64,000 nucleotides of DNA from Norana najaformis (taxonomy: Eukaryota; Annelida; Clitellata; Crassiclitellata; Hormogastridae). Below the pieces are notes generated by a model. The model was given only the letters and a program-made list of their open reading frames with translations, did not search any database and was not told where the DNA came from. The translations under genes and the position numbers were made by a program. Below, piece after piece: positions 1-64,000 of the stretch; position 1 is the stretch's first letter, and the number at the start of each line of letters is the position of its first letter. The stretch is taken from assembly GCA_964023275.1 (NCBI GenBank), contig OZ029916.1:33158727-33222726 (forward strand), read 5' to 3'.

Positions 1-59
1 TTGTCGCGAATTATAAATATAAAATTTTGATTGGTGGACAATCACGCGCAAAATTTAAA

Positions 60-420
60 TATACGCTTCTTATTGATCAGTGTTCGAACGCAATGTCTGG
101 CGTTAGCAGTAAACGTTGACTTGGCGAAGAATAGACTATAAAACTTTACGCTATTGCTTTGTTAGCAGCGAGCGATAAAGATTTTTTACAATTTGTCTGT
201 CTTTTCACTGGTGGTAGTTTGATAGATTCGTGCGTTAAGAAACTGTGGCGATGTTCGTATATGTGATTGAATTTTTCGTTTATTTGTTACAAAAACGAAG
301 ACTGTTTGTTTTCTTTGGAATTTGCCATGCGCTACGAATAGAGCGAGCCGACGGTCAAAATGTAGATCAAATGACACTTCAAAGTCACTTTCGTCGACAA
401 TAACAGTGTAACACACTTAT
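60..420 (+). repeat. LTR-like segment, related to 25.36-25.60 kb
   Basis: The segment has a TATAAAA box near 138. It shares TTGATAGATTCGTGC and a following TTTTCGTTTATTT block, at similar spacing, with 25,455-25,530. Termini and target duplications were not found, so it may be a solo LTR or another repeat. The remaining bases up to 888 show nothing recognisable. Confidence 0.35.
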
Positions 421-699
421 TTTACGCCTCTGTTGAGACTCCGCAGAAGCTATCAAGTTCTGCAACGTGTGGTATTGCTGCTGTTGGCTTGCTCGGCCGC
501 TTCTGTGGAGCGCCACCTATACCTATGACAGGAGAGACGATTGTAACATAAGGTGAGTTCCAGGTCAACGACCCTGACAACCCAAGAAGTTGTTACACAA
601 AGATTAAACACTGGATATCAGGACAGTGTCAAAACATCCTTAAGCAGCAACAACAGCATCCCACGCTGGGAAAATTGTCACATGTTGGGAGATCATTTG

Positions 700-706
700 T
701 ATAAAG
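700..706 (+). promoter_or_regulatory. TATA-like box upstream of the protease gene
   Basis: TATAAAG lies 183 bases before the protease start codon. An ATG at 713 falls close after it, so the true start site could lie elsewhere. Position is the only support. Confidence 0.3.
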
Positions 707-888
707 TTTCATATGAGCAGAGAAATGATTAAATTGATAAGATTCGTTCATGCAAGTATTTTTTTATCGGAAGTTCGGATAATAGAACAGATGTTGATGA
801 TATCGTATCAGTCGACGGTTATACGTAGGAGCCTACATAAAGGAGACGAAGGCGCCAGGTTGCGTATGATTTTCTTACGATTGGAAGG

Positions 889-928
889 ATGCGTTGCCTC
901 GTTGCTCTTCTGCTTCTCTTCTGCCTCG
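889..928 (+). CDS. Protease exon 1, signal peptide
   Basis: Forty bases from ATG encode 13 hydrophobic residues plus the first base of a Gly codon. The donor is GTAAGT at 929. Joining to 1557 restores the Gly codon and the frame. This ATG was chosen because it is the only nearby start that gives a signal peptide running into the protease exon. Confidence 0.8.
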
Positions 929-3900
929 GTAAGTCACTCTGATGGAAATGTTGCGAGTCAGGGCAAATGCAGATCCTCGAGACCACGAGGAGTTTTTACG
1001 GTGGCTTGTGGACAAACTATAGTTGCCTCTATCTTTGTTCGCTCTATATAATGATCATACTTTTATACGACACAGCGATTTTATAAGGTGTAGAAAAGGG
1101 TGCTTTTGTTCATTTCTAAATTCTAGCAGATCATTAAATTGTCGGTTGAACATCTGGCCACATGAGACGAACTCAGCCCTCCATTCTTGCGCAGTTGGTA
1201 AATGGATACAATCGTAAGTTGGAGTTAAGAAGGTGTCCATACGATGTATTGCTGTGACCATGTTTGCGCTTCAGGCGAAAGATCGCTTGATTTAGGAACC
1301 TCACCTCTGAGAAGTTTTTGCAGAGTCATGTAAACGATTTTTAATAACGTTACCTTTATATCTTTACCTTGGTTCAAGACAAGGCCTAATTTCACGACAT
1401 CGATGCAGCAGTAGTGACAATGTAGGTCTATTCAATGGATAATCGGCTTTTTGCCTCTCGAGTCAGACGCTTTAAATGACAATGGCACTGAAGTTAGAAA
1501 TTGCGCTGTATATATTTTACTCTGAAATTAATTGCGTCATATGTCGCCGTGCACAGGTGAGGCCCGACCAAGGCCAATGGATTTGGTCCCGTCCATCAGC
1601 TTCGATCCTTACATCCTCGGTGGAGTAGAAGCTACTCCAGGAGATTTTCCATGGCAGCTGTTTCTGCAGACACGAGTCTTGATTTTTACGCTCAGCTGCG
1701 GTGCCTCCCTCCTCACTGCAAACAGCGCCCTCACCGCAGCCCATTGTGTTATTGGATGGTAAGCGCCTTTTGTTTATTAGTAGGCTCACTCGCATACCAA
1801 CTCACTCACTCGCCTTCTAGCTCGTGCATCTTGCTCACTGGCGAATTCATTCGGTTCTTCGCTTTGTCGCTAGGTTGCTCTTTCACTCTCTATGCATCGG
1901 CCAAGAACAATGCATGCACTGTAATATTACAATGCATGCAATTTGTTCGATAGACATCGTGGTAAGAAGCCCTAATATTTTTGGTAAATGAAATAAGTTT
2001 TCTAACAGTTTATGAACTTCACACCTCAAGCTTTAGTAAAGGTTAAAGTTTAGGCCGTCACGAAGACGTTATTAGTTTATTTAATCTAAGAATTGCTTCC
2101 ATTTCTTCAATGAATCCCCCTATTAAGTGGCAGCTGCATGAATCACTCGTCAGTGTTTCAATCACCAAGTGGCGCCTATTTTCCGTGTTCTGTCCTTTGT
2201 TCGCTTATCTTGAGAAGCTTTGCGACTTACTGTTGTTGCACGAGGCATGTCAAGAAGAAGCCTGCTTGCTAGCTGCTAGAGTTATATGAAACAAGACAAT
2301 GGCGTTACTTTTGCTGAGCTTTTCCTCTTTTGATAGTGGTGGTCTTTGATATTTTTGTTAAGAAGCTGGCAGGCGCAATCAAGTTAATCAAATTCAAGCT
2401 AGTTTAGTACTTGTCTGTGCGTCCTTGGAAAACCACGATACCTTGCGCCCACTTGCCCGTATCCTTTGTTGGCCGGTAAACAATTACCAGGCATTCCCAC
2501 GAGAGTCACCCACCTGCGATATCAAATAACTGAATTAAACAGAAAGTGAATAGGACATACGGATGTCCGTGTCTCTGATTTCTTTAGTGTACTGTTTGCA
2601 TGTGTATGTGTGTATGTATGTACGCATGTATGAATGTGTGCATGTATGTATGTACGCGTGTATGAATGTGTATGTATGTATATATGCATGTATGTGTGTA
2701 TGCGTGCATGTACTTTATCTAAATTTCGTACGACTTTGATTTTTCGTGTCGTCCGTGGTGAGGTATGCTGACTGCACCTCATCGAGTGTACCATTTACTT
2801 TATCTGGTATCTCAACCGCGGCGTCCGAGCTGTTACGCATCCGGTAAGGAAGCTGTCGTCTTCTCTGCATAACTGGCGTCCACAGACCTGGCAAGGCAAC
2901 CAGCCAAAAGCACCCCTTCACCCACCGAACGATGACGAAAGCTACAAAATATACCGATCGAGAACTCCGCCACTGCCTTGTTTGGGGGTAGTGCCAGTCC
3001 CAAGCCTGGATAAAGGAGGAGGGCGACGGCAACGGCCTTTGATGCCATAAGCTGTCGTTAAACTGAGGAACTACTACCGTCGTCTACGTTTATCTGTGTG
3101 TCCTATTGGAGACGTTAGCCACCTTTAACAGTCAGTCAGCTGGCCGTGACCGGCTATCTCAACCAACACAATGAGGGTCAGGGATGTCCACGGGGTGAAC
3201 ATGTGTGCCAACTTGTCACCTATTTTGTCCTGCGACACCATGTGGAAGTTCCCACTCATTCCCATGGCGGCTGTCTGGACCTGGTCATCACTCGAATGAC
3301 TATAGTCTGCAGGTAACGAGTTGCCAGCTGTATACTAGTATACTATACTATTAAATGTTGACCTGGGACACGATGTTGCAAGGGGAAAACGATGTTGTCA
3401 GGGGAAACACCGACCGGAATCAACAACTCCAGACGTTTTGCACACAGATCTGCTCTTTTGACCACTGCTATCCCGCCAACCCCGAGTGACAGGTAAGCAG
3501 ATCAGAATTAAGGCGTGTCGAATCGACAACATGGTGCGCTGTTGGTGCAGATCACCGAGTCGTAACGTCTGAGGTGAATTAATGCCTCGTCTCAACTCTC
3601 AACGGCGACTACGAGGTGAAGATCATATCAGGTGATGGCGTCGACTGTGGCACTATGTTTTCCACCAGGGTTCCAGATATTCCATGTCCCAAATTCAGTC
3701 CAACTTGTTGCTTTCTGTGGTCGGTATCTTATGTTTTACAGGCAGCGTACGCAGGCTGTACTGAAGGGCCGACTTGTCGGGAATTAAGCTGACGTCAAAG
3801 TCTTAGCGAAAACAGTCTTTCTTACAACGCGTGGCACCCTCACAAAGTCACGGTTGGGTTAGGATTATTAAAACTTTTCACAAACATTGAGTCTCGGGGA

Positions 3901-6900
3901 TCGGAATCTCAACGGTCGAGATTGAGACGAGACCCGAGACGTTCTTCCCCGAGACAGGGGCGAGACCTGAGACGTGGTACCCGAACCGAGACCAAACCAA
4001 GACGTTGGATGGACACGAGACGTTAGGTACGTCTTGAGATCGTCTCTAGACAGAAAAGTCGATGCCGAGATTACTCGACTTACAAGAAATTTGGTTGATT
4101 GAAAAGTTAACTTCCTATTAGATTGCTGTTTTCGTGTTTGCGTCCCAACCGAATGCCTATAGAAGCTTGTTACATTTACCTTTAATCAACAACAAAGTTG
4201 ATAATTCAAATGAAGACGATCGTATTAATGAAAGTTAACCTATAACGCTACAGTACTATTACTTTTGTGGTTACTAACGATGATTTTGATTGCAGTCAGA
4301 ATGGACGACAATGTTCATGACGACTAAAGTGATATTTCTTTCTGGTTAACAGGGCGCCAGATAATATGCGGGTCATCGCTGGAGCTCACTGCCGGTCAGA
4401 ACTGACAAGTGCACAGACCGCTTATGTGTGCAAAGTTACGATAGTCAGTATACAAGTATTTTTAGCTAAATATTTGATTCCAGACTCTATGAATATACAG
4501 ATTATGGACGTCCATAACTTTCATAGGGCTCCATACATACATGAATACATACATGCATGCACACATACACACATACATACATACAGACAGACAGACAGAC
4601 AAACAGACGTACGAACAATGATGAATACATATGCGTACACACATGTACATAATACATACACGTACATAGGCCTACATATTTACATACATACATGCATTCA
4701 TACATGGTTACATAGAAAAATACACACCTACATACATAACATGGTGTCGTCTTAGTGCTTTGCGTGTGTGTGCGAGCTTGCGCGTGGTGACTGTTCTAGT
4801 AATCTGAGCCATTTTTACTGATGGATGAATGGTTCTGTTCTTGATAACAAATAATATCGCTAAGGCTTAAGCCGTGAGCTCAACGCTTATTGTCAGATCC
4901 ACTAAAGGCGCCAAATGAAATGTATAGATAACTAACAACATACATACACATGTGCATGAAACTACAGATGCCCGGTGGCCATGAATTTAAAAGAAGGACC
5001 TTAACAAGAGCAGGCCCTCACCAAGAAAAATTTGGCACAAATTTTATACTGCATAACTGCTTAATTATTAACTTTATTCCACCCATACCCATATACTTAA
5101 CTACATGCTCAACGGTTTGACCATATTTCTCCACATCACCTTATTCTAGTCCCCTAATTAAGTTATCCGATACGACATTGTCGATTCCCTTAATGTATCT
5201 CACCCTAAAACTATAATTTTAAAGTGCCATATACCATCTAATCACCCTGGCATTTCTTATTCACCTAGTCTTCAGATACTGCAAGTCACAGTGGTCTGTT
5301 TTCAGTACAAACTGTATGCCAAACAAATACCTTTCAAACTGCTATATCCCCACACCATCGCCAAACCCTCGTTATCTTCCACAGAATACTTCCTCTCGCG
5401 TTCGGCCAACTTACGGATGGCATAATCCAGAGGATTCTTGATGCCCCCAATCTCTTGCATCAGAACACATTTGATGCATCGGTCTGAACGACAAATTCTG
5501 TCTTCGACATTGTTCAGTCCAGGGATTCTGATCATGATGTCATCTGTCAGGTCTAGATGTTAACCCGTTGGTTGGGCTCAGCGTGTGTGTATGCAAGTCT
5601 GCTAGTGGTGACATTTATTGTTATCCAAGTATTGCCAGCTAACTCATGAACGTTTCTTCTCATTGACATTTAACATCATTTCGGCTAGCGTAGACAGGGC
5701 CGCTAATTAGCTTCTTTTGAAGCGGCTCTATTTTAATGTCCAATTACAATTACAATGTATGTATACACTTACATAAATGCATACTTACATACAAACGTAA
5801 ACATATATCTGCATATATAAACATACTTTATACATACGTACGTACATATATTCATGCATACATGTATGCCTACGTTCCTAGATTAATTCGATCACATTAG
5901 CCTGCAGACAGGTAGATAGAAAGATATATATTGTGATTTTTTAAGCAAGTCGAGGATAAAAAGTGTATGGGATTACTTCGCATTAAATAATGTCGTTCTT
6001 CGATATACATTAATCTCAATTTTTATACAGTTAGATTATTAACTTCATTTTAGGTTTTATTAAGATTATTTATTTTATTCATTCTGCTGCTACGACATAA
6101 ATTCCTATATCTTTATTTATCGCCTATGTTTGTTTTTCTGTGATTTTTCGTGGCTGACGAGTATAGTGGACAAAACATAGACACATTATTACCACCCGCT
6201 GTGTGTTGTGCTGGTCTGAGCGGTCTCGCCTGCCGGACTGATGCGGTCATTGCAATAAGTTTCGTCCACTACACTATAATTGTTTTGCTGTATTTCCGCA
6301 CTAACCTGGCTGGCACACTAGCTTTCTCATGACTCGCCCATGAGCCTACGATTCTGTTCTTTTCTTCACTAACTTATGTCACATCGTCATACTTGTTGCT
6401 TGGTTCGAGTCGATCCGAGGTTGATTCCCTGTAATGTCTGCCCTACTTAAATGAGTCAATTTACGTTGGGCGTTTATTCTTTTGAGCGAAATTCCTCGAT
6501 CGCGGAAGTGTCGGATGCTTCTCCTCTGTAATGTCTGTTTAGTAGTTTTGAGCAGGCGAAATTACTCAACCTTGTTCCAAGCACAGCTTTTCCGTTACAT
6601 GCTATCTACTGTTATTGCCTAAAACTAAAAATGTGTAGTCCACTTCAAGTATACAGTCAGGCTTACATATTCAGTTTTCACTGACATTTCATTTGTTTCC
6701 TTTCACGCTTATGACAATGGCGGAGAGATCGAGGTAAAACCAGACCCGGTCTCAATTCATCACTTGCTCTTCTCGACTTGCCAGCTGCTATTGAAGCTGC
6801 AGACCATTTCTTTTTCATCACCTCCACCACGAGTTTTTGGGGTTTCTGGTCCTACAATTTGTTTGGTTTGCTACATATGTATGTGTAAGTGCACACATTT

Positions 6901-9487
6901 AGTCAGCATACTTAAATGACTGTACTCGTCCTACTTTGTTTAGCATGTGGCGTCGAACAATGTGCCGTGCTTAGCTCTGTTTTGTTTGCATTATACAACA
7001 TACAATCATGCACAAATTTCTGTGCAGATGATGGATAGTCAAATTTACATTTTATTTGACAGTAAGTATTGTCATTTAGTTGTGCATATGTCAGCTACTG
7101 CTTTTGAGGAGGTGCAGTCTTGGATGGCGGCAAATAAACTCCTTCTTACCAGTCAAAAGTGAATTTCTGCAACTTGGCAATTCACTGCAGCTCAAGAATT
7201 GTGAAGGACTTAAACCTTTAAACTGGGCGACTCGTTCATTCATCTGGCGGATTCTGCTCATAGCTTGTGCGTTGTCGTCTTTAAGTCTACTGATTAAACA
7301 ACGCATGGAATAATAAATATTGTAACATTATACAACATGACATAATTCTTCATAACAACATTTTACAGTGCATTACAATTTTGCAACAGTGTAATATTAC
7401 TTTGACTTAAATTATAGTACTACATGGATATATATATATATGCATACACTCTCCGCAGGAATAAACTCCCGCCAGAATTACGACAATTATCTGATCCATC
7501 ATTCGAACTCACCAACGCTTCACCTCTTGCATTTCTGCGCTGGTCTTTCACTCAAAACTGAAAACATTACTTTTCCAAAATTCTTTTCCTGATTCTTCCT
7601 CTTCCCCTTATACCTCCTCGCTCCACTTTCAGACACCATCCGCCCTAGCCATCCGACTGTCTGTCTATCTGACTCCTGAATCTTGACCTGGAACCGAATT
7701 CTGCCTTCTAAAATTCAGATGATGCCTTAAAAAATTATATGTGCCGTGTGCAATGTCTGATTTTGTAGCACGAGCTTTTCATAGCTGGAACAGTCACCAT
7801 GACGAACGACATTGCCATACTTACCCTTGAAGTTGCTATAGATTTATCGCCCTCTCACATAGGCCTGCTGACTCTCCCTCCAAACAACATCGAACAGTTT
7901 GTCGGAATTATTTGTACTCTCAGCGGATGGGGTCTTACAAGTAAGAATTGCTATTCGTTTACATCTGGCCTAGGATAGCATATTAAAGGTTGTACCTAGC
8001 AATAATAGTTATGTCAAGCCCAAATTCCTCTGTGAACCTGTACAACTCAAACAATTTAAACACAGAAATTCCCTTAAAGTTTACCCGATCCAGGGTAAAG
8101 CAGGAATAAATTAAATTAGGTATTTTAGTACATTAAACTGCATTACATGGAATTTTGCTACATGATATAGTTAGGCTATAATTCTTTTAGCTAATATTAT
8201 GCGTAATAACTATTACAACCGCTAACGTAACATAACAAAATGTTAACCTACTTCGAATTGATATCGGAATGATACATGCTCTGTTGTGCCCACTGTCATA
8301 GAGATCTCGGCTTTGTTTGTTTCATTATCTATAGGCTGGAATCACTTCCTAATGCTCACATGCATGGGCGTTGGTGCGCTATCGATTGTTGCCGTGTTCA
8401 TTATTTTGACGGCGCGATAGAAGTTATAGTTTAAAATTACACTAAATTTTATATAAAATTGTACAGGCATGCATGATCGGATGTTGTATTTGTAAACCGC
8501 CAATTTACAGCATCATCAGTAGCAAGCTACTTCAAGGGTTCTTTACAATGTCAAATGTCGGACCACACAACAGTCTAAAATAAATTTTAAAAAGATGTAC
8601 AAAATCAAATATCAGTTGATGCTAGAAAAATTCCAATTGTTAGCAGAAAGTAGATGGGATTTAAACAGCCTCTTAAAAACCAAAACATTCTCGGCTTCTT
8701 GCTTTTAGCCGATGGCAACACTGCGGACTGCCTGCAGAAAGTCGACATGCCAGCCATTAGCACCACAGAGTGCAATTCCAGAATGGCAGGAGTGACCGGT
8801 GCCTACTGTGACGATTCCCACATAGCAGTCTACGATAATGGGAATACCAAAGGAGCGTGCAGCGTAAGGAGCAAGGGCTGCAAACAAACGCAGATTCTTA
8901 CTTTTGCAATTTTCTTTTTCTAGCTTAATGGAATTTAGGTGATAATCGATGTTCCAGCAGAGACGATAAAAGAAAAAGTATTAATTGAGTCAAAACTGCA
9001 CGTCTGTTTCCGATACTTTCCTCTCCTCGCCTCTTCTAGTCTGCTCTATCCTGTCCTATCCAATCCTGTTCTATGTTATCTTATCATGTAATCTTTAGTT
9101 TCGTAATTTATTGCAGTTCATATAAATTCTCTCTTTTTGTTTAAAAACTGCATTCATTTAAACGAGGTCTTCGTGTCTAATCCTTGCATAAAGACTTTCA
9201 GAAACCTAAGCGAGAATATTCTCAACATCTCAGCGCCAACGAGTTCTGTGTTTTGTGACTTAACCTGTGTAATTTACCGTCCTGTTTTTGCATCACAGGG
9301 TGACAGCGGTGGCCCGATGAACTGTCCTCTCGGAAATCCGGTGGTCGTGGCCGGAATAGCTTCGTGGGTTGTCGATTCAGGTGAAGGTTGTGATCCATCT
9401 TATCCATCCGTCTACACGAGAACCGGATTCTTTTTGGACTGGATCCAAAACAACACTCCCAAGCCAGAAGAGCAGTGTATCCCTTAA
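889..9487 (+). CDS. Secreted elastase-like serine protease (S1/chymotrypsin fold), six exons, complete
   Basis: Exons 889-928, 1557-1758, 4353-4455, 7769-7940, 8709-8863 and 9299-9487 join in frame to 861 nt, 286 aa. The start encodes a hydrophobic signal peptide (MRCLVALLLLFCLG) and a short propeptide ends at Y before ILGG, the mature N terminus. The catalytic triad is complete: His in TAAHC, Asp in NDIAIL, Ser in GDSGGP. SGWG and the cysteine pairs of the fold are present. Seen in the pocket: Gly at position 189, Val at 216 and Ser at 226 (chymotrypsin numbering assigned by eye), which suggests cleavage after small residues. The residue before ILGG is Tyr, not Arg or Lys, so activation may not be tryptic. 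The exon 3 donor is the least certain boundary. The family acts outside the cell in digestion or immunity; which applies is not shown. Confidence 0.92.
1557..1758 (+). CDS. Protease exon 2, propeptide, mature N terminus and catalytic His
   Basis: Acceptor CACAG ends at 1556; donor GTAAGC starts at 1759. The exon encodes the propeptide, ILGGVEATPGDFPWQ (mature start), SCGASLLTANSALTAAHC with the catalytic His, and ends with two bases of a Trp codon. Confidence 0.92.
2595..2715 (+). repeat. TATG/CATG microsatellite
   Basis: Imperfect tetranucleotide TATG with CATG, TGTG and CGTG variants. Histidine- and threonine-rich open frames over it are by-products. Confidence 0.85.
3233..3312 (+). repeat. 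LINE endonuclease-domain fragment
   Basis: The frame from 3233 reads VEVPTHSHGGCLDLVITR, resembling the PTH..G..LDLVITR segment near the end of the endonuclease domain of non-LTR retrotransposons. There is no continuous frame on either side. Confidence 0.55.
4353..4455 (+). CDS. Protease exon 3
   Basis: Acceptor AACAG ends at 4352. The exon reads WAPDNMRVIAGAHC and onwards, the usual segment after the His loop. I place the donor at 4456 (GTATTT, phase 0) because the protein then runs into HELF as in the family. An in-frame alternative is GTCAGT at 4444, four codons shorter. Confidence 0.75.
4538..4742 (+). repeat. CATA/CAGA microsatellite tract in protease intron 3
   Basis: Runs of CATA with an internal CAGA block (about 4581-4600). 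It starts about 80 bases after protease exon 3. Confidence 0.85.
5155..5535 (-). repeat. Ty3/gypsy-type reverse transcriptase/RNase H relic
   Basis: Reading leftwards, the frame gives DYAIRKLAERERKYSVEDNEGLAMVWG, then FVLKTDH and a stop-interrupted segment with RVIRW and YIKGIDNVVSDNL. That order matches the connection and RNase H region of Ty3/gypsy polymerases. In-frame stops show it is dead. It lies in protease intron 3. Confidence 0.75.
5757..5862 (+). repeat. CATA microsatellite
   Basis: Imperfect TATG/TACA tract following a short TCCAATTACAATTACAAT tail, the pattern seen at other retroelement 3' ends in this window. Confidence 0.7.
5870..6929 (+). other. Protease intron 3, no feature recognised
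   Basis: AT-rich sequence without a coding frame, motif or repeat that I can name. Confidence 0.6.
6930..7740 (+). repeat. Non-LTR retrotransposon reverse transcriptase fragment plus 3' tail
   Basis: 6947-7162 reads DSQIYILFDS and WMAANKLLLTSQK, the palm and thumb segments of a LINE reverse transcriptase, with the YADD motif degraded. 7455-7735 holds the ORF tail (NKLPPELRQLSDPSFEL) followed by a CTTGACCTGGAACCGAA stretch shared with copies at 31.4, 33.56 and 35.3 kb. It ends just before protease exon 4. Confidence 0.75.
7769..7940 (+). CDS. Protease exon 4, catalytic Asp
   Basis: Acceptor TGTAG ends at 7768; donor GTAAGA starts at 7941. It encodes TMTNDIAILTL with the catalytic Asp and CTLSGWG. 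It ends one base into a Thr codon that exon 5 completes. Confidence 0.92.
7941..8708 (+). other. Protease intron 4
   Basis: 768 bases without a recognised element; AT-rich. Confidence 0.7.
8709..8863 (+). CDS. Protease exon 5
   Basis: Acceptor TTTAG ends at 8708; donor GTAAGG starts at 8864. It encodes the autolysis-loop side of the domain (ADCLQKVDMPAISTTEC) and ends at GACS. Cys191 is therefore here and the GDSGGP loop starts the next exon. Gly sits at position 189. Confidence 0.92.
8864..9298 (+). other. Protease intron 5
   Basis: 435 bases, with a pyrimidine-rich stretch near 9010-9080. No other feature seen. Confidence 0.7.
9299..9487 (+). CDS. Protease exon 6, catalytic Ser and stop
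   Basis: Acceptor CACAG ends at 9298. The exon opens with GDSGGP (catalytic Ser195), continues through IASWVV, GEGCDP and YPSVYTR, and ends with the C-terminal helix (FFLDWIQNN) and TAA. Confidence 0.95.
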   Translation, partial: GDSGGPMNCPLGNPVVVAGIASWVVDSGEGCDPSYPSVYTRTGFFLDWIQNNTPKPEEQCIP

Positions 9488-9580
9488 ATGCACCTTACGG
9501 ACTAAGTTTTATGCCGGCTGTTACAGGAAGACTGTAATTGAAAAATATACGTGTTACCTTTAAAATGTGCTCGAAGTGGA

Positions 9581-9590
9581 AATAAATAAA
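9581..9590 (+). terminator. Overlapping AATAAA polyadenylation signals of the protease gene
   Basis: Two overlapping AATAAA hexamers lie about 95 bases after the protease stop codon, the expected place for 3' end formation. Confidence 0.7.
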
Positions 9591-10093
9591 CATAAAAGTC
9601 TTCAGTGTTTAATTTTGATTGCGGTTTGCCATAGGCATCTTTCGATCTAAAATATTCATTATTCGATGTGTAATGGCAAAATGAAACTTCTCCTCCTTGG
9701 TTCAGACCACCTTCCACACTCCAGTCAATAAGCTGTTGCCCCACATTTCTTCTCACCTGTTTAAAACTACAAATCATACCTTGCGTATAGGCCTATGTTT
9801 CCTTGAAATGGGTAAAAGTTTCTCAAACTATGAATAGTTCTAGTCGTCGCTGTGGTTTGAATAGGCAAAACCTCAACCTCACCCGGTAACTTCCAATGAT
9901 TCTTACACAGATTAGAAGACTTCAGTGCCATTTAAAAACCCACCCATATAATGTCATGTTTTGATGTCATGTTGTGTTTTACTCTCGCTTGTTGGTTCCT
10001 GCTGAATTGTGAAAGATGCGTAGTAAGGTAATCGCTCATCTACCTCACGTTTCAAATTAACTTTTATTCACAGATACGATTGAACTCTTTTGA
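9591..10093 (+). other. Intergenic, nothing recognised
   Basis: Region after the protease polyadenylation signal. I see no gene or repeat family here. Confidence 0.6.
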
Positions 10094-10181
10094 CCCATGT
10101 GTAAGCTTAGCATCATCAATCCAACAACCAGGGAAAACCCATGTGTAAGCTTAGCATCATCAATCCAACAACCAGGGAAAC
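10094..10181 (+). repeat. Two tandem copies of a 44-bp unit
   Basis: CCCATGTGTAAGCTTAGCAT and the following 24 bases occur twice head to tail without visible change (10,094-10,137 and 10,138-10,181), so the duplication is recent. Confidence 0.9.
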
Positions 10182-10479
10182 TTTCTTTTTAGCAAGCTAA
10201 TTTTCAATTTCATTTGTGTCACGCAAGGATAAGCTAGGTTATCTGGATTCGTTGGAACGCGGTTGATTTTTAAACATTTACTTAATACCCGAAATCAAAC
10301 TGTGAATATATAATCAAAATGTAACATGGAAAGAAGCTTATAATCTACAAAGATCATTTCAAAATTATCCAAGTGGGATTAAACTGATAAATAACATGAT
10401 ATAACATAGCATCTATAAATGGTTTAATAAGGTTCAGTAGACGCGTATTCTATGTTAGAACTACTGCTAGGTAACCGGC

Positions 10480-10965
10480 AATACTTATAGCCCATCTATC
10501 TTAGCCTCTTGATAGTGTCCACTGTCTGTGAAAGTGTGCACTGAGACAGTGCTGTCATCCAAGTTATTCCAAAAGTCTGCTATTGTCGCAATGAAGAACT
10601 TCTGTCTAAGTTCCCTTAGATTTCTTAAATACTTTATATTTGTGTCCTTGAGTTGACTTGTGACACTCCACATAATACTTTTGTCCAGCCAGAATATTTG
10701 TGCATTGCCCACCTGTTGCCTTCTGCCTGATGATTAGCCTTGAATCCATGTTAGTACGTGCCCCCCCAATTCCACATAATTGCAACCTTTTGGCCATACT
10801 TACCTGAGGCACCTGGTCAAATGCATTGGCAAAATCTAAGTAAAGTACATTGATAGGTTTTTCCTTAGCTATCCTTTTATAAACGTCCTCAAAGAACTGT
10901 TAACAGGTTCGTCAAACTTGAAAGGCCTTTGGTAAATCCATGTTGACTACCCTTTATTGTTTTCG
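10480..10965 (-). repeat. LINE fragment 1 (reverse transcriptase to C-terminal tail)
   Basis: Reading leftwards: SQHGFTKGLSSLTNLL, then YLDFANAFDQVPQ, then MAKRLQLCGIGG, then LRQKFFIATIADFWNNLDDS. These are ordered segments of a CR1/jockey-like reverse transcriptase and its C-terminal tail, broken by stops and shifts. Confidence 0.8.
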
Positions 10966-10984
10966 TACTTATTCAAATGTTCAG

Positions 10985-11620
10985 GAAAAATCTATGACCT
11001 GCCCCACTTTGCAGCATTGCCGTTTCCATAATAATCCGCCAGCCGTATCTGTTCTGGGCACTTCTCCAAGCCGTGTATAGAGCTGAATTCAGCGCTCCAC
11101 CACTCTTCTCCAAGTGTGGCGAGGGCGTCCACCTGGTCTCTTCCAAGCTCTTGTTGGGCCAGATGTATTGGCTCGTAGGGCTCTGGCACGGCCCTGTTCG
11201 CTGTTGGAACGTACTGTGTGCGCAAAACAGACGAAGTCTCCTTAAGTGGGGTTCATCTCCGATACAGGGTTTTGCAACTTGCGTCGATAGACCTGCGAGT
11301 TGGTAACGTGAGCCGTATAGGGAATGTGCAAGATTCTCCTCAGCCAACACTGATGAAAGGCATCGCGCTTCGCCTGCAGGACCTTGGCAAGCGTCCCAGT
11401 CTCAGGAGGATAGGTGGTATGTTTGTCTCTAAAGGCAATCACTCGCAATACCCTTTCTTCGCCAAGGCATACATACTACCTTGACAGGCAGTAGGCCTAT
11501 GTATGCCGAGTATTTTTGTCTTAAGTGGTCCACCACAATATCCTTCATAATCCTGTCCATGACCTGGCACACAACACCGGTTAAACCGACTGTTGTTGTA
11601 GAGTTGAACCATTTATCTAG
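10985..11620 (-). repeat. LINE fragment 2 (different family)
   Basis: A segment near 11.6 kb reads LTGVVCQVMDRIMKDIVVDHL. 11,242-11,448 reads LRRILHIPYTAHVTN, and 10,973-11,225 reads LYTAWRSAQNRYGWRI then TAMLQSGAGH. This is the C-terminal layout of an endonuclease-type LINE reverse transcriptase, lying upstream of fragment 1 in the same orientation. Frames are broken. Confidence 0.8.
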
Positions 11621-12554
11621 GTTACTAATGTATAGGTGTATAGGCTAAACATTTTATAGACGTTGGAAATCCTGAACGGTGCATGGATTATATTTAAGTA
11701 GATTTATATTGCATAGTAGTTGGATTTTCTGTACATCAGTTGATATTACCTTACTGATGTACAGAAGTCTATATCGGTATGCAGTTCTATATGAAATGCT
11801 TGTATATTACTTAAATAATCCTGTCTCTTCACGGCGTAATGTTCCCCTTCCCTCAAATTGACGCGGGGCAGAATGTTGTCAGCTTCCAGTCATTCTCTCA
11901 AGACTGATGACCTCCTCAGCGAACAAAACTGCAGAGGATCGTAGAAAACTTGAATCACACTTCGAGTGGAGGCTACTGATGATGAGACCTACACAAGCGC
12001 AGGGCGACACATGAGTTGGAAGTTATGAGCACAATTTGGAGTTGGGATATTGTTACAGTTCAGCGGAGGTTTGAGTCTGGAATTTAGTTATAAATCGGTC
12101 GGTCTCAACAAGTTACGTCTAGCAAGTCTAAGGGCCAGCCAACGGAAAGACGCACTGTGGCTTGTGAGAGAGACGCAAGATTGATGCAGAGTGATGCTGA
12201 TTACTGAAGTCTTCCATGACCAAGTCGTGGGACGCTGTCGGCACTCTGTTTACTGTCGAAGTTTTACTATTTGGACTGATCAAAAAGCTCGACAACAACT
12301 TATCTACTTTTGTCACCTGTTCAGATAAAAATAAGAGCAACCCTATTGTACAGTACGTATGGAAGTAAGGCTCTGTATGTATGTTGGTGTGTATGTTAAT
12401 TTATATGCATATTTTTATAGCACCTTTCGTTGACCTCTCAAATACTCTAGCAAAACATTCATTTCACAAAAAATTAACCAGAAACGCAGCCTAACAATTT
12501 TGCCATGTGCGACTGAAAATAATTATAATTTGAAGACACTGAAGACAAGTTCTA
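11621..12554 (+). other. Intergenic, nothing recognised
   Basis: No supported coding frame. A short TATG run and a TATAGCACCTTTCG motif lie near 12.38-12.43 kb. Confidence 0.55.
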
Positions 12555-12720
12555 AGGGTGCAATCGAAAAACTCTCATGTTGAAAGAGAAGTTAGGAAAA
12601 AGTAGTTAACTACAAACTGAGAGTTTGTTATTTAACTACTTGCCACAACTAATTTCGAGCAAAGTAGTGCTACTACTTGTTGACTACAGTTGATGACTAC
12701 TGCCCATCGCTACTTATCAG
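12555..12720 (+). repeat. AGTAGTTAACTAC dispersed repeat, copy 1
   Basis: Contains GTAGTTAACTACAAACTGAG and ends with ACTGCCCATCGCTAC. It is related to copies at 28.6-28.8 kb (opposite orientation) and 30.17-30.31 kb. The ending resembles termini of cut-and-paste elements, but the class is not certain. Confidence 0.55.
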
Positions 12721-13453
12721 CATAGGAAGAGTCTATTGATCACTGTAAATCCGAAATACCCTCAATCGATGGACCCAAAATTTGGCATGGTTGAGTAGAT
12801 AGCTGACATATCGGCCCGCAACAAGTTTAGGAGCATCGGTTTATGCCCCATCATCATCCAACTGTTTACACATTTGGTTCACTTATTTCGGTGGCCTGTT
12901 ACTCTTCTCGAACCAGCCTATAATCTAAAAGCACCGAGAGATTGCAATTCACTGTGGATTAGGCATCTATTTGTAAAAATAATTTACCGACATCGAATAT
13001 AAAAAGTAATAAGTAGCCAAATGTAATGCAGCAACTTATATCACAAAACTGCCATCCGCAAAGTTCTCACTGGAAGGGTGGAAGGAGTCGAGACCGGATC
13101 GACCCACCAGGAATTCGCCTATTGGGTCCCCTCTGGCAGCTTCAAAACCGATCACTGTTACCGATCATACGAATAGGTTCACAAATTACTTCAAGCTGAG
13201 TTATCTAGACAGATGTCCAACTGTATGTTACATGTTTTGGTCTGTCAAGTCGTTGCTCAGAGGTCGAATCCAGGTGTAATTGACAATGCATGTTAGATCC
13301 ATGCAAACTAGAAGACAGCGAAACTTTCGGATTGCCCTTGTCTACATTTGCGTCCCAGATAAACCTTTATTAAACTTCTTAATAGTGTACCTCACAACTA
13401 CGGATGACAGTGCGCACACGAACGAGATTAGGCGATTATAAGCCTACCTTACA
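12721..13453 (+). other. Intergenic, nothing recognised
   Basis: No coding frame or repeat recognised. No BPI exon 2 or 3 lies here, which matters for the orphan exon that follows. Confidence 0.6.
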
Positions 13454-13468
13454 TTAATGGATACAGAA

Positions 13469-13726
13469 ATGTATATTTGTGACTTCATAATTTACGGTTC
13501 CTTTGGCGACCGAAGCGGATACGCTCTGGTCAGGAATTTTAGTATTCTGCGCTTCTTCGCAGAGCAGGTCTGCTGCCACTCCGGCCGCAAAGTCTAAGCC
13601 CTTGTGCAACACAAGAAACTGGAGACCCGGATTGACCTGCGATTGAACCCCATTTTCATGAAAGACCAATGCCACAAGAACCAACATCAGCGGAAACACA
13701 TCACCCACAATCGCTGGTCTCGTTAT
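13469..13726 (-). pseudogene. BPI-A: orphan first exon of a BPI/LBP-family gene
   Basis: It aligns over its full 258 bases with gene C exon 1 (also 258): a hydrophobic leader, then NPGLQF, GLDFAAGVAADLL, KIPDQS and NYEVTNI. The frame is open, but two key signals are lost. The start codon used in C is ATA here (13,724-13,726), with no upstream in-frame ATG, and the splice donor GT is TT (plus-strand AA at 13,467-13,468). No exon 2 or 3 follows for several kb. It is most likely a duplicated and abandoned sister of gene C. Confidence 0.85.
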
Positions 13727-13762
13727 GTTGAGCTGAAAAACTGTGATAGGATTGAAGGACAA

Positions 13763-15307
13763 GTCTTAACTGTCGCTTATGCTCGTTTTGTGAGTTTCTT
13801 AAACAGAAGCAGCTAGTTTGTTATGTCATCCAAACACATCATAAGTATACAACCGTTCGCGCTCTCTCTTGGCCGAACAAATGTCATAGCTCTAATGTAA
13901 CATTGCGTTAACCGATAACGCTATTTACGATACCCTGAAAGCAATAATTACCCAGCAACCTGTCACCAGAACAGAACAGTAGCAAACAGTTCAGTAAGGG
14001 CATTAATTTTAAAGAAAACCATTTCGGGTAGTCGCATAATTGAAGACGCAATTGGCTCTTGGAATTAAAATCAATTCCCACCACTTTGCGATGACGAATA
14101 TCCCCTTCGAAAAAGATGACATCGTTTTGTGCTACCCTTTGATAAATGAAATATGTTCAAAGTATTTCATGAATCGATATACTTCTGATATATTTAGTTG
14201 CGCAACTGATTTTCATTTGCAAGCATTCGTGTTATGATTTATATTGACAATTGCTTTAACCGTTCTCTATACCATGTCAGCTCCAATCAAAGGCCACTCA
14301 CTTACTTACTTACTTTTCTAATCACTGCTTTCCTTGTTCTCAGTTATTTTACTGTAAAAATGCATTTACTTCCGGATTTGTCATCAGTTTGGAAGCTTAT
14401 CTCCTATGCATTTCTTAACCTCAACTCGGGCCACTGTTTTCTTTCTGATCTCTTCAATTGAAATTGAAAAGTAGATCCTCAGAAGGACGTACGGCTCTAA
14501 GTCTCCTGTAGTTTCACACCTTTGTACATTTAATATTACACAAGAAAACCATTCCATAAACTACATTTAATGCAGTTTAGTGCCGCAGCATAACTGAAAT
14601 AAATTTATTTTCCCTCAAATTTAGTTGTAGAACTTGAAAGAGTTAATTTTGAGTCTAGCTAATGAACAGTTTCAGTTAAGCTTCAGAACATTACTGTAAC
14701 AAGTGAAATCGAACGAGAAATGTCACCATTTTCTACGTTGCTCAGAATATTTATCCAATAATTCATAACAATGATATTGGAACTCTTCAAGATATCTGCT
14801 CGAAGGCGTTCCTATGGAGCTTACGGGTAGTACCAACAAAATGGATTTGGCAGACTTGTTATTTTATCATCCTAAGTATATATTATTCCTTAATTTTTTT
14901 TAAAAATTAGGGACAAAGTTTATCTGGACTGGTAATTCTTCGTTTACGTTGCTGGCAAAGGTGCTGTGGAAAGCGATTACAATGAAGCGATGGATGGCAG
15001 TCGGTAAGTATTTTATTTGTATTTGTTAACTTATATAGCGCTTCTTACAGAACAAACTACTCAGAGGCTCTTCCAGCGTGAGAGCCCCTGAGAAATAAGA
15101 ACGTCTTTAAACAACGAGCTGACTGAGCTCTATCGACAACAGTGACCCTAGCACGAAGCGATAGCGGAAGTTCATTCCATAGAGATGGGCCAACAACCTA
15201 AGGCATAGGCCTTGACAATCCCTTAGAAGTCCCATTACACAATTTCTTAATTATCATTAGCTTCCTCTTCCTGTTCTTCTTCCCGTCCTCGACTTCGTTT
15301 TTTTTGG
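13763..15307 (+). other. Intergenic with a retroelement-type TATATAGCGC motif
   Basis: Mostly featureless AT-rich sequence. Near 15,030 the TTAACTTATATAGCGCTTCTT stretch resembles the ends of dispersed repeats seen elsewhere in the window. No gene supported. Confidence 0.5.
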
Positions 15308-15775
15308 TTCTCGTTCTTGTTCTTGTTGCTATTTTTTATGTATTTATGCCTTTATATATATATATATGTATATATCAAGATATTTAATATAGCGCCTTTA
15401 CACAGGCATCACCTACGCTAGCCCAACTGGTGTTAAATGTCATTAAGCAAACCATTCCGTCATTTAGCTAGCAGTGCCCAGATAACTAGAAATTTCACCA
15501 GTAGCAGACTCGCGCACACCCGCTGAACCCAACAAACAGGTTTCCATACCGAGTTGACAGATAACAGTGGGTTCAGAGTTCGTGGACCGAACAGCGTCGA
15601 AGTCGTAGAACGACGATTGACAGTAGCATCAGTAGCACACGAAAGCACCATCGCCCGGAGAAAGCTTGGGCCACCAGGTCGATCGGTAACGGACAACTAT
15701 TCGGTAGAATCCTTTTCTGGTAGGCGGTCGAAACCGTGCTAAAGCCTCTATCGCCCTTTGAGGGCGTAGATAAAT
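15308..15775 (+). repeat. Dispersed repeat R, copy 1
   Basis: It starts with TTCTTGTTCTTG-type sequence, then a TATATA tract, ATAGCGCC, GTGTTAAATGTCATTAAG and GTTTCCATACCGAGTT. The second copy is at 36,682-37,185 with roughly 85-90% identity by eye, well below that of the BPI duplication. Its first part is also related to 20.34-20.45 and 43.31-43.43 kb. Confidence 0.75.
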
Positions 15776-16207
15776 CACAGTAGGCGTGAGCCACGACCGT
15801 CAGCCAGTGCCTCAGTTTATTGCCGAGTTTGCTATTGGAGGCAAATGGAGCAGAAATCTCGAAGCAACTTTTCCAAGAGGCGCTGTTCTGTTACAAGCGC
15901 AATTTCTAGTTCCACTCTAAGGTTTCGTAGCGATACAGATCATGAGTTGATCTAACCAGAAACTTGCATGCCGTAGTGTAGTTTGGTTATAGAAAGTTTG
16001 TAAAAAAACTGCATACAAGACAAACGCAGCTGCACTTTACAGGACATCATATGCTGCATTGTGGGTGGGAATAGTCGTTTCATTCATTCATTCATTCATT
16101 CAATCATTCATTCACTGAATCGTTCGCTCATTAAAAATCGCAATGTAGGTCTACAAAATGAAAAAAATAGAAAATTATTTTCTACATTCCATTGCAGATT
16201 CAAAGTT

Positions 16208-16213
16208 TTTATT
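16208..16213 (-). terminator. AATAAA polyadenylation signal of BPI-B
   Basis: Minus-strand AATAAA about 80 bases after the stop. At the same place gene D has ATTAAA (39,182-39,187). Confidence 0.5.
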
Positions 16214-16289
16214 TAATTGCAAATTATTTTAAATCGCTTGATTTTTTTCTTTAAAATACGCATTTGTATTATTTGTTTGATTGTCAGCA

Positions 16290-17018
16290 TTAGATCACAT
16301 TGTGCATAAGAGTTGTCTCATTCGTTGTTGGGCAAAAGCGAAAAGTGGTTGCGGCGGCAGCGTATTTAACGTCGGTTGAGATGCGCAAGCAGTGGTCTTC
16401 ATTTTCCAGCCTGGTGTTGACAAAACGGACGTCTTTGATGCTGGGAATCGGAATTCCCTTCTGGCAGATGACATTCAGTCTTGGAATAGCGACGGTCTTG
16501 GCAATCAGGTTGGAAATAGTCGTCAGAATCTGGTCGGATATCTCCCCAATCTGGCTTTCGGTGACGCGGATCACAGATGTTATTTCGGTGATGTTACCTG
16601 TCAGGATCATGTCGTTCAGCGACACCGTCAAAGATATCGCACCTGAAACGTTTGTCTTGAACAGTGGAACCAGAGAACCGTTGCTGAGTCTGGCTCTGCA
16701 GGTGACAGTTCCAACACCTGTTCCCTTTAAGCCGGCGCTTGATAGGGATGCAATAGGGTAGCTGGAAACTGCCATTTCCATTTCGACGGATGCGTTTGGA
16801 TAAGCCTTATCTGCCTGAGGAACTAAAAATCCGAAGCATTTGAGGCTGGTACAGGTAGTGTTGAGGAATCCCTTGTCCTTCGGCGGCAAGTCGTTCTTGG
16901 TCAGCGTATGCTTCAGGATGCCGTTCTTGAAGAGAACGTATGACATCGTGTTAAGTATGTAATCAGACACCAAGATGGTCACCATTCGATCGGTTGCTGA
17001 TGCAGGGAATAGAGCCGC
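16290..17018 (-). CDS. BPI: BPI-B exon 3
   Basis: 242 codons plus TAA, acceptor GGCAG. C-terminal barrel: AALFPASATDRM, VSDYILNTMSYVLFKNG, KGIPIPSIKDV, HCLRISTDV. After FRF the frame shifts (a four-A run where gene D has five), giving a novel 14-residue tail. Confidence 0.92.
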   Translation of the reverse strand, partial: AALFPASATDRMVTILVSDYILNTMSYVLFKNGILKHTLTKNDLPPKDKGFLNTTCTSLKCFGFLVPQADKAYPNASVEMEMAVSSYPIASLSSAGLKGTGVGTVTCRARLSNGSLVPLFKTNVSGAISLTVSLNDMILTGNITEITSVIRVTESQIGEISDQILTTISNLIAKTVAIPRLNVICQKGIPIPSIKDVRFVNTRLENEDHCLRISTDVKYAAAATTFRFCPTTNETTLMHNVI

Positions 17019-20000
17019 CTGCCAAAGTTAACAAAAGTCATCGCAATATGAAAATGCTCAATTCTTAAGCGATGCTGTAGGCTTGAAACTTTACGCAGAG
17101 CCGCGTTTGCATTCGAAATTGTTTTGAATTATGTGTAAGTCGTTCTTTTTATGTTAAAATGATGAACTATTTACTCCTAATTAGTTATTGGGATAAATTT
17201 CCCAGTTACAAATAAACGATTACTAAACTTCATAAGTACAGCTTACGAAAGAGTTTTAACATAGTCGCATTGCAGGGTGCTTTTGAATTCCCAGCATCAA
17301 AGACGTCCGTTTTGTCAACACCAGGCTGGAAAATGAAGACCACTGCTTGCGCATCTCAACCGACGTTGAATACGCTGCCGCCGCAACCACTTTTCGCTTT
17401 TTGCCCAACAACGAATGAGACAACTCTTATGCACACTGTGATCTAATGCTGACAATCAAACAAATAATACAAATGCGTATTTTAAAGAAAAAAATCAATG
17501 GTGCTAATAGAATGGAATGCAACATAAATCGCCAAAAATATGTGAGTCCTACAAAAAAGCTGTGTCGGAAAGAAAGACTAACTAATTTACCAGCGCTTAG
17601 ATACCTGTAACTGTTAGTAATAGTGGTAGTTTTTGTCATAAAGTATATTGATTAGTCTCTTCATACATCAATATATGCATGCAGTTCTTGCGACAACTGT
17701 AATATACATTTTCATTACGTGTCTGAGGAGTTCGTTCGTATCAAATGAAATCCCTTGGCCAAAGGGACGGAGTTAAATGTTAACTAACGACAACGAATCA
17801 GGGTTTAACTTGAAGCCACCATCGACTGATGCATTATTACAGCGGCGCTATAGAGGCCGTTAGATGCAATGTAGGCTACCGTAGGCAGGCAAGTAGCCAA
17901 CAGCGCATTGTACAGAATGAGCTCTTCTACTTGGGGTGACATCCAGAGCCGTTTCTACATCGTAGTTTAACATCATAAGGTCGTGGTTTAAGACCATGAG
18001 ATCATTGCTTAGCTCACGGTTTTTAGATAATGACGTCATAGTTTGAGATCATGACGTCATGGTTTGAGATCATAAAGTCATGGTCTGAGATCATAAAGTC
18101 GCGGTTGGAGCCCATGAAACCGTGGTACAGGGCATAATTTATAGAGCAACGTAGTGTAGCGCTTTGTAAATTTAAGAAAGAAATAAAGCCGTATTTTCAA
18201 TATATACCTGGAATGGTGCTTCCGTGGTGTCGTTCTTGAGGAAGAACTCTCCCTTATGGAACGATTCAACGAATCCGTGCTGAAATACAGGAGGAGATAC
18301 CAGGCGGTAGTCCAACACCCAGCGATCCATGATCGGAATAGCCACCGGAAGTGTGGCCAGCTCGGTTCTGGCGTTTACGTCTATGGCCTTGCGGGCTTCT
18401 TGGCACAGCTGAACTTGTAGGGGTTTCTTAAGTGGTTGTGCCACCTGTTTCGAGAATAGGTTGTACAGCCAACTGGCTCCTCCGTGGAAGCGGACCTTGA
18501 GAGAGTCGATGTTGCACGTGCATCCGGTGCTTGAGATGGTCACGTGACCGGAAGCGTCTTGACCAAAGATGGCGCTGACGGCGAGGATACGTCCGGCGGA
18601 GACGCTGACGTCGAAGGTCCCGTGGTCCTTGATAAAGTGCAGCTTGTAGCGCCATCGACCGCTTATTGAGATCTGCGTGTTCAGTAGAGTCCAGGTCAGA
18701 CCAGTCTTTGGATCGATTGTCACGGCGGTTGACGGCTTTCCAAAGTGGGTGATCTAGGAACAGATACATATATATTTATGTATGTATGTCTGTATGTATA
18801 TAAGTATGTATGAATGTATAGCATAGTAAGTGTACAGAGTATGCATTTATGTACACAGTGCTACATACACATACATGCATGCAAACGTATACATAACATG
18901 TATGTAAGAATGTGTGTATATATATAGACGTACATACATACATTGTCAATGGGAGGAAGGCGAAGGAGCGATTGGCCGTAGGGTCAGCAGTGGAGGGTCC
19001 TGCAGCAACGTGGCTATATATAAGAAGTGTGAGAAATGTCAGAGGTTCTTGCTTCTGGTGGTGGGTTTAGTGGGCGGGTAGTGGTTTTGCTGGAGTGGAG
19101 GAAGAAAAAATTGGTATGGTTGTGACAGACGGCTGAGAGGAGAGACAGAAGAGACTTCAGCCGAAAAGCAATTAAACGTGAAGTAGCAAAGATATGGGTA
19201 GAAGCCTTCTGTTCTGGGTAGTCAGGGTAGTTAGTGTGATGTCTTGAAGGGAAAAGAGATCGCTAACGGGCGTAAAATATATCCATTTCGTTTGAGCTCG
19301 AAGCACCGACAGTCTTTCGAGTTTCGTGTGAGTGGAAAGAGACATGTTCATTTAGTCAACAGGATCTTATTTCCTGAATAAGGGAGAGTTTAGATTTCCA
19401 GAAAGCCGACCCTAAGTGTAGAGTTAACTGCGGATTGATTTTTGTCAGTAATAAAGAGGACAAACTGATTGACTATAGGTGTAATATAGTGCAGTGTAAC
19501 AAAGCAGTTATATATTTATAATGTGTGTCGTTTATATGCATGCTGTTGTACAATCACATAGTCAAAGATATCATCACCTTCTAGTCGGGATCAGTCCACA
19601 AATGGTTCACGCGGTAGCAGTACGAGGTATTGGGCCAGGCGTTCAACAGCCGGACCCCGATGCACTTGCCATGGATCGTCGCACTACCCTGAGACGCAGA
19701 ACCCCTTGGTATCACCCTGTTACCTGGGCTCTATACTACACTCTACCCTCAGGGAAGTGGAACCCTGCAAGTCCAGACAAACTTAAGGTAAGAGTTCATC
19801 ACACGATACTGAAGCCCATATAACATACTTACGCGCATATCGCTGATTTCGTAATGGACTTTTCCAACCCAGATCTTCGCTGTTCCAGACTGATCCGGAA
19901 TTTTCAGTGTCATCACTTTCTTTGTCAGGATGTCCACAGCGACTCCGGCGGCATAGTTGAGGCCAGGCTGAGACACACGGAACTTGAATCCTGGATTGAC

Positions 20001-20129
20001 CACATTGGAGTCGAACTCCACTGCTGCTGTTTCAGATGATGATGAAGATGATGATGTTATTCCACTCAACAGCATCGCCAGAAGCAGAATCATCTCTGCT
20101 GTCACTCCTCGAATCAACCTCTGAGTCAT
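16290..20129 (-). CDS. BPI: BPI-B: BPI/LBP-family protein, three exons, frameshifted C terminus
   Basis: Exons 19,833-20,129, 18,208-18,753 and 16,290-17,018 (minus strand) join in phase 0 to 523 aa. The family (bactericidal permeability-increasing protein / LPS-binding protein) is secreted and binds bacterial lipopolysaccharide through its N-terminal barrel. Seen: signal peptide (MILLLAMLLSGI), a Ser run, NPGFKFRVSQPGLNYAAGVA, the conserved Cys pair (STGCTC and QLCQEA), GGASWLYNLF, and the C-terminal domain starting at ATDRMVTILVSDY. Exon 2 differs from gene D at a single residue. One A is missing at 16,334-16,337 relative to gene D, so the last 14 residues differ and the protein is 9 aa longer. 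It is probably still functional; the frameshift touches only the extreme tail. Confidence 0.9.
17288..17498 (+). repeat. Inverted 211-bp copy of BPI-B exon 3 end inside intron 2
   Basis: This is the reverse complement of 16,238-16,447 (end of exon 3 plus 3' flank). It is absent from gene D, where the flanking intron sequence runs on. It carries the un-shifted five-base run (TTTTT at 17,398-17,402), which explains 211 versus 210 bases. Confidence 0.9.
17963..18126 (+). repeat. 21-bp tandem array with two TGACGTCA palindromes, BPI-B intron 2
   Basis: Units of about 21 bases such as ATGACGTCATGGTTTGAGAT repeat with decay outwards. Full cAMP-response-element palindromes lie at 18,031-18,038 and 18,052-18,059. 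It ends about 80 bases from exon 2. The same array occurs in gene D. Confidence 0.8.
18208..18753 (-). CDS. BPI: BPI-B exon 2
   Basis: 182 codons, acceptor CCTAG and donor GTATAT. It encodes most of the N-terminal barrel: ITHFGKPSTAV, TGLTWTLLNTQISISGRW, the STGCTC...QLC disulfide pair, GGASWLYNLF and EAPFQ at the end. Confidence 0.93.
18765..18945 (+). repeat. TATG/CATA microsatellite, BPI-B intron 1
   Basis: Imperfect tetranucleotide tract just upstream of exon 2; counterpart at 41,725-41,912. Confidence 0.85.
18946..19832 (-). other. Remainder of BPI-B intron 1
   Basis: Non-coding sequence shared with gene D intron 1. No regulatory or coding signal recognised. Confidence 0.7.
19833..20129 (-). 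CDS. BPI: BPI-B exon 1
   Basis: 99 codons from the ATG at 20,127-20,129; donor GTAAGT follows. I chose this Met, or the one 12 codons on, because it heads the signal peptide; upstream Mets give a long non-signal extension. A seven-Ser tract is coded by a TCA-rich microsatellite. The exon ends at YEISDMR. Confidence 0.85.
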
Positions 20130-20184
20130 TTCGATGCAGTCTAGAATATCAACAACAATCAGCTGAAGCCACTCTGTTAGATAG

Positions 20185-20194
20185 GCTTTTATGT
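20185..20194 (-). promoter_or_regulatory. TATA-like box of BPI-B
   Basis: Minus-strand ACATAAAAGC about 60 bases before the start codon. It is conserved at 43,151-43,160 in gene D, but that is expected from the recent duplication. Confidence 0.4.
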
Positions 20195-20339
20195 AGCAGC
20201 TGCCACTGCGGCCTGCAAGGTTGGCCAGTCGGGGCGCCAATCGCTGCGCTCGGCTTCCCATGGAGATCACCTGGTCTCCTGCTTTCATATATAAACACCG
20301 AACACACTCCTATAATTCTAATTTATATTTGTATTTGTA

Positions 20340-21845
20340 TTTTTAAAATTGTATAGCGCCACTTCGAGAATCTATTCAGTGGCGTTGTCTATGCTAGCCT
20401 AATAAATGTCAGATTTCATTAAGAACAGAAATTCATCAGTTGCCAAGCAAGGCTCTTAATTAATATTATAATTACAAGGTCACCAACGTGTGCGCCTGCA
20501 CACCAGCAGAGCCCCATCAAAAGATTCTCACTCAGAGTTTAGAGCTTAATGCAATGTTCAGCTCTCCTGCGCCGCATTGCATCAAGGATGAGGATCGATG
20601 GCAAAGTATGTGGTTCAACACTTGGGGCAAACGGCTCTCTCGCCGTCCAGCAGTTTCTCACTGTAGAAAGGCATTTTTTGTGCAGGTCATGCATTCGATA
20701 TGTCATAGAGCCTCTCCGTGCAACTCCAAACACTTTTCCTCGCCCTTACTTTACTGAATTCAAGATTTTTCCGGTTCATCATGGTCAATTATCCCTATGA
20801 GAACCTACCACCCCTTAATGGTTGACGGGTCCACATGGCACCGAGGACGAACGCAATGTTCAAAGCGCAAAAAGTTAAACAGGAATCGAGAAAAACGCCG
20901 AAACGCGCACTCAGTTGCAGTAGAAGTCCGAACAAATGTGAATTATCCGGCTTATTTCGCGGAAGACGAAGAAACCGACAAATGGCAAAGGCACTGTGTG
21001 TTGGTCCATCCACTTAGAAGTCTTCTTCCGAGCATTCGCACAGTTCCACCTAACTCAGCTTAAGCTACATTTTCTTCCTATTCTTAGGCAGACGACTCAG
21101 ACGGCCATGTTCACAGCGATTTAATAGAGATTCCTACAAGGCGCCGTTTAAATGTTTAGATACATACATATTCATTTATGAAAGATATGCAGAAGGCATA
21201 CTTTGTATGTATGTGTTGTTAGTTATTATTAGTATTAGTTTTTAAACTTCTACAGCCCGCTGTGTAGTCCTAATGCACAAGGCATCAGTCCATGACGCAC
21301 CATAAGCAAAGGTAATAATGTTTAAGTCGCCAGACCTACACGACTTAAAGAGTGGGCCTAATATGACCTAGTTTGCAATGACAGGTCTGGATTATTTAGG
21401 CTGCAACACCTACCGTAAAATATGAGTTTTCCGACCGTATGTGCATAAAGAACAAACACTTGTAGCAGTATTATCTGCTGTAGAGATCCTAAAGACACGC
21501 AGTTCTGCTTCTAAGATGGAATTGAAGATTGGTAGGTTGAGTCACTGCAGGATCCACATAGAATTTGTCTGATTTCCCTAATTCAAGTTGGTTTTTCCGA
21601 CATTAGCAGGAAGTAAAACCTATCCTGGGGACTTCGATCGATCACAACTGCACATTTCTGCTTCGACCTATGAAAATTTAAGAGATATACTACTGCAACG
21701 AATTCATTGTTTGCTAGTAGTTTGCTATTTCCCCAAAACTACAGCTAAATTTGTTATCAGCCAACAGATTTAACTTCTAAATGCTGCAGGATACTTACCT
21801 TAATAATAATCGACCTCTGACTTAGAATAAGGGAACAGCCACAAC
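20340..21845 (+). other. BPI-B upstream region, duplicated, no gene recognised
   Basis: Starts with an ATAGCGCCAC...GCTAGCCTAATAAATGTCA repeat related to repeat R. Several short open frames (20.49-21.06 kb) are shared with 43.45-44.0 kb, but they overlap one another on both strands and match no family I know. Confidence 0.6.
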
Positions 21846-22140
21846 GCTAAAAAAGATGAGATTTCAAAATTCAAATGGTGCAATGTTTCCAAATGAATCC
21901 AACCCTTTCGGACCAAGAAATGTCGAAATATCATTTCACTCAACTTTCAAAACGTTAGGCCTATATCCACATAAAATCAAATCAGTATAATATTCACTTC
22001 AGCTAATAGAAATGCCATAGAAGCATAATAAACTGTCAATCGGAACAAAGTACAATTGCATCATCAAAATACTATCTGCAATCCATTCTTGGGTGATGTT
22101 AAAAAGTTACTGTTATTCACTAGTAAATCCGGCAGCATCA

Positions 22141-23275
22141 GTTAATGCGTGCGAAATAGAGTAAAGCAGGATAAGGAGAATAGTTCTAATAGTCCCTATT
22201 TTGGACTACGGTGGAGTGTGATCAGGTAAGTTGAAGTAAATTAAAGTTTGGTAAAGTAAAGGTACATAAGGTTAGGCAGTCAGAATGGTTGATATATGGT
22301 TGAAAAGTAAAGCAGAGTAAGAAAAATACGGATGAAGGAATGTATGGTATGGTAAAGTCGCATCAGGTTAAGCACAATATTATGGCCAACCATAAGACCA
22401 CACCACAACCTGCAGTTGGCGAATGGTTGCACAGTTGGTCATCGTTAAAGTCTCGTTCGATATCGGCGTTTAAGTTGTCCTGCGATATGGAATCGATTTT
22501 TCAATGTGACCTAGATTTTTGTGCGATTCCGAAAGCTACCTGGACAGTTTATATCGCTGAAGCCCTAGCATCTTTTTGAACGGCATGTAAGTCCAGCCTG
22601 AACATTGCTTGTATACAGTGTTGAACCCGGACATTACACTCGATCATTTCACAAAATTAATATCACTCTGCAATTCCCTGTCACTCTATATATAACTCTC
22701 TAATTGTCTACATTATCCTACATCAATTTAATTACAACGAGTATAAAATTCTGATTGAATTCTGATTGAAAACTTATTTAAGCTTATAACAAGGTCTGCG
22801 CTTTTGCTTTCATGTAGATCTGTTTCTGTAACACAGATGGAAATTTCGTTTTATTTGATTTTGTAGAATGACGTCACCCTCTGTAAATAAAGCAGTCGCT
22901 GGGGTGACCTGCTTGATAAATAATCTAATAAGTTAATCTAACAATCTAAGAACTTCTATAGCGCCACTGTATTAATGCTCAAGGCATCAGTCGATGGTCG
23001 CTGCTGAGCAAAATCGTTGTGCCAGTCCAATCTTTTGAATGAACTCTCCCGTCCACGAGAGGTTTCGATTACCCAACTGACGAATGCTCCAGCCAGTACA
23101 GTGATTCTGCTTGAGAAGGAACATTCGGACGCGACACGTTCAATACACCATCAGCACAACAAGGCATCCCCATTAAATGCACGATCGTAACCGCGTACTA
23201 TCAACTCGGCTGTCGTCATCCCTCGGCTTCAGGCAGCACGAATCAAGACCTAACTGTCAGGAATGGAGGATAAAT
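22141..23275 (-). pseudogene. Relic of BPI-E intron 1 in the left duplicate
   Basis: Matches 49,823-51,421, the part of gene E intron 1 next to exon 2. Gene E exons 2 and 3 should lie to its left but are deleted at the AGTT junction. It includes a truncated LINE 3' end (about 22,935-23,230) that lost about 410 bases relative to 50.77-51.18 kb. Confidence 0.8.
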
Positions 23276-23575
23276 TTGTGTTTAAGGACGCTGTGTCATA
23301 GCGAAGATGATTAGCGTCGCCCTCAAATTTTATCCAGGCACCACCCGACTAAGGCAATGGCGGGGTTCTATACGTGTCGATCCTAAACAGAAGCGAAGCA
23401 ATGCCGTCACCATGTTAATACATGCCCACGGCGGCAAAACTAGTTCTCACTGCGTTCAACACGATGCGAACTAACACAAAAAGACATGCATTGCTGAAAA
23501 ATAAGGTGGGCACAACTAATAAATATACGCAAATTATCTCAACAGCTTGCTTCCATGAACATTCAGCCGAATCTT

Positions 23576-23577
<2 letters not shown>

Positions 23578-23637
<60 letters not shown>
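23578..23637 (+). repeat. Perfect (CAT)20 microsatellite
   Basis: Twenty uninterrupted CAT units. They create a poly-His or poly-Ile open frame that is not a gene. The tract may be the 3' simple-repeat tail of the minus-strand LINE that follows. Confidence 0.9.
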
Positions 23638-23799
23638 TGGCTTCGGCGTCGTCGTCAGTTCCTGGGAATCGGTGCGAATTATTAATCTCGACTGTTTCGG
23701 TCATTGTTCAAATTTAGTGCTTGTCTCATATTTAGTCTAAGTCTTGCTATGTCTTTTTTAAATTGTCTCCATAGTCCTAAACATGACTTTACATTATGA

Positions 23800-24260
23800 A
23801 AAACTTACTCCATCTTATCCAGCATAGTTGTGGTCTTCCTTGGCTCTTCTCTCCTTCGCATCTCGCATGTAATTTATTGTATGGGATTCTGTCGTTTCGC
23901 ATTCTTTCCATATGATCATATCGTCAGTCTTCGATGAACTACTCTATCTAAAAAAGTTGCCTGCATATCCAAGAGTAATCATATTTCATCATTTCTAATT
24001 TTTTAGTCGTGAGAATACTGCAATAATTTCTCCTAGCCAGCTCATTTCTGTTATGAGGATTCTCTTTTCATCTTGCTTCTTCATTATCCAGCAGTATGAT
24101 CCATATAGAATAATGGTTGTATCATCATCATCTCGTAAAATTATTGTCTTTCTTCATCATTTCCATGCTTCTCCATATCTTGACCAGTCTTCCAAATGCT
24201 TACGAGGTGCGTCCAACACTCCTTTATGTGTCTTATTCGCTAATACTACCTGCGCTATTC
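23800..24260 (-). repeat. LINE C-terminal fragment
   Basis: Reading leftwards: TIILYGSYCWIMKKQDEKRI and TEMSWL, then HMERMRNDRIPYNKLHARCE, then GEKSQGRPQLCWIRW. This is the C-terminal layout of the endonuclease/reverse transcriptase LINEs common in animals, with shifts between blocks. Confidence 0.8.
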
Positions 24261-25100
24261 GACCTCCGACACAGATGAACTGATCAACTGATTTTCGTTC
24301 TAGTACATTTTACGTACTTTTACAGAGGCAGGGCAATATAATTTAATATAATAGGCAAGTGGTCTGATATGTCATTTATAATTATTGCCAATCTACTATT
24401 GTTGTCAAGAAATGAATTAAAAAATGTAGTAAATATATTATCAATCAGTATTGTTGAGGTTGCAGTTATTCCGCCGGGTTCACACAACAACATACTCAAA
24501 GAATTGTTTTAACAACCTACTAAACTACCTATTCTATTACCAACCTGGTTTTGGTTTTAATTTCTGCCGGTTTAAATGGGCTACTAAACACAATTTAAAT
24601 TAGCTTAAAATTATAAATTGCTAGATAGGTAGTTCTTCGTTCGTCAAATGAAATATTGCATTTTCACTGCGGTCTGTTATAACCTCTGTGTTGTAGCTTG
24701 TGTACTACTTTGCTAAACCTGTTACATTTACTACCTTCACTCAATCGCACATCACTGAGCCTGGCTTGGTTGGTTCCTACTGGTGCAAGCAGGAAGACAA
24801 CGGTTTCAAGAATCAGGTAGGATGGCCCTGTTAGAACTTATACCCATCGACTACTTAGTAAATGCGCTACAAAAGGGCGATGGAGGAGTAAAAGGACCAT
24901 TATAGATGTAGAAGAAAATGATGCGTTGAATGATGACTCTGACTTACTGACGGTAATGCCAGCGAGAAGTACTTTGAAGGCACTATATAAATATGTATTA
25001 TTAAATTATATTACATTATCAATCTTTTCATTAAGTAATTTTATTACATTACATTGGAAGATCACTGTGAACGTGGTATTACGCTGCTTAGTCAGGCGAG
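24261..25100 (+). other. Intergenic, nothing recognised
   Basis: AT-rich sequence without a supported feature. Confidence 0.55.
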
Positions 25101-25359
25101 TTTAGAGTGTGTGTTTGCATAGGAAATTTCCTTGAGTCATCGGGTTATTGATTTGTTGGTAAAACACGCGTATCACTTGCTGGGCTGCACACGTCGTACA
25201 CGTAGCGGAATGGTGTGATTGGTTGGCGGAGCCCCTTGGACAGGAAGACTGACATCAGCAGTAATTGCTACTGATGAGTATTTTATCACGTGAGCGCTCT
25301 AGCGACCTATTTAGTTATGAGTCAGCGAGTTGTTGGAAAATTCATAATTATGCAGTATC

Positions 25360-25605
25360 GGAAGGCCGGTGTGTTTTGTTTGCTGTTTTGCAGGGAAAGA
25401 CCTATATAAGAGTGCGAAGATTTGTAGCGTGTACTAAGTTGAGAGTTTGAGTTATGTATGCCCTTGATAGATTCGTGCTTTTAAAAACGCGAAGATTCAA
25501 GTACTGTTGTGATTTAACTTTTCGTTTATTTAATATATTATGAAAAATCAGACTACGTGTCTTTCCCGAATAAACATATGACAGATGACATAAGATCAAT
25601 TGTAT
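25360..25605 (+). repeat. LTR-like segment, relative of 60-420
   Basis: TATATAAG lies near 25,402, followed by TTGATAGATTCGTGC and TTTTCGTTTATTT blocks shared with the segment at the window start, then AATAAA near 25,570. The promoter-then-polyadenylation layout suits a solo LTR. Ends not defined. Confidence 0.4.
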
Positions 25606-26187
25606 GTACCTAAACATTTATATAAAGTCTACAAGAACCTATCAGGTGATGTTTAAGACAAGGCATGGCATAGCAGAAAGGACAAGGAAGTGCCAGACAA
25701 TACAAACTATGGCAGGGAGCAACAAGGCATAATATTCCGTGTTTATTTTGGGTCACTGGTGTTAAGGTGAGCAGGAATTAGTAGCAGACAAATTAATGTT
25801 ATTCGCCAGATTTGACAAATTGTTAAATAAACGACATATAATCCACAAGGTATGACAAATAAATACATTATCGATTTTGCATAGTACCCAAAGGCCGTTT
25901 CGCGACATTATAGTAGTCTGTTTATATGTGAAAGCAGCTAAGCATCTAAAGCAAGGTACTGCGCATATAAGTTAGGTAGCTTTTTAACTTTAGTAAGGTT
26001 TGGTCAATTCAATGTGCATAGTAATAGTTAACCACAAACAATGTTTTACAAATTGATAAACTATGCATAACAAAATGCAGTTTGATTAAGTGTTGAAGCT
26101 ACTAATCAACTACTTAATGATGAGTGTTCCTCACAGAAATGAATTCAGTGGTTGCGGTTTTTCTTCGTGGGTTAAAGGTAACCGCGG
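25606..26187 (+). other. 3' flank of BPI-C
   Basis: No feature recognised; no clear AATAAA for gene C within the first 100 bases after its stop. Confidence 0.5.
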
Positions 26188-26859
26188 TTACTGCGAGTGC
26201 TGTACGTCGGTTGATATGCGTAGACAATGGTCCCGCATCTCCAGCTCAACGTCGTTGAAGCTGACACCACGAAGAACCGGAATTGGAATTCCTTCTTGGC
26301 CTTTCTCGTTTAGCTTCGGAATGAGGAAAGCGTTGCTCAATAGCTCAGCTGCTTTTGACAATAAGTCGCTAGAAATCGAGCCAATTGTGCTGATGACCAC
26401 GTCCAGAGTCGGAAGGAGGCGTGTCACGGTTCCCTTTAGCACGGCTGCATTCAAGTTCACCGTACCGAAAACGTCCATGTTGACATTGACCTTCAGAACC
26501 GCAACAACCGAACCATTCGAAAGCCTAATCATGAAGGTCATGACCCCAGAAAATGTGACCTGGATTGTGTTAGTAGAGATTTTGGCAGTCGGCGCTTTGG
26601 ATGCCGCCATTTCCACTTCCACGGAGGCGTTCGGATACATATTAGAAAGCTCAGGAAAGATGTTTCCCAAGCAGCAAGCTTCAGTGGGACAGGTGGTATT
26701 GAAACAACTCTTGAACTCGTCTGGGAGGTTGTGGTATGTCAAAGTGTAACGAAGGAGGTTTTGTCTATAGATGGCGTAACCGATGGTGTTCGGTACATAG
26801 TCTGAGACCCAGATAGTCAACATGTGGTTCGAATTTGTCGTCGTTGGAAATGGAGCTGC
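26188..26859 (-). CDS. BPI: BPI-C exon 3
   Basis: 223 codons plus TAA, acceptor TGTAG. It begins AAPFPTTTNSNHM and ends HCLRISTDVQHSQ. Extra Cys pair CPTEACC. Intron 2 before it is only 275 bases and carries a CTGA simple repeat. Confidence 0.92.
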   Translation of the reverse strand, partial: AAPFPTTTNSNHMLTIWVSDYVPNTIGYAIYRQNLLRYTLTYHNLPDEFKSCFNTTCPTEACCLGNIFPELSNMYPNASVEVEMAASKAPTAKISTNTIQVTFSGVMTFMIRLSNGSVVAVLKVNVNMDVFGTVNLNAAVLKGTVTRLLPTLDVVISTIGSISSDLLSKAAELLSNAFLIPKLNEKGQEGIPIPVLRGVSFNDVELEMRDHCLRISTDVQHSQ

Positions 26860-29800
26860 CTACAATAATCAACACTGACTTTCTGGTTCATTTGTTTCTT
26901 TGATTAATTAAAAGACTGAATAGTTCATAAAGTGTTTGATGCATTCACTGACTGACCTACTTACTGACTGGTTGACTGACTGACTGACTGACTCACTAAC
27001 TAACTGATAGACTGACGGGCGCACACAACCACGGATTCAGTAACACACTTGCTCGCTCTGCTATTTCTAAAATATTCTACAGTACACGAGCTTGCCCATT
27101 CATCATCCTATTCAATTTTAATCAATCTTCTCACTTGGAAAGGCGCTTCAGTTGCGTCGTTCTTGTAGTTGAACGCGGCCTTGTGCTTTGTATCCAAATA
27201 GCCACTCTGAATATCGGGTGCTGACAGGAAGCGATAGTCCAGCAGCCAATCAGAATTGACTCTCTGCTGAAGAGGAAATGACGTCAAAAAGTCGTTCGCC
27301 ATTCCGTTTATGACGTTCGTTGCTGCTTCGCAGATCTTCGTCTGAAGCTGGTTCTGAATCGGTCTTTCAACGAACCCAATGAACAAGTTGTACAGCCAGC
27401 TGGCTCCTCCTCTCAGTCTGATAGACACGGATGAGATACTGCAGCTGCAGCCAGTGCTTGAGATTGTCGGATGCCCAGTGGCATCGAGGCCAAGGCTTAC
27501 CGACAGGCTGATCGAAGCTCCTCTCACCAAACCCGTGAAGGTACCCGAATCGCCGATTCTGATGAACAATAACTGGTATTTGTACCCCCAGTTGCCGTCT
27601 ACAGAGATGCCCATATTGGAAAGCGTCCAAGTGATACTACCTGGACTGACCACAACGCTCGACGAAGGCTTAACTACCTCTGCCACCTGTTAAAATAATA
27701 TGCAGTCATGCGTGATTTCAGCAGAAGCGTAATAAACGTACCTACATTTCAGTAAACGACAACAGGAAAAGCATAAAAGGCCATGGTGTGAAGAGACTGG
27801 TATACAAACTTTCATCCTGAGCTGAATTGCTTACGGCGATATCGCCATTGCTGACATGACTCAACGGAGTACCAATCGCCTTCAGGCGAATATCAACGCC
27901 GTTGCCAGTCTAGCCGTTCAAATAAAACAGTTCGACCAAATCACGCCTGTGTGATGAGACCAGCTTCAACGGCTCAGAAGAGTCGACGAGTGCGTCAAAT
28001 GCAAACTTTACGAACTCGTCTGCTATTGTTTGTCGATGCCTTCGTGCCAACAAATAAGACTAAAACGGGTGATAGGGCCTTTAGGACCGTGCCAGACTGT
28101 GTGAAACAGCCTTACAGTATCTGTTTATGAGCCCGAAAGTGTTCATTCTTTTAGACAGCAATCTAATTCCAATGTGTTATTTAATTCTTAGCACTTGCGC
28201 TTACAACTGACACTGCAAAGCACCCTGGAAGTAGCTCGATCCTTAGCATGCAAAAAAATTCTCGCCACTACAATTTCAACTACATTTCCGCTCGGGGCGG
28301 AAAGGGTTCCACATTTTCTCTGTCAGGGACTAATTATTACAAACAGGTGCTCAAATCCAAGCAGAATGATTGTCTCTGCGAGTCTGGATTATTGGCTGGT
28401 TCGGGAAGAGTAAACGGACATGCAAAAGAGAACGAAGTATGTAAACATTCGGATACTGAAGGTGGGATAAACCGATACCTCGTAAACTTGTTGCGGGCGG
28501 ATAACTACGCAATCTACTAAACCATGCTACATTTTAGGTTGTCGGTTCAGGGTCTATCTGATTTTCAGTGGATCAACAGAGTATTTCCTATTATGATAAG
28601 TAACAGTGATCAGTAGTCACCTACTACAGGCAACAGCTGCTAACTAAACTACTTTTAAGTAGTTCAGAAGTTAAAAAGTTGACACTACTTTGTTTCAAAG
28701 TAGTTGTAGCTAGTAGTTGAACTACCAACTCTTAATTTGTAGTTAACTACAGTTTCCTAACTACTCTTTCAGCAAGTGAGTTTTTCTAGTGCACACTTGC
28801 TACATGTCTCCAGTGTATTCAAATTATAATTATTTTATGTCACAGATGGCAACATTGCTAGGCTGCTTTTCCGGTTAATACTGGTGAAATGCATGGATTA
28901 CTAGACATTTCAGAGGTCAACAAAAGGCGCTATAAAAATATACATGCATATTTACATGCACACTTACATACATACATAGGCCTACATACATACATAGGCC
29001 TACATACATACATACATTCATACATACATGCATGCATACATGCATTCATACGCGCATACATGGATATATACACACATACATGCATGCATACATACATATG
29101 TTCATACATACATATACATACATATATATACATACATACATGCACACATACATTCATGCATACATGCATATATACACACGAACATACATACATACATACA
29201 TACATATATTATATGTACGTACGTAAGTACAATGTCGTACATACATACATATGTAAGGCATGAACCGATGACGCACCAAGACGAAACGGAGAGTCGTATG
29301 ACTTTCCAGAAGTTGGCACCCCTGGGACAAAGATTGTAATGGTATTAGTAATCGTAAACTCGAGATTTTTACAGCGCCCGAAGAAAGCTAAGTTGCGGGA
29401 ACTAGCTGATCCACAGGCGCTTAGTCAAAATAAAATCGATAGGAAGGTAAGGTTAGATTCGGTTCAAGGTCAGGATCCATGGGTTAGGCAGGCAGAGTCG
29501 GATGGCCCCGGTGCATGGTGTTTAAAGTTGGAGGGGCGTAAGAGATGAGTTATAGAGGGTCATAGAGGATCCAAGACAGAATTTGTGTAAGAGGAGTGTT
29601 TTTCAGTTTTGATTCTTTTGAGTTAACTGTTGGATTGTAGAGCGTTCTCGGCTGATGGTCCACGGCTTTGGAATTTGCTGTCATGTTCGATTCGTTCTGT
29701 CAGTTCTGTGAGAGTTCTTCAGTTGCATACTTAGCAATTTGTCCCTATCGTCTCCACAGTTGGCAACATTGCTTGTAAAGTAATATATATATTCGCGTAC

Positions 29801-30700
29801 ATAAAATAGTCGTCTGATTACTAATTAACAAAGTGCTAATGTACAGTTTAATAATTTATCATTGTTGAATAGATGCATGCAAAAAATTAAGTGCGAATAA
29901 TAAATTTACAGAAATTTGTCAAAAATTTTTCAGATACTCAAACTTTTTTACCCCATCCAATAAAGGTTATTTGCACTAATTTGTGGGCTATTTACTTAGC
30001 ACTACAAATTTAAATTGATAGAGCAGATTTATAGACTTGGTAATTCAGACACTGTGATAATGGCACGTATATTCAGCTCATTGTTTTGAACTGCTTTCTT
30101 GATGTTTTGTCTATGTCCAGAAATTTCATAGATACATACATATATTAGCCTACTTAGTGTCCATCTTACTGTAGTTGAAAGAGTTGCTGCAAAAGTAGTT
30201 GCCTACTTTTATAAAACTACCTGCTAACTACTGGTTAAACTATTCGAAAGTAATTCTAAAATAACCTGAGTTAAGCTACTTTTAAAGTTAGTGCCCATCA
30301 GTCCTTAAAGATATGTCACCTTGGAGGCTCATAATCCTACGATGCGAAAAATATATAAAAAGTAAATAAAATTTAATATTTAATGCCTAGGAAATATGAA
30401 TGTTAGATTTTGTGCTCAGTATCTACATTACTGCATACAGACCCGTATGTTTTCAACTTCATAATTCGCTCTCCCAAGGGCGATATTCGTCGACCCGCTC
30501 TGATCAGGGATTTGGAGATTCAACGCTTCTGCGTACAGCAGGTCCACTGCCACTTCAGCTGCATAGTCGAAACCCCTCTGACCCAAACGAAACTGAAGAC
30601 CCGGATTGGCCTGCGATTGAACCCCGTTGCCACAAAGAACCAGCACCACGAGGAACAACATCTGAGTAAGCACGTCATCCACTATCACTGAATTTGCCAT
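26188..30700 (-). CDS. BPI: BPI-C: BPI/LBP-family protein, three exons
   Basis: Exons 30,443-30,700, 27,135-27,686 and 26,188-26,859 join in phase 0 to 493 aa. Signal peptide (MLFLVVLVLCGNG), NPGLQFRLGQRGFDYAAEVA, IPDQSGS, then the N-terminal barrel with the STGCSC...KICEAA Cys pair and GGASWLYNLFIGFVE. The C-terminal domain has HMLTIWVSDYVPNTIGYAIY, EGIPIPVLRGV and HCLRISTDV. It is the most diverged paralogue and the sister of pseudogene A. Anything odd: the exon 1 donor is GTCTGT instead of the GTAAGT of B, D and E. If the Met at 30,748 is used, the leader is 16 aa longer. Expected role is secreted LPS binding, by family. Confidence 0.87.
26940..27025 (+). repeat. CTGA simple repeat in BPI-C intron 2
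   Basis: Imperfect ACTGACTGACTG tract filling about a third of the short intron. Confidence 0.85.
27135..27686 (-). CDS. BPI: BPI-C exon 2
   Basis: 184 codons, acceptor AACAG and donor GTGAGA. VAEVVKPSSSV, SITWTLSNMGISVDGNWGYK, the conserved Cys pair and EAPFQ. Confidence 0.92.
27687..28599 (-). other. BPI-C intron 1, 3' part
   Basis: No coding frame or repeat recognised. Confidence 0.6.
28600..28795 (-). repeat. AGTAGTTAACTAC dispersed repeat, copy 2
   Basis: Inverted relative to the copy at 12.56 kb; it shares TTTGTAGTTAACTACAGTTT and the AACTACTT blocks. It lies in BPI-C intron 1. Confidence 0.6.
28935..29260 (+). repeat. Long CATA microsatellite in BPI-C intron 1
   Basis: About 320 bases of CATA/CATG units with two TACATAGGCC interruptions. 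It starts right after an AAAGGCGCTATAAAAATATA motif, as several CATA tracts here do. Histidine/tyrosine-rich frames over it are not genes. Confidence 0.9.
29345..29500 (-). repeat. LINE 3' tail fragment
   Basis: On the minus strand it reads GATCCTGACCTTGAACCGAA, then a GCGCTGTAAAAATCTCGAG end, matching plus-strand tails at 33.56 and 35.57 kb. Confidence 0.6.
29640..29745 (+). repeat. LINE reverse transcriptase tail fragment
   Basis: The plus-strand frame reads DGPRLWNLLSCSIRSVSSV, the typical C-terminal LWN-L tail of non-LTR polymerases. Confidence 0.5.
29746..30169 (-). other. BPI-C intron 1, featureless part
   Basis: AT-rich, no feature recognised. Confidence 0.55.
30170..30305 (+). repeat. 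AGTAGTT-type dispersed repeat, copy 3
   Basis: AAAGTAGTTGCCTACTTTTA, CTAACTACTGGTTAAACTA, ending AGTGCCCATCAGTCC; related to copies 1 and 2 but diverged. Confidence 0.5.
30443..30700 (-). CDS. BPI: BPI-C exon 1
   Basis: 86 codons from the Met at 30,698-30,700, ending VENIR. The donor that keeps frame is GTCTGT, which is weak. A better-looking GTATGC four bases further would shift the frame. Confidence 0.78.
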
Positions 30701-30758
30701 GTTGAGCTGCAGAAGCCGTAACTGAATGCAACACGTCGTGTTTGACATTTAAGAGATT

Positions 30759-30787
30759 CCTTAAATAGAACTCAGTCAGTGACGTCA
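30759..30787 (-). promoter_or_regulatory. Candidate BPI-C promoter: TATA-like box and CRE palindrome
   Basis: Minus-strand CTATTTAAGG lies about 60 bases before the Met at 30,700, at the distance of the TATA-like box in B and D. A full TGACGTCA palindrome lies at 30,780-30,787 just upstream. Function is inferred from position only. Confidence 0.4.
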
Positions 30788-31439
30788 CCCCATGCAGTAT
30801 TTACCCGCTGTAAAAATAGTTCTCGCTGCGCTTAATACGAAGCGGGCATTCAAACTGGCATATGAATTCCCGATTCGCAGCATGGACAGAAGTCTCCGCG
30901 TATTATGTGTCAGCTAACGGAATGTAATAGCTATGGCTTAATTGCTTCCGCATTCTAAGCCCGTGTCTGTAAATATCCGACAAATCGCTTGGTTCTCTAT
31001 AATTATTCGCGTGGACTTCTGTACCAATTACGCAATTACGTAAGTAAGGAAGTAGTCTACATCTGCATGCAATGTAGCCGACTTCCTGGTGTATTTGGCC
31101 TCAGATATTTCGATTGGGTCTTTCTAATAGACTGGGCTTGGTGAAGTCCATGTTGTCGATAAATGCCTTGTTAAGCATGATAACGGTACGAGAAAATTCT
31201 CACGCTCAGTTCAATTAGACAAAACAAGATAACACTAGCCTAGATCAGATCAGATCAGGTCAGATTACGTCAGATCAGATCAAGTCAGATTGCATTATAT
31301 TAGCCTATATACATACGCAAGTCAAATACCCTATGTAACTCTAATTTACTTCGATGAGATTGGGACAGGGTCTTTCATGGTCTCATTTCACTTCACTGGC
31401 TTAAAATACCTGAACGCATAAAGTCCTGCCGCTTACTTA
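30788..31439 (+). other. Intergenic, AGATC-rich stretch
   Basis: Contains a degenerate AGATCAGATCAGATCAGGTC simple repeat near 31.24-31.29 kb. No gene recognised. Confidence 0.55.
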
Positions 31440-31817
31440 TAGCACACTTCAATCCTCCCAACCCTCTTATCTTCGTCAGTTATTTGCAATCCAACCATTC
31501 CTTTCGACCCTATCCTCTTCTGTCTTAACACTTCTTCGCCTTCCCGTCACCTCATCTTTAACATTTGGAAATCGCCAACTTGCCATATCTGCTCCGCCCC
31601 TGTGGAATAAACTCCCGCCAGAATTACGACAGTTATCTGACCCATCATACGAACTCAACAAAACCTCACCTCTTGCAATTTCTCCGCTGGTCTTTCACTC
31701 AGAACTGAAAACATTATTTTTCCAGAAATATTATTACCTACAGTATCTCTCTTCCTGCGCCAATTTCATACACCATCCACCGTAGCTGATACGCTGTCTC
31801 TCTGCCTGACTTTTGGA
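31440..31817 (+). repeat. LINE ORF tail, 5' part, interrupted by hAT
   Basis: The frame reads NKLPPELRQLSDPSYELNKT, as at 7.46 and 35.35 kb. It breaks at CTTTTGGA (31,810-31,817), where the hAT element begins, and resumes at 33,555. Confidence 0.8.
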
Positions 31818-33554
31818 CAGGCCCGGCCCTAAAGTATGCGGGGCCCGAGGCAGCAAGCGAGGAACAGGATCCGTGCAAAAAATTGCATTTCGACATATAT
31901 TAAAATAATGCGAAAGCCAAATTAAATCGATTATTGAATACAATTTTTACAAAATGTATATCAGCCTCAAAACTCAAAATAGTAAAATTTTTACCATGAG
32001 AGCAACAATTACAGTTTTATTTATTTAATTGAATATCTGAAAACTCAAAAAGATGTTTATAATTTTAAAATATTTGGTATGCTAATTGAAAGTTTGTTTA
32101 TCAATACACAGACACTAGCGTGGGTTGTATATTCTACTTCTAACATGTTTTATTCTACTCACAAGCAAATCTTCCGAGCTTTGATGGATGCAGAATCCCC
32201 AATGAGTTCTTTATAGTCAAGAACGTTAATAACATCATTCTCAATTGACAAAATAGCCAAGTTAGTGAGCCGTTGATCGCATGTGGGTTTTGATAAGTTT
32301 TAGCTTCGAAAAGCTTCTTTCTTCAGAAGCCATGGTGACAGGAATAGTCAGAAGTATTCGAAGTGCAATATGTGTGTTAGGAAAGTCACTGTATCGCTTG
32401 TTTATTGAAAGAAACTGCAAATCTTAACGGGATCGTTACAGGTGACTGCAGGAATTATGGAACTCAACGATTGCAACTCCTCAGCAAGCATGAAACCATC
32501 AAGATCCTTAGTTTCGCCGGCTGTGAGCTTTTTTCCAGATTCATACTGCAATTCAGTAGATCAGTTTTTTGTAACTCGTGAAATGTGTAAAGAAATTCAA
32601 ACGGGTCATGATGCATTCGCAGTTGTTCAAGGCGGATGTCCATCGACATGATTGCCATGTCAACAATCCGGTTAAAAAATTTATACAAAATTTCTCTTGT
32701 GCTTCTACAAGTCCTTCATCGTTTCCTTCATATGTAAATTGTTTTTTTTCTTTTTCGCACTCTTGTCTCTTTGAAAACTGGTTCTACTTCTAAGTCCGTG
32801 GCAATTTCTTTTGCATCTGTTATTGCTGTTTCAAAACCGCCCTCTCTGTAAGATTTCAACAATTTGCAAATATGTTCGATGCTGTTAATTGCAGTTGCTA
32901 GATCGACAGAAATATTTTGTAATTCTTTGCTTACATAATTAAACTGGAACAATATGTCATACCAAAAATTAATTGAAACAATGATGTTGAAGTTCTGAAG
33001 TTCTTTGCGCAATGATTCCGCTTCAATTCGAGCTTTTGGATCACTACTTCGCTCTGCAACTTCAAAAACTGCATTATAGGTTTTGCCTGCTTGATACCGC
33101 ACTGCCTTAACACTTTCCTCGCGACTTTCCCATCGTGTTTCACGAAGTGGTTTCGCTGAAATATTTCGAACATACATGGAAAAGATAGCCCATCGCTTTG
33201 TTGAAGCAGAAAATAAAACATAGATTTGGTAAATTACACTAAAAAATGTCATTGTGCATCAGGGCAAGTTTTTGCCATATCACATAGCAGCAAGTTGCAG
33301 CTGTGACAGGCACAAGGGGTAAAAATGCTTAGTATTTAGTTATAAAAGACGAGCTTGTACGCCTGCCTTATGCCCTCTCCTGTTTGCTCCGTTGTCGTAA
33401 CCTTGATCACGGATATCGGAAACATCTAAGCCTAATCAAGCGTAACGTAATAGTAGTAAAAAGTAGTAAACGGTGTTTAGTCAGAAGCCCGGAGCCCTGA
33501 AAGCGCGGGGCCCAAGGCGATTTCCTCGTTCGCCTTGCCCTAAGGCCGGGCCTG
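31818..33554 (-). mobile_element. hAT DNA transposon (ZMYM1-like transposase), decayed, 1,737 bp
   Basis: Ends are inverted: CAGGCCCGGCCCTA on the left and, reversed, CAGGCCCGGCCTTA on the right. It is flanked by CTTTTGGA and CTTTTAGA, an 8-bp target duplication (7/8 now) typical of hAT. Transposase pieces run leftwards in order: DIRDQGYDNGAN (about 33.4 kb), ETRWESREESVKAVRYQ (33.1 kb), FFNRIVDMAIMSMDIRL (32.65 kb), MASEERSFSKLKLIKT (32.3 kb) and RLTNLAILSIE (32.25 kb), the last two being the hAT dimerisation region. Stops and shifts separate them, and the N-terminal zinc finger and much of the core are missing, so it is inactive. The longest open piece is 32,728-33,252. Confidence 0.9.
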
Positions 33555-33690
33555 CTTTTAGATCTTGACCTGGAACCGAACACTTTTTGCGTATCGGTTT
33601 TGTTTTGTGAATAAGCTGGTTCCAGTGACGTAGCTTTCGTTCGGCGCTGTAGAAATTTCGTGTTTACAATTACGATTGCACACACGTAGG
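33555..33690 (+). repeat. LINE 3' tail, part after the hAT insertion
   Basis: Continues the 31,440-31,817 tail: ATCTTGACCTGGAACCGAAC, then GGCGCTGTAGAAATTTCG and an ATTACGATT end. Confidence 0.8.
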
Positions 33691-34312
33691 ATGCGATGAT
33701 ATGTTAGACCGCAGGCAACAGAGAAATTCTAAGTATTTTCCACTCGTTGGCGCGAAACGTGATCAAACCTATTTAACGGGCCTGAGTACATGTGATTCAA
33801 AACAGGAACAAGGAAGGTTTACCCAAGAGAAATACTGGCTGCATGGAGTTGTGCTGCAACTCGTATCACAAAACTGTCAAAACAGTAATATAATACCACA
33901 CGAAGGCACTATATGAAGGTGCAACCCCTTTAAAGTCCGAATCGCACCTCATAATGCATGCACATGCTTGCGAGGCTATGCCATCAGTGGTGAAAATATT
34001 AAGGGAGTACCATCTAGGCCGATTCCATGACGTTACCCGAGGTGGACAGGTTCTCAAAAATCCCCGAAAACAGTTTACCAACGCTAGCGGTACCCCCGCC
34101 TTGTGCTACCAAAGCTTGCACAAAACGGAGGGTCGCCTTAAAAGCGACAAACAGATCCAAGGCACATTTGGCGCATGACATTCACAAAAGCGCAACACCG
34201 GCTCTGGGCAACAAGGTCCGCGGAAAGATTAAATGCTCAACGGAAAAATACGAGGTTTCAGGCCGTGGAGAGAGATGATGACGTTGATGGTTCTGATGAT
34301 GATGATGACGAT
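33691..34312 (+). other. Intergenic, overlapping short frames only
   Basis: Several overlapping frames of 70-80 codons on both strands, none with a recognisable domain. A GATGAT run closes it. Confidence 0.5.
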
Positions 34313-34335
34313 GTATGTATGTATGTATGTATCCA
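34270..34335 (+). repeat. GATGAT then TATG microsatellite
   Basis: GATGATGATGATGACGATG passes into TATGTATG and then CATATAGCACGTGTTAAG; another GATGAT run lies at 34,410-34,460. Confidence 0.8.
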
Positions 34336-34820
34336 TATAGCACGTGTTAAGAACCTCACCAAGACGCTACGGCATGGCTATCTAGAAGTTCCAAAAGGTA
34401 CTTTTTAAGATGATGATGATGATGATGAGAATGAGGATGGTGATTATGATGATAATAACGACGACGTACAGCTAATTAATACAGTTGGGAGCCAATGTAT
34501 TCATTTGCAGTCAAGTTCGTTTATAACTGCCAGCGCTTAAGATTTGCTCGTATATATCTTTCCAAAACAACACTTAAACCCTGGTCTATGGTCACAGTTA
34601 CCAGGTCAGCACGACTGTTAAACAGTTCACGGAAAAGCTGGTCACGGTTGAATAAAATTGAATGTATTGGCGACATGCCTAGCTGGTATACTATGATTAA
34701 TTCGGAGAGTTCATAATAAATTTTTATATTTACCAAAACGTCGCCAACTAGCTACAATACAGTACAAAGTGTATCCTTTGATCTGAAGTGAGATTCTAGT
34801 AAAAGATTGACTCAGCCTGT
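34336..34820 (+). other. Intergenic with one 71-codon minus-strand frame
   Basis: The frame at 34,521-34,736 (minus) has protein-like composition (RDQLFRELFNSRADLVTVTI) but matches no family I can name. It may be a fragment of an element or exon. No function assigned. Confidence 0.35.
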
Positions 34821-34824
34821 ACAG

Positions 34825-34950
34825 GTATACATACACGCATACATACGGATATACATACATACGTACGGACATACATACATACATACATACATACATACAT
34901 ACATGCATACATACATACATACATACATACATACATGCATACACACTTAC
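34825..34950 (+). repeat. CATA microsatellite
   Basis: Near-perfect CATA units, especially 34,870-34,935. Confidence 0.9.
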
Positions 34951-35299
34951 CTAATTAGATTGTTCTTGTCATGTCTTCACATCAGCCGTTAACCCAAAGG
35001 CCAGATCTCGGATGCCTACTTGCGTAGGTAGGTGCAATAAATACAGGATAAATAGACAGGCTAATAGCAAAAGTAGGCTGAGTAACTTTGTACAACGTTA
35101 CATTGTGTCCTGTCACTCTAACCCTCTAATCTAATTCCAGGCCAATAAGTAAACAAAACAGCAAAGCATTTTGTCTACAAACCTTACCTTGCTTTGCCTT
35201 TTCACAAGAACACGATGTTCGAACATTCTGAGGCAACCACTTTCAATGCTGCAGATTCAAACACATTAATATTGATTTATTGCTGGTTTAGTTGGCCAT
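34951..35299 (+). other. Intergenic, nothing recognised
   Basis: No feature seen. Confidence 0.55.
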
Positions 35300-35705
35300 A
35301 TCATGTGACTGCCTTACCATCCATATCCATAGCTTCCCCATCACTCTGGAATAAACTCCCCTAGAACAGCAACAGTTATCTGGCCCATCATACAAACTCA
35401 TCTATGCTCCACCGCTTGCAATTTCTGCATTGGCCTTTCACTCAAAACTGAAGACATTCTTCTTTCACAAATCCTATCCCGACTCCCCTTCTTCCACTTA
35501 TCTCTCTTTCCGCTTCAACCCCAAACATCACTCACCGTAGCTGCCACACTGGCTCTCTGCATGACTTTGGATCTCGACCTGGAACCGAACCCTTTGCCTA
35601 TCGATTTTGTTTTGACTGAGCGCCTGTGAATAAACTGGTCTTCATGACGTATCTCTCGTTGGGCGCTGTAGAAGTCTTGGCATTACGATTACAATTACTG
35701 TCCCG
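35300..35705 (+). repeat. LINE ORF tail and 3' end
   Basis: TCTGGAATAAACTCCC..., a Leu-Ser-Gly-Pro tail frame, then GATCTCGACCTGGAACCGAA and TGGGCGCTGTAGAAGTCTTG. Uninterrupted counterpart of the hAT-split copy at 31.4/33.6 kb. Confidence 0.75.
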
Positions 35706-36029
35706 AAAGCAAGGCGGGCACGCTGGATGATATAACTGAGGAAGGTAGGATGAGAATATAAATGAGAATATAAGAGAGGTTAAGGCAAATCAGAAATAAG
35801 GGAATAGAAACTCATGTTGGGTACGGTGATCTTAGGTAAGGTATTGTCTCAATATAATTCGACTTCCCTTTTAGACACCCTCAAATAAAATCTCTGGTGT
35901 AAGGCTGAAATTTGTTGGCTACTTGGTACGTGATAAATTTATTCATCCTAGCTTTTCACCTTCTGTCTTAGTACACTTTTGTAAATAAACCTTGCAGAGG
36001 TACGTAAACTCATCTTTTCTTTATCCAAC

Positions 36030-36681
36030 TAGAGTGGACTCCTGGACACCATTCATTCATCTATTCTGAAAGAGTACTTTGATGTCTTAGGTCCAACCAT
36101 CTCACCAATAATCAATTTCTCATTGCATGGGGGATCCTTTCCATCTGGGTTTGCTCATGCTATGGTTCACTCTTTTTTAAACAAACATCTTCTCTTAATC
36201 CCAGCGACTTGTCTGATTTCATATTCATCTCACTTTGAATTTTGTACCTAAAATTCTTGTGCGGGTACTCATAAATCGTATGCAAACTCACCTGTCTTCA
36301 AACTCACTAATCTCTGCATTTTAGTCTGCAAATGAAAGTTTAATTCAACAGAATCTGCCCTTCTTCTTGTCCATACTGATATTATGTGTTCCATGAATAG
36401 GTAGTGTGTACCATTATTCTTTCTCTATTTGTCTGCTGCTTATGATGCTGTTAATCATTCTCTTCTTCTGCATCGTCTTCATCACTGATTTGGTGTTTGT
36501 GGCCTGGGCTGCATGGGTTTGCTCCTTATTTCAACCCACGCACTGAGTCAGTATATTTAAATGGTAATTTTAAATTAGAAGTATTCCTCTGCTTTATTGA
36601 AATGTGTTGTTCCGCAGGGTTCTGTGGTTGGTCTTCTATTGTTCACCACATCACTAGGTACACTGATCGACAATCATTCTT
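36030..36681 (+). repeat. Non-LTR reverse transcriptase fragment
   Basis: The frames read in order: FPSGFAHAMVHSFL, KFNSTESALLLVHTDIMCSM, FLYLSAAYDAVNHSLLLHRL, then VVPQGSVVGLLLF. These are the reverse transcriptase fingers and palm of a LINE with several stops. Confidence 0.85.
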
Positions 36682-37185
36682 GTTCTCGTTCTTGTTCTTA
36701 TTCTTTTCCTTCTTTATGTATGTGTGTATGTATGTATATATGTATATATGTATGTATGCATATATCGAGATACTTAGCATAGCGCCTGTTAAGCACCTCT
36801 CAAAGGCTTTATCAACTCTAGCCTAACAGGTGTTAAATGTCATTAAGAATTAAACATTCTGTCATTTAGCAAGCAGTGCTCAGATAACTAGAAATGTTAC
36901 CAGCAGCAGACTCGCGCGCACACGCTGAACCTAGCCAACAGGTTTCCATACCGAGTTAAGAGATGACAGTGTGTTCAGAGTTCGTGGACCGAATAGCGTC
37001 GAAGTCGGCGATTGGCAGTAGCATCAGGAGTACACGAGAGCACCACCGTCCAAGGTGATAGAAAGACGCGGCTTCCGGACATAACTTCAGGTATCAGGTC
37101 GATCCGTAAAGGACAATAACTGGATTGATGGTAGAATCCTTTTCTAGTAGGGGGTAGAAACAGTGCTGAAGCCTCTATCGCCCTC
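36682..37185 (+). repeat. Dispersed repeat R, copy 2
   Basis: Counterpart of 15,308-15,775: TTCTTG tract, TATG microsatellite (36,715-36,765), ATAGCGCCTG, GGTGTTAAATGTCATTAAG, GTTTCCATACCGAGTT, GTTCGTGGACCGAATAGCGT. Confidence 0.75.
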
Positions 37186-38829
37186 CCTTTAATTTGCGTT
37201 TGTATTTGTTGAACTAAGCTGAGAACAGCTTACTTACCTACTTAGTTAGTGCATAGAAGTTTAGTGTAGTTTGTCTGGAGTAGTAGGTTTGTGTGCAGAG
37301 GTTGCAGTTAGGATAGTTCTGTAGGCAGGCCAGCGTATATAATTAATAGCTAGATTATAGAAGATGGACAGCTTAAGTAGGATTATAGACCTAATGAATT
37401 GTGAGGGCGAGTGCCACGTCAGCAATGCGGATTATAGCTTGCACAGCGATTTACAAAGGAACTAATCTAATATGACAAAGCAAATTTGAAAATTGAACAT
37501 TGGCTGATGTCACAGAGCAGACGACAATTTTTATAATGGACAGTTTGCAATATTCATGCACAAACCAGCGAGGACGGCTGGCCGCCATTGAAAAACCAAA
37601 CGAACTTTTACCGATATATAAGAAGATTCATTCTGTGTTAAGTAGTCATATACATTTGTTGGTATATGTTGTTGTTGACATGTAGAAAAACCTTAGAAAA
37701 TTTCCGTTTGAGATTGAACGTTCATTAACTTCGATAATCATTCGTGTTAGAAGTGGCCTATTATAAGTCGCAGGAACTCCGAAAGTGACTGGGACTTACC
37801 GGCTTACCGAGGAAGCGATAACCGTGTCGAACTATGTAAAAATCATAATCCACGCTATGGACTGTGATTGTATCTTCGAAACTCTCCGTTCAATAGTGTT
37901 AAACGAAATGCGGCACTCAGTTGCGATCTGACGAGAAAAGAGTAAACGGACGCCTTATTTGTTTCGTCACCCAGTGACTACAGGAGGGAACTTAATCTTC
38001 TACGAACTTTTGTGGAATATACAAGTCAAAGAAACTTCACAAGAAAGATGGCGTACATAAGTCGTCTGTCGTTAGCTGACTGTGTCCGACGTCTGTATGG
38101 AGAACGACCCGGGTAAAGTGCACAGTGGCTAATACGAAACCTCCGAGTTCAGCGATTCATCTCAAGGACTGGAGCCTGGAATGTCAAGGACTCATGGTGC
38201 GGGAGGGAAGCCATTAAATTATCTCTTTTAATTGATTTAGCTAGATTAGTAGCTGGCCTGTAATAGTCATAGAAGGAGAGGTAGTAGTAGAATGATACTA
38301 GTTTAATTGAACTGAACATACTGTCTTGAATATTAGTTTATTGTTATAATAAAACTGTTTAAAACGTTGCAGTTAGTTTGAATGAGCCATCATTCAATCA
38401 ATATCGAATTCGCCATTTTGAAATTGAAAGGATAATACATGGGATAGGTGTAAATTGACAGAAATTTTTAATCATTTGCATTTACCCTTTCCCAATGGAA
38501 TATAAAGGAAAGAGGTCACGCCCTCTAGAGGGTAAAGGTAACAAAGGGTACAACCGGTTGTAGCCCGAAAAAAATTCCTATATATTAGTAATTACCGGTA
38601 CAGTGCAATTTAGCTTCAGTTTTGAACAATTCGTCATCTCAAATACATATTTCAGGGACTACGGTCAACAGTTATAATAAAATATCCGCTAATATCATTG
38701 GACTTTTCGACAATCTCCGACGGACGCTGATTTGACAACTTTAACTAATGAATATTGCTCAAATAGTGGCCCCTCTACTGCTCCCTCTAAGCATAACGAC
38801 GCATAAAAGAGTCGGTAGAAGTATGACTA
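37186..38829 (+). other. Intergenic, nothing recognised
   Basis: About 1.6 kb without a supported coding frame. It has no counterpart left of the duplicated block at 15,993. Confidence 0.55.
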
Positions 38830-38935
38830 CTTTTACGCCTGTGAATTAGCTGGTCCCCGCTGCGCGGCTTTCGATGGGCGTTGCAGAAATCTTGGAATTA
38901 CGATCACGATTACGATTACGATTATGCTAATCAGA
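38830..38935 (+). repeat. LINE 3' end with ATTACG tail
   Basis: GATGGGCGTTGCAGAAATCTTGG, then ATTACGATCACGATTACG repeats. Same 3' end as 33.69 and 35.7 kb. It stops about 25 bases before the start of the duplicated block. Confidence 0.6.
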
Positions 38936-39290
38936 CACTGAAGGTGTCAGATTAGCATAAAAAGTTTGTAAAAACTGCACGCAAGACAAACGCAGCTGCA
39001 CTTTACAGGACATCGTGTGCTGCAATGTGGGTGGGAATAGTCGTTTCATTCTTTCATTCAATCAATTAATCGTTCGCTCATTCATTTACTCAATCGTTAG
39101 TCCATTAAAAATCCCAGTGTGGGTCTACAAAATGAAAAAAATAGAAAATTATTGTCTACATTCCATTGCAGATTCAAAGTTTTTAATTAATTGCAAATTG
39201 TTATAAATCGCTTGATTTTTTCTTTAAAATAGGCATTTATATTATTTGTTTGCTTGTCTGCATTAATTCGCAATGTGCATATGAGTTGTT

Positions 39291-39992
39291 TCATTCGTTG
39301 TTGGGCAAAAAGCGAAAAGTGGTTGCGGCGGCAGCGTATTTAACGTCGGTTGAGATGCGCAAGCAGTGGTCTTCATTTTCCAGCCTGGTGTTGACAAAAC
39401 GGACGTCTTTGATGCTGGGAATCGGAATTCCCTTCTGGCAGATGACATTCAGTCTTGGAATAGCGACGGTCTTGGCAATCAGGTTGGAAATGGTCGTCAG
39501 AATCTGGTCGGATATCTCCCCAATCTGGCTTTCGGTGATGCGGATCACGGATGTTATTTCGGCGATGTTACCTGTCAGGATCATGTCGTTCAGCGACACC
39601 GTCAAAGATATCGCAACTGAAACGTTTGTCTTGAACAGTGGAACCAGAGAACCGTTGCTGAGTCTGGCTCTGCAGGTGACAGTTCCAACACCTGTTCCCT
39701 TTAAGCCGGCGCTTGATACGGATGCAATAGGGTAGCTGGAAACTGCCATTTCCATTTCGACGGATGCGTTTGGATAAGCCTTAGCTGCCTGAGGAACTAA
39801 AAATCCGAAGCACTTGAGGCTGGTACATGTGGTGTTGAGGAATCCCTTGTCCTCCGGTGGCAAGTCGTTCTTGGTCAGCGTGTGCTTCAGGATGCCGTTC
39901 TTGAAGAGAACGTATGACATCGTGTTAAGCATGTAATCAGACACCCAGATGGTCACCATTCGATCGGTTGCTGATGCAGGGAACAGAGCCGC
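39291..39992 (-). CDS. BPI: BPI-D exon 3
   Basis: 233 codons plus TGA; acceptor GGCAG. The five-A run at 39,307-39,311 keeps the frame to FRFLPNNE. Confidence 0.93.
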   Translation of the reverse strand, partial: AALFPASATDRMVTIWVSDYMLNTMSYVLFKNGILKHTLTKNDLPPEDKGFLNTTCTSLKCFGFLVPQAAKAYPNASVEMEMAVSSYPIASVSSAGLKGTGVGTVTCRARLSNGSLVPLFKTNVSVAISLTVSLNDMILTGNIAEITSVIRITESQIGEISDQILTTISNLIAKTVAIPRLNVICQKGIPIPSIKDVRFVNTRLENEDHCLRISTDVKYAAAATTFRFLPNNE

Positions 39993-42900
39993 CTGCCAAA
40001 GTTAACAAAAGTCATCGCATTATGTAAATGCTCAATTCTTAAGCGATGCTATAGACTTGAAAGTTTACGCAGAGCCGCGTTTGCATTCGAAGTTGTTTTG
40101 AATTATGTGTAAGTCGTTCTTTTTATGTTAAAATGATGAACTATTTACTCCTAATTAGTTATTGGGATAAATTTCTCAGTACAAACAAACGATTATTAAA
40201 CTTCATACGTACAGCTTACGAAAGAGTTTTAACATAGTCGCATTGCAGGGTGCTTTTGAATGGGTGGTTTAAGAATAGAATGGAATGCAACATAAATCCC
40301 CAAAAATATGTGAGTCCTACAAAAAAGCTGTGTCGGGGAGAAAGACTAACTTATTTACCGGCGCTTAGATACCTGTAACTGTTAGTAATAGTGGTGGTTT
40401 TTGTCATAAAGTATATTGATTAGTCTCTTCATACATCAATATTTGCATGCAGTTTTTGCGACAACTGTAATATACATTTTTATTACATGTTTGAGGAGTT
40501 CGTTCGTATCAAATGAAATCCCTTGGCCAAGGGGACGGAGTTAATGTTAACTAACGACAACGAATCAGGGTTTAACTTGGAGCCACCATCGATTGATGCA
40601 TTATTACAGCGGCGCTATAGAGGTCGTTAGATGATATTTAATTAGATTATAAGATTTCATTGTGGCTGTCATGCGCATAACGCAAACTGTTGCTAATAGG
40701 ATAGCTCAGATATGTCTGTTAGTTGATCGTTTGTCGCTGTTTACTCGTTAGATGTAAGAGCGACGTGCGTTAATATTTAAAATCAGCATTCGGCAGATGT
40801 CACCACGGTAGACATCGCTGCAATGTAGGCTACCGTAGGCAGGCAAGTAGCCAACAGCGCATTGTACAGAATGAGCTCTTCTACTTGGGATGGCATCCAG
40901 CCGTTTCTACATCGTAGTTTAACATCATAAGGTCGTGGTTTAAGACCATGAGATCATTGCTTAGCTCACGGTTTTTAGATAATGACGTCATAGTTTGAGA
41001 TCATGACGTCATGGTTTGAGATCATAAAGTCATGGTCTGAGATCATAAAGTCGCGGTTGGAGCCCATGAAACCGTGGTACAGGGCATAATTTATAGAGCA
41101 ACGTAGTGTAGCGCTTTGTAAATTTAAGAAAGAAATAAAGCCGTATTTTCAATATATACCTGGAATGGTGCTTCCGTGGTGTCGTTCTTGAGGAAGAACT
41201 CTCCCTTATGGAACGATTCAACGAATCCGTGCTGAAATACAGGAGGAGATACCAGGCGGTAGTCCAACACCCAGCGATCCATGATCGGAATAGCCACCGG
41301 AAGTGTGGCCAGCTCGGTTCTGGCGTTTACGTCTATGGCCTTGCGGGCTTCTTGGCACAGCTGAACTTGTAGGGATTTCTTAAGTGGTTGTGCCACCTGT
41401 TTCGAGAATAGGTTGTACAGCCAACTGGCTCCTCCGTGGAAGCGGACCTTGAGAGAGTCGATGTTGCACGTGCATCCGGTGCTTGAGATGGTCACGTGAC
41501 CGGAAGCGTCTTGACCAAAGATGGCGCTGACGGCGAGGATACGTCCGGCGGAGACGCTGACGTCGAAGGTCCCGTGGTCCTTGATAAAGTGCAGCTTGTA
41601 GCGCCATCGACCGCTTATTGAGATCTGCGTGTTCAGTAGAGTCCAGGTCAGACCAGTCTTTGGATCGATTGTCACGGCGGTTGACGGCTTTCCAAAGTGG
41701 GTGATCTAGGAATAGATCCGTATATATTTATGTATGTATGTCTGTATGTATATACTTTTGCATGGATGCATAGCATAGTAAGCTTACATAGTATGTATTT
41801 ATGTACAGAAAACTACAAACACATACATATCATACATGTATGGATACGTATACATAACAGGTATGTATGCATGTGTGTGTGCATGTGTGTATATATGGAC
41901 GTACATACATTGTCAATGGGAGGAAGGCGAAGGAGCGATTGGCCGTAGGGTCAGCAGTGGAGGGCCATGCAGCAACGTGGCTATATCAAAAAGCGTTGGA
42001 AGTGTCAGAGGTTCTTGATTCTGGTGGTGGGTTTAGTGGGTTGGTAATGGGTTTGCTGGAGTGGAGGAAGAAAACTTGGTGTGGTTGTGACAGACGGCTG
42101 AGAGGAGAGACAGAAGAGACTTCAGCCGAAAAGCAATTAATGGCGAAGTAACGAAGATAGGGGTAGAAGCCTTCTGTTCTGGGTAGTCAGGGTAGTTAGT
42201 GTGATGTCTTGAAGGGAAAAGAGGTCGCTAACGGGCGTAAAATATATCCATTTCGTTTGAGCTCGAAGCACCGACAGTCTTTCGAGTTTCGTGTGAGTGC
42301 AAAGAGACATGTTCATTTAGTCAACAGGATCTTATTTCCTGAATAAGGGAGAGTTTAGATTTCCAGAAAGCCGATCCTAAGTGTAGAGTTAACTGCGGAT
42401 TGATTTTTGTCAGTAATAAAGAGGACAAACTGATTGACTATAGGTGTAATATAGTGCAGTGTAACAGAGCAGTTATATATTTATAATGTGTGTCGTTTAT
42501 AAGCATGCTGTTGTACAATCACATAGTCAAAGATATCATCACCTTCTAGTCGGGATCAGTCCACAAATGGTTCACGCGGTGGCAGTACGAGGTATTGGGC
42601 CAAGCTCTCAACAGCCGGACCCCGATGCACTTGCCATGGATCGTCGCCCCTACCCTGAGACGCAGAACCCCTTGGTATCACCCTGGTACCTGGGCTCTAT
42701 ACTACACTCTACCCTCATGGAAGTGGAACCCGGCAAGTTCAGACAAACTTAAGATAACAGTTCATCACACGATACTGATGCCCATATAATATACTTACAC
42801 GCATATCGCTGATTTCGTAATGGACTTTTCCAACCCTGGTCTTCGCTGTTCCAGATTGATCCGGAATTTTCAGTGTCATCACTTTCTTTGTCAGGATGTC

Positions 42901-43095
42901 CACAGCGACTCCGGCGGCATAGTTGAGGCCAGGCTGAGACACACGGAACTTGAATCCTGGATTGACCACATTGGAGTCGAACTCCACTGCTGCTGTTTCA
43001 GATGATGATGAAGATGATGATGTTATTCCACTCAACAGCATCGCCAGAAGCAGGATCATCTCTGCTGTCACTCCTCGAATCAACCTCTGCGTCAT
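39291..43095 (-). CDS. BPI: BPI-D: BPI/LBP-family protein, three exons
   Basis: Exons 42,799-43,095, 41,160-41,705 and 39,291-39,992 join in phase 0 to 514 aa. It is a near-identical twin of gene B: one residue differs in exon 2 (LKKSLQ versus LKKPLQ), two in mature exon 1, and about ten in exon 3. The C terminus ends FRFLPNNE, which looks ancestral because the inverted exon copy in gene B agrees with it. Signal peptide, poly-Ser tract, N-terminal barrel Cys pair and C-terminal barrel motifs are as in B. Expected role: secreted, LPS-binding antibacterial protein. Confidence 0.92.
40917..41073 (+). repeat. 21-bp tandem array with two TGACGTCA palindromes, BPI-D intron 2
   Basis: Counterpart of 17,963-18,126; palindromes at 40,983-40,990 and 41,004-41,011. 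Confidence 0.8.
41160..41705 (-). CDS. BPI: BPI-D exon 2
   Basis: 182 codons; acceptor CCTAG, donor GTATAT. Same motifs as gene B exon 2. Confidence 0.93.
41725..41912 (+). repeat. TATG/CATA microsatellite, BPI-D intron 1
   Basis: Counterpart of 18,765-18,945 with length and unit differences. Confidence 0.85.
41913..42798 (-). other. Remainder of BPI-D intron 1
   Basis: Matches gene B intron 1 at high identity; nothing else recognised. Confidence 0.7.
42799..43095 (-). CDS. BPI: BPI-D exon 1
   Basis: 99 codons; donor GTAAGT. Start Met at 43,093-43,095, as in gene B. Reads TKTRVGKV where B has TAKIWVGKV-type sequence (TR versus IW). Confidence 0.86.
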
Positions 43096-43150
43096 TTCGA
43101 TGCAGTCTAGAATATCAACAACAATCAGCTGAAGCAGCTCTGTTAGATAG

Positions 43151-43160
43151 GCTTTTATGT
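43151..43160 (-). promoter_or_regulatory. TATA-like box of BPI-D
   Basis: ACATAAAAGC on the minus strand about 60 bases before the start codon. Confidence 0.4.
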
Positions 43161-43309
43161 AACAGCTGCCACTGTGGCCTGCAAGGTTGGCCAGTCGGGG
43201 CCCCAATCGCTGCGCTCGGCTTCCCATGGAGATCATCTGGTCTCCTGCTTTCATATATACACACCCAACCCACTCCTATAATTCTAATTTATAATTGTAT
43301 TTGTATTTT

Positions 43310-44820
43310 TAAAATTGTATAGCGCCACATCGATAATCTATTCAGTGGCGTTGTCTTCGCTAGCCTAATAAATGTCAGATTTCATTAAGAACAGAAATTC
43401 ATCAGTTGCCAAGCAAGGCTCTTAATTAATATTATAATTACAAAGTCACCAACGTGTGCTCCTGCACACCAGCAGAGCCCCACCAAAAGATTCTCACTCA
43501 GAGTTTAGAGCTTAATGGAATGTTCAGCTCTCCTGCGCCGCGTGGCATCAAGGATGAGGATCGATGGCAAAGTATGTGGTTCAACACTTGGGGCAAACGG
43601 CTCTCTCGCCGTCCAGCAGTTTCCCACTGTAGAAAAGCATTTTTTGTGCAGGTCATGCATTTGATATGTCATAGAGCCTCTCCGTGCAACTCCAAACACT
43701 TTTTCTCGCCCTTACTTTACTGAATTCAAGATTTTTCCGGTTCATCATGGTCAATTATCCCTATGAGAACCTACCACCCCTTAATGGTTGACGGGTCCAC
43801 ATGGCACCGAGGACGAACGCAATGTTCAAAGCGCAAAAAAATCAAACAGGAATCGAGAAAAACGCTGAAACGCGCACTCAGTTGCAGTAGAAGTCCGAAC
43901 AAATGTGAATTATCCGGCTTATTTCGCGGAAGACGAAGAAACTGACAAATGGCAAAGGCACTGTGTGCTGGTCCATCCACTTAGAAGTCTTCTTCCGAGC
44001 ATTCGCACAGTTCCACCTAACTCAGCTTAAGTTACATTTTCTTCCTATTCTTAGGCAGATGTCTCAGACGGCCATGTTCACAGCGATTTAATAGAGATTC
44101 CTACAAGGCGCCGTTTAAAGGTTTAGATACATACATATTGATTTATGAAAGATCTGCAGAAGGCATACTTTTGTATGTATGTGTTGTTAGTTATTATTAG
44201 TATTAGTTTTTAAACTTCTACAGCCCGCTGTGTAGTCCTAATGCACAAGGCATCAGTCCATGACGCACCATAAGCAAAGGTAATAATGTTTAAGTCGCCA
44301 GACCTACACGACTTAAAGAGTGGGCCTAATATGACCTAGTTTGCAATGACAGGTCTGGATTATTTAGGCTGCAATACCTACCATAAAATATGAGTTTTCC
44401 GACCGTATGTGCATACAGAACAAACACTTGTAGCAGTATTATCTGCTGTAGAGATCCTAAAGACACGCAGTTCTGTTTCTATGATGGAATATAAGATTGG
44501 TAGGCTGAGTCATTGCAGGATCTACATAGAATTTGTCTGATTTCCCTAATTCAAGTTGGTTTTTCCGACATTAGCAGGAAGTAAAACCTATCCTGGGGAC
44601 TTCGATCGATCACAACTGCACATTTCTGCTTCGACCTATGGAAATTTAAGAGACACACTACTGCAACGAATTCATTGTTTGCTAGTAGCCGTTTGCTTCC
44701 TATTTCCCCAAAACTACAGCTAAATTTGTTATCAGCCAACAGATTTAACTTCTAAATGCTGGAGGATACTTACCTTAATAATCGACCTCTGACTTAGAAT
44801 AAGGGAACAGCCACAACGCT
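43310..44820 (+). other. BPI-D upstream region, duplicated, no gene recognised
   Basis: Counterpart of 20.34-21.85 kb. Overlapping short frames only. Confidence 0.6.
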
Positions 44821-46794
44821 CGTGCCTTAATATTTAGGCTAGGCGTTTTATCTCGGTCTGAAGTTTATAATAATCGGCCTATTCGTCTTGAATATAATTG
44901 GCTGCATAAATTGAGCCTAACTCGTGGAGTATATGGGCAAATGCAAACATCCTAATCACAACCCCATGACATCTGTGACAACTGTCAACACCAGACTGTC
45001 AACATGGGGCTGCGTTGATTGGGGGCAACGCGTCTGTGGAGGGAATGCCAGCGGTTACTCTTCCACCTACCTGGCCATTGTTTACAGAATGATGAACTTG
45101 TCTCCTAATGAACACTGACATCACTTAGGCAAGCGAAAACCGAAATATTTATAAGGCGCTATGTTAAGTATCTATATGCATACATATATGTATTAATTAA
45201 ATACATTGCATACATACATACATACTACATACATACACACACATATATATGTATATACATACATATATACACACATACATATACATGAACATACATACCA
45301 ACCTACCTGGCTGAACCTCTTCAAATACAATCCCTGTTATTACAAGTGGCAAGATGACATTAAGCTGTTGTTGACTTCTGCACTCCTGCCTCCGTCTTTC
45401 GAAGCTGATGCATCGCGTGAAATATTGGCAAATAGTTGTTGAACCTGTAAGAATTAATCGTATTCATTATCCCTGGATTAGGGCCTACTTCAGCGCTAAG
45501 TCGTGCATGGGAACCAATTTATTCACTAACGCTAAACGATCAGTGGCTGCTGCTGTTGTCTTACCCAGCTTCCTTGCTTTACCTTAATCTTACTTTCCCT
45601 TCGCTGACTTTCTCTTTTCTTATAGGCCATTTCGCCTTAGCATCCCTTACCTTACAATACCTTACCTTCTTAACATGCACTTTTCGTATCATGTCTCATT
45701 TTACCAAAACGCCCAAAAATGCAAAGCATTTCGTCCCAAGAACGGATCTTTTACTGACAAGGCACTGTCCGACAAAGGTGAACTTAAACCTCACAGCTCG
45801 TTCCTCAGTTGCTACAGGAAATGTCGGTTATTTCTTTGCATTTTAATATGCTAACGTTATTTCTCATGAACTGAAATTGTTGTGCCTCCCCTCTTGGAGG
45901 CTTTTGCCCCTCCCCTAAGCCAGAAATCCTAGCGCCGCCAAGGTGAACAGGCAGCCTGTGAAGATCGGTTCCTGTCCTGCTGCGACCGTGTGCAAGTTGT
46001 TAGTTAAAACGTGTATGCTTCTGTCGCCAGTTAGGGGAATCCAATAACGTCGCAAACTGAACTAACCGTTGACGGAATTATACACATCTTAACAACTCGC
46101 TCGCGGTTGTAACACACTTCGCAACACGCTCAGACAGTCGCTATTAATTAACACAGGCAAGGAGACCGAACTAGCGATTAGCATTGTCTTAGGTTTTGTA
46201 TCCTGTTGCTGGGCCGGTAGAATTAGCAGGCGGACTTGCATGTGATAAGTCGTCATGTCTATGTAGGCCTATGTGCAGTATCTAGCTACTCAATTCGCCG
46301 CCTATAATAGTAGGCTTACCTTACGAAAGCACAGATGACCTACATATGCATAAGACTACAAGAGGGCACGAATTGTTAGTCCTTAACAATCATACAATTG
46401 CTTTCTCATTCTGGGGTTTAAGACCGGGTTAGTCCGAGTTATCTCTTGCACTCTCGTGAGCTATCCATTTGTAGCAGAATCTGACATTTTATAGACTTCC
46501 AGGCAAACCATGGATTAGAAAAGTTAAGACTATAACAGAGTACATTAGATCAAAATACTCGAGTAGGGTACAATCGAATAGAGTAGATTGGAGAAGAACT
46601 GAGAAGAGTAAAATAGAGTATCTAATTAGTATAGTGGAATACAATAGAGTAAAATACAGTGGAGCAGATTGGTGTGAAAAAGAGTGCAGTAGATTAGATT
46701 AGGTTACTTTAGACTATATTACATTAGGTTGGGCTAGAGTACTTGAGAAGTTTAATGATCGTTCGTTTATAAATCAGCAAATAATCTCAATAAC
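44821..46794 (+). other. Right-copy-only block, no gene recognised
   Basis: Absent from the left copy. A CATA tract lies at 45,165-45,300 just after AAGGCGCTATGTTAAG; TAGAGTA-type low-complexity sequence occupies about 46.52-46.74 kb. The 96-codon plus frame at 45,556 has no recognisable domain. Confidence 0.55.
45165..45300 (+). repeat. CATA microsatellite
   Basis: Imperfect CATA/TATG units following a GGCGCTAT motif. Confidence 0.85.
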
Positions 46795-46940
46795 TTTATA
46801 AATGAGAAAATAATCTCAATAAGTAATTAGGAGTAACATTCAAATCATTTTAACATAAAAGAACGATTGACACACAACTCAAAACAATTTCGAATAAGAA
46901 CACAGTTCGTCGAAAGTTTCAAGTCAGTAGAGTTGAGCCG
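46795..46940 (+). repeat. Inverted relic of BPI intron 2 sequence
   Basis: TAATTAGGAGTAA, CATTTTAACATAAAAGAACGA, CAAAACAATTTCGAAT and AAAGTTTCAAG match, in order, the reverse complement of gene B/D intron 2 (about 17,085-17,205 and 40,060-40,185). The match is diverged and gapped. Confidence 0.65.
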
Positions 46941-47063
46941 CTACATAGCGCTGCACTGAAATGAATTAATGAAGGGGGAAATTTTGTTATTTAGCTTGTT
47001 GGAGGAACTTGGAACTAATCAAAGCGCGTCTCATTATCTTCGGACGATTTACGACCCACTTGT

Positions 47064-47180
47064 TAGAGTAGGCCTAAGCCCCCGAAGTTTAAGCCGCTGA
47101 ACTTTAGAGTAGGCCCGAAGATTAAGCCGCTGAGCTTTAGAGTAGGCCTAAGCCCCCGAAGATTAAGCCGCTGAAATTTA
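47064..47180 (+). repeat. Three tandem copies of a 41-bp unit
   Basis: TAGAGTAGGCCTAAGCCCCC with GAAGATTAAGCCGCTGA, starting at 47,064, 47,105 and 47,138; the middle copy lacks 8 bases. Confidence 0.9.
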
Positions 47181-47744
47181 GCACCACTAGCCACCAAGAT
47201 ACTTGCAGCAGATACTCTCCGCCAGATTGTTTTGTGGACAAAAAACGAAAATCATAAATGTTTTCTTCCAGTACAGCGCCCCTCCACACAGAGCTCTTTC
47301 AGTCCAGAACATCAGCAGTTTATGCGTTAATCCTTTTCGCTTTGAATAATATGAAATTTCGATATAAAAAGATAGCTAAAAAGATGAGATTTCAAAATTC
47401 AAATGGTGCAATGTTTCCAAATGAACCCAACCCTTTCGGTCCAAGAAATAATAAAACATCATTTCATTCAACTTTCAAAACGTTAAGCCTATATGCACAT
47501 AAAATCAAATCAGTATAATATTCACTTCATCTAATAGAAATGCCATCGAAGCATAATAAACTGTCAATCGGAACAAAGTACAATTGCATTATCAAAATAC
47601 TATCTGTAATCCATTCTTAAGTGATGTTAAAAAGTTACTGTTATTCACTAGCAAATCCGGCAGCATCAGTTTCTTAAAAGACAAGAAGTAGCTAATTTTG
47701 TTTGCTAAGAATGTTCTCATCAAAATATGTGACACTTTTCACAG

Positions 47745-48437
47745 TTATCTTGGCAGAAAGCGAAGAGTTGTGGATGGAGTGTACTTGACATCGGTTGAAA
47801 TGCGCAAACAGTGATTATCATTTTCCAGTTTAGTGTTGGTGAACTGGACATCTTTGATGCCTGGAATCGGAACTCCCTTCTGCCCAATCGTGTTCAGCTT
47901 CGGAATTATGAATACCTTCGCAGCGAGGTTGAAAACGCTGTTGAGAACAAAATCTGGAATGGGACCGATCTGCGTTTCGACAACTTGAATCGTCGGAGAC
48001 AGTTTCGTGATGTTACCCCTGAGGACCATGTCGTTCAGCGACACTGCCAAAGACACCATGACCGATACCTTCGTCTTGAACATCGGAACCAGTGAACCGT
48101 TGCTTAGCCTGGCTCTGTAAGCAATGATGCCAGCAAAGTTCCCCTGTATATCGGCACTCGAGATGGTCGCAATGGGGTAACTCGAGGCGAACATCTCCAG
48201 CTCGGCGGATGCATTCGGAAACGCCTTGGCAGCTTGTGGAATCAGGAATCCGAAACAGGCAAGGCTTGTGCATGTAGTGTTGAGGAATCCCTTTTCATCG
48301 GCCGGCAGGTCATCCTTAGTCAGGTTGTGCCTTAGGATGTCGTGCTTGTAGAGAACGTATCCCATCGTCTTCAGGATGTAATCCGAGACTAAGATCAGTA
48401 TCATTCTATCGCTTGTTGCGGTGGGAAACGCATCTGC
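47745..48437 (-). CDS. BPI: BPI-E exon 3
   Basis: 230 codons plus TAA; acceptor TGCAG. Begins ADAFPTATSDRM and ends TTLRFLPR. Confidence 0.94.
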   Translation of the reverse strand, partial: ADAFPTATSDRMILILVSDYILKTMGYVLYKHDILRHNLTKDDLPADEKGFLNTTCTSLACFGFLIPQAAKAFPNASAELEMFASSYPIATISSADIQGNFAGIIAYRARLSNGSLVPMFKTKVSVMVSLAVSLNDMVLRGNITKLSPTIQVVETQIGPIPDFVLNSVFNLAAKVFIIPKLNTIGQKGVPIPGIKDVQFTNTKLENDNHCLRISTDVKYTPSTTLRFLPR

Positions 48438-51400
48438 CTGCAAGAAGTAACAGTTTAACCAGTTTGCATTGTCATCATTACTATCTGCAAATAACTGGCT
48501 GTGTTTCTTTTGCTCGATATCCAGATCGATAGTCCATCTTTTCTTGAATGTTCTACTTCCTTATGTGTCCACTTAGTCGTTCAACCGGAGCTACTGACAC
48601 TTATGTTCTCAAATAACAGACTTCTGATCGGCTTAGAGTGGTCTCGGAGCGCTTCTTGTTAAATATTGTGGAGACGTTACGTATATTATGTGTTATATTG
48701 CATCGCATTATCATTCATCGTTAACCGACCAAAGGGCCTAACTAAGGAAAACCATTGTACCTCCGCGTCCTACTATGGCATACGGGTAAAGTTCACGAAC
48801 TACATTTACCGCATTCACTTTAGGATTATAAAGTAGGCTATGCATAGTCAGCCTCCTGTCAGCTACGCTTGTGGTGCAACATGGGCCCATACTGGACCCG
48901 TAGCTGCCCATCAATTTCCGCCAGTGGCACAGTGCGGGCCACTCTAGGCTTAGTGAACACGTGTGGGGCCATTAGCCTGCCGGCATCTTTACCTGGAAGG
49001 GCGCTTCGACTGTTTCACTCTTGAAGAAGAACTCTCCTTTATGAAAGGAATCCATGAATCCAGCCTGGAAGGCCGGTGGTGACGTCAGACGATAGTCGAA
49101 TACCCAGGTATTGTCGATGATGAAGTCAACAGGTAGCGTGGCCAGCTCCTCTCGGGCGTTATGGTTGATGGCATTCTGAGCTGCATCGCATATCTGCGTC
49201 TGAAGACCGTTTCGAAGAGGGTCCTCTACGTACCCGATGAATAGCTTGTAGAGCCAGCTGGCACCGCCGTGCAGCTGAATCTTAACGGAATCGACGTTGC
49301 ACTGACAGCCGGTGCTGGCGATGGTCGGGTGACCGGTTTGATCCTGGCCGAGTGTAACGGATTCGCTCAACGAGGCGCCGGACACGTCTCCGTCGAAGCT
49401 TCCCGAGTCCTGAATGACGATGAATCCAAGACGGTACTTGTAGTGCCAGTTGCCGCTGACCGAGATGCCCGCGTTGCTCAGCTGCCACGTCAGACCATGG
49501 CCTGGGTTGATGGACACCGCTGTACCTGGCTTTACGAAACTGGTCACCTGTGAAAACAGGTGAAAATATAAGGTCAGATGATTGCTCGAAGTTTGGTCAC
49601 CTGTAGAAACGGGTGAAGGTAAGAGAATATTATATGTTGCTTGACGACGTTGGTTCACTTTTAGAAATATTTATTTAGGGTTATTTAGAATTTAGTCACC
49701 CATACACAAACAGCCAAGGTAAGAGGTTGGTGGCTGTTTTTGCAGAAGTTGCTAACCTATAACATAAACGAGTGAAAATGAGGGGAGGTAACTCGATGTA
49801 CTCACGTTAAGCGAAGTTAGTTAATGCGTGCGAATTAGAGTAAAGCAGGATAAGGAGAATAGTTCTAATAGTCCCTATTTGGGACTATGGTGGAGTGTGA
49901 TCAGGTAAGTTGAAGTAATTAAAGTTTGGTAAAGTAAAGGTACATAAGGTCAGGCAGTCAGAATGGTTGATATATGGTTGAAAAGTAAAGCAGAATAAGA
50001 AAAGTATGGATGAAGCAATGTATCGTAAGGTCGCATCAGGTTAAGCACAATATTATGGCCAACCATAAGACCACACCACAACCTGCAGTTGGCGAATGGT
50101 TGCACAGTTGGTCATCGTTAAAGTCTCGTTCGATATCGCCGTTTAAGTTGTCCTGCGTTATGGAATCAATTTTTCAATGTGACCTAGATTTTTGTGCGGT
50201 TCCGAAAGCTACCTGGACAGTTTATATCGCTGAAGCCCTAGCATCTTTTTGAACGGCATGTAAGTCCAGCCTGAACATTGCTTGTATACAGTGTTGAACC
50301 CGGACATTACACTCGATCATTTCACAAAATTAATATCACGAGAACACTGCTCGGACAACCATTAGACAGTTGTCCATTTTAGTCTGTGGACCGTTACTCT
50401 GCAATTCCCTGTCACTCTATAGGCTATATAACTTTCTAGTTTTTCTACATTATCCTACATCAATTTAATTACAACGAGTATAAAATTCTGACTGAAAACT
50501 TATTTAAGCTTATAACAAGGTCTGCGCTCTTGCTTTCATGTAGACCTGTTTCTGTAACACAGATGGAAACTTCTGTAAATAAACCAGTCACTGGGGTGAC
50601 CCAGAGCCATCTATACACGGTATAGATGGCTCTGGGGTGACCTACTTGATAAATAATCTAATAAGTTAATCTAACAATCTAAGAACTTCTATAGCGCCAC
50701 TGTATTAATGCTCAAGGCATCAGTCGATGGTCGCTGCTGAGCAAAATCGTTGTGCTAGTCCAATTCAATGGAAAGCTCGGTCTAAAAGCCGGGTGGGGGT
50801 ATCCAGACGACACAGAGACACAGACAACCTACGGAGGAAATGAGTCCAGAAAGAGCTGAGTTTTAGTCGGTATCTGGAGGCCAAAACAGACTGCCAAGCG
50901 CACATTTGCCGGAAGAGAGTTCAAGATGCTAGAGCCAGCCACCGAAAAGGCACGCCTGTCCAGATCTGTTCTTGTCCACGGAATAGTCAGATAATCGAAT
51001 GCATGATAATCGAACATTATTGTTCCTTTTGGTTTTACCCATTTACATCTATGCAAAGTGACTGAAATTGTGTTGTTTAACAGGTGATCCTATATATAGG
51101 ATTTGAACCTGGTCTAGACTATATGCCGTCTGTGACAATAAAAACATGAATTCGGTGATAAAACGGAAAGCCAGAGTCTTTTGAATGAACTCTCCCGTCC
51201 ACGAGAGGTTTCGATTACCCAACTGACGAATGCTCCAGCCAGTACAGTGATTCTGCTTGAGAAGGAACATTCGGACGCGACACGCTCAATACACCATTAG
51301 CACAACAAGGCATCGCCATTAAATGCACGATCGTAACCGCGTACTATCAACTCGGCTGTCGTCATTCCTCGGCTTCAGACAGCACGAATCAAGAACTAAC

Positions 51401-53047
51401 TGTCAGGTATGGAGGCTAAATCGCTGGTCTGGCTTAATTTAGGCCTACTCGCGACTGAATAACTTTAAATTGCATGCGGTTTTATATAGCGACCGTATGG
51501 CCTCGACCCCGCTAACTTTTGCAAATGCGTATATCTCACACCCGTGGATGGATAAACTTTGACGACGTATTTCTTATTTATTCGTATTTAGTAGACTATT
51601 TAGTACTTATTCTTATTTAGTGAATAAAATAATTTTTCTAACAAGTAATTTGATAGTTGTATTTTAAATTGTTGCAAAAAGTATTTTGTATTTTAAATAC
51701 TTTTCTGATCAAGTATTTATGCTTGTACTTTAATTACTTTTTAAAAGTTTTTCCCACCACCGCGCTTCATCGACTGTCAGAGACTCAATTCATCGACATA
51801 CGGTAAACGTAAGGACTACATTAGCTGTAGAACCAACAGCTTGCCTGAGCGTCATAGGCCCTGATAAAATACATGTGACACTTCCCGTTGGGGGCTTCCT
51901 GTTATTCCAGCATCATCCAGCTGTGGATGGGCTTTTCTTGTTATCACACTATGACATCATTTCACTTGAAGAGACCATCAACTGCTGCCTTGTGCATTAT
52001 GACAACGTAATGTTCTCAGTAGGCGCTGTATAAATGTCCAAATACATACATATGTTACACTCATACATGCACAGTTACAGGTATATAATGTGAGGTGAAT
52101 TCAGAAGTTTCCACGTGAGGCCAGGAAACATAAGGTGAATTGCGAAACAGGTAGTGTATTTGGGGGGGGGGGGGTAACTCTAGCCCAGTGGCGGATTTAT
52201 CTATAGGCTTGGAGGTCGGTTCGCCCTCCGCGCCCCTCTTGGTTATAGGCCTATGCCGGCGCCTCTGACACCACATCCGTGCATGGTGGACTGCCAGAAT
52301 CAGGTGCAACTCTCTGGAAATGCCCTAGCCCCCACGCAAGCAATCCTGGGGCCACCATTGCCCTAAGGCAATATGTCGCTTTCAAAGAAACTTAAGCCAA
52401 TTCACTTTTAGGTTAATTGATGGGTGTGCGATAGTCTACTGGAGAGCTTGCTGGATTGTCACCCCTCAAGTCGGGTTTTCAAATCCATGTCAGGGTAGAA
52501 AAAGGTTTCACGATTTCTGCTCCATGGCATTCTTTCACTCCCTAGCGAATCCGGCCATTAAACGCGTTCACAGTCGTTGTGAAGATCAGGCGGCAAAGGA
52601 CAGGAATGGCCAACCGCCCTCATATGCTCAAACTAAGCAAATACATCATACTCGTATCTGCCTTTCAGGATTAATTTAAGGGACTGTTCCTCGTAGGTTA
52701 AGTAGACCTGTACCTAAGTAAGATCAATTCAATGAAAAATGAGCAGGATCGAGGCCACACGATCACTACAGAAAAACGTGTAGATTTACGCATGAACTTA
52801 CGTGTATGTTCGTAACGTCGTACGAAACCTTTCCAACTGGCAAATCGGCCGATCCGTGCTGATCAGGGATCTTCAGCTGCCCTACGCTCTTTGCCAGAAT
52901 ATCAACTGCAACGCCCGCTCCGTAGTTTAGACCCGACTGGGACAGCCGGAACTGTAGCCCTGGGGTAACCGACCCCAGCGCCACCGTCCCGACTAACAAC
53001 AGATAGCAAAATGCTTGTGACACTACACCGTTTAAAGTGGTCGCCAT
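47745..53047 (-). CDS. BPI: BPI-E: BPI/LBP-family protein, three exons
   Basis: Exons 52,802-53,047, 48,993-49,547 and 47,745-48,437 join in phase 0 to 497 aa. Signal peptide (FCYLLLVGTVALG), TPGLQFRLSQSGLNYGAGVA, LKIPDQHGSADLPVGKV. The N-terminal barrel has STGCQC...TQICDAA and GGASWLYKLFIGYVE. The C-terminal domain has SDRMILILVSDYILKTMGYVLY, KGVPIPGIKDV and HCLRISTDV. Clean splice sites throughout (GTAAGT/GTAAAG donors). Intron 1 is 3.25 kb with a LINE tail and the boundary of the segmental duplication. Its duplicate on the left has lost exons 2 and 3. Expected role: secreted LPS-binding antibacterial protein. Confidence 0.93.
48993..49547 (-). CDS. BPI: BPI-E exon 2
   Basis: 185 codons; acceptor CACAG, donor GTAAAG. 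VTSFVKPGTAV, GLTWQLSNAGISVSGNWHYK, conserved Cys pair, EAPFQ. Confidence 0.94.
50602..50633 (+). repeat. 32-bp palindromic insertion flanked by 9-bp direct repeats
   Basis: 16-bp perfect arms (50,601-50,616 and 50,620-50,635) with a 3-base loop. GGGGTGACC stands on both sides (50,593-50,601 and 50,634-50,642). The left duplicate has a single GGGGTGACC and no palindrome. Confidence 0.9.
50680..51290 (-). repeat. LINE tail in BPI-E intron 1
   Basis: The minus frame reads MFDYHAFDYLTIPWTRTDLD then RRAFSVAGSSILNSLPANV, the C-terminal tail of a non-LTR polymerase, and ends in the 3' untranslated GAGCATTAATACAGTGGCGC stretch. Related copy at 54.83-55.33 kb; truncated copy at 22.94-23.23 kb. Confidence 0.8.
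51422..52727 (-). other. BPI-E intron 1, part outside the duplication
   Basis: Contains AGGCGCTGTATAAATGTCC followed by CATACATA (52.02-52.05 kb), a G run (52,162-52,174) and a CAGTGGCGGATTTA motif like some DNA-transposon ends (about 52,187). No coding frame supported. Confidence 0.5.
52728..52792 (+). repeat. Direct repeat beside BPI-E exon 1, copy 1
   Basis: TGAAAAATGAGCAGGATCGA through AACGTGTAGATTTACG; the second copy at 53,501-53,567 is about 80-85% identical. The two copies bracket exon 1. Confidence 0.7.
52802..53047 (-). CDS. BPI: BPI-E exon 1
   Basis: 82 codons from the Met at 53,045-53,047, chosen because it directly precedes the signal peptide; an in-frame Met lies 25 codons upstream. 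Donor GTAAGT. Ends YDVTNIH. Confidence 0.87.
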
Positions 53048-53290
53048 TTTACTCCCTACAACCGCGAACTTCTTTGCCTTGCTGCTTTGTTCCGAGTGAC
53101 AACTGGTCGTAGTCGGTAGCAATTATGTGTTGACAGGTACATTCTGTGTGCACTTGTACTACCACAGTACTCGAGTCATTCGACAGTTGGAAATTCCGAT
53201 ATTAGTAAACACCCAGGCTAATCAAGGCAGCGACAAGGCTATTTTTGGTCGTGTTTTCGATCGTAAGAATTTGACATTAAAGCTCGCGTT

Positions 53291-53362
53291 GAGAGCCCCA
53301 GGGGGCAGGACATTCACAGCCCAGGGGCGGGGCATGCTGTGAACGTCCCGCCCCTAGGTCTC
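53291..53362 (+). repeat. Imperfect inverted repeat (GC-rich hairpin) upstream of BPI-E
   Basis: GGGGGCAGGACATTCACAGC pairs with GCTGTGAACGTCCCGCCCC across a 14-base loop. Confidence 0.7.
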
Positions 53363-53500
53363 TTATTAAAATTTTTATGCCTCACAGCCGCGGCATGCTT
53401 TGTTCGACGAACAACCACACAGAAAGACACACAGACAGAAAAATGGATTGGCCTCATTTCAAACGGGCAGCACTGGGGAAGGTTCTCACCCGATATATTC

Positions 53501-53567
53501 GTTGAAAAATGAGCAGGGTGGAGGCCAAACCGTCGCCAGAGAAAACGTGTACATTTAGATTTTACAG
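53501..53567 (+). repeat. Direct repeat beside BPI-E exon 1, copy 2
   Basis: See 52,728-52,792: TGAAAAATGAGCAGGGTGGA through AACGTGTACATTTAG. Confidence 0.7.
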
Positions 53568-54410
53568 ATACTGTTATTGCAGCCTGCAATGAAGACGGAT
53601 ATAAACATCAAGAATCACATGTAAACATTCTATTCAATGAGTACAGGTACATAGGCCCAAGTTCACGAACTGCGACAAACCGGAAATGTGTCAAAGCAAA
53701 AAATGGCTCTTACATTCGACCATAACCATCTCCAAAGAAAAACACAGAGGTTATTTGCCTCTGAAATAAACAATCAGCTATGCTTGCTTAATTACTAAAG
53801 CACATACGTCCTGCTGATAAAAAATTAGCTTTCTAATAAGATTTTCCACTGCTTGTCTCTCAAGCACCATCTGAAAACTGCCACAATTTGTGGCAAAAAT
53901 TGTGTGATTACAAACCGCGTCTGTTGACAGCAGTAACCTGCAAACTGAAACCAGTAAAGCTCAAATGCTCTATTTCTCACTGAACCAAATGTCTCACAGA
54001 GGCACAACTCAAATGTCACAAAAAGTAAAATATTTAATCTCTTCGAATTTTATGCAGATAATACAATCTTGTCTGTCAGAAGCCCTTGCTCAGCTGCACA
54101 TGGCACTGAGAGACTGCAGAAGACTATGTAACCAGACCAATTCCACTGCATTCTGCATGTGTCAGATGTTCCAAAAGACTCTACATAAATGTACAGCTAC
54201 ACACCAAAAACACAACTATACATATATATATACACATATACATATTATATACCGAGAACCAAAATAATAAATAAAAAGTGTACAAATACACAAGGTTATA
54301 TTTGTTGGAGCGTAACCTTCAGTTGGAATACAGATTATAATTTCGTTTATGGGCTTGGAATGTGGGGGCTTCTGATAAAGTACCGAGATCTTATATGATA
54401 AAACCCAGAG
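53568..54410 (+). other. Intergenic, nothing recognised
   Basis: AT-rich with a short ATATATACACATATACATAT tract near 54,220. No gene supported. Confidence 0.55.
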
Positions 54411-54505
54411 AGGCACCCGAAAAGTGAAGTCACACTACACCACCTAAGTGTGTCCAGAGGCACCTGAAAAGTGAAGTCACAATACACCACCTAAGTGTGT
54501 CCAGA
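54411..54505 (+). repeat. Two tandem copies of a 48-bp unit
   Basis: AGGCACCYGAAAAGTGAAGT through CCTAAGTGTGTCCAG, twice, with two differences. Confidence 0.9.
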
Positions 54506-54829
54506 ATCAAGTAAACACACACAATGGATTATTCAAAGACTCCCAACAACTGTGGGTTAAACAATAATTCTGGATACCGTCATTGCTTCACAAACTCAAA
54601 TAACTTTACCTAGAATTTCTTAAATTTAAATAGAATTAAAAAGTTCCTTTCTTTACTTATTTACTACTAATAATTTTACTAATAATGTCATCTATATTAC
54701 GTAAATTTTCACTGACTCTAACCAATAATGGCTTTCTCCGAATTATTCATGCTGCAGTTTGGAAGTGGCATAGTCTCCTTTATGTGTGTGTCCATGCCAA
54801 TGAGGGACATTTCAAACATAAAAATAATA

Positions 54830-55330
54830 ATCTGAGAACTTCTATAGTGCCACTGTAATAATGGTCAACACAGCAGTCATTGGTTGCTACTAAGCAAAAC
54901 TGCTGTGCAACACAAATCCCAGGGAACGTCTGGAATGAAAAGCCAAGATGGGACTCCAAAAAAACAAATGGCCCACGGAAGATGCGAGTCCAGGAAAAGA
55001 CAAGTTGTCAAAATCTGAAGGCCATAACAAAAAAGACAAGTTGTTAGTCAAAATCTGAAGGCCATAACAAAAAAGACAAGTTATTAGTCAAAATCTGAAG
55101 GCCATAACAAAAAAGACAAGTTATTAGTCAAAATCTGAAGGCCATAACAGACTTTGCAGAGTGAATGTTTGTCGGAAGACAGTTCCAGAATCCACCAGGG
55201 CCAGTGACAGAAATGGCACACCTGCCAAGAGCTGTTTTTTTCCACAGAAGAGTCAGATTAAGACCATCAGAAGAGTCAATTCTTGGAAGTAAGTAGAATA
55301 AATATAATGAGGTTGGCAAAAATGCAGAGT
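54830..55330 (-). repeat. LINE tail with internal 40-bp tandem array
   Basis: The minus frame reads KKTALGRCAISVTGPGGFWN then CLPTNI, matching the family at 50.7-51.1 kb. 54,995-55,149 is four head-to-tail copies of a 40-bp unit (AAAAGACAAGTTATTAGTCA...); the first lacks TTAG. The array sits just after the tail frame on the minus strand. Confidence 0.8.
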
Positions 55331-56009
55331 CTTGTTTACAATTTGCCTAGTCTTGAACATTATTCGCTTTTCTGTTGGCAGCCATAGCAACGATTTTTCA
55401 ATCAGTGATATATTTTGGAATTTTAGTGATAGCTTTTGTGAATGTATTTTGAACTCTTTGACCTTTAGTGTGTGTTGGCAAGGTTAGGTGCAGCTTAGAT
55501 CAAACAACAAATGCAAATGAACACTCCTGACTTCTCTACTACAGATGCTTCTAAGGCATTAGCAATTTCTTCAGTTATTGTAGTTCATCTTTGGGTTCCT
55601 TTTTTCTGGACATCGTGTATATGAAAATGCCAAATGCTAAAAACTAGTTACGTACGCAGAAGATACTGTCCGATTTATTACTGCCAAGTTTGTAGGGCAA
55701 GATTTGCTTCATGGCATAAAAATCATTTAGTACGGCAATTTTATCCAACACCTCTGTAAACAGGAAATTCAGACATAAAGCGATTTCCATTAGATGTATG
55801 GCACAAAAAGCATTGTGTTGCTGTGTTGATGATGAAAATAATTAAAGCAGGGGATCAACAGATAACGAGAGAACAGCACAACACCGACAGCAAGAAAGCT
55901 GGAAGAATGGAAAGTGTAATTTATAGATATACAAATTTTAAATCTACAAGAGCTCAAATTGAGTCTGCTTCAGTTTTAATGCAAATGCTTTTTCTTTAAT
56001 CTGAACATC
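55331..56009 (+). other. 3' flank of ZNF598
   Basis: No other gene. A minus-strand ATTAAA at 55,995-56,000, just past the stop, could serve in polyadenylation, but it lies very close. Confidence 0.5.
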
Positions 56010-58479
56010 TTAAAGAATCGGCTTAGAGTCCATGCAGCTGTGCTCCATCCAGTGATCCATGCTGTCGTCATTCAAGATGACCTGGCCACAGAATGAACAG
56101 CACAAGACTTCATTGTCCAGTGTGCTCCACGGATTTGTCTTCCTGCTCGAACTTTTTGAGATATGTGCACGATGGGCGGCAAGAAGTTCCTGTTGCTTCT
56201 CAATGTTCGGCAAAAGTACAACCAACTCAGGGAAGATTTTCTGAAAGGCTTCCATCCCAATAACCTCGGAACACTGGCTGTAGTACTCCTTTGCATTGAT
56301 GTGGTTCTTGCGGAAGTTCAGAGAAATTTCTTTGAAGCGATCAAATGTGGCTTCTGTGGTTTCGTTCATAATATTTTCAATGAGTCTTGTGTTGCGGTCC
56401 AGTGAACGCTTTGGTGGTATGTAGAACGAGGTCTTTGGAAGCACTCCATATGAATTCTGTGTGGCAGTATCAGCCAAGCCAAAGAGTGCATCTTCTGGTT
56501 CACTTATCAAAGGCTTTGTGAAACCTGGGGGCGGTTTGCTGGCTGCGACTTTTGAAGAAAATCCAGGAGGTGGCTTGACAGTAGTGCTTGAAAACCCAGG
56601 AGGTGGTGGCACTTTTGAAAGAACAGAGGAGCAACTGTCACTGTTGATGTCTAATGTACAGCTTGTTAAATTCTCTTGGCTAGTGACTGGGTCTGTAGAT
56701 AGATGTGGCAGGTTACTAGACATGAACAGTGTGTTAATGGTTAGATTTTCAGCGGCCAAGAGAGCACTTGCAGAACCTCCAGATAGGCTTGGAAAGTCAC
56801 TTGGTGCAAACTTCGGCTGAAAGTCAGAATTTTCCAGAGACAGCTCATCAGGAATTAGACCAGACGACTCAGAAGAAGCAAGCGGCTGGCAGTCAGTGGC
56901 ATTTTTAACATTGCAGTCATCAGTCGATATTTCACCAGCGGCAACTAGCTCTTCCTCTTGTTTGGTGACAGCTTCAGTGCCTGCTGCTAAGTCCCTATCA
57001 CCAAGTGTCGACTCTTCTTTCACAGAAGAGTCATTGTCTTCCTTGGTGTCACAGGACAATGGCATTTTAAACATGGGTGCATCAACTCGCAGTTGCACCT
57101 CCTTCTTCGACTCGACTTTGTTCTGTTTGCTGTTCACCACTTTTTGTTTTGACATTAACTTCGGAAAGTCATTTGGCTCAAACTCTGACTCTGCCGTGTC
57201 TGTTTTCAGTTGCTCCAAATCTTTTCCATTTGCTTCATTTTTCGACTTTCCTTTCTTTTTTGCACCACTTTTCTCGCTGCCATCGACAATCATTGATTGG
57301 CTTTTTTCTTTCTTGTCTTTGGGATTCTTTTCAACGGCACACTGCATTTTAACATTATCCTTGTCCAGAGATTTAGTATCTTTGTCAGCTACAATTCTTG
57401 AGCAATTTTCTTTAGCGACTGATTCACTTATTTGACTACAAGAAACTTTACCAAGGTCTTTTTTGGCAAATTTTTCTTCTTTTAATGTAAGTACTTGTTC
57501 TTTCTCAGCTTTGCTTTTTTTATGCTTCTTTTGGTCAAAGTTTGACACTTCCGCTGCATTTTCAACAGCCGATGGCAGTCCCTTTTTTGAAATTTCGTTT
57601 TCCAAACTGCAGTTTCCTGCCAACCTTTGAGCAATGTCTGCCAAAGACTTGACTGGTTCAGCAAAGCCTATATTCTTCTGATCCTGCAATTTATCCCCTT
57701 CTCCATTCTCCTTATCACTGGCATTGGGTTTTTTGAGTTTTGACTGCTTGGCATTGACTGTTGGTTGGTCATCGCGTCTCTTATTGCCTTTGTTCTTTAT
57801 CTCCAGCTTCAGCAGACCACTCCGTTCTGTCTGCACTGGCGGCTGCTCAGGCTCCACCTTCTCTTTCTTTTTTACCCATGTACTAGAGATCTGTGCTCCA
57901 TTTGATGGCTTCCCAAGACCTGGAAAGTCAGAGAAATTTGGGGTCGTCACACTTTTGTGGAATCCTGTAGCTGTCTTTCCGGATGCCGTTACACCATTCA
58001 GAGACTCAAATTCTTTTGACTTCAAATCTCTTGGACTTGGGTTGCCTTTCAATTTTACAGCTAAATTTGACAAACTTCCTGAGGCCTGGCTCCCATTCTG
58101 TTGCCAAATGCTACTTCTGTTTTTAACATTTCCTGAAGGCTTTTGAGACTTCAACGATGGAAAATCTGCCTCGTTCAGCGTGCCACTTCGGACAGACCGG
58201 CCAGTGTTTAAAGCAAGAACCTGAGCAAGCGAACTAGTGTTTGCTATGCATCCATTTTTATCTCCATTCTGCACAGTAAGTTTTGCACTTGGCTGGCCAA
58301 AAAGGGATGGAAAGTCATCTGAGACAGCACTGAAATTCGTCTTCTCTGCTGCAGAACTCTGACTGGACTGCAGTAAGCGTGAGTTTTCAGCGAGCTGCTG
58401 GTTCATGATACAGACTGAACCCTGGCGTTGGGCCTCGGAAAGCGACAAAGAAATCGCAAAAGCATTGTCAATTTCAGCC
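56010..58479 (-). CDS. ZNF598: ZNF598 last exon, disordered C-terminal region and last finger
   Basis: 822 aa and TAA in one exon; acceptor TCCAG. Order: UIM-like helix, DFPSLFGQ, ADFPSLKS, DFPGLGKP, a Lys-rich central stretch, NDFPKLMS, SDFPSLSG, VPPPPGFSS, KPPPGFSS, KPPPGFTK, a folded helical segment (RFKEISLNFRKNHINAKEYY), and CSFCGQVI...HWMEHSC. Confidence 0.95.
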
Positions 58480-61400
58480 CTGGAAAGGATACCGAACCAG
58501 AATAAATAAATCTCTAACAATCACAAAAGAACTTTGTGCACTTTATTAAGAGTGAAGGTCAAACCTCATGAACAACTTTTTGCTGCATTTTTATATTACA
58601 CCCAATATCAAACAGTAAAGTAATTGCTTTATAATATAAAGCCACACTAATATAAGACAGAATAGAAATTCCCCAGTCTGCTCAACAGTACCTTCTAATG
58701 AACTTAAAATAAGAAAATCTAAGTAAGAGTTCAGATAGCAAAGGACAGGACTGGTCACCTGCCCCCATGATATCAAGCTATGCAAATGAAGCTGCTATTA
58801 CTGCACACCCAAGACCCCTAAATTCTGTCTGAGGAAATTGATATACTTCATAACACTATACCAAAACAAACCTTAGGAACATTTTATATTTAAAATAAAG
58901 CACCAAGGTAAATGCTTGGTCTTTGTGTTTGGTGGAAGTTTTGGTAGCTTATGAAGTCATGCATGCATTCCTTTTAGAAGTTCCCTTAAATGCCTAGTCA
59001 ACTCCACTACATTAAAGAAAGACTGAGAACTTGCCTCCTCTCCTGCTCTTCTCGTTGCCTTTGGTCTGATCTTCCATGTCGGATTCTCCCCGCATTTCTG
59101 TCTTCAAAACCAGCTCCAGATGCACCACCTGCAGAGAACATTCAAAGATTTCACAACTGAAAATGATTTGTTGGTCTATTCCATTCTATTTGGTAGTATG
59201 CAGGGTCTGTAATACAACAATTGCGGGTACAACCCTGCTACGTAGAATCCACGTAACAACCTCAGGTAAGATGTTCACACACTCTTGTCTCACACTTCAG
59301 ATTAAGATTTCCTGATGTTTTTAAGAAGCACAGTAAATAAATAACTGAACAAAAATAACAAATGCTAAATAACAAATGCTCGAGGAATCAGCAATGACAA
59401 AATATGGTATCACTGATGATCAAAGTACAAATCAAAGAACATTGAATAAAAGATCATAAGTATGTCAAACATCACTGTCGAATCAACAGTGATGAATCAC
59501 AACATGACTGTGCAAAAATTTCTTATCAGAGCATAAAAGTGTTGAAATACTAAATAATAAATACCTGATAAACTTTATGTACGAAACTAAAATGAACTTA
59601 AGGAAACGATTTTTAGGAAGAGATTCTCATACATGATTTTTTAATATATTTGATATGGTTATCAGAGGCAGCTCATCATAAAAAGTCAAACCAATTAAAT
59701 AAAAGCAGACATTATCTGATCCAATCTGGAAACTTTACAGCATAAATATCATAATGCACAATGCATCAATCGCTTGTAGTTTCTGACCAAAACCGCATTT
59801 CAAAATCACAATCCTTTGGACTGAGCAGGTGAGTTATATATTCTAAATGTAATAAATAATAAATACAATTGTAAAGAAATATAAATAATTTAAAACAAAT
59901 ATAACTAAAGACTTGACAGTAAGATGTTGCTTCAAAAATCAAAAAGCTACATATTGAGAACACATATGGTGCCAAAAAAGTCCTGTACAAAAACTTACGA
60001 TGCACTTGAAAATTTCCCAACTGTGAAAAAATCAACAAACCTCGATGCCTATTGTTGCTTCGTCTTCCACTGTCTTGTGGTCGTGGGCCGTAATTGAAGT
60101 CGACCTCAATCGTACGCAACTGTCGTGCCTGATGTCGTCCAAGGTGTTTTCCATGAGTAGTCGAGACGTGCGCTTTCATATCAATTTCAGAACGAAACGC
60201 ATTGGTGAACTCCGTCCGAGCACATTCATCTTCTTCGCAGAGAAAGTGTTTTTCACGAAAGTGATCACGCAGATATTTATACTCTCTAACAAAATCAAAA
60301 TGATCACGAACTTAATAAGTGCATATTGTAATGTAAATTTCTCAATAATTTACAAGCCACTGTCATTACAAGTACCCTGCATGTATGCAAGTTCTCAGTC
60401 TTTCTTTAATGTAGTGGAATTGACTAGGCATTTAAGGGAACTTCTAAAAGGAATGCATGCATGACTTCACGCACATATGCATACATGCAGGGAACATATT
60501 ATATGTATGCATGTATGCAAGTACTTGTATGTATGCACCGGTATGTAAGTAGCTGAACATTCATACAGCCCTTTTAGAACTTTGCAAAAGCACTGAAAGG
60601 GTCTTAATGCCCAGTGGTTACAATGGGGCAGAAAGAACAGATGTTTCAGGTATGTAGCTTGGGCTAAAACTGTCATAAAAAATAAGTACTGTGGCTCCTA
60701 AAGAACTGAGCAGGCCAAGATCCATGTCCATACCTAATTCAACCCCTCTAGCCATCTTGCATCTTTCAAGCATCTTTTAGAGGATCTGAAGCATGGTTAC
60801 TTTATGCATCTATAGTATAAAGATGTTGCAATAAGCTGAAAATGTCTCCTGGACTGCTTCATCCAGAACACTTAGTACCTAAGTCAAAAACCTTTCCAGA
60901 TACTGGTTACAATGCAGTAATTTCTTTGTTTTGTAAATAGTCCACACAAAACTTAGACTTGGATTAAAAATACAAATTTGCAAATCAGAATATTACACCA
61001 ATAAAATATAATTGATCTAAAATCTTAATATATCTCTAAAACTAAATTTCAAGCATAACAGATTAATACAACGTCCCTATAAAAGAAACTATTCATTTCC
61101 TTACTCAAAATACTCATTGTTGATTCCATCAGTTTCACAAAAGTGACAAAAGTAGTGTTCTTGTCTCAGATGGCGCAATAATTCGTCATTGTCGAAATAT
61201 CGTTTGTCGCAAAATCTGCAAAGTGGATGAAGTCGATACGAAGTGTCATTTGAATCACCATGCCGCTTGTGTTCCGCCAGCTGCTTGCGATCATAGAATT
61301 TCCTATCACAGCCAAATAGCTGGAAGATAAACACATTCAATATTATTACTATTTCCAATTGACTGCACTGCTACTACCATTACAAGCCTTTAGGAAATCT

Positions 61401-62426
61401 GTAAAAACATGATGGGCTCTAGTTTTAGCAAACAGAAAGAATATTAGTTTTATGTAGGCTGTTTGATCATTTTGATAGACCTAATTTTGGCTAGTCATAT
61501 CCACATGGCTACCTGAAAAATTCCTAAAAGGGAATTGGCAGGCAGAAATAACCAAGACAATGCAGGCTTCCCACTAAGAACTCCAAAGAATACAAGGCCC
61601 TCCAAGAACAGCATGGTACAGGGACTTGGTGAAGGGTCCTTCACAAGCTTTGGGTTCCACACAGACTAAGATAGAACACACCCCTAAAAGATATCTACTC
61701 AGAAGCACTCCAAGCCCGAAGTTGGCGGAAAAAGCAATTTGATATCTTAGAACTTGTAGATTGTTTCAGTATTTCAAACGGGAAAACTAATGCAGGGAAG
61801 CCACTCCATACAGAACATATTATCCTGACAGTGTCATAAGTGCTTTACATAAATCAATTAATTAATTAATCCAGTGACAGAGTCATGGGTAATCAAGTAC
61901 AAACAAAAAGGGGCTGCATTTAGAAAAAAAATTTTACACCTGTGTCAAAACTGCCAAAAATCACAATCAAACATGGCATGAATTCCAGACTTATGACATA
62001 GTAACATATTCATGGTAAAAATAAATTGCGCCATGTACAGTTACATGGCAAGTTCATGTATCATGCATTAAAACGCTTCACGTCATACAGGCGGCATCAA
62101 GAGCCATGTTGCAACCACAGGTTAAGTGGATTTGTGTATAAACATGTTGTGCATAAACGGGACTGCATTTTAATAATTTTTACCTTCAGGTTTTCCACAC
62201 AAAGCTCACAGTAGAAAAGGTCATGATCTCGTTTCATGTGTTGTGCAAGTTGTTTAAAACTAGGAAATCTTCGATGATCTTTACAGAGTTTACACCGATT
62301 TTCCAGCAAGTTCTCGTAAGCTGAACGTATCGCCTCATCTTCAAAGAAGATGAACTTTTCTCGACAGATGCAAAATGAATCTAATTTGATGCGATCAAAC
62401 TTTTCCAATCTTCTAATGAAAGCAAC
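56010..62426 (-). CDS. ZNF598: ZNF598 (E3 ubiquitin ligase, ribosome-collision sensor), 5' partial
   Basis: Exons 62,184-62,426, 61,105-61,319, 60,041-60,285, 59,035-59,128 and 56,010-58,479 join to 1,088 aa plus stop. In animals ZNF598 recognises collided ribosomes, ubiquitinates small-subunit proteins such as eS10 and uS10, and starts ribosome quality control in the cytoplasm. Seen: the segment that follows the RING (VAFIRRLEKF), C2H2-type fingers (RCKLC, YCELC, LCRFC, FCHFC and CEEDEC with their His pairs), a basic linker, a UIM-like EIDNAFAISLSLSEAQ, five DFP-type motifs (DFPSL twice fully), three PPPGF motifs of the kind bound by GIGYF GYF domains, and a C-terminal CSFC...HWMEH finger. 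The RING exon is missing because it lies beyond the right edge: no RING pattern occurs in 62.4-64.0 kb. Intron 4 has a GC donor. Confidence 0.95.
58480..58951 (-). other. ZNF598 last intron, remainder
   Basis: AT-rich. Nothing recognised apart from the repeat arm at its 5' end. Confidence 0.7.
58952..59034 (+). repeat. ZNF598 inverted repeat, arm 1 (starts at the GC splice donor)
   Basis: 83 bases; reverse complement of 60,387-60,469 with one difference (59,002). Its right end is the first base of the GC-AG intron. Confidence 0.95.
59035..59128 (-). CDS. ZNF598: ZNF598 94-nt linker exon with GC donor
   Basis: Acceptor TGCAG; donor GCAAGT. GASGAGFEDRNAGRIRHGRS then a charged QRQREEQERR stretch. 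Only the GC donor gives the AG+G join to RAEIDNAF; the nearby GTTCTC would run into a stop. Confidence 0.88.
59129..60040 (-). other. ZNF598 intron between the repeat-flanked exons
   Basis: 912 bases, AT-rich, no element recognised. Confidence 0.7.
60041..60285 (-). CDS. ZNF598: ZNF598 exon with fourth and fifth fingers
   Basis: Acceptor GTTAG, donor GTTTGT. EYKYLRDHFREKHFLCEEDE, EFTNAFRSEIDMKAH, STTHGKHLG, then the basic RQLRTIEVDFNYGPRPQDS linker. Confidence 0.93.
60387..60469 (+). repeat. ZNF598 inverted repeat, arm 2
   Basis: Lies in the intron about 100 bases upstream (in transcript sense) of the exon at 60,041-60,285. It is itself flanked by a 14-bp inverted pair, CCTGCATGTATGC (ending 60,388) and GCATACATGCAGG (from 60,479). 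Confidence 0.95.
60470..61104 (-). other. ZNF598 intron, remainder
   Basis: TATG/CATG-rich at 60,475-60,550, then no recognised feature. Confidence 0.65.
61105..61319 (-). CDS. ZNF598: ZNF598 exon with second and third fingers
   Basis: Acceptor TCCAG, donor GTAAGG; ends in phase 2. LFGCDRKFYDRKQLAEHKRH, HPLCRFCDKRYFDNDELLRH, then HYFCHFCETDG. Confidence 0.95.
61320..62183 (-). other. ZNF598 intron between first two exons in window
   Basis: No coding or repeat signal recognised. Confidence 0.65.
62184..62426 (-). CDS. ZNF598: ZNF598 exon with first zinc finger (first in window)
   Basis: 81 codons, phase 0 both ends; acceptor TTTAG, donor GTAAAA. VAFIRRLEKFDRIKLDSFC, then RCKLC...HMKRDH and FYCELCVENLK. 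Confidence 0.93.
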
Positions 62427-64000
62427 CTAAAAACAAACAGCACATAAAAAAATTAGTGTTTACAAATGATGTGCATTTTTGCTGGAAATGTTGCTGAAAT
62501 TATTTTAGCACTGGATCACTGTAATCTCCTCTTTGTCCAGGACAATACAAGTTTAAATTATTCTTAAAATATTAATGTGTAACAGAAAAATTTTAAGTTA
62601 GGCAAATCAACATTTAAATGTAAAAGCCTCTTCTTGGTCTATTCTTCATTACATTTTCACTTTTATTAGAAAAATTTTTAAACATCAATTTAAATGTATC
62701 AGCTAATAAAAAACTTACTTTCTGTGTGACAAAATATTTTTATGTTACGTTATAACTGAAACTCTCGCTGATGTTGTTATACACTTCAAGGCTAAATTTT
62801 TTGGCCTTTTCCTAGACCAAAAGAGACCTCTTCTAAATTCAGAGGAGATCATTCCAATAAAGTGGTCAGGAAAGTTAAGATGAGTTCGAGCTAGTACGAA
62901 CTTTGATTTGAGCACTGTGACATTGACAAAGCATAACACAGAGCATAACATTTGCCAATTACGTAGAATCTGCCTTTATCAAAACTTCACTGTTATTCAC
63001 TGCTAGCTGCAACGATCATCTCAGCATAACTTTCACCAATTTTTGCACCTATCTGATGGCGGTTGGTTTAAAATGTTGTTCAAATAAAATGTTTACATAT
63101 TTAAGTCATGCCCTGCTTTGAAGTATTCTCCAGAGAAGAAGTTACCTCCCCCTTTTTAGATGAAAAATGCAATTAAATGAGCAGATTTTTAGAAGGGACA
63201 TCTTCCAAAAATAAAAAGGTACCTCCAAAAAACATAGCCATGTATGTAATTGCAAATCTGTATTACTAATTCTATTTCACTCATATGCATTTTGGCTTGC
63301 TAAACTTAGGTTAAGTTTCCCAGAATATCTACATAAGAAATTCCAGGTAAACCTTATTATTTTGGAAAATTTGACATCACCTCAACATCACATGCTGCAT
63401 GAGCACTTGATCCAATAAACACTGAAGACCTACAAGTTATTTAAGTGAGGAGAGGTAATGTAAATACATTACATAATTTTACTTAAACAGCCGCTTGCAA
63501 TCACCCTATTTGTAAAAAATATGGCTACCCCACATAGGAAACAAATCATGACTTGTGCCAAACTATCTTTTCAAAAAAAATATTCTGGGCATGAGTCAGT
63601 TTGGGTCCACAGGTACCAAATCACCAAACAAATTTTACCTGATGACAGATCTCAATATAAGTAATTCAATGCGCCTATTTGCAGCCTCCACAAATGATCT
63701 GGCAATTTTCCACAAAATTTTGAAGTTCCAACTTTATGCCACACAAAAAGACGTCAGCCACGTATCATGCGGAAGTGGTCCGATGCAGGATGTGAGACTC
63801 TACTGAACTTTTGTAGTGCATTTATAGGTAAGTAAGGAAGGTAACTTTTAATTTTGTTTCCATTTGGGATGTCATGTACGGAGGGTTTCTTAATTCTCAG
63901 CACAAAATTCTATATTCAAACAGGGAGTGTGCTAGATAGTTCACAGGTGAAAGCAAACGAGCTGCAAAGATTGGCAATTTCCATACAATCCGTTTTGTTA
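62427..64000 (-). other. ZNF598 upstream intron, to window edge
   Basis: No RING pattern or other exon could be supported. The upstream RING exon must lie further right. Confidence 0.65.

Follow-up and report, generated by a model that had tools for sequence, protein, structure and literature searches.

Known inverted copies, split donors and looped exons

Reverse-complement copies made by template switching are, in the excerpts cited here, an established class of mutation (PMC8794818, PMC7954356). The locus that we describe shares with the template-switch/MMBIR insertions, as these appear in parts of three papers (PMC8794818, PMC7954356, PMC8421209), the reverse-complement copying of a nearby sequence in one event, and likewise the ability of the copy to form an RNA stem; here, however, the copy lies 1.35 kb away, enters a splice donor and appears to rebuild it from GT to GC. 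Such GC donors account for less than 1% of introns in model organisms, according to the part of the source cited (PMC7072748).

Several intron systems also resemble this locus. Introners, in the excerpt cited (PMC9860276), have in common with it that inserted DNA provides a splice site, but here the intron would have existed before the insertion, and the own-genome search described below found no multi-copy family. Inverted repeats are involved in some [D1,2] stwintrons (parts of PMC12403724 and PMC8469720), and a donor split between nucleotides 1 and 2 would follow here from the putative empty site G^TAAGC. A [D1,2] stwintron is nevertheless ruled out, for the insert ends in GACTTCA and not in AG. 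With its TTCA end, it could not be spliced out by itself as an internal intron of the U2 type and would have become part of the outer intron. Moreover, the hairpins of Hypoxylon stwintrons frequently leave the donor G unpaired, in the part of PMC8469720 cited, whereas it is predicted to be paired here. Finally, complementary pairs lying in two introns loop out the circular or skipped exons between them (PMC8052449, in part), as would the arms of this locus, one of which differs in holding the active donor itself.

Two arms in the ZNF598 introns

The window, i.e., the whole stretch of 64,000 nucleotides of Norana najaformis DNA that was analysed, carries a gene that the preliminary description had named ZNF598; this name is supported by a match to PAH_ZNF598 (Pfam PF23202) in the last exon (76.6 bits for a cut-off of 25). 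The sole zinc-finger match (PF23230) spans the 61,105/60,285 junction with 26.1 bits, slightly below its cut-off of 27. The exons were placed from the reading frame and the splice signals, and the introns measure, in order from the modelled upstream exon, 864, 819, 912, and 555 nt. The features of the locus are as follows:

56,010-58,479, minus strand: last ZNF598 exon, with the PAH_ZNF598 domain and the stop (frame; PF23202)
58,480-59,034, minus strand: last ZNF598 intron, donor GAG/GCAAGT, acceptor TTTCCAG
58,947-58,951, minus strand: TAAGC adjoining arm 1, probable remnant of an old GTAAGC donor (in silico arm removal)
58,952-59,034, minus strand: arm 1, running from base 1 to base 83 of the last intron, probable inverted insert; proposed make-up, 82 nt (58,952-59,033) plus a retained host G (59,034)
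59,029-59,037, minus strand: present donor GAG/GCAAGT of the last intron, GC-AG class (frame, splice signals)
59,035-59,128, minus strand: ZNF598 exon of 94 nt, in the loop (frame and splice signals)
60,041-60,285, minus strand: ZNF598 exon of 245 nt, in the loop (frame and splice signals)
60,387-60,469, plus strand: arm 2, inside the upstream intron 60,286-61,104, probable source
60,470-60,600, plus strand: dispersed repeat with a tetranucleotide tract, adjoining arm 2 (genome matches)
61,105-61,319, minus strand: ZNF598 exon preceding the arm-2 intron (frame and splice signals)
62,184-62,426, minus strand: ZNF598 exon, the most upstream one modelled (frame and splice signals)

The arms, located at 58,952-59,034 and 60,387-60,469 and separated by a spacer of 1,352 nt, are complementary at 82 of their 83 positions, and comparison within the window shows that their similarity stops sharply at either end. 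The pair is far above chance expectation for sequence of this kind. The lone mismatch, at 59,002, opposes C in arm 1 to T in reversed arm 2; since the minus-strand pre-mRNA has a G-U wobble there, pairing is possible at 83/83 positions. We recovered the arms as they had been described, coordinates included, as well as the position of the arm 1 edge at the first base of the intron (+1 at 59,034). The statements on frame held too: the exons in the loop total 245 + 94 = 339 nt, their double skipping keeps the frame, and a circle made of both is open in one frame.

Arm 1 was searched against the 608-Mb assembly (17 contigs) at E up to 0.001, with a tool that leaves out highly frequent words and limits scoring to the top candidates; two matches were returned, i.e., the arms themselves. 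The evidence for two copies in the genome is good but not absolute; no further copy was found elsewhere in the 64-kb window, where Rfam matches at the gathering score were likewise zero. With only two genome matches, the arms constitute a local inverted duplication and not a dispersed repeat; this local duplication is confirmed, and it looks recent. It has the form of a templated inverted insertion, i.e., a sharp-ended reverse-complement copy of a nearby sequence (82/83, 1,352 nt apart). A dispersed repeat was thus ruled out as the identity of the arms by the two-match search and by the lack of copies elsewhere in the window. An origin of the two arms as transposable-element copies is very improbable for the same reason: although a dispersed repeat adjoins arm 2, those two matches are all that the genome search returned, and no target-site duplication is visible next to either arm. 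Fold-back chimeras in an assembly can yield near-identical inverted arms. Such an artefact is hardly credible here, given the one-base difference between the arms, the spacer of 1,352 nt holding two exons, and a gene that remains readable across the whole.

Local duplications are ordinary in this genome. When the window and a 200-kb sample were taken together (264 kb, rows of one cluster being entered separately), we counted 14 inverted pairs that measure 40 nt or more and lie less than 5 kb apart (the window has 2, the sample 12), and 19 direct ones. Near-identical inverted pairs are fewer: identities of 98% or more are reached by two inverted pairs, both in the window, and by two direct pairs, both in one sampled stretch, while none of the 12 inverted pairs of the sample attains this level. 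The second of these inverted duplications places a copy of 16,238-16,448 at 17,287-17,498 (212 nt, 98.6%). A paralogous block, in which the counterpart of the source lies at 39,212-39,422, does not have this second inverted copy and has about 15 other bases in its place (empty site near 40,260), which indicates that such insertions happen here. We also observed that the inserted copy at 17,287-17,498 retains five T in a row, as the paralogue does, when the source now has four, and that the frame of the source (16,238-16,448) ends differently. The region is a tandem array of related genes on the minus strand (15,989-23,275, 26,090-27,690, 38,957-44,820, and 47,375-51,421), two blocks of which are approximately 94-96% identical; its proteins presumably resemble the BPI/LBP type.

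The preliminary description had found it striking that an arm edge should match an exon-intron boundary. This holds for a single gene and less so genome-wide: scaled to 608 Mb, 14 pairs in 264 kb give approximately 32,000 pairs, and some tens of edges would be expected exactly on donors, counting four edges per pair and assuming one donor per 3 kb, from a small sample in which 2/14 pairs come from a window picked for the feature.

A GC donor and the direction of copying

The last intron, as modelled, belongs to the GC-AG class, with its GC donor and AG acceptor at a frame-keeping junction in an open frame. On the minus strand, the exon end AGGAG is followed by G, by a stretch of 82 nt, and then by TAAGCTACC. 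When the 82 nt behind the first G of the intron are taken out in silico, GAG/GTAAGC is left, i.e., a canonical GT donor, and we infer the empty site at arm 1 from this GTAAGC. Its TAAG is rare: it begins at 14 of the 3067 intron positions in the introns examined, at 538 of 128,000 positions of the window (both strands), and at 1640 of 400,000 positions in the 200-kb sample, i.e., 0.41-0.46% across samples. The broader motif TRAG has a background frequency of 0.8%. The GTAAGC obtained after arm removal, together with this rarity, makes arm 1 probably an inserted copy. On TAAG only, the odds are about 70 to 1 for insertion at arm 1, on the assumption that GTAAG makes up about one third of donors (it makes up 1/3 of the modelled GT donors); they leave out the improbability of a CAAGT at the insert edge (0.11% of positions) and that of a pre-existing GC donor. 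An insert bearing CAAGT at its edge is itself unlikely, which counts against insertion at arm 1.

We consider it probable, from these sequence comparisons, that arm 1 is an inverted templated insertion from arm 2 into a GT donor that was thereby remade as GC. Polymerase template switching or error-prone break repair would have copied about 82 nt of a ZNF598 intron in reverse, and the copy would have entered the 5' splice site opening the last intron, between bases 1 and 2 of its GTAAGC donor. The retained G and the leading CAAGT of the insert would then have formed GCAAGT, a usable GC donor at an unmoved exon edge, so that the coding sequence would be the same as before. The inverted repeat would be a by-product, since this pre-mRNA retains the source at a distance of 1.35 kb upstream, from where it can pair over the donor. 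By this insertion, the rare GC donor and the arm edge on the boundary would be explained together, arm 1 having entered a donor and its edge having rebuilt one.

The copying could have run the opposite way, a reading that we hold to be unlikely: the GC donor would be old, the first 83 nt of its intron would have been copied in reverse into the upstream intron, and arm 2 would be the insert. The match between edge and boundary would then be due to chance, aided by a GCAAGT already present at the target. Indeed, TGCATGTATGCAAGT recurs at 60,508-60,522, which makes such a target plausible and would offer six bases of microhomology. By comparison, the microhomology at arm 1 is one base (G) at one end and zero at the other. 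The GCAAGT at the left edge of arm 2 lies within an 18-nt unit that is repeated at 60,508-60,525 with one difference; this repetition fits a native arm 2, or else a hexamer of microhomology for the opposite copying. Under that opposite direction, however, three separate coincidences are left: the GTAAGC of the empty site, a donor of the rare GC class, and an arm edge that falls on the boundary.

The flanks bear on the same question. The arm resembles the downstream flank of arm 2 and not the flanks of arm 1, which also argues against the opposite direction. In the inverted sense, the comparison scores 15, a value matched in 2/500 shuffles and in 0/660 real tiles of 300 nt; in the direct sense, it also scores 15, matched in 1/500 shuffles and 5/660 tiles, these frequencies being uncorrected for the eight comparisons made. 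The flanks of arm 1 have no similarity to the arm (scores of 7-9). The upstream flank of arm 2 has none either (7-9), which counts against arm 2 as the source. The arm contains 4 occurrences of the words TGCAT/ATGCA; there are 7 in the 150 nt that follow arm 2 and 2 in the 150 nt that precede it, for 0 and 1 beside arm 1. The surroundings appear to agree in part with arm 2 as the source. A 15-nt perfect inverted pair, CCCTGCATGTATGCA / TGCATACATGCAGGG (60,375-60,389 / 60,478-60,492), brackets arm 2, its left half sharing three bases with the arm, and might promote a hairpin at the source. The query 60,470-60,640, taken just beyond arm 2, has at least 17 genome matches including itself, five of which were aligned; the dispersed repeat at 60,470-60,600 consists of the tetranucleotide tract followed by CTGAACATTTATATAGCGCCTTTT-like sequence.

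Predicted pairing and its consequences

The arms pair nearly completely (mean 0.999) in the predicted fold of a 1,661-nt strand, for which three shuffles of arm 2 served as controls. The location of the GCAAGT donor inside a long duplex, proposed earlier, is thereby borne out in the prediction, the donor G being predicted to be paired. The unpaired probability of donor positions +1 to +6 does not exceed 0.005; in the controls, it ranges from 0.02 to 0.72. At +1, the controls give 0.04 to 0.40, so this base is often paired anyway, and the effect of arm 2 is large at some donor bases and small at others. Opening the last six pairs of the duplex is predicted to cost 12.1 kcal/mol. For the end of U1, the predicted gain is 6.0 for the GC donor, 9.6 for the putative old donor, and 5.0 to 6.8 for the other three donors, from which the donor would have lost strength through the insertion and come down to roughly that of the neighbouring ones. 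Once formed, the duplex should obstruct the donor. Arm 2 is transcribed first and departs with its intron, so timing would be decisive. Were the last intron to be retained, translation would end within arm 1, following QVLSLSLM.

It is improbable, in our view, that selection kept this duplex for a two-exon circle or for a regulated skipping of 113 residues, a proposal that concerns function and is compatible with either direction of copying. The complementary arms flank the putative circle, one in each adjoining intron, the two-exon loop is in frame, the circle is open, and complete pairing is predicted. In the part of PMC8052449 cited, pairs of conserved complementary regions show an enrichment around human circular RNAs, and an exon that a stable pair loops out is less often included in human genes. 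The same excerpt, however, reports human paired regions as depleted at active splice sites, and the duplex here would mask a donor that linear splicing and back-splicing both need, so that it offers no simple advantage for a circle. Moreover, with 14 local inverted pairs in 264 kb, such pairs are background, and as the arms look recent, function gets no support from conservation. No ZNF598 circle was mentioned in the titles and opening abstract lines of the matches listed, in a search that most subscription papers fall outside.

The earlier interpretation stands in part: the donor lies in a predicted duplex with both exons in its loop, the frame survives their double skipping, and a circle of the two is open, but the likeliest cause of the edge is mutational. 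Its position at the splice boundary is most likely due to an insertion of the copy into a GT donor, which was remade as GC. A circle, a regulated skipping or an editing of the RNA are possible by-products. We infer the direction of copying and its mechanism, and also that pairing is mostly without consequence, or at most a drag on splicing. A bolder idea is that one mutation made both the donor and an RNA lock, the GC donor being born paired to its 83-bp partner because the template of the copy precedes it in the transcript; we give it little chance. It seems just as doubtful that this lock would at once act as a switch from full-length ZNF598 to a form without 113 residues, or to a circle, the state of which would be set by the speed of removal of the upstream intron.

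Among the matches listed, a small part of the literature, the titles and opening abstract lines mention no inverted templated insertion that rebuilt a donor and changed its class. A repeat arm may stop at an exon boundary without any selected RNA structure being involved. The locus is a candidate for how a splice site may come to lie in a long RNA duplex at once and not by slow compensatory change. It also offers a readable candidate route by which a GT-AG intron would become a GC-AG intron in one step, with the exon edge fixed. If such events recur, the donor of an intron need not be its original one.
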